From the NCBI RefSeq assembly GCF_902859645.1, contig NZ_CADIJR010000001.1:1-64000 (forward strand): 64,000 bases of DNA. The letters run 5' to 3'. The DNA comes from Achromobacter insuavis (GTDB lineage: Bacteria > Pseudomonadota > Gammaproteobacteria > Burkholderiales > Burkholderiaceae_B). Made by a program: the position numbers and the translations under genes. Under the pieces are notes generated by a model. That model was given only the letters and a program-made list of their open reading frames with translations. It had not been told where the DNA came from and did not search any database. Every line of letters starts with the position of its first letter. The first letter of the stretch is position 1. Below, one piece after another: positions 1 to 64,000 of this stretch.

Positions 1-1136
1 GGGCTGGCGCCGGTGTAGCCGGGGCGGGGCGTGTCGGCCGGCGCGGAGGCGGGCAAGCCGCCGGGCGCCGTGGGCGCGGACGGCGCCACGGTCTCGAATC
101 CCCCATCGTCATCGCGCGCGGCCGTGGTCGGCGCCACCGCCGACGAGCCGCCGGTCTGCGCCAGCGTCTGGCTGACCGCGTGGTTGACGAAGCGGTGCAC
201 GGCGCCGCTGTCGCGGAAGCGCACCTCGTGCTTGGCCGGATGCACGTTGACGTCGACCGCGGCCGGGTCGATGTCCAGGAACAGCACGTAGGCCGGCTGG
301 CGGTCGCCATGCAGCACGTCGGCATAGGCGGCGCGCAGCGCGTGGCTGACGGTGCGGTCGCGCACGTAGCGGCCGTTGACGTACAGGTATTGGCGGTCGG
401 CGCGGGCGCGGGCCGCGGTGGGGCGGGTGATCATGCCGGCCAGGCTGACCGTGCCGACGCTGTGCGACAGCAGCAGGCCGTGCTCGGCGAATTCCGCGCC
501 CAGCACGTCGCGGATGCGCTGCGGCGGCTCGGCCGGCAGCCATTGGCGCTGCGCGCGGTCGTGGTGGAACAGGCGGAAGGCGATCTGCGGATGGGCCAGG
601 GCGATGCGCTCCATGGCGTCGACGCAGTGGCCGAACTCGGTGGCTTCGGAACGCAGGAACTTGCGGCGCGCCGGCACCGCGTCGAACAGCTGGCGCACGT
701 CCACGGTGGTGCCCGGCGGGCCCGAGGCGGGGGTGACCTGCATGCTGCCGGCCTGGATCTGCCAGGCATGCTCGCCGTCGCGCGTGCGCGAGATGATGGA
801 CACCTGCGCCACCGAGGCGATCGAGGCCAGCGCCTCGCCGCGGAAGCCCATGGACGCGACCGATTCCAGCTCGTGCAGGTTGCGGATCTTGCTGGTGGCG
901 TGGCGCGCCAGCGCCAGCGGCAGTTCTTCCGGTGGAATGCCGCCGCCGTCGTCGGTCACGGCGATGCGGCGGATGCCGCCGCCCTCCAGGCGCACTTCGA
1001 TCGCGCGCCCGCCGGCGTCGATGGCGTTCTCGAGGATTTCCTTGAGCACCGAGGCGGGTCTCTCGATCACTTCGCCCGCGGCGATCTGGCTGATCAGCAG
1101 GTCGGGCAGCGCAAGAATGGAGCGGCGTTCTGTCAT
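1..1136 (-). CDS. mutL: DNA mismatch repair protein MutL, C-terminus cut by window edge
   Basis: About 378 N-terminal residues are present, and the rest lies left of the window. The start is the ATG at 1134-1136, giving [23 protein letters not shown]. The GHKL ATPase motifs are visible: [12 protein letters not shown] near residue 35 (Mg/ATP-binding Glu-Asn), [12 protein letters not shown], and [13 protein letters not shown]. The MutL-specific transducer domain follows ([19 protein letters not shown], then [14 protein letters not shown]). The sequence then enters the Pro/Ala/Thr-rich linker, where the window ends. MutL couples MutS mismatch recognition to MutH-independent strand processing or to UvrD. 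The family assignment is secure. The C-terminal dimerisation domain and any endonuclease motif cannot be checked here. Confidence 0.97.
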
Positions 1137-1234
1137 GGGGTGTTCCGGTGTAGCTATAGGGATGATTTTAGCCTCTGGATAGGGTGGGCTATAGTCGTTG
1201 CCTGATTCCGCCTTCCGCTTTCAGGGACGTATTG

Positions 1235-1873
1235 ATGCTTGAATTTTTCCAAATGGTGCTCCACATCGACCAGACCCTCGGGGTCTGGGTCCAGCAGTAT
1301 GGCGTGTGGGTCTATCTGGTGCTGTTCCTGATCGTTTTCGCGGAAACCGGGCTGGTGGTGTTGCCGTTCCTGCCGGGCGATTCGCTGCTGTTCATCGCCG
1401 GCGCCTTCGGCGCCACGGGCAGCCTCGATCCGGTGCTGCTGGGGGCGCTGCTGATCGTGGCGGCCATCACTGGCAACAGCGTGAACTACGCCATCGGCCG
1501 CTACATCGGGCCGCGCGTGTTTTCGATGAATCTGCGCTTCCTGGACCGCGGCGCGCTGATGCGCACGCACGCGTTCTACGAGAAGCATGGCGGCAAGACC
1601 ATCGTCATGTCGCGTTTCATTCCGGTGGTGCGCACCTTCGCGCCGTTCGTGGCGGGCGTGGCCGACATGCCGCTGTCGCGCTTCCAGCTGTTCAACATCC
1701 TGGGCGCGCTGCTGTGGGTGGTGAGCCTGGTGGCGGCGGGCTATTTCTTCGGCAACATCCCGCTGGTGAAGGAACACCTGAACACCATCGTCCTGATCGG
1801 CCTGGCCGCGGCCGTGGTGCCGGTGGTCGGCGCGGCGCTGTTCAAGCTGCTGCGCGCGCGCCGGGGCGGCTAG
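1235..1873 (+). CDS. DedA family membrane protein
   Basis: The 212 aa protein begins with the ATG at 1235 (MLEFFQMVLHIDQTL). An in-frame start at 1184 would overlap the mutL promoter region and adds no conserved sequence. The DedA/SNARE-associated fold is recognisable: a first hydrophobic segment near residues 22-42 (YLVLFLIVFAETGLVV), the conserved FLPGDSLLFIAGA, then NYAIGRYIGPRVF, FYEKHGGKTIVMSRFIPVVRTFAPFVAG with its family-typical F-x-R-x3-P-x-R motif, and C-terminal membrane spans. DedA proteins are inner-membrane proteins linked to lipid carrier flipping, envelope integrity and proton-motive force. The gene diverges from mutL and converges on the TonB receptor gene. The exact substrate is unknown. 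Confidence 0.93.
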   Translation: MLEFFQMVLHIDQTLGVWVQQYGVWVYLVLFLIVFAETGLVVLPFLPGDSLLFIAGAFGATGSLDPVLLGALLIVAAITGNSVNYAIGRYIGPRVFSMNLRFLDRGALMRTHAFYEKHGGKTIVMSRFIPVVRTFAPFVAGVADMPLSRFQLFNILGALLWVVSLVAAGYFFGNIPLVKEHLNTIVLIGLAAAVVPVVGAALFKLLRARRGG

Positions 1874-1915
1874 GGGGCCGACGGGCGCCCAGCCGCCGCG
1901 AGGGAAAGGACGAAA

Positions 1916-4354
1916 CTAGAAAATCGCGGTGACGCTCAACTGGTAAGTTCTGCCAGACGCTGTGCCCAGAGCGATATCGCGCTGATCCTGCTCCGAGGAC
2001 ATGGTCATTTTCTTGTTGCTGGCGTAATCCCAGTATCTGCGATTGGTGAGGTTGTAGATGCCCATCGCCACGGTCAGGTGTTTCTTCACGTTGTAGTAGG
2101 CCGCCAGGTCGAAAATGCTGTAGCCCGGGATGTACTTGTAGTTCTTCTCGTATTTCTCGGCATATTTTTCAAACGTGAAGCTGCCATTGTTCGAGAAGTT
2201 CTGCCGCACCGGGTCGATGGCTTGCTTGCCCTTGACAAAGGTGGCGGTAAGGCTCGCGCCATAACGGTTCTGAGGGTCATCCCAGGCCAGTGATGCAATG
2301 GCCTTGACGGGCAGCACGCTGTCCAGATCCACCCAGTCATCACCGGAATAGGACGATTTCGATTTGCCCTGGTTGTAGCCCACGGCAAAGGTGCTGCTCA
2401 ATCCGCTGGCAGCCCCAAGCAGCGCGCCATAATTGATCCGGGTCACCAGTTCGGCGCCATAGATGTACGCCTTGTCACGGTTCTCCGCGATGGTGAGGCT
2501 GGAGATCGAGGCGGGAAGCTTGGCGAGCAGGCTGTCAACGCCGGGTTTCGGCGCGCCCGTCGTGTAATCCCTCAATGCGTACTTGCGGTTATAGATGAAA
2601 TTGTCATAGGTGTTGTAGAAGACGTTGCCGCGCACGGAGATGCCAGTGGCAGCCTGACCGACAACCCCGAATTCAAACTGATTGCTGGTCTCGGATTTCA
2701 AGTCTGAATTGCCGACCATGGCCGGCGAGGCGCGCCCAATCTTGGGATGCAGCCAGATTCCCGCGATCTGGCTGCTGGTGGGATAGGAGACGCCGCGCTT
2801 GTATTGCAGATAGGTGCTGAGCTCCGGGTTCAACGCATACATGACGGTCAACGAGGGCAATGGCTTTGCGTCCGTGAACGTCTTGCTGTGTATCTGATTG
2901 ATTTCCGCCAGCGTCAATCCGCCCAGCGCGTTATTGTCGGAAGGCGCTTCAAAGCCTTGCGGCTTGATCCTGTGCCATGAGTACTTCAATCCCGGCACCA
3001 CCGAGAACGCGCCGAGGGTGATGGTGTCGCCCAGCCACACATTCGTGTCATAGGTTCGATTGTTACCCTGTGGCTGCAGGGTCGGATAGGTTTCGCCAAT
3101 TTGTTGGAACGGCCGGGAGAACGCCGTGGACGAGAAATTCACGCCGTAATTCAGTGCGTGATTACCGTAATCCTTGGTGATTTCGCTCTGAAAGCCAAAG
3201 GTCGTGGTTTTCATATCCGAGAAGGTGGACACATTCTCCAATGGATTCACCGTCTCCAGCCCGGTCCGGTACGACCTGGAGGATGTGACGGTGTCCTGGA
3301 CTGAAAAGGTGTCATCGCTGACGCGCGTCCGCTGATAGAACACCTTGCTTTCCATCGTGTCGATCAGGCTGTTGTTTGCCGGCGTAAAGACATGGGCCAG
3401 GCTTATCGAGTAGCGTTGCGTGGCGTTGTTCTGCCTGGACCCGCCAACAATACTTTCCTGTGGGGCGGCGCTGGTCAGTTTCCGGTACATCGGCGCGCTT
3501 TCCCGGCTGGATTTTTGATAGAAATCCACGGTGCCGACGATCCGGTTGCCGCCGTCGATATTGAGCACGCTGTTGAGCAGCGCGGCATCGGAGTGCCAGC
3601 GCATCGGGTAGGCATCCAGATAGTCACTGTTGTTCTGTGTCTGCTTGCCGTCACGGCGGCTGTAGGCGAACAATGCCCTGGCGCGATCGTTGCCGAACGC
3701 GGAGGTCATGCCGTTGTGCCAGGAATGATCGGCGCTGTCGAACTCGCCGGTGTACGCCAGGTAGCTGCTTTCGCCGTCCGTGAGATAGGCGTCCGGGGAT
3801 TTGCTGATGAACGAGACGGAGCCGCCGACCACGTTCTTGACCGTGCTCTGCCGTGCCGAGCCGGAAGTGATGTTCACCTGGCCGTACAGGTAAGGGTCGA
3901 TATAGTCGCGGCCAATGCCAAAGGTGTCTTCGCCGGTGGTGGGCGAGTAGCTGCGCCCGGTGGCGTCCGGCAAGGGAATGCCGTTGACATCCAGCGCCAC
4001 GCGGTTGCCGTCCAGGCCGCGGATGTTGTAGCCGGTGTAGCCGCCGCGGTCAAAGCCGGACTTGCCGTTGCGCGAGCCACTATTGACGCCCGATGCGCTG
4101 ATCAACGGTTGATAGCGCATGATGGTGCCGAAATTATTGCCGCCTGTCTTTTTCAGATCATCGGCGGAAATGGATTGCGTGGTGACGTCTTGCGGCTTGA
4201 TGGTCGTGGTGACCGTAATGGGTGAAAAAACCTTCACGCCACGCTGATCATCATTTCTGACCTCGCCGGCGGCCGTGTCATGGGGCGTGTTCTGGCCATA
4301 AGCGGTTGTGGATAACAAGAGGGCTGTCGCCAGCGATACATTCCTGCATTTCAT
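1916..4354 (-). CDS. TonB-dependent outer-membrane receptor, haemoglobin/transferrin-like class
   Basis: The 812 aa protein starts at the ATG at 4354 (MKCRNVSLATALLLSTTAYGQ), which gives a clean Sec signal peptide and has AAGGA just upstream. A possible start six codons earlier only precedes the signal. After cleavage come a TonB-box-like stretch (VFSPITVTTT), a plug domain (about residues 55-190; YNIRGLDGNRVALDVNGIPLPD, VKNVVGGSVSFISKS) and a long beta-barrel with many Tyr/Asn/Ser turns. It ends in YQLSVTAIF, with the terminal Phe expected of outer-membrane barrels. There is no STN signalling domain. The gene stands alone with no transporter, sigma factor or anti-sigma factor beside it. Its GC content is clearly below that of its neighbours, suggesting acquisition. 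The ligand is not predictable; a haem-protein or siderophore role is only family inference. Confidence 0.9.
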   Translation of the reverse strand: MKCRNVSLATALLLSTTAYGQNTPHDTAAGEVRNDDQRGVKVFSPITVTTTIKPQDVTTQSISADDLKKTGGNNFGTIMRYQPLISASGVNSGSRNGKSGFDRGGYTGYNIRGLDGNRVALDVNGIPLPDATGRSYSPTTGEDTFGIGRDYIDPYLYGQVNITSGSARQSTVKNVVGGSVSFISKSPDAYLTDGESSYLAYTGEFDSADHSWHNGMTSAFGNDRARALFAYSRRDGKQTQNNSDYLDAYPMRWHSDAALLNSVLNIDGGNRIVGTVDFYQKSSRESAPMYRKLTSAAPQESIVGGSRQNNATQRYSISLAHVFTPANNSLIDTMESKVFYQRTRVSDDTFSVQDTVTSSRSYRTGLETVNPLENVSTFSDMKTTTFGFQSEITKDYGNHALNYGVNFSSTAFSRPFQQIGETYPTLQPQGNNRTYDTNVWLGDTITLGAFSVVPGLKYSWHRIKPQGFEAPSDNNALGGLTLAEINQIHSKTFTDAKPLPSLTVMYALNPELSTYLQYKRGVSYPTSSQIAGIWLHPKIGRASPAMVGNSDLKSETSNQFEFGVVGQAATGISVRGNVFYNTYDNFIYNRKYALRDYTTGAPKPGVDSLLAKLPASISSLTIAENRDKAYIYGAELVTRINYGALLGAASGLSSTFAVGYNQGKSKSSYSGDDWVDLDSVLPVKAIASLAWDDPQNRYGASLTATFVKGKQAIDPVRQNFSNNGSFTFEKYAEKYEKNYKYIPGYSIFDLAAYYNVKKHLTVAMGIYNLTNRRYWDYASNKKMTMSSEQDQRDIALGTASGRTYQLSVTAIF

Positions 4355-4645
4355 GTCCCAGGATCCTTGCATGATGAATACAGGATTGCGCTGGAACGTC
4401 GAGCGGGGCGGGGGGCACCAATGCAGGCGGAGCGGCGGCCATGGATCTTTCCAAAAGGATGGCCGCTAATTTACCGAGGCCGCCTCCCGAGGTCTGCGGG
4501 CATTCGTCTGAAAGTCCGCCGAGGAGTCCTGTCCCCGCGGGTATATAAGATCGGGTAACCCGGCGCTTGTGAGGGTGGCGCCAGATTCAAGCTGCGGTGC
4601 GTTGACAAGGCTGGGCGGCTGATGGTCCCGGGGGACGACGGCCGC
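4355..4645. other. Intergenic region upstream of the TonB receptor
   Basis: This stretch separates the receptor start from the amiC terminator. The reverse strand just before the receptor ATG carries an AAGGA ribosome-binding site. I found no convincing Fur box or second inverted repeat. Short reading frames here lack coding signals. Confidence 0.4.
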
Positions 4646-4676
4646 AAAAGAAAAGGGCCATGCGCAAGCATGGCCC
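4646..4676 (-). terminator. Intrinsic terminator of amiC
   Basis: Perfect 9-bp arms at 4655-4663 (GGGCCATGC) and 4668-4676 are separated by 4 nt. On the minus strand they are followed by a U-rich tract (the complement of AAAAGAAAA at 4646-4654). The element lies about 20 bp past the amiC stop codon. Confidence 0.85.
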
Positions 4677-4696
4677 CTGGTGTTGCCGGCGAGGTC

Positions 4697-6076
4697 TCAG
4701 CTGACGTCGCCCAACCGCGCCAGCGGCGGGTTGGCGGTGAAGTAGCGCTGGATGCCGGTCAGCATGGCCTGCGCCAGCTTTTCCTGGTGCGCGGTGGTCT
4801 TGAGCAGCGCCTCTTCCTGCGGGTTGCTGATGAAGGCGGTCTCGACCAGCACCGACGGAATGTCCGGCGCCTTCAGCACGGCGAAGCCGGCCTGCTCGAC
4901 GCTGTTCTTGTGCAGCCGGTTGATCTTTTTGATCTCGTCCAGGAAGGCGTTGCCGACCTTGAGCGAGTCGTTGATCTGCGCGGTGGTCGACAGGTCCAGC
5001 AGCACCTTGGCCACCTGGCGGTCGTGGCTGCCCAGGTTGACGCCGCCGATCAGGTCGGCCGCGTTTTCCTTGTCGGCCATCCAGCGCGCCTGGGCGCTGG
5101 TGGCGCCGCGCTGCGACAGCGCGAACACCGACGAGCCGTTGGCCGAGGGCTTGATCCAGGCGTCGGCGTGGATCGACACGAACAGGTCGGCGTGCACCCG
5201 GCGCGCCTTCTGCACGCGCACGTGCAGCGGCACGAAGAAGTCGTCGTCGCGCGTCAGGTAGGCGCGCATGTAGGGCTGGCTGTCGATCAGCGCCTTCAGG
5301 CGCCGGGCGATTCGCAGCACCACGTCTTTTTCACGCAGGCCGCTGCCGCCGATGGCGCCCGGATCCTCGCCGCCATGGCCGGGGTCCAGCGCGATGGTCA
5401 GCATGCGCTGCTTGCCGCGGCCGGCGCTGGCGGGCGGCGACTTCGGCACCGGCAGCGGCGCGGCCGGCTGCTGGCCGCGCACGCGCGGCGGTTCGGGCGG
5501 GTCGGCGCGGGCGGCCGGATTGCGCTGGATGTCTTCGAGGATGCGCGCCAGCGGATCGTCGGCGTCGGGACCGCTCTTGTTCAGGATGGCGACCAGCGGG
5601 TCCTGCGCGATCTTGGGATACAGGTCCAGCACCAGGCGGTACTGGTAGTCGGCCACCGGCTTGAGCGTGAACACCTGCGGCGCCACGGCCTGCTTCAGGT
5701 CGAACACCAGCCGCACCACGTTGGGCCGGTTCTGCGCCACGCGCAGGCTCTGGATGTAGGGATCGTCGGGGCGGACCTTGGACACCAGGTCGTTGAGGGC
5801 GGCGCTCAGGGTCAGTCCCTCGATATCAACCACCAGGCGGTGGGGATTCTCCAGGGTGAACTGTTCGGCCTTGAGCTCGCTGTCCAGTTCCAGCGTGACG
5901 CGGGTGTATTCGTCGGCCGGCCAGGTACGCACGGCCAGGATGGTGGCGGCCTGCGCCAGGCGCGGCACCACCGGCAGGACGAGCAGGGTGGCGGCGACGC
6001 TGATCAGGCGACGTCGGGTGGCGCCTGCCGCGGGGAGGGCGCCGTGTCGGGCGGGGGGACAATCGCGTTCAACCAT
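4697..6076 (-). CDS. amiC: N-acetylmuramoyl-L-alanine amidase AmiC, Tat-exported
   Basis: The enzyme cleaves the amide bond between N-acetylmuramic acid and the stem peptide during septum splitting, in the periplasm. From the ATG at 6076 the protein has 459 aa. The N-terminus carries a twin-arginine-type signal ([17 protein letters not shown]) ending in AQA, as in E. coli AmiC. An AMIN domain follows (about residues 45-150; VDIEGLTLSAAL, VRLVFDLKQ), then a Pro-rich linker. The Amidase_3 domain from about residue 225 has zinc-site motifs DPGHGGEDPGAIG, LREKDVVLRIA and FVSIHADA, and ends with VLVETAFISNPQEE. Earlier in-frame starts fall deep inside tsaE and give no signal peptide at the N-terminus. 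Even this start overlaps tsaE by 73 bp, so the two genes are co-transcribed. Confidence 0.95.
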   Translation of the reverse strand: MVERDCPPARHGALPAAGATRRRLISVAATLLVLPVVPRLAQAATILAVRTWPADEYTRVTLELDSELKAEQFTLENPHRLVVDIEGLTLSAALNDLVSKVRPDDPYIQSLRVAQNRPNVVRLVFDLKQAVAPQVFTLKPVADYQYRLVLDLYPKIAQDPLVAILNKSGPDADDPLARILEDIQRNPAARADPPEPPRVRGQQPAAPLPVPKSPPASAGRGKQRMLTIALDPGHGGEDPGAIGGSGLREKDVVLRIARRLKALIDSQPYMRAYLTRDDDFFVPLHVRVQKARRVHADLFVSIHADAWIKPSANGSSVFALSQRGATSAQARWMADKENAADLIGGVNLGSHDRQVAKVLLDLSTTAQINDSLKVGNAFLDEIKKINRLHKNSVEQAGFAVLKAPDIPSVLVETAFISNPQEEALLKTTAHQEKLAQAMLTGIQRYFTANPPLARLGDVS

Positions 6077-6543
6077 GTTTGTCCTCGAGCGGTGTGCGCG
6101 GTCAGCGTGACATCGCGTCCTTGGCCTGCGTACGCCAGGGAAATCTGCAGGTCGGGAGGGGGCAACAGGCCCTCGGCCCGTTCCGGCCATTCAATCAAAA
6201 CGACCGCATCCTCACGCAGCAAATCCCGGAATCCGGCGTCCAACCATTCGCGCGAATCACTAAATCTATAAAAATCAAGGTGATAGAAGTATAAGTTAGA
6301 AACTTTATAGGATTCAAGCAGCGCGTAGCTTGGACTCTTGATTCGGCCTGTGATGCCGCATTCCCGCAACAATGCCCTGGAGAAGGCCGTTTTTCCTGCC
6401 CCCAGGTCTCCCTGAAGGTGGATACATGCGCCCGCCAGCCCGGTTTCGCGGCCGGAGACAAGGGGGGCGAGCTGGCGCGCCAGCGCTTCCGTGGCGGCTT
6501 CGTCGGGCAGGTGCAGGGTCAGGCTGCTGAGGGGGGCGGACAT
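6004..6543 (-). CDS. tsaE: tRNA threonylcarbamoyladenosine biosynthesis ATPase TsaE
   Basis: This 179 aa P-loop ATPase works with TsaB and TsaD in the last step of t6A37 formation on ANN-decoding tRNAs. The Walker A motif GDLGAGKT lies at residues 45-52. The family motif [12 protein letters not shown] and the later HLDFYRF and EWPER (Walker-B-like and conserved Glu/Trp) are all present. The C-terminal tail (ending PPDVA) is longer than usual and Pro-rich, probably because it overlaps the amiC start. Its ATG is 171 bp from fumC, which is transcribed in the opposite direction. Confidence 0.95.
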
Positions 6544-6714
6544 GGCGCGGGTCGGGAGGCGAGTGGTAAAAGGTCAGGATGGGAACACGGATTGAACGCA
6601 ATTATAGGAATTCGGGTTTCTGCTAATCTTATAAGTGATTGCTATTCTCAAATAAGTCCGGCCTGGCGCCACGCCTCGGGCCGCGACGGACGCCGCCACG
6701 GAGCAGTAAGCGCC

Positions 6715-8106
<1,392 letters not shown>

Positions 8107-8124
8107 TCCCGCCGCAAAAAAAAC

Positions 8125-8152
8125 GCCGCCCCGAGAGGGGCGGCTTTTTTTT
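8125..8152 (+). terminator. Intrinsic terminator of fumC
   Basis: Arms GCCGCCCC (8125-8132) and GGGGCGGC (8137-8144) with a GAGA tetraloop are followed by eight T residues. A run of A residues lies on the other side, so it may work in both directions. Confidence 0.92.
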
Positions 8153-8428
8153 GCGCGCCGCGCTTGATGGCGCGGCCGCACCACGTCACTGACCGACTAC
8201 CTCGCCACCCACAGGATGTGGCCCCCCGTAGTCCCAATCTCTAATCACGGCCACTGTGCGCCCACCATCACTGCCCCACAGCGCCCATCTGCGCAAGCGC
8301 ACAGCGCACACCCCCCCGACGCCCACAACCACGTATGCCAGGTCCGGCCGCCCGCGCGGCCGGCCCTGGCGACCTACGAAGAAAGCAACCGCCGCAAAAA
8401 CCCCCGAGCCGCGCAACCAAAGAAGCCC
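8153..8428. other. Intergenic region between fumC and the AEC carrier gene
   Basis: Two convergent genes meet here. The stretch contains CA-rich, low-complexity sequence and no ribosome-binding site, RNA gene or repeat that I could recognise. Reading frames across it are shadows or unsupported. Confidence 0.4.
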
Positions 8429-9328
8429 CTAAGCGCTCCCCACCAACAACACCCAAGCAGGAATCGTCAAAGCAGAAAACAACGTCCCCATAGAAATGAG
8501 CACAGCCACCATCCTCCCATCTCCCCCCATCCGCATCGCCAGCACATAAGCCGCCGACGCCGTCGGCAACGCCGCAAACAGCAGCAACATCCGCGCTTCC
8601 AGCGGCGCCAGCCCCAGCAGCCGCGCCACCCCCAGCGCCACCAGCGGCAACGCCACCAGCTTCACCGCCAGCATCCACGCGATCAAGCCGCCATAGCCCT
8701 TGCCGCCTTCCCACGACAGGCTGGCCCCCACGCACAGAATCCCCAACGCGATCGCCGCCGCGCCCAGCCGCGCCAGCACCGTGTCCACCGGCCCCGGCAG
8801 CTGCAGCCCCGCGAGATTGCACGCCAGCCCCGCCAGCGTCGACACCACCAGCGGATTGCGCGCCAGCTCGCGCAGCAGGCTGCCGCCGTTGTGGCGCGCC
8901 AGCCCGTACACCGCGGCCACGTTGGCCATCGGCACCGCGAACCCGATGATCAGCGCCATCACGGTCTGGCCTTGCGCGCCGCCCAGGCTGGCCGATAGGG
9001 CCAGTCCGATATACGTGTTGAAGCGGAAGCCGCATTGCGCCGATGACGCCAGTCCCAGCGAGGAAGGCTTGAGCACGAGCCCGGCCAGCCACGACAGCGC
9101 CACGCCGGCGACGATCACCGCCGCCGTCGCCTGCAACAGTATTGCGGCATTGCCCGCGCTGATCGGCGTGCGCAGGATGGACTGGAACAGCAGGGCGGGG
9201 AACAGCACGAAGTACACCAGGCGCTCGGCGCCGGCGAAGAACTCGCGCGAGAAATTCAATTTGTGGCGCAGCGCCCAACCCAGCGCGACCAGCATGAAAT
9301 CAGGGAAAACCAGCAGTGCGACCGACAT
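8429..9328 (-). CDS. AEC (auxin efflux carrier) family transporter
   Basis: The 299 aa integral membrane protein has about ten hydrophobic segments. It starts at the ATG at 9328 (MSVALLVFPDFMLVALGW). Family marks are FPALLFQSI near residue 42, the central GFRFNTYIGLALSASLGG, and the C-terminal half with TASAAYVLAMRMGGDGRMVA followed by SALTIPAWVLL. Relatives include MdcF/YfdV-type carriers for malonate and other organic acids. The gene diverges from a Bug-type binding protein gene across 245 bp, so both may respond to the same organic acid. The substrate cannot be named from sequence. Confidence 0.9.
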   Translation of the reverse strand: MSVALLVFPDFMLVALGWALRHKLNFSREFFAGAERLVYFVLFPALLFQSILRTPISAGNAAILLQATAAVIVAGVALSWLAGLVLKPSSLGLASSAQCGFRFNTYIGLALSASLGGAQGQTVMALIIGFAVPMANVAAVYGLARHNGGSLLRELARNPLVVSTLAGLACNLAGLQLPGPVDTVLARLGAAAIALGILCVGASLSWEGGKGYGGLIAWMLAVKLVALPLVALGVARLLGLAPLEARMLLLFAALPTASAAYVLAMRMGGDGRMVAVLISMGTLFSALTIPAWVLLVGSA

Positions 9329-9573
9329 GTCGATGAAGTGTTTTTCGAGCGCGCCGGCCGGGGATCGGCTCGCTATGCGATCGTAAGCATTTGCTGCTAT
9401 TCTCCGTCATTCTGGCGGGCGCGTGTGCCACAAGCAACTCAAAACAGCACGGCTTTCTGCCCTGCATACTAAGCGATGCGCCCCCACCGTTAACTGCTGA
9501 CTCGTCTACAGACGGGTACGTCACAAAACGGTCCGTTCACATACGGGCTCGCACACTTGGAGGAAACACACAC

Positions 9574-10557
9574 ATGAATAAAGTTCGCTCCCTGGCTATC
9601 GCTGTCGCGTTGGCCGCCGGCACGATCGGCGCCTCGGCCGCTCACGCCGCCGACAAGTATCCCAACAAGCCGATCCGCGTCATCGTCCCGTTCGCGCCCG
9701 GCGGCTCCACCGACATCATCGCGCGCCTCGTGACGCAGCGCATGAGCCAGGAACTGGGCCAGCCGATGGTCGTGGAAAACAAGGGCGGCGCCGGTGGCGC
9801 CATCGGCGCGGCCGAAGCCGCGCGCGCCGCGCCGGACGGCTACACGCTGTCGATCGCCACCGTCTCGACGATGGCCGTCAACCCGGCGTGCCGCCCCAAC
9901 GACCTGCCCTACGATCCGATCAAGGACTTCCAGGCCGTCACCAACTTCGCCAACACCGCCAACGTGGTCGCGGTGAACCCGAAGTTCCCGGCCAAGGACT
10001 TCAAGGGCTTCGTCGAGGAACTCAAGAAGAACCCCGGCAAGTACTCGTACGGCAGCTCGGGCACGTGCGGCGTGCTGCACCTGATGGGCGAGTCGTTCAA
10101 GATGGCCACCGGCACCGACATCGTGCACGTGCCCTACAAGGGTTCGGGCCCGGCCGTGGCCGACGCCGTCGGCGGCCAGATCGAAATCATCTTCGACAAC
10201 CTGCCGTCCTCGATGCCGCAGATCCAGGCGGGCAAGCTGAACGCCATGGCCATCGCCTGGCCCGACAACATCGCCTCGCTCAAGGGCGTGCCCAACTTCA
10301 AGGAAGCCGGCTTCCCGGTGCTGAACCAGCCGGTCTGGTACGGCCTGCTGGCGCCCAAGGGCACCCCGATGGATGTCGTCAACAAGCTGCGCGACGCCGC
10401 CGTGGTGGCCCTGAAGGACCCCAAGGTCATCAAGGCGCTGGACGACCAGGGCTCGGCCCCGTCGGGCAACACCCCGGAAGAATTCGCCAAGGAAATCAAG
10501 GAACAGTACGACTGGGCGAAGGACGTCGTGAAGAAGCAGAACATCAAGCTGGATTGA
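9574..10557 (+). CDS. Bug family (TctC-like) periplasmic solute-binding protein
   Basis: The 327 aa protein starts at the ATG at 9574 behind a strong GGAGGAAA site. The signal peptide MNKVRSLAIAVALAAGTIG ends in AHA. The mature part shows the Bug fold: YPNKPIRVIVPFAPGGSTDIIAR near residues 28-50 (the ligand-carboxylate loop), VENKGGAGGAIGA, a GSSGTCG loop and VPYKGSGPAVADAVGGQ. Family members bind carboxylates such as citrate, aspartate or aromatic acids. Most are orphans without TctAB membrane subunits, as here. The divergent AEC carrier gene is its only functional neighbour. Confidence 0.94.
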   Translation: MNKVRSLAIAVALAAGTIGASAAHAADKYPNKPIRVIVPFAPGGSTDIIARLVTQRMSQELGQPMVVENKGGAGGAIGAAEAARAAPDGYTLSIATVSTMAVNPACRPNDLPYDPIKDFQAVTNFANTANVVAVNPKFPAKDFKGFVEELKKNPGKYSYGSSGTCGVLHLMGESFKMATGTDIVHVPYKGSGPAVADAVGGQIEIIFDNLPSSMPQIQAGKLNAMAIAWPDNIASLKGVPNFKEAGFPVLNQPVWYGLLAPKGTPMDVVNKLRDAAVVALKDPKVIKALDDQGSAPSGNTPEEFAKEIKEQYDWAKDVVKKQNIKLD

Positions 10558-10598
10558 TGGCCTGATGGCGCGGGCCCAGGCCCGCCGCCTGCCACATG

Positions 10599-10623
10599 AA
10601 GGGCGCCCTCGGGCGCCCTTTTT
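10599..10623 (+). terminator. Intrinsic terminator of the Bug gene
   Basis: An AAGGGCGCCC / GGGCGCCCTT stem with a TC loop (10599-10620) is followed by T residues to 10623. It lies 42 bp past the stop codon. Confidence 0.88.
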
Positions 10624-10669
10624 CATGGCCGCCGCATTCTGGCGGCGAGACCTGTGCGAGAAGCGCCCG

Positions 10670-11560
10670 CTACCCGCCCAGCGCCGCCTGGCTGGCTTCG
10701 CAGGCCGCGCGCAGCCGGTCGATCAGGTCGTGGTGCAGCGCCGACAGCGGATCCTGGCTGCGCGCCAGCACGCTGATCGGCACGCGCAAGGCCGGCGACA
10801 GCCGCCGCAGGCGCATGTCGGGGCGCAGCATGGCCTGGGCCGTGATGGCGTCGACGATGGCGTCGCCGGCGCCGGCCTGGGCCAGCGCGCAGGCCACGTA
10901 ATGGGTCTGCACCCGCACGGCGGCGTGGGGATCCAGGCCCTGCGCATCCAGCGCCATCTGCAGCAGCGCGCCGGAGGCGTCGCTGGCGTCCAGCAGGATC
11001 AGCGCATCGCCGGCGATGTCGGCCAGCGCCAGCGGGCCGTCGCCGGGGCCCCGGCCCACGTGCACCAGCTCGGTGTGGCCCAGCTCGATGCGCGCCAGGC
11101 CCGGCGTGTCGCGGGTGTCGAAGGTCACGGCCAGGTCCAGCTCGCGCGTCAGCATGCCGCGCACCAGTTCGGTACTGTGGTGGGTGTGGATGTCGAAGGT
11201 CAGGCCCGGCCGCGCGGCGCGGCTGTCGCGCACCACGCCTGGCAGCAGGCCCAGCCCCAGCGCCGGGGCGCAGCCCAGCCGCAGGTGCGCGTGGGGACGG
11301 TCGCGCAGGCTGGCGGCCAGCCGGCGCACGCTGTCCAGGTCCTGGTTCAGGCGCGCCACTTCGGGCGTCAGGATGTCGGCCTCGCGCGTGGCCACCAGGC
11401 GGCCCTTGACGCGCTCGAACAGCTTGAAGCCCAACTGCGCCTCGGCGCTCGCCAGCAGCTTGCTGGCGGCGGGCTGGGTGATGTGCAGCGCCGCCGCGGC
11501 CTGTGTCAGGGAGCCGGTGCGGCGGATCGCTTCGAAGATCTCGATGTGGCGCAGGCGCAT
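10670..11560 (-). CDS. LysR family transcriptional regulator
   Basis: The 296 aa protein starts at the ATG at 11560 (MRLRHIEIFEAIRRTGSL). An in-frame upstream start at 11644 would extend into the intergenic operator without adding conserved sequence. The winged helix-turn-helix spans residues 1-60 (TQAAAALHITQPAASKLLASAE). The C-terminal effector-binding domain begins near residue 90. The gene is divergent from ggt with 128 bp between them, the usual arrangement for a LysR regulator and its target. The effector is unknown. Confidence 0.92.
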   Translation of the reverse strand: MRLRHIEIFEAIRRTGSLTQAAAALHITQPAASKLLASAEAQLGFKLFERVKGRLVATREADILTPEVARLNQDLDSVRRLAASLRDRPHAHLRLGCAPALGLGLLPGVVRDSRAARPGLTFDIHTHHSTELVRGMLTRELDLAVTFDTRDTPGLARIELGHTELVHVGRGPGDGPLALADIAGDALILLDASDASGALLQMALDAQGLDPHAAVRVQTHYVACALAQAGAGDAIVDAITAQAMLRPDMRLRRLSPALRVPISVLARSQDPLSALHHDLIDRLRAACEASQAALGG

Positions 11561-11641
11561 GGAGCAAAGGGGGATATCGGCGCAATCCCGCATTCTACGG
11601 CGCGGCGGGGGCGCTGCGACAGCGCCGCGGGTCTTGTCTAT

Positions 11642-11655
11642 CATGGACGTCCATG
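11642..11655. promoter_or_regulatory. Perfect palindrome between the lysR gene and ggt
   Basis: CATGGACGTCCATG is a perfect 14-bp palindrome. It lies 33 bp before the ggt start and next to a plausible -10-like TATCAT. It is a candidate operator for the adjacent regulator, but LysR sites usually have a T-N11-A core, which this is not. Confidence 0.35.
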
Positions 11656-11688
11656 CCGGCCGTCCGGCGTCATCCTGGAGTCCGTCCC

Positions 11689-13446
11689 ATGCGCGTGCGC
11701 CGTTCCACCGCCGCCCTCCTGTTCGCCGCCGCCCTGGCCGCGGCGCCCTCGGCCTGGGCGCGTACGCCGACCGCGGCCGAGGACCTGAATCCGGAAGCCG
11801 CCAGCGGCAGCCAGGCGCGCACGCTGGCGCGCGCGCCGCATTACATGATGGTGTCGGCCAATCCGCTGGCGACCGCGGCCGGCGACGAGATGCTCAAGCG
11901 CGGCGGCAGCGTGGTGGACGCGGCCATCGCCACGCAGCTGGTGCTGAACCTGGTCGAGCCGCAATCGTCCGGCATCGGCGGCGGCGCCTTCATGGTGGTG
12001 TACTCGGCCAGGGACCGCGGCATCGTCACCTACGACAGCCGCGAGACCGCGCCCGCGGCGGCGCGCCCCGACCGCTTCCTGGATGCCGACGGCAAGCCGC
12101 TGCCGTTCACGCAGGCGGTCAACAACGGCATGGCCGTGGGCGTGCCGGGCCTGCTGCGCGGCCTGGAGATGGCGCACAAGCGCCAGGGCAAGCTGCCGTG
12201 GGCCGACCTGTTCCAGCCCGCCATCCGGCTGGCCGAGCAGGGCTTCGCGGTCTCGCCGCGCCTGCACAAACTGCTGGCGGGCAACAAGGAATTGCCGCGC
12301 CAGCCGGCCGCCGCGGCCTATTTCTATGCGCCCGACGGCAGCGCCTGGCCGGTCGGCCAAGTGCTGAGGAATCCCGCCTTCGCGGCCACGCTGCGGGCGG
12401 TGGCGCAGGGCGGCGCGGACGCCTTCTACCAGGGCGATATCGCCCGCGACATCGTGGCGGCGGTGCACGCGCACCCCAAGCCCGGCGACCTGACGCTGGC
12501 CGATCTGGCCGGCTACCAGCCGCGCCAGCGCGACCCGGTCTGCGGCGCCTATCGCGGCTTTCAGCTGTGCGGCATGGGCCCGCCCAGCAGCGGCCCGATC
12601 GCGGTGCTGCAGATGCTGGGCGAGCTGGAGCAATATCCGATCGGCGATTTCGCGCCCGGCAGCGTCGAGGCGGTGCACTACTTCGCCGAGGCCGGCCGGC
12701 TGGCCTTCGCCGATCGCGACTTCTACGTGGCCGACCCGGATTTCGTCCGCGTGCCGGTGCGCGCGATGCTGGACCCCGCGTACCTGCGCGCCCGCGGGGC
12801 GCTGATCCGGCCCGATCGCAGCATGAAGGTGGCGTTGCCCGGCGACCCCGAAGGCAAGCTGCTGTCGCGGGGGCGTGACAACGCCCTGGAGCAGCCTTCC
12901 ACCAGCCACCTGGTGGCGGCGGACGCCGACGGCAATGCGCTGTCGATGACCACCACCATCGAAAACGAATTCGGCAGCAAGATCTTCGTGCGCGGCTTTC
13001 TGCTGAACAACGAGATGACGGATTTCTCGTCGTCGTTCAAGGATCCCGAAGGGCGGCTGGTGGCCAACCGCGTCGAACCCGGCAAGCGCCCGCGCAGCGC
13101 GATGGCGCCGATGATCGTGTTGCGCGACGGCAAGCCCTACCTGCTGGTGGGCTCGCCGGGCGGCAGCGCCATCATCAACTACGTCGCCAAGACCATCGTG
13201 GCGGTGCTGGACTGGAAGCTGGACATCCAGGCCGCGGCGGCCCTGCCGAACCTGGGCAGCCGCAACAAGGAGACCGAGCTGGAGAAGGGCACCGCGCTGG
13301 AAGCGCTGGCGCCGGCGCTCGAGCGCATGGGGCATCCGGTGAAGATCACCGAATTCCCCAGCGGCATCCATGGCATCGTGATCGATGCGGACGGCCTGCA
13401 GGGCGGGGTCGACCCGCGCCGCGAAGGGTTGGCGGCGGGCGGCTGA
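11689..13446 (+). CDS. ggt: Gamma-glutamyltransferase (glutathione hydrolase) proenzyme
   Basis: The 585 aa periplasmic Ntn-hydrolase removes or transfers the gamma-glutamyl group of glutathione. The ATG at 11689 gives a Sec signal peptide (MRVRRSTAALLFAAALAAAP, cleavage near AWA). The large-subunit region contains VVDAAIATQLVLNLVEPQSS and GIGGGAFMVVY. The autocatalytic cleavage site is before Thr405 in PSTSHLVAADADG, with the family motif T-S-H. Substrate-loop motifs NNEMTDF and GSPGGSAIINYV follow. The length matches E. coli Ggt (580 aa). It is probably controlled by the divergent LysR gene and is followed by a terminator shared with the convergent permease gene. Confidence 0.96.
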   Translation: MRVRRSTAALLFAAALAAAPSAWARTPTAAEDLNPEAASGSQARTLARAPHYMMVSANPLATAAGDEMLKRGGSVVDAAIATQLVLNLVEPQSSGIGGGAFMVVYSARDRGIVTYDSRETAPAAARPDRFLDADGKPLPFTQAVNNGMAVGVPGLLRGLEMAHKRQGKLPWADLFQPAIRLAEQGFAVSPRLHKLLAGNKELPRQPAAAAYFYAPDGSAWPVGQVLRNPAFAATLRAVAQGGADAFYQGDIARDIVAAVHAHPKPGDLTLADLAGYQPRQRDPVCGAYRGFQLCGMGPPSSGPIAVLQMLGELEQYPIGDFAPGSVEAVHYFAEAGRLAFADRDFYVADPDFVRVPVRAMLDPAYLRARGALIRPDRSMKVALPGDPEGKLLSRGRDNALEQPSTSHLVAADADGNALSMTTTIENEFGSKIFVRGFLLNNEMTDFSSSFKDPEGRLVANRVEPGKRPRSAMAPMIVLRDGKPYLLVGSPGGSAIINYVAKTIVAVLDWKLDIQAAAALPNLGSRNKETELEKGTALEALAPALERMGHPVKITEFPSGIHGIVIDADGLQGGVDPRREGLAAGG

Positions 13447-13505
13447 GGCGGCATTCGCAGTATGTCGCCCGGCGCGCCACACGCCGGGCAAGCACGCCGG
13501 GCAAG

Positions 13506-13530
13506 CAGGCCCCGCGCTGGGCGGGGCCTG
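13506..13530. terminator. Shared hairpin between ggt and the APC permease gene
   Basis: Perfect 10-bp arms CAGGCCCCGC (13506-13515) and GCGGGGCCTG (13521-13530) are separated by 5 nt. The hairpin sits between two convergent genes, so it can serve both. It has no T tract, so termination is inferred from position. Confidence 0.5.
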
Positions 13531-13540
13531 GCGCAACGGT

Positions 13541-14944
13541 TCATTCCAGCGCCGACGGATCCAGCCGCATCTTGTCCTCGCGGCTGCGCGCCAGGTAGGT
13601 CACGCCCCACATCACCACGCCGAGCAATAGCAGCCAGCCTGCCACCTGGTACTGGATCACGTCGCGGCCGGTCAGCGGCGTCAGCAGGAACAGGCAGGCG
13701 GCCGCGCCCAGCCACGGCACGATGCGGTTGATGCGGAAATGCTCGTGCTTGACCTGGTCGCGGCGCAGCACCAGCACCGCCACGTTGACGAAGGCGAACA
13801 CGCCCAGCAGCAGCAGGGCGGTGGTGCCGCCCAGCGCGCGGATGGCTTCGGAATCGGCCAGCGCCACCAGGATGATCAGGCCGAAGGCCAGCGCGGTGGT
13901 GAACAGGATGGCGGTCCACGGCGTCTGGTTGCGGCGATGCACGTGCGCCAGGAAGGCCGGCAGCACGCCCTGGCGCGACATGCCGTACAGCAGGCGGCTG
14001 GCCATCATCATGTTGATGAGCGCCGAGTTGGCCACGGCGAACATCGAGATCACCGGCATGATGTATTCCACCGGCAGGCCGGGCGCGGCGCGCTTGACCA
14101 CCAGCACCAGCGGCGTGCTGCTGCTGGCCAGTTCGCCCACCGGCACCAGCGCCACCGCGCAGATCGACACCAGCACGTAGATCACCGCCGTCAGCCCCAG
14201 GCCGGTCAGCATCACCTTGGGGAAAATGCGGCTGGGGTTGTGGGTCTCCTCGGCCATGTTGACCGAGTCCTCGAAGCCGACCATGGCGAAGAATGCCAGC
14301 GCCGTGGCCGAGGTGACGGCCAGGAACACGCTCTTGTCTTCCGGCGTGTCGAAGGCGATGACGCGCGAGAAATCGGCCTGGCCCTCCGACATGGCGTAGA
14401 AGCCCAGCAGGATCACCATCAGCAGGCCCGACAGTTCGATCAGGGTCAGCACCACGTTGGCGCGCACGCTCTCGGACGCGCCGCGCAGGTTCACCAGCAT
14501 CACCAGCGCCATGAAGCCCAGCGCGCCCGTGGTGATCCAGGCCTTGTCGGCCTCGATGCCGAAGGCCGCGAACAGGTTGGCCGCGAAGGCCTGTGACGCG
14601 GTCGCCGCCGAGGTCAGGCCCGAGCACATCACGGTGAAGCAGACGATGAAGGTCAGGAAATGCACGCCGAACGCCTTGTGCACATAGAGCGCGGCGCCCG
14701 CCGCTTTCGGATACTTGGTGACCAGTTCCAGGTAGGACAGCGCGGTCAGCAGCGCCACGCCGAAGGCCACCAGGAACGGCAGCCAGGCCGCGCCGCCGAC
14801 TTCCTTGGCGACCTGTCCGGTCAGGGCGTAGACGCCGGTGCCCAGGATGTCACCGACGATGAACAGCAATAACAGCTTGGGTCCCATCACCCGCTTGAGC
14901 GGGGCGCTTTGCTGCGCGGCGTCCGGGGCATCATTCGTGGCCAT
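13541..14944 (-). CDS. APC superfamily amino acid permease
   Basis: The 467 aa protein has about 12 transmembrane segments. The ATG at 14944 (MATNDAPDAAQQ) is preceded by AAGGAGA. The frame stays open upstream, but that stretch lacks any site or conserved sequence. Typical APC motifs are GPKLLLLFIVGDILGTGVY near residues 20-40 (unwound TM1), KYPKAAGAALYVHKAFG, FFAMVGFEDSVNMAEET in TM6, and ASRLLYGMSRQGVLPAFL. The substrate is unknown; related cationic or neutral amino acid exchangers are likely. It is not in an operon. Confidence 0.93.
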   Translation of the reverse strand: MATNDAPDAAQQSAPLKRVMGPKLLLLFIVGDILGTGVYALTGQVAKEVGGAAWLPFLVAFGVALLTALSYLELVTKYPKAAGAALYVHKAFGVHFLTFIVCFTVMCSGLTSAATASQAFAANLFAAFGIEADKAWITTGALGFMALVMLVNLRGASESVRANVVLTLIELSGLLMVILLGFYAMSEGQADFSRVIAFDTPEDKSVFLAVTSATALAFFAMVGFEDSVNMAEETHNPSRIFPKVMLTGLGLTAVIYVLVSICAVALVPVGELASSSTPLVLVVKRAAPGLPVEYIMPVISMFAVANSALINMMMASRLLYGMSRQGVLPAFLAHVHRRNQTPWTAILFTTALAFGLIILVALADSEAIRALGGTTALLLLGVFAFVNVAVLVLRRDQVKHEHFRINRIVPWLGAAACLFLLTPLTGRDVIQYQVAGWLLLLGVVMWGVTYLARSREDKMRLDPSALE

Positions 14945-15184
14945 CGTCTTTCTCCTTGTTCTCTTTCGATTTGGGGGAGTCGCGTCTGGGCAACGCCGGG
15001 ACCGGCCTGGCGGCAGGTCCGAGGTGACGGGGAAAAGTCTAAAGCGGCGTTGCGCGCCGCGATGCAACAGTGATGCAACGAATTGTCTGCGCATGAAAAC
15101 CATGCAAGCGCGTGTGGCTGGGCACGATAAATGCGCAGCGCGATCGTCGTGGATCGAATCGCCAGGCGTGCGCGGCGCCGCGAA

Positions 15185-15211
15185 GAAAAACGCCCGCTTC
15201 GAGGCGGGCGT
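15185..15211 (-). terminator. Intrinsic terminator of the acyl-CoA dehydrogenase/Bug/CoA-transferase operon
   Basis: Stem ACGCCCGC (15190-15197) pairs with GCGGGCGT (15204-15211). On the minus strand it is followed by a U tract, the complement of AAGAAAAA. It begins 26 bp past the stop codon of the CoA-transferase gene. Confidence 0.85.
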
Positions 15212-15236
15212 GGATCGCGGTCGCGCGGCGCGCGCG

Positions 15237-16358
15237 TCAGGGTTCGGTCGGCGCCAGGTCGGGCGGCAACCGCCGCAGCGTGGCGGGCGTGCGCGACAGC
15301 TTGATCGGCGAGCCGACGCCGCGGTAGTCGCCCTGTTCCAGCACCATGCCGCGGTGCTTCGTGTGGGGATGGGCCAGCGCCTGGTCCACGGTCTGCACGG
15401 CCGCGGCCGGCACGCCGGCGCGCAGCAGGCGGTCGGCCAGCGCCGCCGCGTCGTGATGCGCGAGCAGGGCGGACAGCTCGTCGCGCAGGGCCTGGCGATG
15501 CGCCAGGCGATCGGCGTTGGCGGCGTAGCGCGGGTCGGCGGCCAGCGCCGGCGCCTCCAGCACCTGCGCCAGCTGCGCGAACTGGCGGTTGTTGCCGACC
15601 GCCAGGAAGATCGGGCCGCTGGCGGTGGGCAGCGTCTCGTAGGGTGCGATGTTCGGATGCGCGTTGCCGCTGCGGCCCGGCGTCTTGCCGCTGTAGAAAT
15701 AGTTGGGCGCGTGCGGATGCAGCAGCGACAACGCGCAGTCGTACAGCGTGATGTCGAGGAACTGGCCCAGGCCGCTGCGCACGCGTTCGTTCAGCGCCAG
15801 CAGGATCGCCACCGCCGCGTTCAGGCCGGTCACCATGTCCACCACCGGCAGGCCGACGCGGGTGGCGTCGCCGTCGGCCTCGCCGTTCACGCTCATCAGC
15901 CCGCACATGGCCTGGGCGCAGGCGTCGTAGCCGGGCAGGCCGCCCAGCGGGCCGTCGGCGCCGAAGCCGCTGACGCGGCAGTGGATCAACGCCGGGAAGC
16001 GTTCGCGCAAGGTGTCGTAGCCCAGGCCCCACTTCTCCAGCGTGCCCGGCTTGAAGTTCTCGACCAGCACGTCGGCGTCGGCCAGCAGGTGGCGCAGCAG
16101 TTCCTGCCCCGCCGCCTGCGACAGGTCCAGCGTCATGCCGCGCTTGTTGCGGTTGACGCCGACGAAGTACGACGCCGTCTCGCCCAGGAACGGCGGGCCC
16201 CAGCCGCGGGTCTCGTCGCCGCCGGGCGGCTCGATCTTGAGCACGTCGGCGCCGTGGTCGGCCAGGATCTGGGTGCAGTACGGACCGCCCAGCACGCGCG
16301 ACAGGTCGATCACTTTGCAGCCGGCGAGGGCGCCGGCGTCGGGGAGCTTGGGAGCCAT
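15237..16358 (-). CDS. CaiB/BaiF family (class III) CoA-transferase
   Basis: The 373 aa enzyme moves CoA between carboxylic acids. The ATG is at 16358. Class III motifs: GCKVIDLSRVLGGPYCTQILADHGADVLKIE at the N-terminus, GVNRNKRGMTLDL, ADVLVENFKPGTLEKWGLGY (the aspartate two residues ahead of the VENF segment is the catalytic-Asp region), SGFGADGPLGGLPGYD, and a GNAHPNIAPYE loop. It is the last gene of a three-gene minus-strand operon after an acyl-CoA dehydrogenase and a Bug protein. It probably activates the imported acid that the dehydrogenase then oxidises. The specific acid is unknown. Confidence 0.93.
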   Translation of the reverse strand: MAPKLPDAGALAGCKVIDLSRVLGGPYCTQILADHGADVLKIEPPGGDETRGWGPPFLGETASYFVGVNRNKRGMTLDLSQAAGQELLRHLLADADVLVENFKPGTLEKWGLGYDTLRERFPALIHCRVSGFGADGPLGGLPGYDACAQAMCGLMSVNGEADGDATRVGLPVVDMVTGLNAAVAILLALNERVRSGLGQFLDITLYDCALSLLHPHAPNYFYSGKTPGRSGNAHPNIAPYETLPTASGPIFLAVGNNRQFAQLAQVLEAPALAADPRYAANADRLAHRQALRDELSALLAHHDAAALADRLLRAGVPAAAVQTVDQALAHPHTKHRGMVLEQGDYRGVGSPIKLSRTPATLRRLPPDLAPTEP

Positions 16359-16371
16359 GAAGCCTCTGCGG

Positions 16372-17349
16372 TCAGTCGATGGAAACGTTGGCGCTCTTGA
16401 TGAGCGTGCGCCACTTGGGCACTTCGGCCGTGATGAAGCTGGACAGTCCCTGCGGCGTCTGGTCCTGGGCGCGCACGATGCCCTGGCTGCGCAGGGTCTG
16501 TTCGATCGCGGGGTCCGACAGCGCGGTCTGGAACGCCTGGTTCAGTTTGGCCACGGTCTCGGGCGGGGTGGCCTTGGGCGCGACGATGCCGAAGAACACG
16601 CTGACGTCATAGCCCGACAGCCCCTGTTCGGACAGCGTCGGCAGGTCCGGCAGCGCGTCCGAGCGCTGCGCGCTGGCCAGGCCGATGGCGCGCAGCTTGC
16701 CGGCCTTGATGTACGGCAGCGCCGTCAGGATGTCGGTGAACGACATGGATACCTGGCCGCCCAGCAGGTCGTTGAGCGCCGGCCCGGTGCCTTTGTACGG
16801 GATGTGCATGATGCGGGTGCCGGCCATCTGGTTGAACAGGATGCCGGCCAGGTGCGAGGACGCGCCGTTGCCGGACGAGGCGTAGCTGAGCTTGTCCGGG
16901 TTCTTCTTGGCGTAGGCGATCAGTTCCTGCGCGTTGTTGGCCGGCACCGACGGGTTCACCACCAGGATGTTGGGCAGGTGGCCGATGCGGATGATGGGCG
17001 CGAAGCTGGTCTCGGGGTTGTAGCCCTGGTTCTTGTACAGGCTGACGTTGATGGCCAGCGGTCCCGAGGTGCCGAACAGGATGGTGTAGCCGTCCGGCTT
17101 GGCGGCGGCCACGTATTCGGAGCCGATGTTGCCGCCGGCGCCGGCGCGGTTCTCGACGATGACGGTCTGGCCCAGCGGCTGCTTGAGCTTTTCGGCCAGG
17201 CGGCGCGCCAGCGCGTCGGTCGGGCCGCCGGGCGGGAACGGCACCACCAGCGTGACCGGACGCGACGGATAGGCGTCGGCCGCCAGCGCGGGAGGGACGG
17301 CGGCGATGGCGGCGACCGCCAGCAGCAGGGGGGTGAACAGGCGTTTCAT
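16372..17349 (-). CDS. Bug family (TctC-like) periplasmic solute-binding protein
   Basis: The 325 aa protein starts at the ATG at 17349. Its signal peptide MKRLFTPLLLAVAAIAAVP ends in ALA. Bug motifs are YPSRPVTLVVPFPPGGPTDALAR, VENRAGAGGNIGSEYVA, YASSGNGASSHLAG and IPYKGTGPALNDLLGGQ. It lies between an acyl-CoA dehydrogenase and a CoA-transferase gene (13 bp before the latter), so its ligand should be the carboxylic acid entering that pathway. There is no TctA/TctB pair nearby. Confidence 0.94.
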   Translation of the reverse strand: MKRLFTPLLLAVAAIAAVPPALAADAYPSRPVTLVVPFPPGGPTDALARRLAEKLKQPLGQTVIVENRAGAGGNIGSEYVAAAKPDGYTILFGTSGPLAINVSLYKNQGYNPETSFAPIIRIGHLPNILVVNPSVPANNAQELIAYAKKNPDKLSYASSGNGASSHLAGILFNQMAGTRIMHIPYKGTGPALNDLLGGQVSMSFTDILTALPYIKAGKLRAIGLASAQRSDALPDLPTLSEQGLSGYDVSVFFGIVAPKATPPETVAKLNQAFQTALSDPAIEQTLRSQGIVRAQDQTPQGLSSFITAEVPKWRTLIKSANVSID

Positions 17350-17405
17350 GGTTGTCTCCAGTGGGGGCGCGCCGGCTGTGCCGCCGGCGTCGGGGGGGCG
17401 CCAGG

Positions 17406-19118
17406 CTACAGCGCGTGTTGCAGGATGCCGCGGCAGGCGGCGCTTTCGTCGGCGGGAATGGCATAGGGATCGCGCGGCGCCAGGCGGTGCTGCAGCACCT
17501 GGTCGGCCAGCAGCGCGCGGCTGGCCAGGCCGTCGCCGGCCGCCTCCCAGCGCAGCGCCGCCATCGACACCGCGTGGTACAGCAGCGAGGCGGCTTGGCG
17601 CGCCAGTTCGGCATGGTCGCCCTGCGCGGCGTGTTCGGCCAGCGCATAGGTCCGTTGCAGCGCATCGGCCTGGGTGGCGGCGAGCGCGGGCGGGCAGGGC
17701 AGGCCGTCGGCCAGCAACTGGTCGATATGGCGGCGCAGCGCGGGCAGCGAGCCTTCCTTCTTGATGGCGCGCAGCACGTCCAGCGCCACGATGTTGCTGG
17801 TGCCTTCCCAGATCGAGCCCAGGTGCGCGTCGCGCACCAGGCGCGGCTCGGTCCATTCCTCGATGTAGCCGCAGCCGCCGCGCACTTCCATGGCGTCGCC
17901 GGTGACCTTGCGCGCATCGCGGCAGGCGCGGAACTTGATCAGCGGCGTCAGGATGCGCGCCAGCGCCGGGTCGCCCTGGCCCTGGTCGGCGTCCGCCAGG
18001 GCGCGGGCGGTCTGGAACATGACGCTGCGGGCCTGTTCGGCCCACACCGTCATCTTCACCAGCTGGCGCTGCATCAGCGGCATGTCGATCAGGCGCTTGC
18101 CGAACGCGCGGCGGTGCTGCGAGACGTAGGTGGCCTCGGTGACGGCGCGGCGCATCAGGCCGGCCGCGCGCATGCCGTTGGACAGGCGCGAGTTGTTGAT
18201 CATGTCGGCCATGTGCTTGAAGCCCTTGCCGCGCTCGCCCACCAGCCAGGCGACCGCGCCTTCCAGCCGGATCTCGCCGCTGGCCATGGAGCGGGTGCCG
18301 AGCTTGTCCTTGAGCCGCAGGATGCGGTAGTGATTGTGCGTGCCGTCGGCCAGGTCGCGCGGCAGCAGGAACAGCGACACCCCCTTCAGGCCGGGCTCGC
18401 TTTCACTGCGCGCCAGCACCATGGCGAAGCCGGCATCGGGGTTGGAGCAGAACCATTTGTCGCCGTGGATGCGCCAGCTGCCGTCTTCCTGGCGCTGGGC
18501 CGTGACCTCGGTGGCGCTGACGTCCGAGCCGGCGCCCTGCTCGGTCATGAACATGGCGCCCTGGCGCAGCGCGTCGAAGTCCTGGCTGGTGACCTGCGGC
18601 AGGACCCGCTCGACCAGCGCCGGGTCGCCGAACTTGCGTAGCGTGCGCGCCAGCGAATCGGTCATGCTGACCGGGCAGCACAGGCCGAACTCGGCCTGCA
18701 CGAACAGGTGGCTGAGCGCGTACTTGGCGGCGGCCGGCATCGGCTCGGGCCAGCCCAGCACGCCGCCGCGATGCGATAGCGCCGCCAGGCCGAATTCGCT
18801 GTAGGCCAGGCGCTCCAGTTCGACGTAGGCCGGATGCTTGTCGATGCGCGACTCGTCGGCGCCGGCGCGGCTGCGCACCGACAGGGTGGGCGGATGCTTG
18901 TCGGCGGTGGCCGCCAGTTCGTCCATCAGGCCGCCCGCCAGTCCGCCCAGGCGGTCCAGGTGCGGCAGCAGGTGCGCGTGCAGCGCGGCCGGCAGGTAGC
19001 GCCGGGCCAGCGGCGCGGCGTACGGATCGGCGCGGAACAGGTTCAGGCCGCGCGCGTCCGGGACGGGCGTGGCGGTGGCGCGGGTGGGGGCGACGGGGGG
19101 CTGGGCGGGGGTATCCAT
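17406..19118 (-). CDS. Acyl-CoA dehydrogenase, AidB-like group
   Basis: The 570 aa FAD enzyme is longer than classical acyl-CoA dehydrogenases (about 380-400 aa). The extra N-terminal domain is typical of the AidB / long acyl-CoA dehydrogenase branch. Motifs: MTEQGAGSDVSATE (FAD/substrate loop, about residues 195-208), WFCSNPDAGFAMVLAR, KDKLGTRSMASGEI, RLSNGMRAAGLMRRA and GGCGYIEEWTEPRLVRDAHL followed by GSIWEGTSNIVALD. It is first in its operon and faces a divergent LysR gene. A role in oxidising a CoA-activated acid is likely; an AidB-type alkylation-response role is possible but less consistent with the neighbours. Confidence 0.92.
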   Translation of the reverse strand: MDTPAQPPVAPTRATATPVPDARGLNLFRADPYAAPLARRYLPAALHAHLLPHLDRLGGLAGGLMDELAATADKHPPTLSVRSRAGADESRIDKHPAYVELERLAYSEFGLAALSHRGGVLGWPEPMPAAAKYALSHLFVQAEFGLCCPVSMTDSLARTLRKFGDPALVERVLPQVTSQDFDALRQGAMFMTEQGAGSDVSATEVTAQRQEDGSWRIHGDKWFCSNPDAGFAMVLARSESEPGLKGVSLFLLPRDLADGTHNHYRILRLKDKLGTRSMASGEIRLEGAVAWLVGERGKGFKHMADMINNSRLSNGMRAAGLMRRAVTEATYVSQHRRAFGKRLIDMPLMQRQLVKMTVWAEQARSVMFQTARALADADQGQGDPALARILTPLIKFRACRDARKVTGDAMEVRGGCGYIEEWTEPRLVRDAHLGSIWEGTSNIVALDVLRAIKKEGSLPALRRHIDQLLADGLPCPPALAATQADALQRTYALAEHAAQGDHAELARQAASLLYHAVSMAALRWEAAGDGLASRALLADQVLQHRLAPRDPYAIPADESAACRGILQHAL

Positions 19119-19171
19119 GGCGGCATCCTGCGCAAAAGAGGAGTTTCCGGCATGGTGCGATGATGGATTAA

Positions 19172-19198
19172 TCTATACAAATACCGTTTTGGTGTAGA
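19172..19198. promoter_or_regulatory. Inverted repeat in the divergent lysR/acyl-CoA dehydrogenase promoter region
   Basis: Arms TCTATAC (19172-19178) and GTGTAGA (19192-19198) match in 6 of 7 positions with a 13-bp spacer. The site lies in a short AT-rich stretch between the two divergent genes, as expected for a LysR recognition site. Confidence 0.5.
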
Positions 19199-19259
19199 CC
19201 TATCCAATAAAAATATGGATCTCGGGCGCCGCCGGCAGGCGCGCCCCGGGAGGAGACCG

Positions 19260-20150
19260 ATGGACCTGGATCCGCGCTTGTTGCGCTATTTCATCGCCGT
19301 GGCCGAAGAGCGCCATTTCAGCCGCGCCGCCGCGCGCCTGCACATTTCCCAGCCGCCCTTGAGCTACGCCATCCGCCAGCTCGAGGACAACGTCGGCGCG
19401 CGCCTGCTGGCGCGCACCAGCCGCCACGTCGAACTGACCGCCGCCGGCCAGGTGCTGTACCGCGAGGCCCTGACGCTGCTGCGCCAGGCCGAGGACGTGC
19501 GCACGCTGGTGCAGCGGGTCGACGCCGGCCTGCGCGGCCGGCTGCGCATCGGCTTCGTCGGCTCGATGCTGTATCGCGGCCTGCCGGCGCTGCTGGCGTC
19601 GATGCGGGCCGAACTGCCGGACGTGGAACATGTCCTGACCGAGCTGAATTCGCACGACCAGATCGAGGCGGTGCGGCGCGGCGAGCAGGACCTGGGCTTC
19701 ATCCACGCCAACCCGGTGCCGGCCGGCGTGGCGGCGCGCGACCTGCTGGCCGAACCGTTCGTGGTGTGCCTGCCGGAAAGCCATCCGCTGGCCAGCAGGC
19801 CGTCGCTGGCGCTGGCGGAGCTGGCTACCGATGACTTCGTGTTTTTCGCCCGCGCCGCCTCGCCCAGCTATTACGAGACCGTGCTGTCGCTGTGCGTGGG
19901 GGCGGGCTTCATGCCCGTGATCCGCCACGAAGTGCGCCACTGGCTGAGCGTGGCTTCGCTGGTGTCGCAGGGCCTGGGCGTGTCGATCGTGCCGTCCTGC
20001 CTGTCGCGCAGCGGCCTGGCGGGCACGCGTTTCATCGCCTTCGAGCACCAGGCGCGCTCGGTCAGCCAGGTGATCTGGCCGGACGAGGACCGTTCGCCGC
20101 TGCAGGAAAAGGCGCTGGCGCTGGTCGAGCGCCAGTTCCCCGCGGCCTGA
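19260..20150 (+). CDS. LysR family transcriptional regulator
   Basis: The 296 aa protein starts at the ATG at 19260 behind GGGAGGAGA. A start 15 codons earlier lacks a site. Residues 1-60 form the winged helix-turn-helix (DPRLLRYFIAVAEERHFSRA, then LHISQPPLSYAIRQLEDNVG). The effector domain follows from about residue 90 (LRIGFVGSMLYRGLPALLAS). It resembles BenM/CatR-type regulators of aromatic or organic-acid catabolism. It diverges from the acyl-CoA dehydrogenase operon, its probable target. Confidence 0.94.
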   Translation: MDLDPRLLRYFIAVAEERHFSRAAARLHISQPPLSYAIRQLEDNVGARLLARTSRHVELTAAGQVLYREALTLLRQAEDVRTLVQRVDAGLRGRLRIGFVGSMLYRGLPALLASMRAELPDVEHVLTELNSHDQIEAVRRGEQDLGFIHANPVPAGVAARDLLAEPFVVCLPESHPLASRPSLALAELATDDFVFFARAASPSYYETVLSLCVGAGFMPVIRHEVRHWLSVASLVSQGLGVSIVPSCLSRSGLAGTRFIAFEHQARSVSQVIWPDEDRSPLQEKALALVERQFPAA

Positions 20151-20156
20151 ATGGGC

Positions 20157-20178
20157 ATCCGGGGCGCGCCGCCCGGAT
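20157..20178. terminator. Possible shared hairpin between convergent genes
   Basis: ATCCGGG (20157-20163) pairs with CCCGGAT (20172-20178) around an 8-nt GC-rich loop in the 31-bp gap between two convergent stop codons. It has no T tract, so confidence is low. Confidence 0.35.
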
Positions 20179-20181
20179 ATC

Positions 20182-20946
20182 TCAGCCTGGCAGTCGCGTG
20201 AAGCGGTTGGTCAGCGTGCCCAGCCCGGTCAGCGTCACGTCGACCACGTCGCCGTCGCTGAGGTCTGGCGAATGGCCGTCGGTGCCCATCCAGAGGATGT
20301 CGCCGGGCTGCAGGGTGAGGTAGCGGCTCATCGTGCTGATGAAGGTGTCGACACCGAACAGCATGTCGCCGGTGCCGAAGCGGGTGCTCTCGCGGCCGTT
20401 GACGCTGACCACCGTCTCCATGCGCGCCAGGTCCGGGTCGGTCTCGATCCAGGGGCCCATCGGCTTGAAGGTGTCGGTGTTCTTGGAACGCCAGAAAGTG
20501 CGGTCGGACGCCTGCCAATCGCGCGCGCTGACGTCGTTGCCGATGGTGTAGCCGAGGATGCCGGCGCGCACGTCTTCCGGCCGGACGTGCTTCATGCGCT
20601 TGCCGATCACCACCACCAGCTCGCCCTCATACTGCACGCGGGTGGCGTCGGCGGGCATCAGCACGTCCTGCCCGTGCGCCAGCAGCGCGTTGTTGGCGCG
20701 GTAGCCGACATCGGGCTGGGCGGGAATGTTCTTGCCCTCGGCGCCGATGTGCTGGACATAGTTCAGGCCGACGCAATAGAAGGTCGGGGGAATCACCGGT
20801 ACCTCGATCCGCACATCGGCCAGGCGCAGCGATTCATTGCGCCTTTCATGGCCGTTGAACGGGTCGCCGCGCACCGGCGTGATGCGGTCGTCGTCGAGAA
20901 TGCCGTAGAACGTCTGACCGTCGTGGATGCAGCGTATCCATTTCAT
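20182..20946 (-). CDS. Fumarylacetoacetate hydrolase (FAH) family protein
   Basis: The 254 aa protein starts at the ATG at 20946 (MKWIRCIHDGQTFYG). The FAH catalytic core is clear: FYCVGLNYVQHI near residue 60, EGELVVVIGKRMKHV (metal-binding Glu pair), YTIGNDVSARDWQ, KPMGPWIETD and LFGVDTFISTMSRYLTLQPGDI, ending in GDVVDVTLTGLGTLTNR. Family members hydrolyse or hydrate 1,3-diketo acids, acylpyruvates or 2-oxo-3-enoates with Mg2+. It is the last gene of a six-gene operon and probably cleaves the final diketo intermediate. The substrate is unknown. Confidence 0.92.
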   Translation of the reverse strand: MKWIRCIHDGQTFYGILDDDRITPVRGDPFNGHERRNESLRLADVRIEVPVIPPTFYCVGLNYVQHIGAEGKNIPAQPDVGYRANNALLAHGQDVLMPADATRVQYEGELVVVIGKRMKHVRPEDVRAGILGYTIGNDVSARDWQASDRTFWRSKNTDTFKPMGPWIETDPDLARMETVVSVNGRESTRFGTGDMLFGVDTFISTMSRYLTLQPGDILWMGTDGHSPDLSDGDVVDVTLTGLGTLTNRFTRLPG

Positions 20947-20957
20947 GGTGGGTTCCT

Positions 20958-21380
20958 TCAGGCCGCCTGGGCGGAAAAGCCGGGATCGTCGTTGGCCATG
21001 CGGGTGATGAGCCATTCGCCATCGTTGCGCGCCAGTTCGATGTGGGTGGTGCGGATGGTGTCGATGCCCGTCAGCGGCGCGGGGCCGGACAGCGCGGCGC
21101 CGCTGTCGTGCCGCACCACCAGCATGTAGGCGCGCAGCGCGCAGCGGTCCGCGTTCCAGGCGTGCGCCGCGAGGTTGCAGATCAGGTGGTGGATGCGCTG
21201 GGTCGGGGAACGGCGCGCCAGCGCCGCCAGCACGGCGTCGCGGCCCGCCAGCGTCTGGCCCTGGCGCAGCCAGACGCCGTCGGGGGCGAGGCGCCGCACC
21301 AGATCGTCGTAGCGGTTTTCGTCCAGATCGCGGAAAAACGCCATGACCTGGTTGTGGCAAAGCGACAGGGTATCGCTCAT
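20958..21380 (-). CDS. NTF2-like (SnoaL-type) small protein
   Basis: This 140 aa alpha+beta cone protein has the sequence flavour of the SnoaL / ring-hydroxylating-beta-subunit superfamily: VMAFFRDLDENRYDDLVRRL, WLRQGQTLAGRDAVLAALARR, IHHLICNLAAHAW and a C-terminal RTTHIELARNDGEWLITRM. Members act as small hydratases, isomerases or decarboxylases, or as non-catalytic subunits. Its ATG overlaps the stop of the FMN dehydrogenase gene by 4 bp (ATGA), so the two are translationally coupled. The exact function is unknown. Confidence 0.85.
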   Translation of the reverse strand: MSDTLSLCHNQVMAFFRDLDENRYDDLVRRLAPDGVWLRQGQTLAGRDAVLAALARRSPTQRIHHLICNLAAHAWNADRCALRAYMLVVRHDSGAALSGPAPLTGIDTIRTTHIELARNDGEWLITRMANDDPGFSAQAA

Positions 21381-22534
21381 GGGGATGTCGTCCTCAGCAT
21401 GGTTTCATCGATGGCGGCCAGCGTGTCCGCGCCGCACAGTTGCATGGTGCGCGCCAGTTCGTCGCGCAATATCTCCAGCGCCTTGCAGGCGCCAGGATGG
21501 CCGCCCGCCAGCACGCCGTAGAGCGTGGCGCGGCCGGTCAGCACGCCGGCCGCGCCCAGCGCCAGCGCCTTGAAGATGTCGCTGCCGCGCCGCACGCCGC
21601 CGTCCAGCAATACCGGCACCCGGCCGCGCGCGGCGGCGAGCACATCCGCCAGGGCGTCCAGCGACGCGATGCCGCTGTCCAGTTGCCGGCCGCCATGATT
21701 CGAGACCACCAGCGCGTCGGCGCCGATGCCGACGATGGCGTCCACGTCCAGGGCGTTGACCACGCCCTTGACGATGAGCCTGCCTTGCCAGCCGTCGCGC
21801 AGCCGCGCCAGGTCGTCCAGCTTGAACGCCGGATCGTAGTTGCGGCCGGCGACGGACTTCATCGCCTTGCGGTCCGCGGCGACCGGCGCCAGGCCCGCCA
21901 GGCTGGGCATCGCGGGCGGCCGCCGCAGCAGCATGTCGAGCGACCAGGCGGGCTTGCGCGCGAACTGCAAGACGTTGCGCGGATTGAGCTTCATGGGAAA
22001 CGCCAATCCGTGCGCCAGGTCGCGCTCGCGCTTGCCGCCCACCGGAAGGTCCACCGTGATCATCAGCGCCTCGTAGCCGGCGGCGCCGGCGCGCCGGATC
22101 AGGTCGGCAAGCCGGGCCTTGTCCTGCAGGATATAGGCCTGGAACCAGAGCCGGCCCGGCGCCCGGTCGGCGATTTCCTCGATCGACGCGGTGGCGGACG
22201 TGGACAGGGTGTAGGGAATGCCGGCCTGCGCGGCGGCGCGCGCCAGCGCCACGTCGCCGCCGCGCCAGCCGAAGCCGACCGCGCCGGTGGGCGCGATGGC
22301 GCAGGGCAGGGCCGCGGGCGTGCCGACGAACGGCGCCGCCAGGTCGACGCGCGAGACATCGCGCAGCACCCGCGGGGCCAGGCGCAGCCGCTGGAACGCG
22401 GTGACGTTCTCGCGCAGCGTGATCTCGTCCTCGGCGCCGCCGTCGAAGAAGTCGAACACCGGCCGCGGCAGGCGCGCCCGCGCCGCGATGCGCAGGCGCT
22501 CGATGGAAAAGCAATCGTCGAGCCGGGCGGTCAT
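21377..22534 (-). CDS. FMN-dependent alpha-hydroxy acid dehydrogenase
   Basis: The 385 aa protein belongs to the lactate dehydrogenase / mandelate dehydrogenase / glycolate oxidase family. The ATG at 22534 has AGGAGAA 8 nt upstream and is preferred over the in-frame start at 22582, which lies inside the preceding gene. Motifs: RLPRPVFDFFDGGAEDEITL, RLAPRVLRDVSRVDL, LWFQAYILQDKARLADLI, MITVDLPVGGKRERDL (the Asp/Arg region) and LVVSNHGGRQLDSGIASLDAL (catalytic His and substrate-binding Arg near residue 280). It probably oxidises a 2-hydroxy acid to the 2-oxo acid within the operon's pathway. Confidence 0.95.
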   Translation of the reverse strand: MTARLDDCFSIERLRIAARARLPRPVFDFFDGGAEDEITLRENVTAFQRLRLAPRVLRDVSRVDLAAPFVGTPAALPCAIAPTGAVGFGWRGGDVALARAAAQAGIPYTLSTSATASIEEIADRAPGRLWFQAYILQDKARLADLIRRAGAAGYEALMITVDLPVGGKRERDLAHGLAFPMKLNPRNVLQFARKPAWSLDMLLRRPPAMPSLAGLAPVAADRKAMKSVAGRNYDPAFKLDDLARLRDGWQGRLIVKGVVNALDVDAIVGIGADALVVSNHGGRQLDSGIASLDALADVLAAARGRVPVLLDGGVRRGSDIFKALALGAAGVLTGRATLYGVLAGGHPGACKALEILRDELARTMQLCGADTLAAIDETMLRTTSP

Positions 22535-22565
22535 CGCGGCGTTCTCCTGGATCGTGGCCGCGCCA

Positions 22566-23546
22566 TCATTCGCCTTTGACATTGCCTTTCTTGATCACGT
22601 CGGCCCAGCGTGTCCGGTCCTGCACCAGGAACTGGCTGAACTGTTCCGGCGTGCCGCCGTCGGCCAGGGCGCCCAGCGAGGCGAGCTGTTGCTTCACCGC
22701 CGGATCGGCCAGGGCCTCGTTGGCGGCCTGGTTCAGCTTGTCGACGATGGCCTTGGGCGTGGCGGGCGGCGCCAGCATGCCGACCCAGGTCGCGGCCGCG
22801 TCGAAGCCGGGATAGCCCAGGCTTTCGAGCGTCGGCACGCCGGGGAAGTCGGGTTGCGGTTCGCGCGTGCCGATGGCCAGCACGCGCAACTGCTTCTGCG
22901 CCACATAATTGGCGATGCCGACGCTGGGATAGAACATGAACGAGATGCGCCCCGCCAGCATTTCCTGCAGGGCCGGTCCATTGCCCTTGAACGGCACGTG
23001 CATCATGCGCGCGCCGGTCATGTTGGCCAGCATCTCGGCGGTCAGGTGCGCCGAGCCGCCGATGCCCGACGAGCCGAAGGTGAGCTTGTCCGGGCTGGCC
23101 TTGGCCGCGGCCACCAGCTCCTGCATGGTCTTGTAGGGCGAGCCATAGCTCGTCACCACCACCATCGGCAGCTTGGCGAAATTGCCGACGGGGGTGAAGT
23201 CCTTGACCGCGTCATAGTTGTAGCGTTCGGGGTACAGCAGCGGATTCACGTTCAGGGTGAGCGAGGTCACCAGCACCTTGTAGCCGTCGGGTTCCGACCG
23301 CATCACGTCGTTGGCGGCGATGGACGCGCTGGCGCCCGGTTTGTTCTCCACCACGATCGAGGCCTTCAGGCTTTCGGACATGCGCTTGGCGAGGATGCGG
23401 GCGATCACGTCGGTCGGTCCGCCGGCCGCGTAGCCGACTTCCATGCGGATCGGCCGCGACGGATAGTCGTCGGCCAGGGCGGGCGCCGCGACGCCCGCGC
23501 CGATCAGCGCGGCGCAGAGCAGGTTGGTCCATTTTTTTGTGTTCAT
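22566..23546 (-). CDS. Bug family (TctC-like) periplasmic solute-binding protein
   Basis: The 326 aa protein has the signal MNTKKWTNLLCAALIGAGV ending in ALA. Mature motifs are YPSRPIRMEVGYAAGGPTDV, VENKPGASASIAANDV, FGSSGIGGSAHLTAE and VPFKGNGPALQEMLAGR. The usual VPF/VPY at the first loop is replaced by VGY, so its ligand may differ from those of the other two Bug proteins in this window. It is third in the six-gene operon and probably delivers that operon's substrate. Confidence 0.94.
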   Translation of the reverse strand: MNTKKWTNLLCAALIGAGVAAPALADDYPSRPIRMEVGYAAGGPTDVIARILAKRMSESLKASIVVENKPGASASIAANDVMRSEPDGYKVLVTSLTLNVNPLLYPERYNYDAVKDFTPVGNFAKLPMVVVTSYGSPYKTMQELVAAAKASPDKLTFGSSGIGGSAHLTAEMLANMTGARMMHVPFKGNGPALQEMLAGRISFMFYPSVGIANYVAQKQLRVLAIGTREPQPDFPGVPTLESLGYPGFDAAATWVGMLAPPATPKAIVDKLNQAANEALADPAVKQQLASLGALADGGTPEQFSQFLVQDRTRWADVIKKGNVKGE

Positions 23547-23569
23547 GATGTCTCCTCCTTGTTTTGATA

Positions 23570-24445
23570 TCAGTATTGGTCGGGGAAGTACCGATCCGCC
23601 ATCACCTGGCAGCGCTTGATCAGGCGCGGCTCGTCCGGCCGGTAGTCGGCCACGGCGTTATGGATGGTCCCCATGTTGTCCCACATCAGCACATCGCCTT
23701 CCTGCCACTGATGGCGATAGCGGTACTTCTCCTGCAGCTGGTGCCTGAACAGGAAGTCCAGCACCTCGGCGCTGCGCGCTTCCGGCAACTCGTTGATCCT
23801 CACGGAATAGCCGGGGTTGGCGTACAGCACCTTGCGGCCCGTGATCGGATGCGTCAGGAACACCGGATGCGAGACCGGCGGCTTGCGGCGCTTCTGTTCC
23901 TCGGTCAGCGGGGGGCGGGTGCTGCCCTTTTCCCGCCGCATCATTTCCCAGAACTTGTTGAAGTCGTGGGTGATGGTCATGCCGTCCAGCTCGGTCTTCA
24001 AGGCGTCCGGCAGCTCGTCGTAGGCGGCGTGCATGTTCGAGAACTCGGTGTTGCCCAGCGATTTGCCGTCGCGCATCGGGATGCGGATGCCGTACAGCAC
24101 GTTGCTGAAGGCGATGGTGCGGCTGTAGGACATGTCGGTGTGCCAGTCCTGGCCGGCGTCGCTCAGGCCCACGGGCTTGCCGTTCTCCACCATGTTCGAC
24201 AGGATCATCACTTCCGGCAGGCCGGGCTCGAAATACATGTTGGCGACGTTCACTTCCAGCGTGCCGAAGCGTCCGGCGAACGCTTTCAGGTGCGGCGCTT
24301 GCAGCGCCTGCTTCGGGAAGCTGACCACGCCATGGCGGCCCAGCGCCGCCTCGATGGCGCGGTGGTCTGCCTCGGCCAGAGGCTGGGCCAGGTCGATATC
24401 CAGGATGCGGGCGCCCAACGAGCCCCCGCCAGCAACGATCTTCAT
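23570..24445 (-). CDS. TauD/TfdA family Fe(II)/2-oxoglutarate-dependent dioxygenase
   Basis: The 291 aa protein starts at the ATG at 24445. The iron facial triad is intact: His102 and Asp104 in DWHTDMSY, and His262 in DNMGTIHNAVADY. Downstream arginines in EPRLIKRCQV suit 2-oxoglutarate binding. Early TauD features are also present (ARILDIDLAQPL, LGRHGVVSFPKQAL). Members hydroxylate taurine, 2,4-D, alkyl sulfates or other carboxylates, often releasing a leaving group. In this operon it probably hydroxylates the imported compound, producing the alcohol used by the neighbouring dehydrogenases. Confidence 0.95.
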   Translation of the reverse strand: MKIVAGGGSLGARILDIDLAQPLAEADHRAIEAALGRHGVVSFPKQALQAPHLKAFAGRFGTLEVNVANMYFEPGLPEVMILSNMVENGKPVGLSDAGQDWHTDMSYSRTIAFSNVLYGIRIPMRDGKSLGNTEFSNMHAAYDELPDALKTELDGMTITHDFNKFWEMMRREKGSTRPPLTEEQKRRKPPVSHPVFLTHPITGRKVLYANPGYSVRINELPEARSAEVLDFLFRHQLQEKYRYRHQWQEGDVLMWDNMGTIHNAVADYRPDEPRLIKRCQVMADRYFPDQY

Positions 24446-24519
24446 GATGTCTCCGTTCTCGGGATGGGGAAGGCCTGGACGGCCTTCCCGGGATGCCGGC
24501 GCGTCAGGGTGAACAGCCC

Positions 24520-25707
24520 CTAGAACGCGGCCCGCAGGATTGCCAGGACCTCGGTCGCATCGGCGACCGGGCGGGGATTGAGCGCCAGCCCGCGTTCCGT
24601 CATCACGCCGCGGGCCAGGGATTCCAGTGCGTCAACGGGCACGCCCAATGCCGACAGCCGCGCCGGCATGGCGTGACGCTGCTGGAGGCCGCGCACCCAG
24701 GCCGACAGCGCGGCGTGGGGCCGGGGCGCCCGCTGGTTGACCGCGTCGAGCGCGGGCCGCAGCGCGTCCGCCGCCACCGCTTCGTTGAAGGCCAGCGCGT
24801 GCGGCAGGATGGCGCTGTTGACGGCGCCGTGCGACAACCGCTGGCGCGACGCCACGACGTGGCAGATGGCGTGATGCAGGCAGCTGCGCGCCATCGACAG
24901 GGCCAGGCCGGCCAGGTGCGCCGCCTGCAGGATCGCGCCGCGTGTCTCGTGGCCGCCGAGGCTGTCGCTGTCGAGGGCGGCGTCGAACAGCCGGACGGCC
25001 TGCACGGCGATGCAATCGGACACGGGCGAGCGTCCCCGCGAATACAGGGCCTCCACCGCGTGGGCGATGCCGTTCATGGCGCTGTCGCGCAGCAGCGCGA
25101 CGGGCTGGTCCGCGCTCAGGCGCGGGTCGATCAGCAGGGTCGCGGCCGCCACGCGCCGGTTCCAGAACATCAGCTTGTGGCCGTCTTCCCGGCGCACGCC
25201 GAACGACGACGTGGCTTCCGCGCCCGAGGCGGTGGTGGGGATGCCGATGATCGGCAGCTGCGGCCGGACGCGTCGCGGGATGCGCACCGTGGCGGGCGGC
25301 TCGAAGGTGGTGACGTGATCCGCCAGGCGGCCGCCTTCGGCCAGCAGCAGGGCCAGGGCCTTGGCGCTGTCGGCCACGCTGCCGCCGCCGATGGCGATCA
25401 GACTGTCCGCGCCGAATGCCCGTACTTTTTCGGCCATTGTTTCCACAACGTCGACACTGGAGTGCCGTGGCACCGCCGGGAGCCGCAGGTGATCAAGCCC
25501 GCTCCAACAGGCGGACAGCGCCTCGAAAGCGGCGGATCGCATCATCGCATCCTGCGCCAGGATCGCGGGCCGGGAACAGCCAAGCGCGTCGAGTTCTTTT
25601 AATATCAAGGCCGACACGCCATCGCCGAAACAGACATGGGTACCGAACAGGTGATAGTCGAAAGCGGCGGCGCGGGCGGTGGCAGCAGGGGGGCGGTCTT
25701 GGCTCAT
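24520..25707 (-). CDS. Iron-containing alcohol dehydrogenase, maleylacetate-reductase-like
   Basis: The 395 aa protein starts at the ATG at 25707 (MSQDRPPAATAR). An upstream in-frame start at 25782 would run through the divergent promoter. NAD(P)-binding motif SLIAIGGGSVADSAKAL near residue 100; then PIIGIPTTASGAEATSSFGV. Candidate metal ligands are in MNGIAHAVEALYS and SCLHHAICHVV, the latter like the HH-x-x-CH motif of maleylacetate reductases. It is first in the six-gene operon and divergent from a LysR gene. It oxidises an alcohol or reduces an enoyl/oxo acid; the direction cannot be told from sequence. Confidence 0.9.
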   Translation of the reverse strand: MSQDRPPAATARAAAFDYHLFGTHVCFGDGVSALILKELDALGCSRPAILAQDAMMRSAAFEALSACWSGLDHLRLPAVPRHSSVDVVETMAEKVRAFGADSLIAIGGGSVADSAKALALLLAEGGRLADHVTTFEPPATVRIPRRVRPQLPIIGIPTTASGAEATSSFGVRREDGHKLMFWNRRVAAATLLIDPRLSADQPVALLRDSAMNGIAHAVEALYSRGRSPVSDCIAVQAVRLFDAALDSDSLGGHETRGAILQAAHLAGLALSMARSCLHHAICHVVASRQRLSHGAVNSAILPHALAFNEAVAADALRPALDAVNQRAPRPHAALSAWVRGLQQRHAMPARLSALGVPVDALESLARGVMTERGLALNPRPVADATEVLAILRAAF

Positions 25708-25751
25708 GCGGCCAGTATAGAGACGCCGGTTGCCCTGAAAAATCACCAAAC

Positions 25752-25779
25752 AAGGAAATCGTTTTTTCCTTTTTGGAAA
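25752..25779. promoter_or_regulatory. Overlapping inverted repeats in the divergent adh/lysR region
   Basis: In the 86-bp gap between divergent genes, AAGGAAA (25752-25758) pairs with TTTCCTT (25765-25771). TTTCC (25765-25769) also pairs with GGAAA (25775-25779). The two perfect repeats share their middle arm. They probably mark the LysR operator controlling both directions. Confidence 0.5.
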
Positions 25780-25793
25780 CACACGGATCGGGA

Positions 25794-26699
25794 ATGAACG
25801 TTATCGATTGCCTGGAAGTCTTTGCCGAAGTCGGCAAGAGCCTCAGTTTCTCCAAGGCGGCGGAAAGCCTGGCGTCGAGCCGTTCGGCGGTCACCAAGAA
25901 GATCGCCTGGCTCGAAGCGCACTTCGAAGTGCAGCTGCTCAACCGCAACACTAAGCACGTCAGCCTGACCGAGAGCGGCCGGCTGCTGCTGGAAAACGCC
26001 GATACGCTGGCGCTGAGCCTGATGAACCTGAAAGAACTGGTGCAGGGGCCGGTGCTGACCGCCAGCGGCCGCATCCGCATCGGCACGCCGCCGTCGTTCG
26101 GCACCGTGCACATGGTGCCGGCGATCCAGGATTTCCTGGCGCGCTATCCCGCGATCAAGGTGTCGCTGCTGATCGACGACGGCCGCGGCGACCTGATCGC
26201 CGAGAACCTCGACCTGTCCGTGCGCATCGCGCCGCGGCTGAAGGATTCCAACCAGATCGCCTACAAGATCACGCTGGTGCCGCAGGTGGTGGTGGCGACG
26301 CGGGACTATCTCGCGCGCCATGGCCGGCCGGAGAAACCGCAGGACCTGGAGCGGCACAACTGCCTGGTGCACAACCTGAAGGCGCCCACCGGGCAGTGGA
26401 GTTTCACCGACGCCCAGTCAAACACCCACGTGGTGCGGGTGGCGGGCTCGTTCAATTCGAACCTGGGCGAAGCGCTGATGAACATGACCAAGCGCGGCGG
26501 CGGAGTGTCGATGCACCCGCGCTACATGGTCGAACAGGACATCGCCGACGGGGTGCTGGAAGTGCTGCTGCCGGGCTATGAGCCGCAGGGGCTGGACATC
26601 CACGCGGTCGTGCAGACCCGCCGCAACCAGCCCGACAAGGTCAGGCTGATCGTGGAACACCTGCGCAACTGGTTCAAGGACGCCGACTGGACGCGCTGA
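25794..26699 (+). CDS. LysR family transcriptional regulator
   Basis: The 301 aa protein starts at the ATG at 25794 (MNVIDCLEVFAEVGKSLSFS). The helix-turn-helix lies at residues 15-40 (FSKAAESLASSRSAVTKKIA). The effector domain is of the CrgA/DsdC-like type (IRIGTPPSFGTVHMVPAIQD, LDLSVRIAPRLKDSNQIAYK, then GGGVSMHPRYMVEQDIADG). Long upstream frame extension is shadow sequence of the dehydrogenase gene. It most probably regulates the divergent six-gene catabolic operon. Confidence 0.94.
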   Translation: MNVIDCLEVFAEVGKSLSFSKAAESLASSRSAVTKKIAWLEAHFEVQLLNRNTKHVSLTESGRLLLENADTLALSLMNLKELVQGPVLTASGRIRIGTPPSFGTVHMVPAIQDFLARYPAIKVSLLIDDGRGDLIAENLDLSVRIAPRLKDSNQIAYKITLVPQVVVATRDYLARHGRPEKPQDLERHNCLVHNLKAPTGQWSFTDAQSNTHVVRVAGSFNSNLGEALMNMTKRGGGVSMHPRYMVEQDIADGVLEVLLPGYEPQGLDIHAVVQTRRNQPDKVRLIVEHLRNWFKDADWTR

Positions 26700-26726
26700 G
26701 CGCAGCCCGCCGGCAGCGGTGGCGTC

Positions 26727-27581
26727 CTAGCGGAACACCACGGTCTTGTTGCGGTTCAGCAGGATGCGGTGCTCGACGTGGCTGCGCACGGCGCGCGACA
26801 GCACCAGCGACTCGATGTCGCTGCCGACCTGGGTCAGGTCCTGCGCCGTCATGGTGTGGTCGACGCGCTCGATGTCCTGGTCGATGATCGGGCCTTCGTC
26901 CAGGTCCGAGGTCACGAAGTGGGCGGTGGCGCCGATGATCTTGACGCCGCGCGCATGCGCCTGGTGGTACGGGCGGGCGCCCTTGAAGCTGGGCAGGAAG
27001 CTGTGGTGGATGTTGATGGCGCGGCCGTTCAGCGCGCGGCACATGTCGGCCGACAGGATCTGCATGTAGCGCGCCAGCACCACCAGGTCGATCTCGTAGC
27101 GGTCCACCAGCGCCAGCACCTGCTGTTCCTGTTCGGCCTTGGTATCGGCCGTCACGGGCAGGTGATGGAAGGGGATGCCGTAGGACGCGGCCAGGCTGGC
27201 GTAGTCGTTGTGGTTCGAGACGATGGCCGCCACTTCGGCATGCAGCTGGCCGCTGTGCACGCGGAACAGCAGGTCGTTCAGGCAGTGGCCTTGCTTGCTG
27301 ACCATGATCAGCAGGCGTTCCTTGCGGCGCGCGTCGTGCAGCTGCAGTTCCATGCCGTACTCGGCCGCCATCTCGTCCAGGCGGGCGCGCAGCGCGTCCG
27401 GCGACGCGTCCGCCGGCAGGTCGAAGTGCACGCGCAGGAAGAAGCGGCCGGTCTCGTCATCGCCGAATTGCTGCGAATCCAGGATGTTGCAACCCAATTC
27501 GAACAACAGGCCGCTGACGCGGAAGACGATGCCGGTGCGGTCGGGGCAGGACAGGGTCAGGATGTAGTCGTTGTGCTGCAT
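26727..27581 (-). CDS. purU: Formyltetrahydrofolate deformylase
   Basis: The 284 aa enzyme hydrolyses 10-formyl-THF to formate and THF and balances one-carbon pools. An N-terminal ACT-type regulatory domain (residues 1-85; LTLSCPDRTGIVFRVSGLL) is followed by the formyltransferase-fold hydrolase. Catalytic motifs are INIHHSFLPSFKGARPYHQA (Asn-His), IIGATAHFVTSDLDEGPIIDQ (Asp) and a C-terminal HRILLNRNKTVVF. The length matches E. coli PurU (280 aa). It follows the FAD oxidoreductase gene by 3 bp. Confidence 0.97.
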   Translation of the reverse strand: MQHNDYILTLSCPDRTGIVFRVSGLLFELGCNILDSQQFGDDETGRFFLRVHFDLPADASPDALRARLDEMAAEYGMELQLHDARRKERLLIMVSKQGHCLNDLLFRVHSGQLHAEVAAIVSNHNDYASLAASYGIPFHHLPVTADTKAEQEQQVLALVDRYEIDLVVLARYMQILSADMCRALNGRAINIHHSFLPSFKGARPYHQAHARGVKIIGATAHFVTSDLDEGPIIDQDIERVDHTMTAQDLTQVGSDIESLVLSRAVRSHVEHRILLNRNKTVVFR

Positions 27582-27584
27582 GAT

Positions 27585-29239
<1,655 letters not shown>

Positions 29240-29284
29240 GCAAGTGATAAATGGGGCGGGCGCCGTGGACGGCGCCCGGCGGCG

Positions 29285-29914
29285 TCAAGGCGAGAGGCGT
29301 TCGATCTTCCAGCCCTGGCCGTCGGCGACGTAGCGCAGGCGGTCGTGCAGGCGCGAGGGCCGGCCTTGCCAGAATTCCATCGCGGTGGGCTTGAGGCGGT
29401 AGCCGCCCCAGTGCGGCGGGCGCGGCGGCTGGTCGCCGTAGCGGGCGCGGAATTCCTGCTCGCGGGCTTCCAGTTCGGCGCGGGTGATGGGCTGGCTCTG
29501 GCGCGAGGCCCAGGCGCCGATGCGCGAACCGGCCGGGCGGCTGTGATAGTAGGCGTCCGATTCCTCGGCCGGCACTTTTTCCACCACGCCCTCGATGCGC
29601 ACCTGGCGCTCGAGCGGCTGCCAGAAGAACAGCAGGCAGGCGCGCGGCTCGGCCAGCAGGTCGGTGCCCTTGCGCGATTCGTAATTGGTGAAGAACGTGA
29701 AGCCGTGCTCGTCGAACCCCTTGATCAGGACGATGCGGGCGCTGGGCTGGCCGTCGGCGTCGACGGTGGCCAGGGTCATGGCGTTGGGCTCGGGCACCTT
29801 GGCGGCCAGGGCCTCGTCGAACCAGCGGGTGAACTGCTCGAACGGGGAGGCGGCGGCCTCGCTTTCCAGCAGCACGTTCTTTTCGTAGCTTTGACGCAGA
29901 TCGGAGACAGACAT
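29285..29914 (-). CDS. pdxH: Pyridoxamine/pyridoxine 5'-phosphate oxidase
   Basis: This 209 aa FMN enzyme makes pyridoxal 5'-phosphate in vitamin B6 synthesis and salvage. It carries [28 protein letters not shown] near residue 45, [27 protein letters not shown] and [18 protein letters not shown]. The C-terminal PROSITE-type signature ([14 protein letters not shown]) precedes the terminal ERLSP. The length matches E. coli PdxH (218 aa). It lies 45 bp before the flavin reductase gene in the same direction. Confidence 0.97.
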
Positions 29915-30065
29915 GGGGCGAGTGATTCAGCGTTGATAACAAGCAGTTTATACCGCCGAAGAACTCCACCCTTCATTGACCCCGCGCAGGGCCCGGGCAA
30001 GTTTTTGCGCCGGGATGCCCCTGGCGCCTGCCGGCAGGGCCTGGCGGTCTGGCGCCAGGCTGGCC

Positions 30066-30713
30066 TCAGGCGCCCTCGGGCAGGGTGTGGCTGTCCTGTT
30101 CCAGGCGCCGGGCGATGGCGTCCAGGCGGGCGTCGTGAATGCCCGCGGCGCGCAGCGCCTGGGCGGTCTGCACCACATACTCGGTGCAGGGGCCGTAGCG
30201 CCCGGCGGCCCGCCGCACGATGGCGAGCAACTCGGCCTCGGGCAGGGCCCGGATGTAGGCCGGATTGTCGCGGTTCATGATGAAGACCAGGGCGCGCACC
30301 GGCCCGTCCTCGGTGCTGCAGTTGATCCAGCGCGGCAGGTAGGCGCCGGTGGACATCTCGCGGTCCCACAGGGCCGGGAAATAGGTCGGCACCTGGCTGC
30401 CCGACAGGCGGTAGACCACGCCGCGGCAGGAGCCGCCGCGATCCAGGCCGAACACCAGCCCGGGGCATTCCGGCGTGCCGCGGTTGACCCGCGACCACAG
30501 GCACAGCGCGCGGTGGTGGCCGCGCAGGGTGGCGAGGCGGCGCTCCTCGAAATCGAAATCGGGACGCCAGATCAGTGACCCGTACCCATATACCCAGACG
30601 TCCTCGCCGTCGCGCCAGTGTTCCAGGGCGGTCCGCAGCGAGGCTTGCCGCTCTTCGGGCGTCCACAGGCGGAATGGCAGGCTGGCGCCGGCCACGGGAG
30701 GGGGGGACTGCAT
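30066..30713 (-). CDS. chaC: Glutathione-specific gamma-glutamylcyclotransferase (ChaC-like)
   Basis: The 215 aa protein starts at the ATG at 30713; a GTG two codons earlier (30719) is possible. The substrate-cavity motif VWVYGYGSLIWRPDFDF is characteristic. It is followed by GHHRALCLWSRVNRGTPECPGLVFGLDRGGSC, DREMSTGAYLPRW (catalytic Glu region) and a C-terminal MNRDNPAYIRAL with AAGRYGPCTEYV. ChaC degrades glutathione to 5-oxoproline and Cys-Gly. It begins 8 bp after the MFS transporter stop, so the two probably share a transcript. Confidence 0.93.
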   Translation of the reverse strand: MQSPPPVAGASLPFRLWTPEERQASLRTALEHWRDGEDVWVYGYGSLIWRPDFDFEERRLATLRGHHRALCLWSRVNRGTPECPGLVFGLDRGGSCRGVVYRLSGSQVPTYFPALWDREMSTGAYLPRWINCSTEDGPVRALVFIMNRDNPAYIRALPEAELLAIVRRAAGRYGPCTEYVVQTAQALRAAGIHDARLDAIARRLEQDSHTLPEGA

Positions 30714-30721
30714 GTTCACGA

Positions 30722-31930
30722 CTACGGTTTCCGGTCAGATTCGAGCGGGGGGTTGCGATTGGCCCAGCCTCCGGCCATCAGGGCCACGGAATAGGCCCAG
30801 AACAGCGGGGCGACGCCGATGACCGCGCCCAGCGCGCCGAAGGTCAGCGGCAGGGAGACCTGCGAGCCGTTGATCAGCGCCATCCGCAAGCCCACGGCTT
30901 CGGCGGCGCGGCCCGGCGGCGAATGCTGGTGCAGCAATGACAGCATACTCGGTTGGCAGCATCCCAGCGCAAGTCCCAGGATGAAGGACAGCACGATCAG
31001 GATGCTAACGTCGGTGAACAGCGGGTAAAGCATGAAGTCGATGGCGGCCGTGGCCATGGCCACCCGCACCAGCGTCCAGGACCGCACCCGGCGCTGGATG
31101 AAGGGCAGTACCAAGCGGATGATGAACGTTGCCGCCGCGAAGGAGGCAAGAATGATGCCGATGGTGGTCGCGGACAGGCCGATGGCGACGCCGAAGATCG
31201 GCACCACGAACAGGTGCGTGTCCCAGGCGCCCGACAGGATGGTGTTGACCATCAGGATGCGGCGCAGCGCAGGCACGGCCAGCAATTCGGTGACGCGGCG
31301 CCGTTCGGCTTCCTTGGCGCCGGCCAGTTGCGAATCCACCGCGCGCAATTGGTGACGCAGCATGTACAGGCCGCCGGCCGACAGCAGCGGCCCCAGCGTC
31401 AGCAGGCCGAAGGCCAGGCGGGTGCCCAGGTTGTCGATCGCCAGGCCGGCGATCAGCGGGCCCGAAAAACCCGAGCCGGCCAGGGCCAGCGACATCAGCG
31501 AGAAATTGCGCAGGCGCTGGGTCGGCTCGGCGTGGCCCAGCAGGTCCTGGGTGGCGACCTGGTGCAGCATGAAGCCGATGCCGATGCAACAGGATGCAAC
31601 CAACAAGGCGAACTGGGTCTGCGACAGGAAGGGCAGCGCGGTGCCGACAGCGACCAGCGTGGTGCCAGTGACCAGCGGGCGGACGATGCCGACCCGGTCG
31701 ACCCAGCGGCCGGCGCGCACCGAGAACAGCATCGGCAGCACCGCGAACACGGCGACCAGCGTGCCGACCTTGAAGGTCGACAGGCCCATCTGCAGCGCCG
31801 TGAGCGAGACGGTGATCCGTCCCCCTGTCAGCGCCACGTGGTTCAGCATGGCCAGCACGCACAACAGCGCCGCCCCGGAAAACTCCGGGGCGGCGCTGTT
31901 TGAAGAGGGGGAGGGGGGCGAATTGGACAC
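30722..31930 (-). CDS. MFS transporter
   Basis: This membrane protein of about 400 aa has 12 predicted spans. The only start before the first membrane span is GTG at 31930, since an in-frame stop lies just upstream. An ATG at 31849 would cut into TM1. MFS motif A is seen as GRWVDRVGIVRPLVTG between TM2 and TM3. Other conserved stretches are GFMLHQVATQDLLGHAEP, SLMSLALAGSGFSGPLIAGLA and QPSMLSLLHQHSPPGRAAEA. The substrate is unknown. The first 25 codons contain an unusually strong hairpin (31863-31900), which makes the N-terminus uncertain. Confidence 0.88.
   Translation of the reverse strand: MSNSPPSPSSNSAAPEFSGAALLCVLAMLNHVALTGGRITVSLTALQMGLSTFKVGTLVAVFAVLPMLFSVRAGRWVDRVGIVRPLVTGTTLVAVGTALPFLSQTQFALLVASCCIGIGFMLHQVATQDLLGHAEPTQRLRNFSLMSLALAGSGFSGPLIAGLAIDNLGTRLAFGLLTLGPLLSAGGLYMLRHQLRAVDSQLAGAKEAERRRVTELLAVPALRRILMVNTILSGAWDTHLFVVPIFGVAIGLSATTIGIILASFAAATFIIRLVLPFIQRRVRSWTLVRVAMATAAIDFMLYPLFTDVSILIVLSFILGLALGCCQPSMLSLLHQHSPPGRAAEAVGLRMALINGSQVSLPLTFGALGAVIGVAPLFWAYSVALMAGGWANRNPPLESDRKP
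31863..31900. terminator. Very strong hairpin inside the 5' end of the MFS gene
   Basis: Perfect 17-bp arms AACAGCGCCGCCCCGGA (31863-31879) and its complement (31884-31900) flank a 4-nt AAAC loop. It has the form of an intrinsic terminator with a GC stem but only a short T tract. It lies 30-67 nt inside the annotated MFS coding start, so it may control expression or show that the real start is later. Confidence 0.6.
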
Positions 31931-32336
31931 GGATACGGCTTAACTGCATTCATTCTGTCCCTATCGTCGCGCTATGTCGAGGCATCGTTTTTTTGCGCCG
32001 CCGCAATCGGGTTTGGATAGTGGCGACAAGATAGGCGCCATCTATGGACCAACTGGGATGGGGATGGGGCAAGATGGCGTCACGTTCGCGGCATGGGGCG
32101 GTCATTCGTGCGCTGCAGCAGATGTATCGTCGATGCAACGGAACAATCGTTCCATTGTCAGGGCCAATGCAAGCCCGCTTTACCGTTTTTCACCCTTTCG
32201 CCACAGATTGGCCATGCTTTGGCGCTCCCCGCCGTTTAGGATGTGCGGGCAGTCTGGGCAGGTATCCCCGGCCCGATCCGTACTGAGTTATTCGAGTGGC
32301 GGACGATGCATCCGCCGCCCCATCCGAACTGGTTCA
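31931..32336. other. Divergent intergenic region between the MFS gene and macA
   Basis: This 406-bp non-coding stretch contains the start-proximal region of both divergent genes, a T7 run near 31990 and the inverted repeat at 32136-32157. No RNA gene or other reading frame with coding character is seen. Confidence 0.5.
32136..32157. promoter_or_regulatory. Inverted repeat upstream of macAB-nodT
   Basis: CAACGGAAC (32136-32144) and GTTCCATTG (32149-32157) pair in 8 of 9 positions with a 4-bp spacer. The core GGAAC-AATC-GTTCC is perfect. It looks like an operator for a dimeric repressor, lying 180 bp before macA and about 205 bp before the MFS start. No TetR or MarR gene is adjacent. Confidence 0.4.
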
Positions 32337-33521
32337 ATGAAAAAGCCTCGCAGCAAAGTCCAGCGTTACGTCCTGATCGCCGTCGTTCTCCTGCTCATCG
32401 CCTTCGGCGTGCGCGCCGCGTTCTTCTCGTCGCCGCCGCCGCCCACCTTCGCCGTGGCCGAAGTCGTCCGCGGCAACCTCGAAGACAGCGTGCTGGCCAG
32501 CGGCACGATGGACGCCGTCGAGCGCGTCAGCGTCGGCGCGCAGGCCAGCGGCCAGTTGAAATCGCTGAAGGTGGCGCTGGGCGACCGGGTCAAGAAGGGG
32601 CAGCTGGTCGCCGAAATCGACGACCTGACCCAGCAGAACGAATTGCGCAACGCCCAGGCGGCGCTGCAGACCCGCCGCGCCGAGCGCGCGGCCAAGGTCG
32701 CCACCCTCAAGCAGGCCGAGCTGGCCTTCCGCCGCCAGCGCCAGATGCTGGCGGCCGACGCCAGTTCGCGCGAGTCCTATGAGTCGGCCGAGGCCACGCT
32801 GGGCGTGACGCGCGCCGACATCGCCTCGCTCGACGCGCAGATCGTGCAGGCCGAGATCCAGGTGGATACCGCCAAGGTCAACCTGGGCTACACCCGCATC
32901 GTCTCGCCGATCGACGGCGTGGTGGTGGCGGTGGTGACCAAGGAAGGCCAGACCGTCAACTCGATCCAGAGCGCGCCTACCATCATCAAGGTGGCCCAGG
33001 TGGCCACCATGACCATCAAGGCGCAGATCTCCGAAGCCGACGTGACCCGCGTCAAGCCGGGCCTGCCGGTGTACTTCACCATCCTGGGCGAGCCCGACCA
33101 GCGCTACCACGCCACCCTGCGCGCGGTGGAACCGGCGCCCGACTCGATCCAGAAGGACGACGCCACCTCGTCGCTGACTTCCTCCAGCTCCTCGTCCACC
33201 AGCGCGGCCGTCTACTACAACGGCCTGTTCGACGTGCCCAACCCGGACGAGAAGCTGCGCATCTCCATGACGGCGCAGGTGTCGATCGTGCTGGGCGAGG
33301 CGCGCGACGCCGTGGTGGTGCCGGCCTCGGCCCTGGGCAAGCGCGGCGAGGACGGCCGTTACGCCGTGCGGGTGGTGGGCAAGAACAACCAGACCGACAC
33401 CCGCCAGGTCAAGATCGGCATGAACAACAACGTGCAGGCGCAGGTGCTGGAAGGCCTGGAGGTGGGCGAGCGCGTGGTGTCGGCCGACGCCGCGCCGGTG
33501 GCCGCCGCAGCGGGACGCTGA
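32337..33521 (+). CDS. macA: MacA-type periplasmic adaptor of a tripartite ABC efflux pump
   Basis: The 394 aa membrane-fusion protein starts at the ATG at 32337 ([20 protein letters not shown]), with one N-terminal membrane anchor. A lipoyl half-motif lies near residues 60-85 ([26 protein letters not shown]). A long alpha-hairpin (about 90-170) follows, then the second lipoyl half ([25 protein letters not shown]) and beta-barrel/MP domains. A serine-rich loop (about 282-295) precedes [26 protein letters not shown], as in MacA. It links MacB to an outer-membrane channel. macB begins 1 bp after its stop. Confidence 0.95.
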
Positions 33522-33522
33522 C

Positions 33523-35481
33523 ATGGCCGAACCGTTGATTTCGCTGTCCGGGGTACGGCGCGAGTTTCCCGCGGGCGAGCAGACCATCGCCGTCCTCAAG
33601 GACATCAACCTGACCATCGAGGCCGGGGAGATGGTCGCCATCGTCGGCGCGTCGGGCTCGGGCAAGTCGACCCTGATGAACATCCTGGGCTGCCTGGACC
33701 GCGCCACCAGCGGCGACTACCGCGTCAGCGGCCGCAGCACGGGCGAACTGGATCCGGACGAGCTGGCCGAGCTGCGCCGCGAGCACTTCGGCTTCATCTT
33801 CCAGCGCTACCACCTGCTGTCCGACCTGACGGCGCAGGGCAACGTCGAGGTGCCGGCCGTCTACGCCGGCAAGCGCCGCGAGGCCCGGTTGGCGCGCGCC
33901 GCCGAGCTGCTGGAGCGCCTGGGGCTGGGCGAACGCACCGGCCACCGGCCGGGGCAGTTGTCCGGCGGCCAGCAGCAACGGGTGAGTATCGCCCGCGCGC
34001 TGATGAACGGCGGCGACATCATCCTGGCCGACGAGCCGACCGGCGCGCTGGACACGCACACCGGCCAGGAAGTGCTGCGCATCCTCGAGGAGCTGAACGC
34101 CGCCGGCCACACCATCATCCTGGTCACCCACGACATGAACGTGGCGCGGCACGCGCAGCGCATCATCGAGATCAGCGATGGCGAGATCGTCTCGGACCAG
34201 CGCAATCCCGACGCCCCGCGCATCGAGGCGCAGCGCGAGGAGGCGGCGCCGCTGCCGCCGCGGCCGGCCTGGCAGGCCTACCTGGACCGCTGCGGCGAAG
34301 CGCTGCGCATGGCGCTGCTGGCGATGAACGCGCATCGCCTGCGCACCTCGCTGACCATGCTGGGCATCATCATCGGCATCGCCGCGGTGGTGTCGGTGGT
34401 GGCGCTGGGCGAAGGCTCGCGCCAGAAGATCCTGGAAGACATCAGCGAGATCGGCACCAACACCGTCGAGGTGTTCCCGGGCAAGGACTTCGGCGACGAG
34501 AAGGCCGTCAACATCCGCACCCTGGTGCCGGCCGACGCCGAGGCGCTGTCGCGCGAATCGTATGTGGACAGCGTCACGCCCGAAGTCTCCACCAGCAGCA
34601 CGCTGCGTTACCGCAACGTGGCGGTGAACGGTTCGATCCAGGGCGTGGGCGAGCAGTATTTCCGCGTGCGCGCAGTCAAGCTGGCGCAGGGCAAGTTCTT
34701 CGACACGACCAGCGTGGCGCGGCGCGCCCAGGAAGTGGTAATCGACGAAAGCACCCGCAAGACGCTGTTCGGCTCGCACACCGACCCGATCGGCCAGATC
34801 GTGTTCCTGGGGTCGATGCCGGCGCGGGTGATCGGCGTCACCAAGAAGAACGACACCGTGTTCGGCAACAACGAGACCCTGAACGTGTGGATCCCCTACA
34901 CCACGGCGCTGTCGCGCGTGCTGGGGCAGCAGCATCTCAAGAGCATCACCGTGCGCGTCAACGACGCCGCGCCGCCGGCGGCGGCCGAGCAGGCCATCAC
35001 CAAGGTGCTGCTGCGCCGCCACGTGGTGAAGGACTTCTTCGTGTTCAACACCGACGCGATCCGCAAGACCATCGAGCGCACCACCGCGACCATGACGCTG
35101 CTGGTGTCGCTGATCGCGCTGATCTCGCTGATGGTGGGCGGCATCGGCGTCATGAACATCATGCTGGTGTCGGTCACCGAGCGCACCCGCGAGATCGGCG
35201 TGCGCATGGCGGTGGGCGCGCGGCGCAGCGATATCATGCAGCAGTTCCTGATCGAGGCGGTGCTGGTCTGCCTGATCGGCGGCGCCGTGGGCATCGCGCT
35301 GTCGCTGGGCCTGGGCGTGCTGGTGTCCAAGGCCACCGGCGGCTCGTTCCGCATGATCTATTCGACCGCGTCGATGGTGGCGGCCTTCACCTGCTCGACG
35401 CTGATCGGCGTGTTGTTCGGTTATTTGCCGGCGCGCAACGCGGCGCGCCTGGATCCCGTCGAGGCCCTGGCCCGGGAATGA
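33523..35481 (+). CDS. macB: MacB-type ABC transporter (fused ATPase and permease)
   Basis: The 652 aa protein has an N-terminal ATPase: Walker [10 protein letters not shown] near residues 43-51, signature [15 protein letters not shown] near 146 and Walker B/D-loop [11 protein letters not shown] near 167. A first membrane span near residue 280 ([22 protein letters not shown]) follows. After a periplasmic MacB-PCD-like domain come three C-terminal FtsX spans ([20 protein letters not shown] and onward), ending [14 protein letters not shown]. MacB dimers use ATP to drive periplasmic substrates (macrolides, toxins, lipopeptides) through MacA and an outer-membrane channel. Its stop overlaps the nodT-type gene start. 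Confidence 0.96.
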
Positions 35482-36938
35482 GGATGATGAAAGCTGTTTC
35501 CCTGATTTGCAAACCCGCCGCGCTGGCCCTGACGCTGGCCCTGGCCGGCTGCGGCGGCCTGCTCAAGAGCGACTACCACACGCCCGCGACGCAGGCCCCG
35601 GCCGCCTGGAGCCACGGCGCCGGCGCCGACGCGCCGGCCAACGCGCTGGCCGCCGGCGGCGCCTGGTGGCGCAACTTCAACGACCCCGCGCTCGACGGCC
35701 TGGTCGACGGCGCGCTGGCCCGCAACAACGACCTGGCCGCCGCCGCCATCCGCGTGCGCCGCGCTCAGTTGCAGGCGGGCCTGGCGCAGGACCAGCTGAT
35801 TCCGCAGCTGTCCGGCACCGGCAACGTGACGCGCACGCGCAATCTGCGCGGCGAACGCGAGATCACGCGCACCAACAGCGCCGAACTGTCGATCGGCTAC
35901 GAGGTGGACCTGTGGGGCAAGCTGTCGCGCCAGCTCGACGCCGCCGAATGGGAGGCGCTGGCCAGCGAGCAGGACCGCCAGAGTTCGGCGCTGTCGCTGG
36001 TGGGCACCACGGCCACGCTGTACTGGCAGACGGCCTTCATCAACCAGCGCATCGCCAGCAGCCTGGAAAGCATCGCCTACGCCCGCAAGACCCAGGACCT
36101 GGTGCGCGCGCAGTACGCCGCCGGGGGCGCCTCGGCGCTGGAACTGGCCGAGGCCGAGCAGACCGTGGCCAGCCAGCAGGCGGCGCACGCGCTGCTGGTG
36201 CAGCAGCGCGTGGAATACGTCAATGCGCTGACGATCCTGTTCGATGGCCCGCCCGACCGCGTCATGGCCGATCCGCAACGCCTGCCGCAATACCCGCTGC
36301 CGCAGGCGCGCGAAGGCGTGCCGGCCGAACTGCTGGGCCGCCGCCCCGACCTGCGCGCCGCCGAACTGCGCCTGCGCGAGTCGCTGTCGAACATCGACGC
36401 CGCGCGCGCGAGCTTCTATCCGACGCTGAACCTGACCGGCGCGCTGGGCAGCACCAGCCCGACGCTGTCGAATGTGCTGCAGAACCCGGTGGGCACGCTG
36501 ACGGGGGCGCTGACGCTGCCGTTCCTGCAATTCAACCGCCTGAACCTGAATCTGAAGGTGTCGCGCACGGATTTCGATGAGCGGGTGGTGAGCTTCCGGC
36601 AGGCCTTGTACCAGGCGATGGCGGATGTGGAGAACGCGCTGTCGAACCGGACGCAGTTGCGCCTGCAGGCGGAGCAGCTGGAGGCGTCGCTGAAGGCGGC
36701 GCGGGAAGCCGAGCGCCTGTACGAGGTGCGCTACCGCGCGGGGTCGGTGTCGTTGCGGTTCTGGCTGGATGCGCAGGAGAAGCGGCGGACGGCGGAGATC
36801 GCGCGGGATGAGAATGCGTTGAATCGGTTGGTGAATCAGGTGAAGGTTTATCAGGCGTTGGGGGGGGATGATCTTGCCGTCATGGCCGGTTCTGGCGCGG
36901 GCGCGGCCGATGATGGGATCGCGCCGATAGCGCCCTGA
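35478..36938 (+). CDS. NodT/TolC family outer-membrane efflux lipoprotein
   Basis: The 486 aa protein starts at the ATG at 35478, overlapping the macB stop (ATGA). In-frame ATGs at 35484 and 35487 are alternatives. The signal peptide ends in a lipobox (ALALAGCGG), so it is a lipoprotein of the RND/MacAB outer-membrane factor class. Two OEP repeats are visible: [43 protein letters not shown] and [24 protein letters not shown] in the first, and [33 protein letters not shown] and [20 protein letters not shown] in the second. It completes a MacA-MacB-OMF pump encoded in one operon. Confidence 0.95.
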
Positions 36939-37251
36939 AAAAATGCCCTGGCGTCGGCGAACGATATTGCCGGCGCCAGCGTTGAAACCGGATCGCGTTC
37001 GATCCAAGCATCAACTTCGATATCGGCACGGGCAGTTCGCAAACTGACCCGCAGCACTTCGGCCTGTTTTCGAATCGTCGCCCATGCCGTCAGATTCGGA
37101 CGGTTTCACCCGATGCAATAGAAGACGGAAAGCAGCGTCAGCCGACGCTGAATCATGAAGGCCGTCGCTACAATCTATTGACCGCGCAATACCCCCCGCC
37201 AGACTGATCACGTTCACTGAAACGGCCGATCGCCATCACCGAATGCTCAGA
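36939..37251. other. Intergenic region between the efflux operon and the lysR gene
   Basis: The first part holds a hairpin, CTGGCGTCGGC (36948-36958) with GCCGGCGCCAG (36969-36979), one wobble pair. Its T tract faces the minus strand, so it is better placed to stop leftward transcription. On the minus strand an open stretch (about 37110 to 36851, running into the nodT end) reads like a protein fragment (AWATIRKQAEVLRVSLRTAR) with no start site or complete length. It may be a decayed gene. I did not recognise the family. Confidence 0.4.
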
Positions 37252-38163
37252 ATGAATTTGCGACTGCTGAAGTACTTCGCTGTGTTGGCCGACGAGTTGA
37301 ACTATCGCCGCGCCGCCGAACGGCTGCATATTGAAATCTCGCCGTTGTCTCGGGCGATTCAATCGCTGGAAACCACCTTGGGGGTGTCTCTTTTTGTGCG
37401 CTCCAACCGCGGCACCCTGCTCACGCCGGAGGGGGAGGCGCTACGGGAACACATCCCGGCCATATTCAGTGCAATCGGTCAGGCGCGCGACAGCGTCCTA
37501 GGCGTGGCCGTTGGCAATCGCGGCGCGCTACATATTGCCCTGTCAGAAGGAATGAACCCGACGCGATTGGCCGCGTTGATGGCCGGTTGCCGCGCGGACG
37601 AGCCGCGCGTGGTCATCCATTTTTCGGAGGTGCCGTTCGCCCAGCAGCTCGCAGGCCTGGACCAAGGCCTTTACGACCTGGGTTTCGCGCCATCCGACCA
37701 CGTGGGCCGCGGCATCGTGGCTGAACGAGCCTGGCAAGACCCGATCCATGTGGTCCTCCCCACCGGCCACCCGTTGCTGGCGATGGAAGTGATTCCCTTG
37801 AGCGAGGTTCTCAGGCATCCCCTGGTACTTGGCGATCCGAAGTATTGCGAGGGATGCCGCCAGCAAATCGACCGCTTGATCAGTAAGGGTTCGGCCCAAC
37901 CTCTCGTGGCGGCGCAGGTGCAGTCGACCTATCTCATGCTTTCGATGGTGGCCGCTGGCGTCGGCCTCGCACTGGTGGGCGCTTCCCAGGCCCTTTCAAA
38001 CTGGGAACTCGGCATCCTCAGCCGCCCGCTGGCCGAGCCGGCGGCGTTGACGACTTGGCTCCTGCGCTCAACCCGCGTCGCACGCCAGAACGTGACGCGC
38101 TTCGTTGAGCGGGTGATTGTCATGCGCGAAGACAGCACCTTCCCACCTTCCCGTGCGCGGTAG
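37252..38163 (+). CDS. LysR family transcriptional regulator at the edge of the A/B-exporter locus
   Basis: The 303 aa protein starts at the ATG at 37252 (MNLRLLKYFAVLADELNYRRA); an ATG three codons earlier is also possible. The winged helix-turn-helix is at residues 1-60 (LHIEISPLSRAIQSLETTLG). The effector domain begins near residue 92 (LHIALSEGMNPTRLAALMAG) and includes GDPKYCEGCRQQIDRLI with a nearby Cys pair. Base composition is lower in GC than the efflux operon to its left. It is oriented toward the A/B cassettes and may control them, but no experimental or divergent-promoter evidence shows this. Confidence 0.9.
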   Translation: MNLRLLKYFAVLADELNYRRAAERLHIEISPLSRAIQSLETTLGVSLFVRSNRGTLLTPEGEALREHIPAIFSAIGQARDSVLGVAVGNRGALHIALSEGMNPTRLAALMAGCRADEPRVVIHFSEVPFAQQLAGLDQGLYDLGFAPSDHVGRGIVAERAWQDPIHVVLPTGHPLLAMEVIPLSEVLRHPLVLGDPKYCEGCRQQIDRLISKGSAQPLVAAQVQSTYLMLSMVAAGVGLALVGASQALSNWELGILSRPLAEPAALTTWLLRSTRVARQNVTRFVERVIVMREDSTFPPSRAR

Positions 38164-38207
38164 ACGGCAAGCATCGGCGCGTGAACCCAGCTCGAACACA
38201 TTTACTC

Positions 38208-38355
38208 GTTACCTTTTGGGTCCCGCATGTTTCTCATAAGGCAACGTGATGGACCATTCTCCGTTCTAGATTGAAAGATCCAATTCTTTGCCTTTGTAGC
38301 GCTTTTTAAAAAGAAGCCCGTGGCATCAATTGTTTTAATCAATCAGGAGCTGCTT
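38208..38355 (+). promoter_or_regulatory. Conserved leader of cassette copy 1 (upstream of gene A1)
   Basis: From GTTACCTTTT (38208) to the A1 start, the DNA is closely similar to 40241-40389 and 42438-42582, so the promoter was duplicated with each copy. Shared blocks include GTTTCTCATAAGGCAAC, TCTAGATTGAAAGATCC and the ribosome-binding segment AATCAATCAGGAGCT just before GTG. No promoter hexamers can be assigned with confidence. Confidence 0.55.
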
Positions 38356-39210
38356 GTGCAAGTATCCACTTCAACGCTATCTGGTCCGAGCGGCCCGCTC
38401 GGTTTCAACTATTCGTCGACGCAGTTCACCAGCGAAAAAAACGGTGAAGCCTGCTTCACCGAAATCATGGGTTCGGTGAAGCAAAAATATCTCGAAAGTC
38501 CAGCAGCGCCGAAGGTGGTGAACTTTTCTGATAAGGCCCTGGCACTGTCAAGTCAAGAAACGGAAATTGAGGATGCGGATCTCGGCTTGTTGGCGTGCTG
38601 GACACCTGCTGGGTTGGCACGCTTTGCTAATAACTACACAGAGGCCGAGCAGTATCACCAACTCGATATTATGGTCTTCAATAGCTATTATTCGCCCATC
38701 TATGATTGTAGTGAGGCGATGTGCGGAGGTCCAACATATTATTCCACTACGAGAATTTCGGTCACGCCTGAAAGTGAGGCGTTTGATAAACGGCAGCACG
38801 ATCTATTCTCTGCTCAACAGAGAGCCATGTATGCCTCTGAAATTAGCAAGGGTAGTTCACCAATGGATATTTACAAGAAGATCGGGAAATTGATCTTGTC
38901 TCAGCCGGACGGCTTTGCCGACAAATTTGGACTCACGGTGAAATTTCGCGAGAGATTGGATGCTATGTCTCAACTAGAGGCGTATGGCAACTCACCTGAA
39001 GGACGTAGCCATTCGCTTTCCCCTAAGTTTGACCATGCTGGCGAGCCAAAGATTGAAAAAAAGTTGATGCAGATGAAGGCCGGACTTTCGCGCAATGCTT
39101 TGCTGCAGAAGGCAGATCATCTCAAGCAGGATAGGCAGTATGTCCTGATGAACCTGCTGTACGGAATGGGAAACCCTATGATGAAACCTGCGTCAGGTCA
39201 CCGGGCGTAG
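38356..39210 (+). CDS. Cassette protein A1, unknown function
   Basis: The 284 aa protein is unrecognised. The GTG at 38356 follows CAGGAGCTGCTT, and the same GTG and site occur in A2 and A3. The frame is open 12 codons further here only because a stop codon present in the other copies is changed. No signal peptide or membrane span. Features shared by A1-A3: LSGPSGPLG near residue 8, CWTP near 81, a segment with MVFN-x2-YSP-x2-DCSE, YY-x-TTRI-x-VTPESE near 128-140, and DIYKKIGKLILSQPD near 170-184. A variable Gly/Ser-rich part follows, then a helical C-terminus. The two conserved Cys are notable. GC is far below the chromosome average. Intrinsic terminator downstream. Confidence 0.85.
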   Translation: MQVSTSTLSGPSGPLGFNYSSTQFTSEKNGEACFTEIMGSVKQKYLESPAAPKVVNFSDKALALSSQETEIEDADLGLLACWTPAGLARFANNYTEAEQYHQLDIMVFNSYYSPIYDCSEAMCGGPTYYSTTRISVTPESEAFDKRQHDLFSAQQRAMYASEISKGSSPMDIYKKIGKLILSQPDGFADKFGLTVKFRERLDAMSQLEAYGNSPEGRSHSLSPKFDHAGEPKIEKKLMQMKAGLSRNALLQKADHLKQDRQYVLMNLLYGMGNPMMKPASGHRA

Positions 39211-39269
39211 GTCATCAATCTGGAATACTTACCCTGGAACGCCTTTCGGGGGAGTGCTCCGTTAGGAAT

Positions 39270-39301
39270 AATACTCGATGAGTTTCATCGAGTATTTTTT
39301 T
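39270..39301 (+). terminator. Intrinsic terminator of gene A1
   Basis: Perfect 12-bp arms AATACTCGATGA (39270-39281) and TCATCGAGTATT (39285-39296) have a 3-nt loop and a run of T to 39301. It separates A1 from B1. Confidence 0.93.
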
Positions 39302-39326
39302 CGCCACTATTCGGGTGATTTTTGTC

Positions 39327-39516
39327 TGACCGATTTGGTCATGTGTGTTCTAAAAATTGCAATATATGTGGTCGTTGTTGAGCTCAAATTGAGATGTGGG
39401 CCGTCAATTTTCTCACCCTGCCTGTTGAACAAGCTCTCGAAGCATAAGTCGTGTCATGGTGAAGTCGGCATAAGTTGCTGATTGATACGTAGCTCACATA
39501 CCTCAGGAGATATTTT
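39327..39516 (+). promoter_or_regulatory. Promoter/operator region of gene B1
   Basis: A perfect inverted repeat TGACC-GATTT-GGTCA (39327-39341) is followed by GTGTTC and an AT-rich TTGCAATATA block. The same order occurs before B2 (41409) and B3 (43587). The ribosome-binding site CAGGAGA is 8 nt before the B1 ATG. The repeat is probably a regulator site next to the promoter. Between the terminator and the B1 start I see no other gene. Confidence 0.6.
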
Positions 39517-39927
39517 ATGAAAGTTCGGTTGTTGCGTGTTTTGGTGATTACGTCAATTTTGTTTTCGGGCACCGCGTTTGCTGGTGATTATGTATGGTCA
39601 ACATATAAGAGTGGCGACTACGTATCAAGAAGAGGAGGAACCGCCACGGTTGTGTACCAACCTAGTAATTTTCTAATTTCCCCAGCTGGAAAGACAATCA
39701 CCGGCGTGCAAATCCAGCTTCAAGATAGTCCCCAGGCAAACGTGTCGATGCGGGCTTGCTACAACGGCCCGCTTGATTGTGTCTCGTTGTCCTATGATGG
39801 GCAAATCTCCAAAGCTTTTAACGGTAAGCCAGCAGATAAGCCATTTACGGTGACATATACAGGTACCGGCGTTGGGCCGTATCCGCGTTATATCCTTGCC
39901 ACGATGGTGGTTTATTACAGCGATTAA
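39517..39927 (+). CDS. Cassette protein B1, secreted FlhE-like small protein
   Basis: The 136 aa protein has a Sec signal peptide (residues 1-22, ending in AFA) and a mature part of 114 aa. The mature N-terminus GDYVWSTYKSGDYVSRRGG is identical in all three copies. Cys81 and Cys88 in ACYNGPLDC probably form a disulfide. The pattern C-x6-C, a GQ-x3-x-FNG stretch, a GP-Y-P turn and a C-terminal VVYY strand resembles the flagellar periplasmic protein FlhE, a small beta-sandwich. That match is by eye only. The start is supported by CAGGAGA. It precedes a broken ATPase stub. It may be periplasmic cargo or a chaperone for the exporter. Confidence 0.88.
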   Translation: MKVRLLRVLVITSILFSGTAFAGDYVWSTYKSGDYVSRRGGTATVVYQPSNFLISPAGKTITGVQIQLQDSPQANVSMRACYNGPLDCVSLSYDGQISKAFNGKPADKPFTVTYTGTGVGPYPRYILATMVVYYSD

Positions 39928-39940
39928 CTAAATCCTTGGG

Positions 39941-39975
39941 TAGCGAATTATCGTGGATCCGACGATAAGTCGCTA
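39941..39975 (+). terminator. Hairpin after B1 (conserved position)
   Basis: TAGCGAATTATCGT (39941-39954) pairs with ACGATAAGTCGCTA (39962-39975) with one mismatch. Copies 2 and 3 have a matching hairpin in the same place with altered arms. There is no T tract, so attenuation or RNA processing is more likely than full termination. Confidence 0.55.
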
Positions 39976-40011
39976 TAAATCTATTCGAGCCAGTTCTTGA
40001 CTATATGACTG

Positions 40012-40216
40012 ATGCGGATTCCAGAGACGTCGGGTGATCCGCTTATTCAAATCAGACATCTCAGTCATGTCTATTGCATGGGCGATCAATCCTTAAGCGT
40101 ACTGTGCGACATGACGCTCGAGATCCATCCCGGTGAAACCTGCGCGCTGCTTGGGGCGTCCGATTCCGGCAATCGCACCTTGCTTGGCAATGCTCGACCG
40201 GTCGTCGGCGGTCATT
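40012..40216 (+). pseudogene. Broken MacB-type ATPase stub, copy 1
   Basis: About 68 codons match the start of the complete ATPase gene at 44275: PLIQIRHLSHVYCMGDQSLSV, then [12 protein letters not shown]. The Walker A motif is ruined (GASDSGNRT instead of GASGSGKST, losing the catalytic Lys). A deletion after it changes the frame, and homology stops near 40216 where the leader of cassette copy 2 begins. It cannot make a working ATPase and marks a duplication junction. Confidence 0.9.
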
Positions 40217-40240
40217 GCCTTCGAGTTGGGAGCCCATGCA

Positions 40241-40389
40241 TTACCTTTTCGGTCCAGCACGTTTCCAATAAGGCAACATGCTAGGTCACGAACTGCTCTA
40301 GATTGGAAAGACCCAATTCCCTGCCATTTGTACCGTCTTTGGGCGAGATGCCGATGGCATCAATGGTCTGAATCAATCAGGAGCTGCTT
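40241..40389 (+). promoter_or_regulatory. Conserved leader of cassette copy 2 (upstream of gene A2)
   Basis: It matches the leaders of copies 1 and 3 (TTACCTTTTCGGTC, GTTTCCAATAAGGCAAC, CTCTAGATTGGAAAGA, AATCAATCAGGAGCTGCTT). An in-frame five-codon mini-ORF (ATG at 40354, stop at 40369) lies just before the A2 start. Similarity to copy 3 extends about 25 bp further left, so copies 2 and 3 share a more recent junction. Confidence 0.55.
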
Positions 40390-41241
40390 GTGCAAGTATC
40401 CAATTCAACGTTGTCTGGTCCGAGCGACCCGCTCGGTTGCTACTATTCGTCGGCCCGGCTCACTAACGACGCGAATGGGAAACCCCATTTCACCGAAGTC
40501 ATGGGTTCTGCGGAGAAAAAATATCTCGAAAGCCCTCCGTCATCGAAGACTGTGGCCTTGTCTGATAAGGCGGTGGCGCTGTCAAGCCAGGAGACCGAAG
40601 ATGAGGATGCGGATCTTAGCTTGCTGGCGTGCTGGACACCGGCTGAGCTGGCGCGCTTCACCAGGAACTATACGGAAAGCGAGCGGCTCGAGGAACTGGA
40701 TATTATGGTTTTTAACAGTCAATATTCGCCAGGATGCGATTGCAGTGAGCTTACTGCAGATGGTGGCCAGATTTACTATGCGACTACGAGGATTCCGGTT
40801 ACCCCAGAAAGTGAAATTGTCGATAGGCGGCAATCGGATACGTTCGTTGCGCAGTTGAAATCCATGTATAAGGCCGAAAGGAACAAGGGCAGCTCAGCGC
40901 TGGATATCTATAAGAAGATCGGAAAATTGATTCTGTCTCAGCCGGATGATTTTGCTTATAAGTTCGGATTCAGTGTCACGTTTCGCGAGAGGGTGGAGTC
41001 CATGCAATGGGGAGGGCGTGCTAACCCGGTCGAACGGCAGCACGGTGAGTTGTTTACCCGTAGTCATGCTGCTTCAGACGAATCGGATGTCGCGATGTTG
41101 ACAAAAATGAAGGATAGGTTTTCGCACAACAAGCTGCAACAGAGAACACATGATATGGAGCGAGACAGGCAGCATCAACTGATGGACCTGCTGTATGGGA
41201 AAGTGAACCTTAAGTCGAAACCCGCAGGTCGCCGGGTGTAG
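40390..41241 (+). CDS. Cassette protein A2, unknown function
   Basis: The 283 aa protein is a paralogue of A1 and A3, with GTG start at 40390 after AGGAGCTGCTT. The N-terminal 20 residues and the DIYKKIGKLILSQPD block are nearly identical to the others. The middle and the 205-245 region (NPVERQHGELFTRS) diverge freely, with different length. CWTP and DCSE cysteines are kept. Arg/Lys/Glu-rich C-terminus. No signal peptide, membrane span or known motif. Its own hairpin follows. All three copies remain open frames despite divergence, which argues for selection on protein function. Confidence 0.85.
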   Translation: MQVSNSTLSGPSDPLGCYYSSARLTNDANGKPHFTEVMGSAEKKYLESPPSSKTVALSDKAVALSSQETEDEDADLSLLACWTPAELARFTRNYTESERLEELDIMVFNSQYSPGCDCSELTADGGQIYYATTRIPVTPESEIVDRRQSDTFVAQLKSMYKAERNKGSSALDIYKKIGKLILSQPDDFAYKFGFSVTFRERVESMQWGGRANPVERQHGELFTRSHAASDESDVAMLTKMKDRFSHNKLQQRTHDMERDRQHQLMDLLYGKVNLKSKPAGRRV

Positions 41242-41250
41242 ATCAGGTTC

Positions 41251-41283
41251 TTCCGAAAAATGCGCACGTCGCATTTTTCGGAA
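41251..41283. terminator. Hairpin after gene A2
   Basis: Perfect 14-bp arms TTCCGAAAAATGCG (41251-41264) and CGCATTTTTCGGAA (41270-41283) with a 5-nt loop. It has the same position as the A1 and A3 terminators but unrelated sequence. The T5 lies inside the right arm, so efficiency is uncertain. Confidence 0.6.
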
Positions 41284-41408
41284 AGGCGTCGGCAGAGGGA
41301 TTTGCCGAGCCTAATGAGATGGTCAGCCCGAACCCCGCTTGGCGTAGCGCTTCGTGGGTATTCGGCTGACCATAGCTTTTTATGGCTAGGGTAAAAACCA
41401 TATTTTTC

Positions 41409-41590
41409 TGACCGATACGGTAACGCGTGTTCCCAAAATAGCAATAAACGACGCCGTTGCTGCGTTCAAATTGATGTGCAGGTTGTCAACCTGTCCACCC
41501 CGTATATTGTCAAGCTGAAAGCAAGTCATCTAAGGGGGGCATCAATCGGTGATTGATGCGTAGTTTCATACCTAGCCCTGGAGAGATACC
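41409..41590 (+). promoter_or_regulatory. Promoter/operator region of gene B2
   Basis: The inverted repeat here is TGACC-GATAC-GGTAA (41409-41423), with one position off the perfect form seen before B1. It is followed by GTGTTCCCAAAATAGCAATAAACGA, matching B1 and B3. GGAGAGA precedes the B2 ATG. The 41284-41408 segment between the hairpin and the repeat contains nothing else recognisable. Confidence 0.55.
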
Positions 41591-42001
41591 ATGAAAACCC
41601 CATTGCTGCGTGCATTGGTTATTACTTCGCTTTTTTTCTCTGGCAGCGCGTTTGCCGGTGATTATGTGTGGTCCACCTATAAGAGTGGCGACTATGTGTC
41701 GAGAAGAGGAGGAACCGCCACGGTTGTGTATCAACCTAGCAATTTCCTTGTCTCGCCAGTGGGGAAAACAATCAAGGGTGTGCAAATTCAGCTTCAGGAT
41801 AGTAGCCAGGCAAGCGTATCAATGCAGGTTTGCTATAACGGTCCGTTTGATTGCATTCCTTTATCCAATAACGGGCAGATATCGCAGTATTTTAATGGCA
41901 AGCTTGCCGATAAGCCGTTCCATGTGAAATATACTGGTACAGGGATCGGGCCATATCCTCGCTATATCCTTGCTACGATGGTGGTGTATTACAACGACTG
42001 A
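41591..42001 (+). CDS. Cassette protein B2, secreted FlhE-like small protein
   Basis: The 136 aa protein is a paralogue of B1 and B3. Signal peptide residues 1-22 end in AFA. The mature start GDYVWSTYKSGDYVSRRGG and the stretch GPYPRYILATMVVYYND are the same as in the other copies. Cys81 and Cys88 are kept (VCYNGPFDC). Differences cluster around residues 77-115, near the putative disulfide loop, which may be the variable recognition surface. A broken ATPase stub follows. Confidence 0.88.
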   Translation: MKTPLLRALVITSLFFSGSAFAGDYVWSTYKSGDYVSRRGGTATVVYQPSNFLVSPVGKTIKGVQIQLQDSSQASVSMQVCYNGPFDCIPLSNNGQISQYFNGKLADKPFHVKYTGTGIGPYPRYILATMVVYYND

Positions 42002-42013
42002 GAAAACTGCAAT

Positions 42014-42053
42014 GGATGGCGATTTTTGTTGATTTGAAAATAAATCGCTATCC
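42014..42053 (+). terminator. Hairpin after B2 (conserved position)
   Basis: GGATGGCGATTT (42014-42025) pairs with AAATCGCTATCC (42042-42053) with one G-U pair. The sequence differs from copies 1 and 3 but the pairing is kept, suggesting selection on the structure. Confidence 0.5.
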
Positions 42054-42087
42054 GAAATATATAAGCTGATTCTGGACCTCGTGGCCG

Positions 42088-42285
42088 ATGCAGAGCAAAG
42101 ATGCGTCGTCGGGCCATCCGCTCGTTCAAATCACGCATGTCAGCCATGCCTATCGCATGGGCAGCCAATCCGTATCCGTGCTGCGGGACGTGACTCTCGA
42201 GATCCATCCCGGCGAAACCTGCGCGCTGCTTGGGGCGTCCGGTTCCGGCAAGAGCACCTTGCTCAATATCCTGGGCTTGCTCGAC
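42088..42285 (+). pseudogene. Broken MacB-type ATPase stub, copy 2
   Basis: The first 66 codons match the complete ATPase at 44275, including an intact Walker A (GASGSGKST) and [10 protein letters not shown]. Homology ends near 42285. The frame then runs through unrelated sequence to a stop at 42468 (126 aa in all). It lacks the signature motif, Walker B and D-loop, so it cannot hydrolyse ATP. A short translated product with a Walker A could still be made. Confidence 0.88.
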
Positions 42286-42437
42286 CGGCTTTGCGGACCG
42301 GTTCCTACCTGGGAAACCCCGCTAGGGGGGGGCAACTCCCGGCAACAGAAAAACCTCATCAGGTTGACTAGCCATTGCCGGGCGAATTGCTCCCTATGTG
42401 CGCAGTGGGTACCGCCTTCGGGTGGGTTGCCCGTACG

Positions 42438-42582
42438 TTACCTTTTCGGTCTGGCGCGTTTCTTATAAGGCAACGTCAAAGGCCACTCGCCGTTCTAGAT
42501 TGAAAGATCCATTTCCCTGCCCTTGTGCCTATTTGGAGAACAGCCAATGGCATCAATGGCTTGAATCAATCAGGAGCTACTT
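42438..42582 (+). promoter_or_regulatory. Conserved leader of cassette copy 3 (upstream of gene A3)
   Basis: GTTACCTTTTCGGTC, GTTTCTTATAAGGCAAC, TTCTAGATTGAAAGATCC and AATCAATCAGGAGCTACTT match the copy 1 and 2 leaders. As in copy 2, an in-frame mini-ORF of five codons (ATG at 42547, then TGA) lies before the A3 start. Confidence 0.55.
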
Positions 42583-43425
42583 GTGCAAGTATCCAATTCA
42601 ACGCTGTCAGGTCCGAGCGGCCCGCTCGGTTTCAACTATTCGTCGACGCGGTTCACTACGGACGCGAATGGGGAAGCCCGCTTCACCGAAGTCATGGGTT
42701 CTGCGAAGCAAAAATATATCGAAAGCTCCCCCGCATCGAAGGCCGTGACCCTGTCTGATAAGGCGGTGGCGCTGTCAAGCCAGGAGGCTGACGACGAGGA
42801 TGCAGACCTGAGCTTGTTGGTGTGCTGGACACCTGATTGGTTGGCTCGTTTTGCCAATCAATATACAGAGGCCGAACAGTATGAACAACTAAAAACCTGG
42901 GTTTTTAATGATTATTCTCCTGGATTTGATTGTTCTGATTATATTCGCGGAGGAGATTTATATTATGCAACAACTAGAATTCCGGTTACTCCTGAAAGTG
43001 AGATGATAGATAAAAAACAATCCAATGCATTTGTTGCTGACCTGAAATCGATGTATGCAGTCGAGATGAGTAAAGGCAGCTCGGCGATGGATATCTATAA
43101 AAAAATAGGAAGATTGATTCTGTCCCAGCCGGATGATTTCGCATACAAATTCGGATTCAGTGTCAAGTTTCGAGAGAAGGTGGAGTCTATGCCTCAATGG
43201 GGAGGACATGGCGATCCGTTCAAGGGGGGCGGCGGTTCTTTCTCCTTCAAATATGACCCGCCAGGCGAATCAAAGGACGGGACCCTGATGCAGGCTAAGG
43301 ATGGGTTTTCACGCAGAATGTTGCTACAGATGGCGCATGATATGGAACGGCATAGGCAATATATCCTGATGGATTTGCTCTATCGTAGTGTGAATCAACA
43401 ACCGACGTTGATATCTGGTCTTTGA
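42583..43425 (+). CDS. Cassette protein A3, unknown function
   Basis: The 280 aa protein is a paralogue of A1 and A2, with GTG start at 42583. Conserved blocks: LSGPSGPLGFNYSS at 8-21, FTEVMGS, LSDKAVALSSQE, CWTP at 81-84, DCSDY at 116-120, TTRIPVTPESE at 130-140, KGSSAMDIYKKIGRLILSQPD at 164-184 and FRE near 197. A Gly-rich variable stretch (WGGHGDPFKGGGG) follows near 206. The C-terminus ends differently (QPTLISGL) from A1/A2. Its codon use is the most AT-rich of the three. It lies upstream of the only complete exporter, so it may be the ancestral copy. Confidence 0.85.
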   Translation: MQVSNSTLSGPSGPLGFNYSSTRFTTDANGEARFTEVMGSAKQKYIESSPASKAVTLSDKAVALSSQEADDEDADLSLLVCWTPDWLARFANQYTEAEQYEQLKTWVFNDYSPGFDCSDYIRGGDLYYATTRIPVTPESEMIDKKQSNAFVADLKSMYAVEMSKGSSAMDIYKKIGRLILSQPDDFAYKFGFSVKFREKVESMPQWGGHGDPFKGGGGSFSFKYDPPGESKDGTLMQAKDGFSRRMLLQMAHDMERHRQYILMDLLYRSVNQQPTLISGL

Positions 43426-43480
43426 ATGTAGATTGTTGGCTCTGGATTTGTTCTGCTGTAATTCTTATGGAAGATATGGT

Positions 43481-43509
43481 GCCCGATTAATATCGTCGGG
43501 CGTTTTTTT
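43481..43509 (+). terminator. Intrinsic terminator of gene A3
   Basis: GCCCGA (43481-43486) pairs with TCGGGC (43496-43501), followed by G and seven T residues. It takes the same position as the A1 terminator with different sequence. Confidence 0.82.
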
Positions 43510-43586
43510 AGATAAAGTGCGTTGATGGTGCTTTTTTTATGTGCTGAAAAGCTGCTGGTAATGATTTGGTCGATGTTTCTGTGGTC

Positions 43587-43777
43587 TGACCTATTTGGTC
43601 GCTAGTGTTCCAAAAATAGAAATATGCGATGTTCTTTATGCGCTCCAATTGAAGGACAGGTTATCCAATCTGTTCACCTTGTGCGTTGATAAGGCGATAG
43701 CGGTAGAAGCCATCCCGCGGGTGAGTCCGGCATCAGTCAATGATTGATATGCTGTCTGTATTTTGTGGAGAAATCTA
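43587..43777 (+). promoter_or_regulatory. Promoter/operator region of gene B3
   Basis: TGACC-TATTT-GGTCG (43587-43601) matches the inverted repeat before B1 except for the last base. GTGTTCCAAAAATAGAAATATGCGA follows. GTGGAGAAA precedes the B3 ATG at 43778. The AT-rich segment from 43510 to 43586 shows no other feature. Confidence 0.58.
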
Positions 43778-44188
43778 ATGAAAAATAAGTTGCTGCGTTT
43801 TTTGGTTGTTGCTTCGCTGTTGTTCTCCGGTAGTGCGTTTGCCGGTGATTATGTGTGGTCCACTTATAAAAGTGGCGACTATGTGTCACGAAGAGGAGGC
43901 ACCGCTACTGTTGTTTATCAACCTAGCAATTTTCTTGTCTCACCAGTAGGAAAGAAAATTAAAGGCGTTCAAATTCAAATTCAGGATAGCTCACAGGCAA
44001 ATGTGTCGGCGCTGGTTTGCTATAACGGTGGGGTCAGTTGCGCCTCGTTATCCTCGAGTGGGCAGATATCCCATTATTTTGACGGAAATTCTGCTGATAA
44101 GCCGTTTTCTGTAACGTATACCGGGACAGGTGTCGGGCCATATCCTCGTTATATTCTTGCCACGATGGTGGTTTATTACAACGACTAA
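43778..44188 (+). CDS. Cassette protein B3, secreted FlhE-like small protein
   Basis: The 136 aa protein starts at the ATG at 43778, aligned with B1/B2. A TTG five codons earlier would spoil the signal peptide. The signal (MKNKLLRFLVVASLLFSGSA) ends in AFA. The mature part keeps GDYVWSTYKSGDYVSRRGG, Cys81/Cys88 (VCYNGGVSC) and the VVYYND end. It is followed, after a hairpin, by the complete exporter operon, so B3 is encoded directly upstream of the working ATPase. I infer that B proteins reach the periplasm by Sec and could then be taken by a MacB-type exporter. Confidence 0.88.
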   Translation: MKNKLLRFLVVASLLFSGSAFAGDYVWSTYKSGDYVSRRGGTATVVYQPSNFLVSPVGKKIKGVQIQIQDSSQANVSALVCYNGGVSCASLSSSGQISHYFDGNSADKPFSVTYTGTGVGPYPRYILATMVVYYND

Positions 44189-44202
44189 GAGAGTTGTAAT
44201 GG

Positions 44203-44239
44203 ATAGCGACTTATCTTCAATTTGACGATAAGTCGCTAT
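44203..44239 (+). terminator. Hairpin after B3 (conserved position)
   Basis: Perfect 13-bp arms ATAGCGACTTATC (44203-44215) and GATAAGTCGCTAT (44227-44239) lie between B3 and the ATPase gene. There is no T tract. It could limit read-through from the strong B promoter into the exporter genes. Confidence 0.58.
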
Positions 44240-44274
44240 AAAGAGATATAAGTCGATTCTGGACCTTGTGACTG

Positions 44275-44994
44275 ATGTGGATTGCAGATTCGTGGGGCCA
44301 TCCGCTCATTCAAATCACACGTGTCCGCCATGCTTATCGCAAAGGCAGCCAATCAGTAAGCGTGCTGCGCGATGTGACACTTGAGCTCCACCCCGGCGAA
44401 ACCTGCGCGCTGCTTGGGGCGTCCGGTTCCGGCAAGAGCACCTTGCTCAATATCCTGGGCTTGCTCGACCGGCCGTCGGCCGGCCAGCTCCTGTTTCGCG
44501 GACGCGACATGCTGGGTATCGACGAGAACGCCCGCGCCTGGGTTCGCAATCGAGAGATCGGGTTTGTTTTTCAGTCCTTCAACCTGTTGCCCCGTATGAA
44601 CGCCCTCGATAACGTTGCCTTGCCACTGTTCTATCGTGGTATCTCGCGAGCCCAGGCGCGGGCCACGGCCATGGATTGGCTTCGTCAAGTTGGATTGGCC
44701 GATCGCGGCGGGCATCTCCCTGCCGATCTCTCCGGCGGGCAGCGCCAGCGGGTCGCCATTGCCCGCGCCTTGGTCGGCAATCCCTCCGTCATTCTTGCGG
44801 ACGAACCGACCGGTAATCTGGATCAAGCTTCAGCCGAGAGCATCATGGCCTTGCTCATGGGGCTGAATCGCGAGCGGGCGGTCACGATCGTGATGGTGAC
44901 GCATGATGCCAACCTAGCTGGCCGCTTCTCGCGCCAGCTTCATGTGCGCGACGGTGTATTGCATGAACCCTGCCACTGCGATGAAAGACGTTGA
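44275..44994 (+). CDS. MacB/LolD-type ABC exporter ATPase (complete copy)
   Basis: The 239 aa protein has Walker [10 protein letters not shown] at 48-56, Q-loop [12 protein letters not shown] near 97-108, signature [15 protein letters not shown] from 152, Walker [13 protein letters not shown] from 172 and H-loop [10 protein letters not shown]. It belongs to the LolD/MacB ATPase branch that drives periplasmic or membrane substrates outward. Unlike the MacB at 33523, the permease is a separate protein. GC is much higher than in the A/B genes and close to the chromosome. Its 5' end was copied with the A-B cassette, giving the stubs at 40012 and 42088. The ATG has only a weak ribosome-binding site. 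Confidence 0.95.
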
Positions 44995-45000
44995 TTTCCG

Positions 45001-46203
45001 GTGTTCCGGTGCATGCGCGGTCCATCGCTGACGCAAACTGCGCTGCAAGCGGCCGACAGCCTGCGCCAAATGGGTCGCAGGGCCTTGTTGGCTTTGCTCG
45101 GCATCATGGTCGGCAGCACCGCCATCATCGCGCTCCTGAACATCGGGCATAGCGCCGCCGAACAGGTGATGCGCATGTTCAAGGACATGGGTACGGACGT
45201 CCTGGTGGTGACTTTCCCGGTGACGGGCGCCAAGCCGCGCGCGCTGCCCCGCACGCTGGATGCCGGCGCGTTGGCGCAAGCCGTGCCGGGCATCCGCCAT
45301 GCGGCGCCCCTGTCGGTCTACAACGTGCCGCTGCGTTTCCCGGGACGTACGATGGTTCCCAGGATCGTAGGCACGACGCCGGATCTTGCCGCCGCGATGA
45401 ATCTGCGCATGGATCGCGGCCGTTTCCTGTCGCCGTTCGATCGTCATGCCACGTTTGCCGTCGTCGGTGCGGAAATCGCGCGTGAACTGGGCAGTCCGGC
45501 GCATCCGCTCGCCCTGGGTGCCTCGCTGCAAATTGACGGCTACTTTTACCAAGTCATCGGCGTCACGCGCAGCATGAAGGGGAATCCGCTGATTCCGGTC
45601 GATGCGGACCGATCGGTGATCGTTCCCATTGAAGGGCTGCACCGATTGTTTCCCAAGCCTGAACTCGGCGCCATCCTGGCCAGGGCGACGCCTATGGCCG
45701 ACCTTGTGGAAACGGCCAGCGCGCTGCGCGAGTATGTCGGCGCGCAGGTGCCCGGCAGGGAGGTCCAGGTGGATATTCCCCGGCAGTTGATCGACGGTCT
45801 CGAGCGCCAATCCCGTACCTTTTCATATCTGCTCGCGGGGCTGGGCGCGATCTCATTGCTGGTGGGCGGTGTGGGCGTCATGAACGTGATGCTGATGAGT
45901 GTTTCCGAAAGGCGGCGCGAGATCGGCGTTCGCCTGGCGCTCGGGGCGACCCGGCGCGACATCCGCCTGTTGTTCCTCGCCGAGGCGGGTCTGTTGGCCA
46001 TTGTGGGCGCGGCGCTGGGCGCAGTGTTCGGCGTTGGCGCGGCCTACGCTTTTGCGCGCTTCTCCGGTTGGGATTTCGTGCTGGCGCCCGCGTCCTTGCC
46101 CTTGGGAATGGGCACGGCGCTGCTGACGGGCCTGTTCTTCGGTTGGTATCCGGCCGCCGCGGCTTCGCGGCTGGAGCCTGTCCAGGCCTTGCGCGATGCG
46201 TAG
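45001..46203 (+). CDS. MacB/FtsX-type ABC exporter permease
   Basis: The 400 aa protein could start at GTG 45001 or at ATG 45013; neither has a good ribosome-binding site. It begins 6 bp after the ATPase stop. An N-terminal span (LLALLGIMVGSTAIIALLNI) leads into a periplasmic MacB-PCD-like domain of about 230 residues. Three C-terminal FtsX spans follow: LAGLGAISLLVGGVGVMNVM with the loop MSVSERRREIGVRLALGATR, then two more, ending SRLEPVQALRDA. This is the type that transmits ATPase motion to the periplasm without carrying substrate across the inner membrane. It is expected to act on substrates already in the periplasm. Confidence 0.93.
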   Translation: MFRCMRGPSLTQTALQAADSLRQMGRRALLALLGIMVGSTAIIALLNIGHSAAEQVMRMFKDMGTDVLVVTFPVTGAKPRALPRTLDAGALAQAVPGIRHAAPLSVYNVPLRFPGRTMVPRIVGTTPDLAAAMNLRMDRGRFLSPFDRHATFAVVGAEIARELGSPAHPLALGASLQIDGYFYQVIGVTRSMKGNPLIPVDADRSVIVPIEGLHRLFPKPELGAILARATPMADLVETASALREYVGAQVPGREVQVDIPRQLIDGLERQSRTFSYLLAGLGAISLLVGGVGVMNVMLMSVSERRREIGVRLALGATRRDIRLLFLAEAGLLAIVGAALGAVFGVGAAYAFARFSGWDFVLAPASLPLGMGTALLTGLFFGWYPAAAASRLEPVQALRDA

Positions 46204-47677
46204 TGCGGTGCGGATGCTCATCGTGGCGCTTGGGTTGGCGGCGCTGTCACCCGTGGCACGCGCGGGTGATGAGCCGTTGCCGTCTCGCCCGACCATGCGG
46301 TATCAGGCGCCGGCCGTGTTGGGCGAAGGCGTCGTCGATCTGACTTTGACAGATGCCGTCTTTCTCGGCTTGCGCGCCAATCGCGGCATACGCAGCGCCT
46401 ACCTGACCCGCGTGGCGCAGAAGTTCGACCTGCGCGTGGCCGAGGATTTCTTTTCGCCCAAGCTTCTCGTCACCGGGCAGATCACCGGAAACCGCAATCA
46501 GGACGACCGTTCGCGGCAGGGATTGCTCTCGTCCGCGGCAACGATGGTGGGGGAATTCGGCACGCGTTTCAGCCTGGGTTGGACGAGCCAATTGAGCAAT
46601 GCCAACCGGGCGGGCGGGTTCCGGGACGACGGCGTCACGCTCGCGATCATCCAACCCTTGCTGCGTGGCGCGGGCCGTGAGGTAGCAACCGCGCCCTTGC
46701 GCATGGCGCGCCTGATCGAGCAAAGCAATCGGCTGACTTTGCAGGATTCGGTTTCCCAGGCCGTTACGCAGATCGTCCAGGCCTACTGGCAATTGATGCG
46801 GGCGCAAGAGCAAGTCACCATCGCCAAGGCGGCATTGCAGCGTTCCAAAGCGCTTCTGGAGATCAACCAGGCGCTGATCGCCGCCGGACGCATGGCGCAG
46901 GTCGACTTGGTGCAGACGGAGGCCGATGTGGCCGCCCAGGAATTCAATGTCGAGAATGCCGATAACGATCTCAACGCCTGCCGATTGATGTTGCTGCAAC
47001 TGCTGGCCCTGGATCTGCGCAGCCGGATCCGGGCCAGCGACACGCCAGGGAAAAAGCCCTCGACGCTCAGCGTGCAGGATGCTCAGCGCATCGCGTTGAC
47101 GCACCAACCGCGGTATTTGCAGCAGGTGATCGCCCGGGAACAGGCCGATATCAATCTTGTGGTCGCGCGCGACAACCGCCTGTGGGATGTTTCCCTGATG
47201 GGCGGCGCCAGCCAAGGGCGGACAAGGCGATCGAGCCATTCGGAGGCGGTGTCCGATCGCCATTGGGACGGGTATGTGGGTGTCCAGGTCCAGATACCGA
47301 TCGGGGACCTGAGCGCGCGACAGGCTACCGTCCATGCAAAAGCCGACGCGGACAACCAGGCGCTGCTGCTCGAAGACGCCGAACAGCAGTTGGCGCTGGA
47401 CGTGAATAACGCGGTGCGGGAACTGGCCTCGCGATGGCGCCAGTACGAAATCGCGGGGCGCGTCCGCGATCTTTCACGCAAGAAGCTCGAGATCGAACGC
47501 CAGAAACTGCAGGCAGGACGATCGAGCAATTTTCAGGTGCTGGCCTTTGAAACCGATCTACGCGGGGCGGAGAACGCCCGACTCAATGCCTTAATCCGCT
47601 ATCTGGATGCACAGGCGCAGTTGGACCTGAAGCTTGGCATGACATTGCAAAGTTGGGGTATCTCGCTGAATGACTAA
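46196..47677 (+). CDS. TolC family outer-membrane channel of the A/B-linked exporter
   Basis: The 493 aa protein overlaps the permease stop by 8 bp. A Sec signal (MRSAVRMLIVALGLAALSP, cleavage near ARA) is present, with no lipobox. The OEP pattern includes LTLTDAVFLGLRANRGIRSAYL, IIQPLLRGAGREVATAPLRMAR, QDSVSQAVTQIVQAYWQLMRAQEQ and, in the second half, LSVQDAQRIALTHQPRYLQQ, VQIPIGDLSARQ and LQAGRSSNFQVLAFETDLR. The conserved IQPLLRGAG and NFQVL segments are typical of type I secretion-like channels rather than NodT lipoproteins. It gives this locus its own exit channel, separate from the macAB-nodT set. Confidence 0.93.
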   Translation: MRSAVRMLIVALGLAALSPVARAGDEPLPSRPTMRYQAPAVLGEGVVDLTLTDAVFLGLRANRGIRSAYLTRVAQKFDLRVAEDFFSPKLLVTGQITGNRNQDDRSRQGLLSSAATMVGEFGTRFSLGWTSQLSNANRAGGFRDDGVTLAIIQPLLRGAGREVATAPLRMARLIEQSNRLTLQDSVSQAVTQIVQAYWQLMRAQEQVTIAKAALQRSKALLEINQALIAAGRMAQVDLVQTEADVAAQEFNVENADNDLNACRLMLLQLLALDLRSRIRASDTPGKKPSTLSVQDAQRIALTHQPRYLQQVIAREQADINLVVARDNRLWDVSLMGGASQGRTRRSSHSEAVSDRHWDGYVGVQVQIPIGDLSARQATVHAKADADNQALLLEDAEQQLALDVNNAVRELASRWRQYEIAGRVRDLSRKKLEIERQKLQAGRSSNFQVLAFETDLRGAENARLNALIRYLDAQAQLDLKLGMTLQSWGISLND

Positions 47678-48944
47678 GCTCTCTGCCTATCCATCCGGCC
47701 TGATGGCGGCGGGCGTGGCCCTGCTTGCCGTCGCGGCGATCGCCTTTGCATGGCATCGGCCGCCTGGCGGCAGGGCGCAAGATAAACCCTCGCCCTGGAC
47801 ACTGGTTTCTCCTCGGCCGGCCGAGCTTCGCCTGGGCGTGGCGGGAAAGATCGTTTCGGCGCAGATCGTCACAATCACGGCGCCCTTCGATGGCAATATC
47901 AAGTCGCTTGAGGTGTCGGAAGGGCAGTGGGTGGAGGCGGGCCAGCGCCTGCTCGAGATGGATGTGACCGAACTCGACATACAGCGACGCCAGGCGCTGA
48001 GCGAACAGATCAAGGCGCGCAAGCTCCTGAGCGACATCGATCACTGGGAGTCTGGCCCTGACGTCGCCCGTGCTCGTCAAACCCTGTCGAGCGCGCGTCT
48101 CAGTGTGAGCGACACGCATCAGAAGCTGGTTGAGACCAGGCAGCTCTATAAGCGCGGAATCGTGCCCCGCATGGAGCTGGATGCGTTGATCCAACAGGAA
48201 AAGATGCAATCCCTGTCGGTGGCCTCGGCAGAGGCGGAAATCGCCAACGCCCGGGAGCGCGGCAAGGGGCAAGCGCGGCAACTCGCGGAAATGGCGGTGG
48301 CCAATGCCACGGCCCGGCTCAATGCGCTGGCCGATGAGGCCTCCGGCGTGGTGGTGGCGCCGTTTTCGGGTGTCGTGATCCGCGTCCCGGGCAACGGCGA
48401 TGGCAGGCGGGACGCCGCCGGAGAGCCATTGTTGGCGGGCGCCAAGGTTGGGCAGGGCCAGGGGCTGTTGGCTATTGCCAACGTCGCGCGGGTCCATGTC
48501 GTGGCCAAGGTCGACGAGACGGATCTCAATCAGCTGCGTCCAGGCCAGCCGGTGGAAATACGTGGCGAAGGATTCAGGGACCTGGCGCTTTCCGGCGAAT
48601 TGGAATCGATCGGGGTGCAGGGACTCGAAGGAGACTCGCAGGCGGGCACGATGTATCCGGTAGTGATTGCATTGCCGCCGCTGACGGCGGCGCAACAGGC
48701 GGTGGTGCGGCTGGGAATGACGGCGAGCGCCTCGATCGTGATCTTTCATGATGAGCAGGCGATGGTGGTGCCGGCCACGGCGATTCGTACTGGCGCGGGA
48801 AAGAGCCTTGTCCGGTTTCGCGAATCGGCAAGCTCCCCCGAGCGGTCGGTCGTGGTCTCGGCCGGGCCGGCCACGCCGGACGGGGTGGTCGTGACGGGCC
48901 TTGCACCGGGTTATGTCCGGGATGAATGGCAACCTTCGCCCTGA
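47670..48944 (+). CDS. HlyD/MacA-type membrane-fusion protein of the A/B-linked exporter
   Basis: The 424 aa protein overlaps the preceding gene by 8 bp. It has one N-terminal membrane anchor (GLMAAGVALLAVAAIAFAW). A first lipoyl half is near 65-95 (ITAPFDGNIKSLEVSEGQWVEAGQRLLEM), then an alpha-hairpin of about 140 residues, then the second half (GVVVAPFSGVVIRVPGNGDG) and a beta-barrel domain (VHVVAKVDETDLNQLRPGQPVEI, MVVPATAIRTGAGKSLVRF). It completes the exporter: ATPase, permease, outer-membrane channel, adaptor, all overlapping or spaced by a few bp. The gene order differs from the common macA-macB-OMF order. Confidence 0.93.
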   Translation: MTKLSAYPSGLMAAGVALLAVAAIAFAWHRPPGGRAQDKPSPWTLVSPRPAELRLGVAGKIVSAQIVTITAPFDGNIKSLEVSEGQWVEAGQRLLEMDVTELDIQRRQALSEQIKARKLLSDIDHWESGPDVARARQTLSSARLSVSDTHQKLVETRQLYKRGIVPRMELDALIQQEKMQSLSVASAEAEIANARERGKGQARQLAEMAVANATARLNALADEASGVVVAPFSGVVIRVPGNGDGRRDAAGEPLLAGAKVGQGQGLLAIANVARVHVVAKVDETDLNQLRPGQPVEIRGEGFRDLALSGELESIGVQGLEGDSQAGTMYPVVIALPPLTAAQQAVVRLGMTASASIVIFHDEQAMVVPATAIRTGAGKSLVRFRESASSPERSVVVSAGPATPDGVVVTGLAPGYVRDEWQPSP

Positions 48945-48978
48945 AAAGACCCGGGGGGGATCGCCCGACGCGCGCCCA

Positions 48979-48993
48979 TATAAAATACCCCCC
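48979..48993 (+). promoter_or_regulatory. -10-like element at the tcdA start
   Basis: TATAAAAT (48979-48986) lies only 8-15 bp before the tcdA ATG, separated by a C-rich tract with no ribosome-binding site. If it is a true -10 box, transcription would begin at or next to the start codon, giving a leaderless mRNA. Confidence 0.4.
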
Positions 48994-49830
48994 ATGACCG
49001 CCCCAGAAGAAAAAGCCGACATCGCCCGCCGCTTCGGCAGCCTGTCCCGCCTCTACGGCCCCGACGCTCCCGCACGCCTCCAGAACGCCCACATCGCCGT
49101 CGCCGGGCTGGGCGGCGTGGGCTCCTGGACCGTCGAAGCGCTGGCCCGTTGCGGCGTCGGCGCCCTGACGCTGATCGACCTGGACCACATCGCCGAATCC
49201 AACGTGAACCGGCAGATCCACGCGCTCACGCAAACCCTGGGGCAATCCAAGGTGGATGCCATGGCCGAGCGCGTCCTGGCCATCAATCCCGAGTGCCGGC
49301 TGACGCGCGTCGATGATTTCGTGTCGCCGGAGAACGTCGGGGAAGTGCTGCCCGGTCCTTACAACGCCATCATCGACTGCACCGACCAGGCCGCGGCCAA
49401 GATCGCCATGATTCTGCATGCGCGGGCGCTGGGGATTCCGATGCTGTTGTGCGGCGGCGCGGGCGGCAAGACCGATCCGCTGGCGTTGCGCGCCGGCGAC
49501 CTGTCGGCCGCCGTCAACGATGCCTTGCTGTCCAAGCTGCGCAACAAGCTGCGGCGCGAGCATGGGTTTCCGCGGGCGTCGGACAAGAACGGCAAGGCGC
49601 TCAAGCGCGTGCCGAAGATGGGAATTCATGCCCTGTGGTTCGACCAGCCCGCCATCCTGCCCGATGAATGGACGCGGCAGGCGGAGGCCGAGGACGATAT
49701 GGGCGCTTCGGCGCAGGCCGTGGCGCCGCAGGGGTTATCCTGCGCCGGCTATGGTTCGGTGGTCACCGTGACCGCCGCCATGGGCATGGCCGCCGCCAAC
49801 GAGGCCTTGCGGCTGGCGCTGCAAGGCTAG
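48994..49830 (+). CDS. tcdA: tRNA threonylcarbamoyladenosine dehydratase
   Basis: The 278 aa E1/ThiF-like enzyme (also called CsdL/YgdL) uses ATP to cyclise t6A37 to ct6A in tRNA. The ATG at 48994 gives MTAPEEKADIARRFGSLSRL. The frame upstream belongs to the neighbouring operon. Motifs: VAGLGGVGSWTVEALARCGVG near 30 (nucleotide binding), LIDLDHIAESNVNRQIHAL near 56 (catalytic Arg), IIDCTDQAAAK near 126 and a C-terminal GLSCAGYGSVVTVTAAMGMAAA. The length matches E. coli TcdA (268 aa). It is the first typical core gene to the right of the A/B-exporter locus and pairs functionally with the t6A gene tsaE earlier in the window. Confidence 0.96.
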   Translation: MTAPEEKADIARRFGSLSRLYGPDAPARLQNAHIAVAGLGGVGSWTVEALARCGVGALTLIDLDHIAESNVNRQIHALTQTLGQSKVDAMAERVLAINPECRLTRVDDFVSPENVGEVLPGPYNAIIDCTDQAAAKIAMILHARALGIPMLLCGGAGGKTDPLALRAGDLSAAVNDALLSKLRNKLRREHGFPRASDKNGKALKRVPKMGIHALWFDQPAILPDEWTRQAEAEDDMGASAQAVAPQGLSCAGYGSVVTVTAAMGMAAANEALRLALQG

Positions 49831-49872
49831 CTGGGCGGCGACGGCCCGTCACGGAACGCCGCCGCGCCCGGG

Positions 49873-50184
49873 TCACAGCGCCACGAACACCACGCCATCC
49901 TCGATCCTGACCGGGTAGGTCGCCAGGTTGTCGCGCAGCGGCGAGCAGAGCGCGCGGCCGTCGCGCACGTCGAAGCGGCCCTGGTGCAGCGGGCACTCGA
50001 TCTCGTGGCCCGTCAGGAAGCCGTCGCACAGGCGCGCATTGCCGTGCGTACAGAGGTTGTCGGTGGCGTAGACGCCGCCTTCCACGCCGTACAGCGCGAT
50101 CTCGCGGTCGCCCGCCTGCACGGCGATCACGTCTTCGTCCGGCACGTCGGCCAGCGCGATGGCCTTGATCCAGTTCGTACTCAT
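49873..50184 (-). CDS. Rieske [2Fe-2S] ferredoxin of a ring-hydroxylating oxygenase
   Basis: The 103 aa protein starts at the ATG at 50184. Cluster ligands are Cys45 and His47 in CTHGNA, and Cys64 and His67 in CPLHQGR. It is of the NagAb/NahAb biphenyl- and naphthalene-dioxygenase ferredoxin type. It is third in the oxygenase operon, 15 bp after the small-subunit gene. It passes electrons from a ferredoxin reductase, which is not encoded here, to the large subunit. Confidence 0.95.
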   Translation of the reverse strand: MSTNWIKAIALADVPDEDVIAVQAGDREIALYGVEGGVYATDNLCTHGNARLCDGFLTGHEIECPLHQGRFDVRDGRALCSPLRDNLATYPVRIEDGVVFVAL

Positions 50185-50199
50185 GTCTTGATGTCCTGG

Positions 50200-50679
50200 T
50201 CAGATGGGATAGATCAGCGAATTCGGGATCAGCTCGCTGTCGAAAATGCACAGCCGCGACTCGAACTTCAGCCCGTCGGGCGTCTGCCGGATCACGTCCA
50301 GGTAGCGGCCGACGTTGTAGACCGTGGTCAGCTGGTTCGGCTTGGTGCGGAACACGGCGTAGTTCGCTTCCGATTCGATCCGGTCGCCCCGCACCGACAG
50401 CACGCGCGGCGCGCCGACCACGTGGCGCTGGTAGTAGGGGTCGTGGAAGATGGTGTCGGTGGCGCCGTAGATGCGGTCCTTGAGCATGCCGCGGCTCTCG
50501 AACGACATGGTCGCCAGCGGGTAGCCGCGCTCGTGGTTCTCGCGCGGCAGCACCTTGTAGACGCAGTCCTCCAGGAAGAAGTCGGGCCATTGTTCCCACT
50601 GTTCGGCGTCGAGCGCGGCGGCGTAGTCGGCGTACAGCCGGGTCAGCTGGTAGTAGAGGGGAAAGTCCAGCATCGTCAC
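50200..50679 (-). CDS. Ring-hydroxylating oxygenase small (beta) subunit, salicylate 5-hydroxylase-like
   Basis: The 159 aa NTF2-fold beta subunit may start with GTG at 50679, overlapping the large-subunit stop (GTGA), or with ATG at 50673. The sequence includes LYADYAAALDAEQWEQWPDFF, YKVLPRENHERGYPLATM, RIYGATDTIFHDPYYQRH and FESRLCIFDSELIPNSLIYPI, as in NagH/AndAd-type subunits. It has no metal site and stabilises the alpha3beta3 oxygenase. Confidence 0.93.
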   Translation of the reverse strand: MTMLDFPLYYQLTRLYADYAAALDAEQWEQWPDFFLEDCVYKVLPRENHERGYPLATMSFESRGMLKDRIYGATDTIFHDPYYQRHVVGAPRVLSVRGDRIESEANYAVFRTKPNQLTTVYNVGRYLDVIRQTPDGLKFESRLCIFDSELIPNSLIYPI

Positions 50680-51941
50680 GCCTCCGCTTCCATCACGCGG
50701 CGCCAGTAGGCGTACATGCCGCGGATCAGGGTCTCGGTCACCATGTGGTCGGTGTTCTCGGCGGTCTTGCCGCCCAGCTCGGCAACGCTGCGGTGCCAGG
50801 GCTTCTGCGCGAAGCCCGATTGCGAGAACTCGATGACTTCGCCGTCATCCGCCGAGACGAAGCCGGCCGGGCCGAACAGGTTGGCCTGGCGCAGGCGGCG
50901 CTGCGTCATCTCGGGCGTGTCGTCGGCGAAGCCGAAATGGGTCCAGACGAAGTCGAAGGCGTCGTGGCCGACCGGCTGGATGTGGCGCGTGGACAGCGAG
51001 TTGACCTGCTGCTGGATGATGACGCTGGGGAACAGCGTCATCAGCACGGCGGTGGGGCCGTTCCACCAGGGTTCCGGGACGATGTCGAGGAAGCGGTCGT
51101 CGTTCAGCGTCATCTGTTCCTTGAAGCTGGACACGCCGCTGGTGACGCTGCCCTTGCCGCCCTGGCCGCGGGTCGAGATCATGGCCGCGTGGCGGAAGTG
51201 GCGGTCCATTTTCAGTTCGGAGCGGTTGTCGGCGCGCCACAGGCCGAAAGTGACGAACCAGGTGTGCAGCAGGCCGGGGTGGTAGGGGTCCTTGATGTTC
51301 TCCTGCATCAGCTTCCAGTTGCCGGGGATGCGCTGGCGGCTGTAGCCGTGGATCACCAGCTGGCGGCCGTCGAAGACGCGGTCGAAGTAGTGCAGGATGT
51401 CGGGGCCCAGGTAGTCCTCCAGCGGCTCGACGCCGTGGTCGAACGAGGCGAACACCACGCCGTTGCGGCAGGCCACGGCCAGCTTGGTCAGGCCGTGCTC
51501 TTCCGGCTTGAAGTCGGGCGGCATGCCGCCGTTGACGCGGCCGTCCTGCTTGACGCCGCGGCGGAACGGCACGCCGATCAGGTTGCCCTGCAGGTCGTAG
51601 TTCCACTGGTGGTAGGGGCAGACGAACTCGCTGCGGTTGCCGGAACGTTCGCGGCAGAACTGCACGCCGCGGTGGGCGCAGACGTTTTCCACCACGCGCA
51701 CCTGGCCGTCGTTGTCGCGCAGCAGGATGACGGAGCGCTCGCCCACGGCGGTGCGCTTGAAGTCGCCGGGGTTGGGGATTTCCGCTTCCAGGCCGACGTA
51801 GCTCCAGTGGCCGCGGTAGAAGAAGCGCTCCAGCTCGCGCTGGTGCAGGGCGGCGTCGGTGTAGACGCCGAAGGGAATGCGGTGGCTGCCGTCGCCCTGC
51901 CAGGGCGGCACGAACGAGAGCGGTTGTTCGGGGGCGTTCAT
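50676..51941 (-). CDS. Ring-hydroxylating oxygenase large (alpha) subunit, salicylate 5-hydroxylase-like
   Basis: The 421 aa protein starts at the ATG at 51941. Rieske ligands Cys88-x-His90 and Cys108-x2-His111 show the exact 17-residue spacing. The mononuclear iron site is in NIKDPYHPGLLHTWF (two His), with a later acidic ligand. Stretches such as YVGLEAEIPNPGDFKRT and GVPFRRGVKQDGRVNGGMP are strongly reminiscent of NagG of the naphthalene/salicylate/gentisate pathway, from memory of that family. It would hydroxylate salicylate or a related benzoate with O2. A divergent NahR-like regulator supports a salicylate effector. Anthranilate or another benzoate is the main alternative. Confidence 0.92.
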   Translation of the reverse strand: MNAPEQPLSFVPPWQGDGSHRIPFGVYTDAALHQRELERFFYRGHWSYVGLEAEIPNPGDFKRTAVGERSVILLRDNDGQVRVVENVCAHRGVQFCRERSGNRSEFVCPYHQWNYDLQGNLIGVPFRRGVKQDGRVNGGMPPDFKPEEHGLTKLAVACRNGVVFASFDHGVEPLEDYLGPDILHYFDRVFDGRQLVIHGYSRQRIPGNWKLMQENIKDPYHPGLLHTWFVTFGLWRADNRSELKMDRHFRHAAMISTRGQGGKGSVTSGVSSFKEQMTLNDDRFLDIVPEPWWNGPTAVLMTLFPSVIIQQQVNSLSTRHIQPVGHDAFDFVWTHFGFADDTPEMTQRRLRQANLFGPAGFVSADDGEVIEFSQSGFAQKPWHRSVAELGGKTAENTDHMVTETLIRGMYAYWRRVMEAEA

Positions 51942-52105
51942 CGGCGGCCTCCGGCGAGGCGGCCGCGCCTACAGGGCGGGGCAAGGGGATGGCGCATGGT
52001 TGTCTCCTTCATCCATCGGGGCCCGCGCGACATCGGCGCCGGCGTTTGTTGCATCATCGGCCAGGGTGTGAAATAAATAAATAGAATCTGGATGATGACA
52101 ACAAT

Positions 52106-52125
52106 CACCAAAATAAATATTGGTG
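52106..52125. promoter_or_regulatory. Inverted repeat just upstream of the NahR-like gene
   Basis: CACCAA (52106-52111) and TTGGTG (52120-52125) flank an AT-only 8-bp spacer. The right arm overlaps the GGTGGAG ribosome-binding site of the regulator. Binding here could both autoregulate the regulator and act on the divergent oxygenase promoter. Confidence 0.5.
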
Positions 52126-52134
52126 GAGACAAGC

Positions 52135-53037
52135 ATGAACCTGCAAGACATGGACCTGAACCTGCTGGTCGTGTTCAACGAGCTGTGCAAGCACGGCCGG
52201 GTGTCGGCGGTGGCGCAGAACCTGGGCATTTCGCAGCCGGGGGTCAGCAACGCGCTGGGGCGGTTGCGCAAGCTGCTGGGCGACGAGCTGTTCCTGCGCA
52301 CCTCGCGCGGCATGGTGCCCACGCCCTATGCCGAGGCGCTGGCGCAGCCGATCGCCGATGCGCTGGCGGCGCTGCACGGCACGCTCAACGCGCGCGCCAG
52401 CTTCGATCCGGCGCGCAGCGAGCGCGCCTTCGTCATCGGCGTCAACGACGTCGGCGAGACCTACTTCCTGCCGCGCCTGATGCGGGCGCTGGACGACGCC
52501 GCGCCCGGCGTCACCATCCGCACCGTGCGCACCACCTCGATCGATGTGAAGGACGAGATGGAGCGCGGCCGCATCGACCTGGCGATGGGCTTCCTGCCGG
52601 GCCTGAAACACGGCTTCTTCCAGCGCCGGCTGTTCCGCCAGCCCTATGTGTGCATTTTCCGCGAGGACCATCCGCTGGCGCGCACCGGCGTGTCGGCGCG
52701 CCAGTTCCGCGCCGCCGAGCATGTCGCCATCGTGTCCGAGGGCACCGGCCACGGCGTGGTCGACCAGGTGATCGAGCAGGCCGGCATCCGCCGGCGCCTG
52801 CGCCTGACGGTGCCGCACTTCATGGCGGTGGGGCCGGTGCTGCAGGCCACCGACATGATCGCGGTGGTGCCGCGGCGCTTCGCCGATTGCGCCTGCAAGC
52901 CCTTCGGCCTGGCCACCGCGCCCTGTCCGGTGAAGATCCCGGAGTCGGTCATCAACGTGTTCTGGCACGCCCGCAACCACCGCGAGCCGGCCAACCAGTG
53001 GCTGCGGCAGGTGGTGGTGGAGCAGTTCGCGGATTAG
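52135..53037 (+). CDS. LysR family regulator, NahR/NagR-like
   Basis: The 300 aa protein starts at the ATG at 52135. It strongly resembles NahR, the salicylate-responsive activator: DMDLNLLVVFNELCKHGRVS, a helix-turn-helix with LGISQPGVSNALGRLRKLLGD, RTSRGMVPTPYAEALAQPI, SFDPARSERAF, GDVGE-type ligand region (NDVGETYFLPRLMRAL), GFFQRRLFRQPYVC and GTGHGVVD. The C-terminal INVFWHARNH matches NahR's end. It diverges from the oxygenase genes over 193 bp and most probably activates them with salicylate or a similar aromatic acid. Confidence 0.94.
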   Translation: MNLQDMDLNLLVVFNELCKHGRVSAVAQNLGISQPGVSNALGRLRKLLGDELFLRTSRGMVPTPYAEALAQPIADALAALHGTLNARASFDPARSERAFVIGVNDVGETYFLPRLMRALDDAAPGVTIRTVRTTSIDVKDEMERGRIDLAMGFLPGLKHGFFQRRLFRQPYVCIFREDHPLARTGVSARQFRAAEHVAIVSEGTGHGVVDQVIEQAGIRRRLRLTVPHFMAVGPVLQATDMIAVVPRRFADCACKPFGLATAPCPVKIPESVINVFWHARNHREPANQWLRQVVVEQFAD

Positions 53038-53084
53038 GGCCTGTGCGAGGCTCCTTTTAGTGTGAACAGGCCCTGGCGCCGTCC

Positions 53085-55493
53085 TCAGAACTGCATCTGC
53101 GCCGACAGCGCCACGCTGCGCGGGCTGCCCAGGTAGTAGCTGTTGAGCCAGTAGTCGCGGTTGGCGACGTTGTTGACGTTCAGGCGCAGCGTCAGCGGCC
53201 GGCCGGTGACCTTGGTGGCGTAGCGCAGGCCCAGGTCGAAGGTGGTGTACGACGGCAGGCGGCTGTTGTTGCTGGCCGTGGCGTACTGCTGGCCGACGTG
53301 GTAGATGCCGCCCGTCACGCTCAGGCCCGGCGCGAACGGCAGCGCGTACTCGGAATACAGCTTGGCCATGATCTTCGGCACGTTGATCGGAGCGCTGCCG
53401 TCGTTGGCGCTGCCCTCGACGCGGGCGGTCAGCAGCGTCACGCCGCCCATCACCGTCCAGGCGTCGGTGACCTTGCCGACCGCCGACACCTCGGCGCCGC
53501 GATGACGCTGGATGCCGTCCTGCACGTAGACGTTGGCATTGTTGGAATATTCGTAGGATTTCTCGATGTCGAACAGCGCGCCGCTCACCAGCACGCCGCC
53601 CAGCTCGGCCTTGACGCCCAGTTCGCGCTGCTTGCTGCGCATGGGCGGCAGCACCTGCAGGCGGTTGACGGCCTCGTCCGGCGCCACGCCGCCCTGTTCC
53701 AGGCCTTCGATGTAGGTGGCGTAGGTGGTCAGCCACGGGGTGGGCGCGAACATCAGCGAGGCGTTGGGCGAGTTGCGGCCGCGGTCGTAGTCCGGCTGGC
53801 CGGGCAGGCCGTCGGCGCCGCGTTCCATCGACTTGATGGTGCTGCGGTTGATGCCCACCAGCGCCGACCATTGCTCATTGAATCGGATCAGGTCGCCGAT
53901 CATGAAGTTGTCGTTGCGGATGCGGCTGGCGTAGTAGGTGCGCTTGGCGGCGTCGGAGGGCCAGTCGGGTTCCGCGACCAGGGTGGGCGAATCCAGGCCG
54001 TACGGACCCTGGTAGCCGGTATGGGGCGCGTAGGTGGTCTGCCACTGCTTGTCCATGTAGCCGTAATAGCCCAGGGTGATCTTGTGGCCGACCTGCCAGG
54101 TGTCGAACGAGATGTCGGCCAGCGCCTGCCAGGCCTCGGATTCCGTCTTGGTCTCGCCGACCTTCTGCCGCAGCTGCAGGTATTGGTTGCCGGGCTGGAT
54201 CGAATTCATGGTGTGGTACTGGACCGGCCGGTCCTGGTATTCGCGCAGGTGCGCCACGCGCAGCGTCAGGTGGTCGCTGGCCTCGTAGGTCATGCGCGCC
54301 ATCCACCGGCGGCTCTGGGTTTCGTCGCGGATCCACGGCTGTCCCCAATCCTTGCTCGAATCCATGGCCGCGGGACGGTGCACGTCTTCGCCGACGAACC
54401 AGTAGGCGGTGGGCGAGCGCATCTTGTAGTCGCTGTACGAGGCGCCCAGCTCGAGCTTGAAGCGGTCGGTGATGTTGAAGTCCAGCGCCAGGCTGGCCAG
54501 GGTGCGGTCGATCTTCTGGTCGTCGACGGCGGTGTCGCCGTTCTGGCGCACCAGGTTGACGCGGTAGCCGACCTTGCCGTTGTCGTCGAACGGGCCGCCG
54601 AAGTCGCCATGCACGTAGTACTGGCTGCCGCCGTAGTTGCCCACGGTGATGCTGTTCAGGTAGTCGGGCGTGGGGCGCTTGCTGACATAGTTGACCATGC
54701 CGCCGGGCGAGGCCGCGCCGTACAGGAAGCCGGACAGGCCGCTGAGCACTTCGACGCGTTCCTTGTCTTCGAGCGAGGCGGCGAAACCGTATGAACGGCG
54801 CAGGCCGTCTTCGGCGCGGTCGTAGCTGTTGAAGCCGCGGATCTTGACCATCGGCGCCCAGCCGCTCAGTTGCGGGGTCTGCGTCAGGGTCGACGGGTTG
54901 ATCCGGTAGACGTCGTCGGGCGACTGCGCCTGCACGTTCTGCAGCAGGTCGCGCGTCACCACGCTGAAGGAATAGGGCGCGTTGCGCAGCTCCATGCCGC
55001 CCAGCGCGCCGGCGGCGGACACCGTGGTGGCGCGGTAGCCATCGCTTGCCAGGCCTTCCTGCTGCAGGGAGGCGGTGGCGCTGCCTTGCACCGTGACGCT
55101 GGGCAGCGTGACGGCGTCGCCGGCGGGCGCCAGGCGCGCGCTGAAGGCATTGCCGCGCCGCACCGGCTGCAGGCCGGTGCCGGCCAGCACCGCGTTCAGG
55201 CCGGACCACGGCGACTGCCGGCCGCGCACGCCCGGGCTGTGGCGCCCGGCCGTCAGCGCGGCGTCGACCGAGACCTGGATGCCGGCCTGCACCGCGAACT
55301 CGGTCAGCACGCGACTGAGGTCGCCGGCAGGAATGTCGTAGTCGCGCTCGGCCACGGTGTCGGCCGCGGCCTGGGCATGGGCCGGCGCGGCGCCCAGCGG
55401 GGCAAGGCCGATGACGGTGGCGGCGAGCGCGGCGGCGGCCGGTTGGCGGAGGGCGGCGCGGCGGCGCGCGGAGGGCAGGGAACGGAATGGCAT
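53085..55493 (-). CDS. TonB-dependent siderophore receptor with STN signalling domain
   Basis: The 802 aa protein starts at the ATG at 55493 (MPFRSLPSARRRAALRQP) with a signal ending in AHA. Upstream frame is shadow of fecR. An STN domain (about residues 50-105; YDIPAGDLSRVLTEFAVQAGIQVS) is the part that talks to a FecR-type anti-sigma. A TonB box (TLPSVTVQGS), a plug (SPDDVYRINPSTLTQTPQLS, VEVLSGLSGFLYGAASPGGMVNYVSKR) and a 22-strand barrel follow, ending in ALSAQMQF. This is FpvA/FoxA-like. With fecI and fecR upstream it should be a ferri-siderophore surface-signalling system. No siderophore synthesis gene is present, so a xenosiderophore is possible. Confidence 0.94.
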   Translation of the reverse strand: MPFRSLPSARRRAALRQPAAAALAATVIGLAPLGAAPAHAQAAADTVAERDYDIPAGDLSRVLTEFAVQAGIQVSVDAALTAGRHSPGVRGRQSPWSGLNAVLAGTGLQPVRRGNAFSARLAPAGDAVTLPSVTVQGSATASLQQEGLASDGYRATTVSAAGALGGMELRNAPYSFSVVTRDLLQNVQAQSPDDVYRINPSTLTQTPQLSGWAPMVKIRGFNSYDRAEDGLRRSYGFAASLEDKERVEVLSGLSGFLYGAASPGGMVNYVSKRPTPDYLNSITVGNYGGSQYYVHGDFGGPFDDNGKVGYRVNLVRQNGDTAVDDQKIDRTLASLALDFNITDRFKLELGASYSDYKMRSPTAYWFVGEDVHRPAAMDSSKDWGQPWIRDETQSRRWMARMTYEASDHLTLRVAHLREYQDRPVQYHTMNSIQPGNQYLQLRQKVGETKTESEAWQALADISFDTWQVGHKITLGYYGYMDKQWQTTYAPHTGYQGPYGLDSPTLVAEPDWPSDAAKRTYYASRIRNDNFMIGDLIRFNEQWSALVGINRSTIKSMERGADGLPGQPDYDRGRNSPNASLMFAPTPWLTTYATYIEGLEQGGVAPDEAVNRLQVLPPMRSKQRELGVKAELGGVLVSGALFDIEKSYEYSNNANVYVQDGIQRHRGAEVSAVGKVTDAWTVMGGVTLLTARVEGSANDGSAPINVPKIMAKLYSEYALPFAPGLSVTGGIYHVGQQYATASNNSRLPSYTTFDLGLRYATKVTGRPLTLRLNVNNVANRDYWLNSYYLGSPRSVALSAQMQF

Positions 55494-55599
55494 AGGTCGA
55501 CAGGAGGTGAATGAGGTGGTTTCACCCCGTATGCCAATCGAGACGGAAAAAAGGGGAACCTGCCCGCGACGCGCGGCGCAGGGCGGCCGGCGCCGCGCG

Positions 55600-56574
55600 C
55601 TATCTGGGCTCCAGCACGGTCCACCAGGGCATGGGCGTGCGCACCCGCAGCGGCAGCGTGGCTTCCAGGGTTGCCAGGGCCTGCGTAGTATCCGTGGTCG
55701 AGTAGGTGCCGACGATGCGCAGGTCGGCGATTTCCGGCGCGCAGCCCAGGTAGCCGCGGCGGTAGCGCGACAGTTCGGCCACGAAATCGCCCAGGCGCAT
55801 GTTCTCGGCCACCAGCAGTCCGTCGGCCCAGGAGCGGCGCGCCAGGGCGGCGGCCTCGGCGGGCGCGGCGCCGGCCCGCGTGACGCGGGCCTGTTCGCCG
55901 GCATGCAGGATGCCGCCGGGGACGCCATTGGCCACGGGTTCGATCCGCACCGCGCCGTCGAACACGGCGACCACGCTGGCGCCGTCCTGCTGGTAGACGC
56001 TGTAGCGCGTGCCCAGGGCGCGCAGCCGCGCCTGGGCCGTGTCGACCACGAAGGGGCGGGCGGGAGACTGGTTGTCCGGGGCGGTGGCGACCAGGATCTC
56101 GCCCGCCACCAGCCTGATGCGGCGCAGGTCGGGGCCGTAGTCCACGTCGATCGCGCTGTCGGTGTTGAGCCAGATGACGGCGCCATCGGCCAGCCGGATC
56201 TGGCGGCGTTCGCCCAGCGCGGTGTGGTGGGTGGCGGCCCATTGGCGCCAGGGCAGGGCGCGCGACGCGCCCCAGCCGCCGAGGCCGGCGCCGCACAGCA
56301 GCGTCAGGGTCTTGAGGGTGAGGCGGCGGCGGGCCTGGCCGGCCGCGGCCGCGTCCAGCAGGCGGTGCGCCATGGGCTTGTTGCCGCCCGGCAGATTGAG
56401 GAACTTGCCGCTGATGGCCTCGACCTGGCGCCAGGCCTGCTGGTGGGCCGGATCGGCGTCGTGCCATTGGCGCCAGCGTTGGCGTTCGGCGGCGTCGACC
56501 GAGGGCGCGCCCAGCGCCGCGTACCATTCGGCGGCCTGCTGCAGCACCTGGAAGCTGGGGGCGGCGGCGCTCAT
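55600..56574 (-). CDS. fecR: FecR family anti-sigma regulator
   Basis: The 324 aa inner-membrane signal transducer starts at the ATG at 56574, overlapping the fecI stop by 4 bp. The N-terminal DUF4880-like cytoplasmic part has EWYAALGAPSVDAAERQRWRQWHDADPAHQQAWRQV. A membrane span near residues 92-108 (LTLLCGAGLGGWGAS) and a periplasmic FecR domain (IRLADGAVIWLNTDSAIDVDYGPDLRRIRLVAGEILV, RLRALGTRYSVYQQDG, SVVAVFDGAVRIEP) follow. The C-terminal STN-like part contacts the receptor. It passes the ligand-bound state of the receptor to FecI. Confidence 0.94.
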   Translation of the reverse strand: MSAAAPSFQVLQQAAEWYAALGAPSVDAAERQRWRQWHDADPAHQQAWRQVEAISGKFLNLPGGNKPMAHRLLDAAAAGQARRRLTLKTLTLLCGAGLGGWGASRALPWRQWAATHHTALGERRQIRLADGAVIWLNTDSAIDVDYGPDLRRIRLVAGEILVATAPDNQSPARPFVVDTAQARLRALGTRYSVYQQDGASVVAVFDGAVRIEPVANGVPGGILHAGEQARVTRAGAAPAEAAALARRSWADGLLVAENMRLGDFVAELSRYRRGYLGCAPEIADLRIVGTYSTTDTTQALATLEATLPLRVRTPMPWWTVLEPR

Positions 56575-57083
56575 GGCGCGGGCGGCTGGCCGGCGGTCAG
56601 GCAATGCAGCATCGCCTGCGCCATGTACTTCTTGACCATGCGCTCGGACACTTCCAGGCGCGCGGCGATTTCGACGTAGGTGTAGCCCTCCAGGTGCGAC
56701 AGCAGGAACGCGGCGCGGGCCTTGGGGTTGAGCTGGTTGAGCAGCGCGTCGAGTTCGCACAGCGCGTCCAGCAGCAGCGCGCCTTCCTCGGGCGAGGGCG
56801 CCAGGGTGTCGGCCACGGTGGCGAGCGTGTCGCGATAGGCGCGCTCCAGGTCCTGGCGCCGCCAGTGGTTGACCACCAGCCCGTGGGCGATGGTGGTCAG
56901 GTAGGCGCGCGGTTCGCGGATCGGCTCGAGGTTGCGCAGCACCCGCAGGAAGGTGTCGTGCGCCAGGTCGGCGGCGTCGAAGGCGTTGCCCAGCCGGCGG
57001 CGCAGCCAATCCTGCAGCCAGCCGTGGTGGTCGCTATAGAGGACTTCGATATCGGGGGATGCCGCGCGCGGGGAGGGGAACAC
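56571..57083 (-). CDS. fecI: ECF sigma factor, FecI family
   Basis: From GTG at 57083 the protein is 170 aa, the usual FecI length. A TTG ten codons earlier (57113) falls inside the candidate Fur box and is less likely. Sigma region 2 has FDAADLAHDTFLRVLRNLEPIREPRAYLTTIAHGLV. Region 4 has LNPKARAAFLLSHLEGYTYVEIAARLEVSERMVKKYMAQAM. It directs RNA polymerase to the receptor promoter when FecR is released. It is first in the fecI-fecR-receptor series, so iron status (Fur) should gate the whole system. Confidence 0.92.
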   Translation of the reverse strand: MFPSPRAASPDIEVLYSDHHGWLQDWLRRRLGNAFDAADLAHDTFLRVLRNLEPIREPRAYLTTIAHGLVVNHWRRQDLERAYRDTLATVADTLAPSPEEGALLLDALCELDALLNQLNPKARAAFLLSHLEGYTYVEIAARLEVSERMVKKYMAQAMLHCLTAGQPPAP

Positions 57084-57108
57084 GATGGGACGTTGCCAAC
57101 GTCGAATA

Positions 57109-57127
57109 ATCAATAAGAATGAGTATC
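57109..57127 (-). promoter_or_regulatory. Candidate Fur box upstream of fecI
   Basis: On the minus strand GATACTCATTCTTATTGAT matches the 19-bp Fur consensus at 11 positions by my count. It sits in a short AT-rich island in front of the sigma factor gene. Position and function of the locus fit iron repression. Confidence 0.65.
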
Positions 57128-57183
57128 AATTATTCTTCAGGCTTGCCGGTTTGGCAATCGGCGTCGTCCCGGGGCGGACGGGT

Positions 57184-57816
57184 TCAGGTTTCGCGCAGGG
57201 TGACCGTGAACCAGCCGCGCAGGGCGTTGGACAGCCGGATTTCGTCGGCCGCGTGCAGGTCGGCCAGGGTCAGCACGCGTTCGCTGACGTTGCCGGTGTC
57301 CAGCAGTTCGGCGCGCTGCACGCCCGGCAGGCAGCCGCTGTCGACCGGCGGCGTGTACCAGTCGCCGTCCAGGCGCAGGTAGACGTTGCTGCGGCTGCCT
57401 TCGCACAGTTCGCCGCGTTCGTTCAGGTAGACCAGATCGAAGATGTGCGGATGGGCCGGCAGCCATTCGATGGTCTTGGTGTACCAGGGCCGGTAGGTGG
57501 TCTTGTAGCGCAGCAGCGGCTCGGACGAGCGCAGCGCCTCGGGCGCCAGCATGATTTCCTGCTCCGCCGGCAGCGGCGGCAGCACGGCGGTCTGGATGTG
57601 GCGGCTGCCGTCGCGCGCGACCAGCAGGCGCAGGCGGTGCGCGCCGGGGGTGTTCAGGCTGAGCGCGGCGATCATGATGTCGCTTTGCACCGCGTTGCCG
57701 CCCCAGGTGTAGCCCAGCGCCTTGCACGACTGCTCCAGGCGGCGCAGGTGGCGCGCCAGCAGGGGCACGCGGTGCTCGGCGTCGACCAGGATGGTCTCGA
57801 TCAGTTCGGGTTGCAT
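57184..57816 (-). CDS. pabC: Class IV aminotransferase fold enzyme, 4-amino-4-deoxychorismate lyase-like
   Basis: The 210 aa PLP enzyme of the branched-chain aminotransferase/ADC lyase fold starts at the ATG at 57816. It is shorter than E. coli PabC (269 aa), as in other compact pabC-like genes next to pabB. Motifs: RHLRRLEQSCKALGY near 22, YKTTYRPWYTKTIEW near 104 (PLP-lysine region), DLVYLNERGELCEGSRSNVY and a C-terminal GCLPGVQRAELL. It would cleave aminodeoxychorismate to p-aminobenzoate and pyruvate for folate synthesis. Its place after pabB supports this. Confidence 0.87.
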   Translation of the reverse strand: MQPELIETILVDAEHRVPLLARHLRRLEQSCKALGYTWGGNAVQSDIMIAALSLNTPGAHRLRLLVARDGSRHIQTAVLPPLPAEQEIMLAPEALRSSEPLLRYKTTYRPWYTKTIEWLPAHPHIFDLVYLNERGELCEGSRSNVYLRLDGDWYTPPVDSGCLPGVQRAELLDTGNVSERVLTLADLHAADEIRLSNALRGWFTVTLRET

Positions 57817-57892
57817 GGGGGCTCCTGGTAAACGGCGGGCGGCGGCGGGCGGGGCCGGGTTCTATCCTACCCCGCGGACACGGATTGCGCAC

Positions 57893-59029
57893 TCAGGCGC
57901 GCAGGATGCGGGCCTTCCAGTGGCATTCCTGCCATTCCTCGGCCGGATCGGAATCATGCACGATGCCGCCGCCGACGCTGTAGACGCCGTGGCCGGCCTG
58001 GTCCAGCACCAGCGTGCGGATCGCCACGTTGAGCGAGAAGTCGCCGTCGGGCGCGAGCCAGCCGATGCTGCCGCAATACAGGCCGCGCGGCGCGGCCTCC
58101 ATCTGGCGGATGCGGCGCATGGCGGCGACCTTGGGGGCGCCGGTGATGGAGCCGCAGGGGAACAGCGCGCGCAGCACGTCTTCGAGCGTGGCGTCCGGCG
58201 CCTGTGCCGACACGGTCGAGGTCATGGTCCAGACGGTGGGATAGCGTTCCAGCGAGAACAGCGCCTCGACCTTGACCGAGCCGGGCTCGGCCAGCCGGCC
58301 CAGGTCGTTGCGCAGCAGGTCCACGATCATCAGGTTCTCGGCGCGGTTCTTGTCGCTGGCCAGCAGCGCCTGGCCCAGGCGCTGGTCCTCGGCCGGGTCG
58401 GGGTGGCGCGGCGCCGTGCCCTTCATCGGCCGGGTGGTCAGTCGCGCGCCGCGGCGGGTCACGAACAGTTCGGGCGAGAACGACAGCACCGTGCGCGCGC
58501 CGTCCTCGATGTAGGCGCCGTGCGCCACCGGATTGCGCGCGGCGATGCGGCGGTACAGCGTGGCCGCGTCGCCCTGGTATTGCACGTCGAGCGGCTGGGT
58601 GTAGTTGACCTGGTACAGCTCGCCGGCGCCGATCAGCGCGCGGATGGCCTCGATCTGGCGCGCGTAGCCGGCCTCGGTCATGCGCGGCGCGGGGATGCTG
58701 AGGGCGGCCGGCGGGCTGTCGGCCGCCGGCGCGTCCCATGGCGTTTCGTCGATCTGGCGCTCGAACACCAATGCCGTCAGGCGCGCCCGGCCGTCATCAT
58801 GCGGCGGCGTCCAGGGACCGGCGGGCGCGGGCCGGGCGGCTTCGGGCAACAGCCATTCTCCCAGCTCGTAGTCCAGCAGCAGCGCGACCCAGTGCCCGCG
58901 TTGGCGCGCCGCCTCGATGGCGGCCAGGGCGGGGCCGACCTCGGCCGCCGCGCGCGCCTCGATGCGGGCCAGAAAGCCGTCCAGCCGCAGGGCGCGGCCG
59001 GACAGCCGGTCTTCAAAACGACAATGCAT
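57893..59029 (-). CDS. pabB: Aminodeoxychorismate synthase component I
   Basis: The 378 aa chorismate-utilising enzyme starts at the ATG at 59029. The catalytic domain shows the family motifs YQVNYTQPLDVQYQGDA near 140, LSFSPELFVTRRGARLTTRPMKGTAPR, DKNRAENLMIVDLLRNDLGR, FPCGSITGAPKVAAMRRI and GLYCGSIGWLAPDG, then the C-terminal SVGGGIVHDSDPAEEWQE. It is a compact form lacking most of the N-terminal domain. It makes 4-amino-4-deoxychorismate with a glutaminase partner (PabA), not encoded here. It begins 8 bp after uvrA's stop, so the genes are probably co-transcribed. Confidence 0.94.
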   Translation of the reverse strand: MHCRFEDRLSGRALRLDGFLARIEARAAAEVGPALAAIEAARQRGHWVALLLDYELGEWLLPEAARPAPAGPWTPPHDDGRARLTALVFERQIDETPWDAPAADSPPAALSIPAPRMTEAGYARQIEAIRALIGAGELYQVNYTQPLDVQYQGDAATLYRRIAARNPVAHGAYIEDGARTVLSFSPELFVTRRGARLTTRPMKGTAPRHPDPAEDQRLGQALLASDKNRAENLMIVDLLRNDLGRLAEPGSVKVEALFSLERYPTVWTMTSTVSAQAPDATLEDVLRALFPCGSITGAPKVAAMRRIRQMEAAPRGLYCGSIGWLAPDGDFSLNVAIRTLVLDQAGHGVYSVGGGIVHDSDPAEEWQECHWKARILRA

Positions 59030-59037
59030 GACGCTCT

Positions 59038-64000
<4,963 letters not shown>

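Follow-up and report, generated by a model that had tools for sequence, protein, structure and literature searches.

Results

Organization of the acquired island

The window, i.e. the whole 64,000-nucleotide stretch of DNA analysed here, carries an acquired low-GC island of about 12.1 kb, which holds an exporter, A-B gene pairs and a LysR gene (Table 1; its borders are approximate). The island was missing, in each case at the same site, from all five Achromobacter relatives fetched, their sequences matching the window up to positions 36872–36886 and again from 48964–48980, with the two flanks 75 to 879 bp apart. The GC content was 0.559 inside the island versus 0.683 outside it, and 0.46–0.51 in the A-B units. 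The feature is larger than first reported, as the island also takes in the LysR gene, which has the same place in loci L044 and L045.

Table 1. Positions of the features in the window
Feature	Position	Strand	Basis or remark
Acquired island	36873..48963	.	Low GC; missing at same site in relatives
LysR-type regulator	37243..38163	+	Named by eye from translation; within island
Conserved upstream box, repeat D5, unit 1	38207..38297	+	Repeat search
A1, unsignalled, GTG start	38356..39210	+	Start from shared ribosome-binding site, by eye
Terminator-like hairpin after A1	39270..39296	+	Weak: 11 such sites in region vs 9.0 average in shuffles
B1, Sec signal, two Cys, distant FlhE homologue	39517..39927	+	Family and profile searches
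Truncated 5' ATPase stub, end of unit 1	40012..~40209	+	39937-40209 is 76% identical to 44200-44480
A2	40390..41241	+	Alignment; start from ribosome-binding site
B2	41591..42001	+	Genome search, alignment
Truncated 5' ATPase stub, end of unit 2	42088..~42289	+	42008-42289 is 84% identical to 44195-44473
A3	42583..43425	+	Alignment; start from ribosome-binding site
B3	43778..44188	+	Genome search, alignment
Exporter ATPase, complete	44275..44994	+	Pfam ABC_tran, E 7.2e-34
MacB-type permease	45001..46203	+	Pfam MacB_PCD, E 6.8e-29, FtsX, E 5.6e-22; clade in permease tree
TolC-type outer-membrane channel	46196..47677	+	Pfam OEP, E 6.5e-38
HlyD-type adaptor	47670..48944	+	Pfam HlyD_3, E 3.4e-17

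Three A and three B genes follow one another in tandem at a unit spacing of 2.03–2.20 kb, in agreement with the original prediction of low-GC paralogue pairs A1-B1, A2-B2 and A3-B3. The repeat unit comprises A, B and the start of an ATPase gene, and the first two pairs each end in such a truncated start; in unit 1 the P-loop is also altered, as judged by eye. Protein identity to copy 1 was 57% for A2 and 61% for A3, versus 82% for B2 and 79% for B3, and B is indeed more conserved than A, as had been noted earlier. Searches of the genome itself with A and B gave three matches each, all at this locus. Further copies of the D5 box lie at 40239–40329 and 42436–42526 (65% and 82% identical to copy 1). 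All three A start codons share a ribosome-binding site and a GTG, recognized by eye; by this signal, an A1 start at 38320 looks too early.

Substitution rates were dN 0.22–0.30 and dS 0.95–1.39 among the A copies, and dN 0.10–0.13 and dS 0.83–1.25 among the B copies. All A and B copies look maintained by purifying selection, and the duplication looks old. Copy number and diversity, which the earlier proposal took to be kept for a biological reason, are maintained by purifying selection and by the recombination described below.

The exporter and its permease clade

The exporter genes lie almost end to end or share 8 nt, and the ATPase, MacB_PCD/FtsX permease, TolC channel and HlyD adaptor stand together as in MacB-type (type VII) tripartite exporters; coordinates and Pfam matches both confirm the single complete exporter first described. 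Among 39 permeases, that of the island fell into a well-supported clade (support 100/99), and the window's own fused MacB into a different one. Clade members are found on alpha-, beta- and gammaproteobacterial plasmids, of which nine of the 12 exporter records were read; the other three were two near copies and one record interrupted at its origin. A Citrobacter locus had no DNA match in the E. coli genomes searched. Two exporters of the clade seem to be damaged: in L047 the TolC open reading frame (ORF) is short and no adaptor was seen, and in L091 a transposase region interrupts the exporter.

Identity of B

Sec-like signals of the B proteins were recognized by eye and by a heuristic rule, and residues C81 and C88 are invariant in all 20 aligned sequences, the three from the window included; both traits had been predicted. 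A profile of these 20 sequences matched the solved Salmonella FlhE structure (4qxl) at E 2.4e-6, with both cysteines aligned. Against the Pfam FlhE family (PF06366), B1 scored 18.3 bits, below the cut-off of 25, B2 and B3 gave no match, and 12 of the 20 aligned sequences matched with E values no higher than 1, the lowest being 4e-9. B is thus a distant homologue of FlhE that lies below the Pfam cut-off.

Identity and mosaicism of A

Searches of Pfam, NCBIfam, PHROGs and solved structures yielded no credible family match for A, as the original prediction had stated. Single weak matches of A proteins from the window or Alcaligenes (OspG kinase, E 0.11; CH domain, 0.03; CdiA_C, 0.08) were dropped, as were those confined to one member each among 24 A-like proteins (BESS, 8e-4; SMC, 1e-3; TBCA, 4e-3). 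The A proteins lack a Sec signal, and their genes are mosaic, an 80-codon head recombining with diverged tails; the segment borders in the mosaicism statistics were chosen after the profile had been seen.

Such head-tail mosaicism, together with a small Sec-exported partner downstream, tandem cassettes and an acquired island, would suit polymorphic effectors of constant head and variable tail (A) with periplasmic immunity proteins (B), the exporter secreting A or being unrelated. We consider this improbable, and the doubt that the original prediction itself had raised is reinforced, since genome G009 has an intact A (L045:6802–7650, its tail 90% identical to that of A2) next to a B cut to residues 95–136, and since the tails of A2 and G040b are 93% identical, whereas their B loops are only 58% identical. 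The higher conservation of B and the presence of B-type genes with the exporter but without A in three loci argue in the same direction, and MacB-type pumps are not known to take unsignalled cytosolic proteins. Distances between A tails and B were correlated (r 0.66; 24 of 5040 permutations as high), a value from seven units, two of them near copies, that was given no weight. In G009, another B in the genome could still cross-protect A; the G040b B has no normal start (its match begins at residue 12) and may be decaying.

Small non-polar residues occur near the start of A, the motif F34-T-E-[VI]-M was present in all eight Achromobacter A genes examined (a truncated ninth excluded), and F34 was nearly invariant in an alignment of 13 rows, one of which is not an A. 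Early substrates of flagellar type III export carry a non-polar N-terminal signal and, 30 residues or more into the protein, a motif recognized by the gate, with the consensus F-x-x-x-hydrophobic. With the lack of a Sec signal, the resemblance of B to FlhE and a flgE gene beside Pantoea locus L104, these features might mean that the flagellar type III gate exports A as an early-type substrate, which B would escort through the periplasm to the exporter. This is very improbable, as the motif is short, only one of the 24 A-like proteins gave a weak FlgM match (E 0.18) and is not an A homologue, and no flagellar genes were seen by eye in the island. Slighter still is the chance of a hybrid route, in which A would exit by the flagellar gate, be held by the FlhE-like B and be taken over by the MacB-type exporter; if so, head-tail recombination between tandem cassettes would yield surface or antagonistic variety.

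Linkage of B-type genes to the exporter

A small protein with a Sec signal and at least two cysteines was encoded within 1.5 kb upstream in 11 of 14 clade loci versus two of 24 other MacB-type loci (Fisher p 1.9e-5), the controls being nine of the 13 other matches of one permease search and 15 of the 24 non-self matches of another. Counted once per lineage the figure was 7/10 (p 6.5e-4), and a recount among the ten clade loci found via the permease also gave 7/10, the remaining four (the window, L044, L045 and L047) having originally been found through A or B. The rule applied was home-made and revised once: its final form considered the same strand, 1.5 kb upstream, at least two cysteines and all start codons, with hydrophobicity limits differing from the first version. 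With the first script (either strand, 4.5 kb, no cysteine rule), which missed the permease in L102, L107 and L151, candidates turned up in 10 of 14 clade loci (in one case a lysozyme) and in six of 24 controls.

The same slot by the exporter is filled by B-type proteins of unlike sequence, as fits a cargo slot. In clade loci L094, L103 and L104, the stretches read contained a B-type gene and nothing A-like; by eye, no B-type gene was seen in L107, that of L101 and L102 lies elsewhere in the cluster, and ten of the 14 clade loci have an A-like gene. The predicted link of B to the exporter, whether as cargo or as accessory factor, thus finds support outside this genome as well, within one permease clade.

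Relatives of A and B without an exporter

The linkage is not constant. Of the 268 genomes searched from the family, 41 carried relatives of B, and 13 of the 15 places read further had a B gene with no exporter match in five ORFs on each side. Relatives of A occurred in six of the 268 genomes, those in G057 and G398 without an adjacent exporter, and nine of 15 plasmid records of the enterobacterial A-like family (eight from Pantoea) were not among the 12 exporter records. The expectation that A and B homologues would not commonly lie apart from an ABC exporter therefore held only in part. Exporter remnants stand beside A-like or neighbouring genes in two of seven exporter-less loci (L048 and L093).

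Elsewhere, A was found in one other genome of 349 from the order, in no other genome among 369 of the class, and in none of the plasmids, phages or viral contigs searched; a genome-contig scan with a single A peptide pattern gave two loci, and B1 of the window had no match in the plasmids searched. The A match in G199 is the minus-strand ORF L048:8935–9468. A second ORF, L048:7503–8297 ('YDDSG' family), lies beside ATPase pieces, through which the plasmid loci were reached, and was not found by A profiles; it is the non-A row of the 13-row alignment (designated A3, like the gene) used for profile searches and residue conservation, and was also in the A family scans and the A8 set. The A5 and A6 analyses, Sec-neighbour counts, permease tree, and tail/B and mosaicism analyses were done without it.

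As exporter-less FlhE-like relatives of B are common, B-like proteins are able to function as residents of the periplasm, and B might be such a helper, an FlhE-like chaperone, the cargo being another molecule, e.g. the product of A or a small molecule. FlhE has been proposed as a periplasmic chaperone in Salmonella (PMC11247099), and on the Pantoea plasmid of L104 flgE adjoins two FlhE-annotated genes and the exporter. We regard this role as rather unlikely, given the unlike sequences of B-type proteins in one slot and the lack of biosynthetic genes seen by eye among the island ORFs.

Discussion

The most likely reading is that B is cargo of the exporter, and we would give an even chance to the island being a dedicated two-step secretion module, with Sec followed by an exporter that moves B out. 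Judging from its signal sequence, B would be taken by Sec to the periplasm and fold there with one disulphide; the MacB/Lol-type ATPase and permease would then drive the folded protein outwards, via the HlyD adaptor and the TolC-type channel, as far as the cell surface or the medium. A would start in the cytosol as a mosaic companion, its conserved, recombining 80-residue head possibly serving as a shared contact and its tail varying. We lean, with little confidence, towards A taking part in the same secretion event, as a partner or as its second product, rather than being a toxin neutralized by B.

Export of B is favoured by the B-type linkage within a strongly supported permease clade, by the B-type genes of L094, L103 and L104, where no A-like gene was seen, by purifying selection on all copies, by the exporter remnants in exporter-less loci and by the precedents of STII and CexE discussed below. 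Against it stand the many B relatives without an exporter, the missing or displaced B-type genes of L107, L101 and L102, the damaged look of the L047 and L091 exporters and the home-made signal-peptide rule; moreover, the A-like genes of most clade loci are unexplained by export of B alone, and MacB-type pumps also export small molecules.

If the two-step reading is correct, it would add a clade to the dedicated MacB/Lol-type exporters, found here on plasmids from three proteobacterial classes as well as on an island, in which the neighbouring gene reveals the small Sec cargo. FlhE-like proteins outside the flagellum would gain a testable job, and the locus would be a case of tandem cassettes, next to a protein exporter, in which a common head is recombined with variable tails.

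Three known systems invite comparison. B resembles FlhE in its Sec signal, its size and two aligned cysteines, but differs in its score below the cut-off and, by eye, in a locus without flhB-flhA upstream or a flagellar operon. STII takes the Sec route, gains disulphides and leaves by MacAB-TolC (PMC5985334), likewise a tripartite MacB-type pump with a small, Sec-delivered, disulphide-bearing protein; the island differs in that ATPase and permease are separate genes, in its order ATPase-permease-TolC-adaptor, in its linked small-protein gene and in a permease of another clade than the window's fused MacB. In enteric bacteria, the Aat system, made up of a LolC/E-like permease and ATPase, a TolC homologue and an adaptor, exports CexE/Aap (dispersin), likewise a small Sec-exported protein, and it occurs on plasmids and islands (PMC7943197). 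The same gene linkage, a predicted small Sec protein beside permease, ATPase, TolC and adaptor, is seen here, a likeness judged from gene content and published description. Among the ORFs of the island (36873–48963, by eye) no AatD-like N-acyltransferase was seen; unlike that of the Aat system, its cargo slot holds FlhE-like or other small proteins, accompanied by unsignalled mosaic companions and repeated A-B cassettes.

Results

Three tandem pairs of A (an unsignalled protein) and B (a small protein with a Sec signal and two cysteines) had been noted ahead of one MacB-type exporter in the window, and gene content and Pfam matches confirmed this arrangement, with the exporter complete. The repeat unit (∼2.1 kb) comprises an upstream box, A, an intergenic stretch, B and the ATPase 5' end; in units 1 and 2 the ATPase gene survives as a truncated stub only. 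Among A1–A3 and B1–B3, dN was well below dS, with dS near 1, indicating that A and B were duplicated long ago and have been maintained since.

In this 6.8 Mb Achromobacter genome, the cassettes lie with a LysR gene and the exporter in an island whose GC content is 0.559, versus 0.683 outside. The flanking sequences were separated by 75, ∼390, 635, 689 and 879 bp in the five relatives fetched, with no match to the LysR-cassette-exporter set between them in any of the five. A was found in 6 of 268 genomes of the family (three of the same genus, two Alcaligenes, one of another genus). Two close relatives carry the set as in the window at differing copy numbers: four A (one broken) and three B (one without a normal start) in G040, and two A, one B and one B remnant in G009.

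In comparisons between units in G040 and in G009, nucleotide identity was 93–97% across the 80-codon head of A (third positions 88–93%) but only 57–62% across the remainder (third positions 43–44%); a smaller head-tail step was seen among the window A genes (heads 78–86%, tails 63–66%). Window A3 matched unit G040d at 347/365 positions in the upstream region and head and at 406/593 in the tail (P = 9.4e-26), and window A2 matched unit G040b closely in the tail (616/654), intergenic stretch (332/356) and B start (139/141) and less so in the upstream region and head (261/316) and rest of B (203/269; P = 1.7e-11), the segment borders behind both P-values having been picked after viewing the identity profile. 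A heads, A tails and B ends therefore have separate histories and recombine. A reading of A and B as effector and immunity pairs is made less likely by an intact A without its B, and by A tails that are near-equal while the B loops are unequal.

In line with the original observation, searches of Pfam, NCBIfam, PHROGs and solved structures gave no credible match to A. Alcaligenes pakistanensis has a B and an A gene clustered with the ATPase and permease genes and a short TolC ORF, with no adaptor gene seen at this locus. Alcaligenes G057 has the order B-A-A without an adjacent exporter, its exporter lying at a separate locus, L094, accompanied by two other Sec proteins. The A relative of genome G199 adjoins ATPase remnants and that of G398 stands alone. 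A-like unsignalled proteins were seen in 10 of 14 exporter-clade loci, Azospirillum L102 having three in tandem. They fall into several families: profiles built for Achromobacter/Alcaligenes, for the enterobacteria (with Deefgea) and for Azospirillum failed to retrieve one another.

A profile of 20 B sequences matched Salmonella FlhE (4qxl; E 2.4e-6) with both cysteines aligned, and 12 of the 20 matched PF06366 (FlhE) with E values of 1 or less, the best being 4e-9. None of B1–B3 in the window attains the curated PF06366 cut-off. We class B as a distant homologue of FlhE and not as FlhE proper. Enterobacterial and Deefgea B-type proteins aligned with the FlhE-like profile (probability 79.5%, E 1.5e-5), and the two of Pantoea L104, both annotated FlhE by NCBI, did so more strongly (95.7%, E 9.4e-9); the type present in L094 did not (4%).

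With the window permease as query, 12 plasmid records were retrieved at E 1e-40. The permeases of the 14 loci used, drawn from these plasmids and from Achromobacter and Alcaligenes, group together in a tree of 39 permeases, split from the others by a branch with 100/99 support. A small protein bearing a Sec signal and two or more cysteines lay within 1.5 kb upstream of the exporter in 11/14 clade loci versus 2/24 other MacB-type loci, and in 7/10 when the four loci found through A or B were left out. By eye, L101 and L102 have such a protein elsewhere in the cluster, and none was seen in the L107 cluster. Evidence counting against a constant linkage is that the enterobacterial A-like family occurs in 15 plasmid records, of which six belong to the 12 records with the exporter. 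Exporter remnants were present in two of seven exporter-less loci with A-like or neighbouring genes and absent from five. Shewanella L093 looks like a decayed exporter locus.

Features observed in the window and at compared loci ('YDDSG', family neighbouring the A hit in G199, not an A homologue)
Locus	Coordinates	Observation
Window	32000-36872	Second MacB and outer-membrane-channel set, adjoining island on left; same position matched in 5/5 relatives fetched
Window, unit 1	39941-39976	Inverted-repeat arm between B and ATPase gene; by eye a hairpin in itself
Window, unit 3	44203-44238	Partner arm, likewise
L090, IncP plasmid pALTS33	6410-8785	791 aa protein matched by both 'YDDSG' and enterobacterial A-like profiles
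L093, Shewanella plasmid	6777-9038	HlyD adaptor remnant, adjoining two 'YDDSG' genes and a cysteine-bearing Sec protein
L104, Pantoea plasmid	11882-13087	flgE gene, adjoining exporter and two FlhE-annotated genes
L138, control MacB locus	6235-6639	Small cysteine-bearing Sec protein directly downstream of permease
L139, control MacB locus	6273-6677	Small cysteine-bearing Sec protein directly downstream of permease

Discussion

FlhE domains are reported in excerpts of PMC11247099 as scattered across a dozen phyla, with a chaperone role proposed for Salmonella FlhE; its main text contains no word beginning with 'ABC'. Within the open-licence literature, papers on FlhE together with MacB, ABC transporters, TolC, plasmids or Achromobacter, and on MacB together with bacteriocin and mechanotransmission, showed nothing on the pairing of FlhE-like B proteins with such an exporter.

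The common head of an otherwise mosaic A suggests a contact that the variants may share. Across the clade, the association of the exporter with a small Sec protein is consistent with two-step secretion, a route reported, in excerpts of the respective papers, for STII (PMC5985334) and CexE (PMC7943197).
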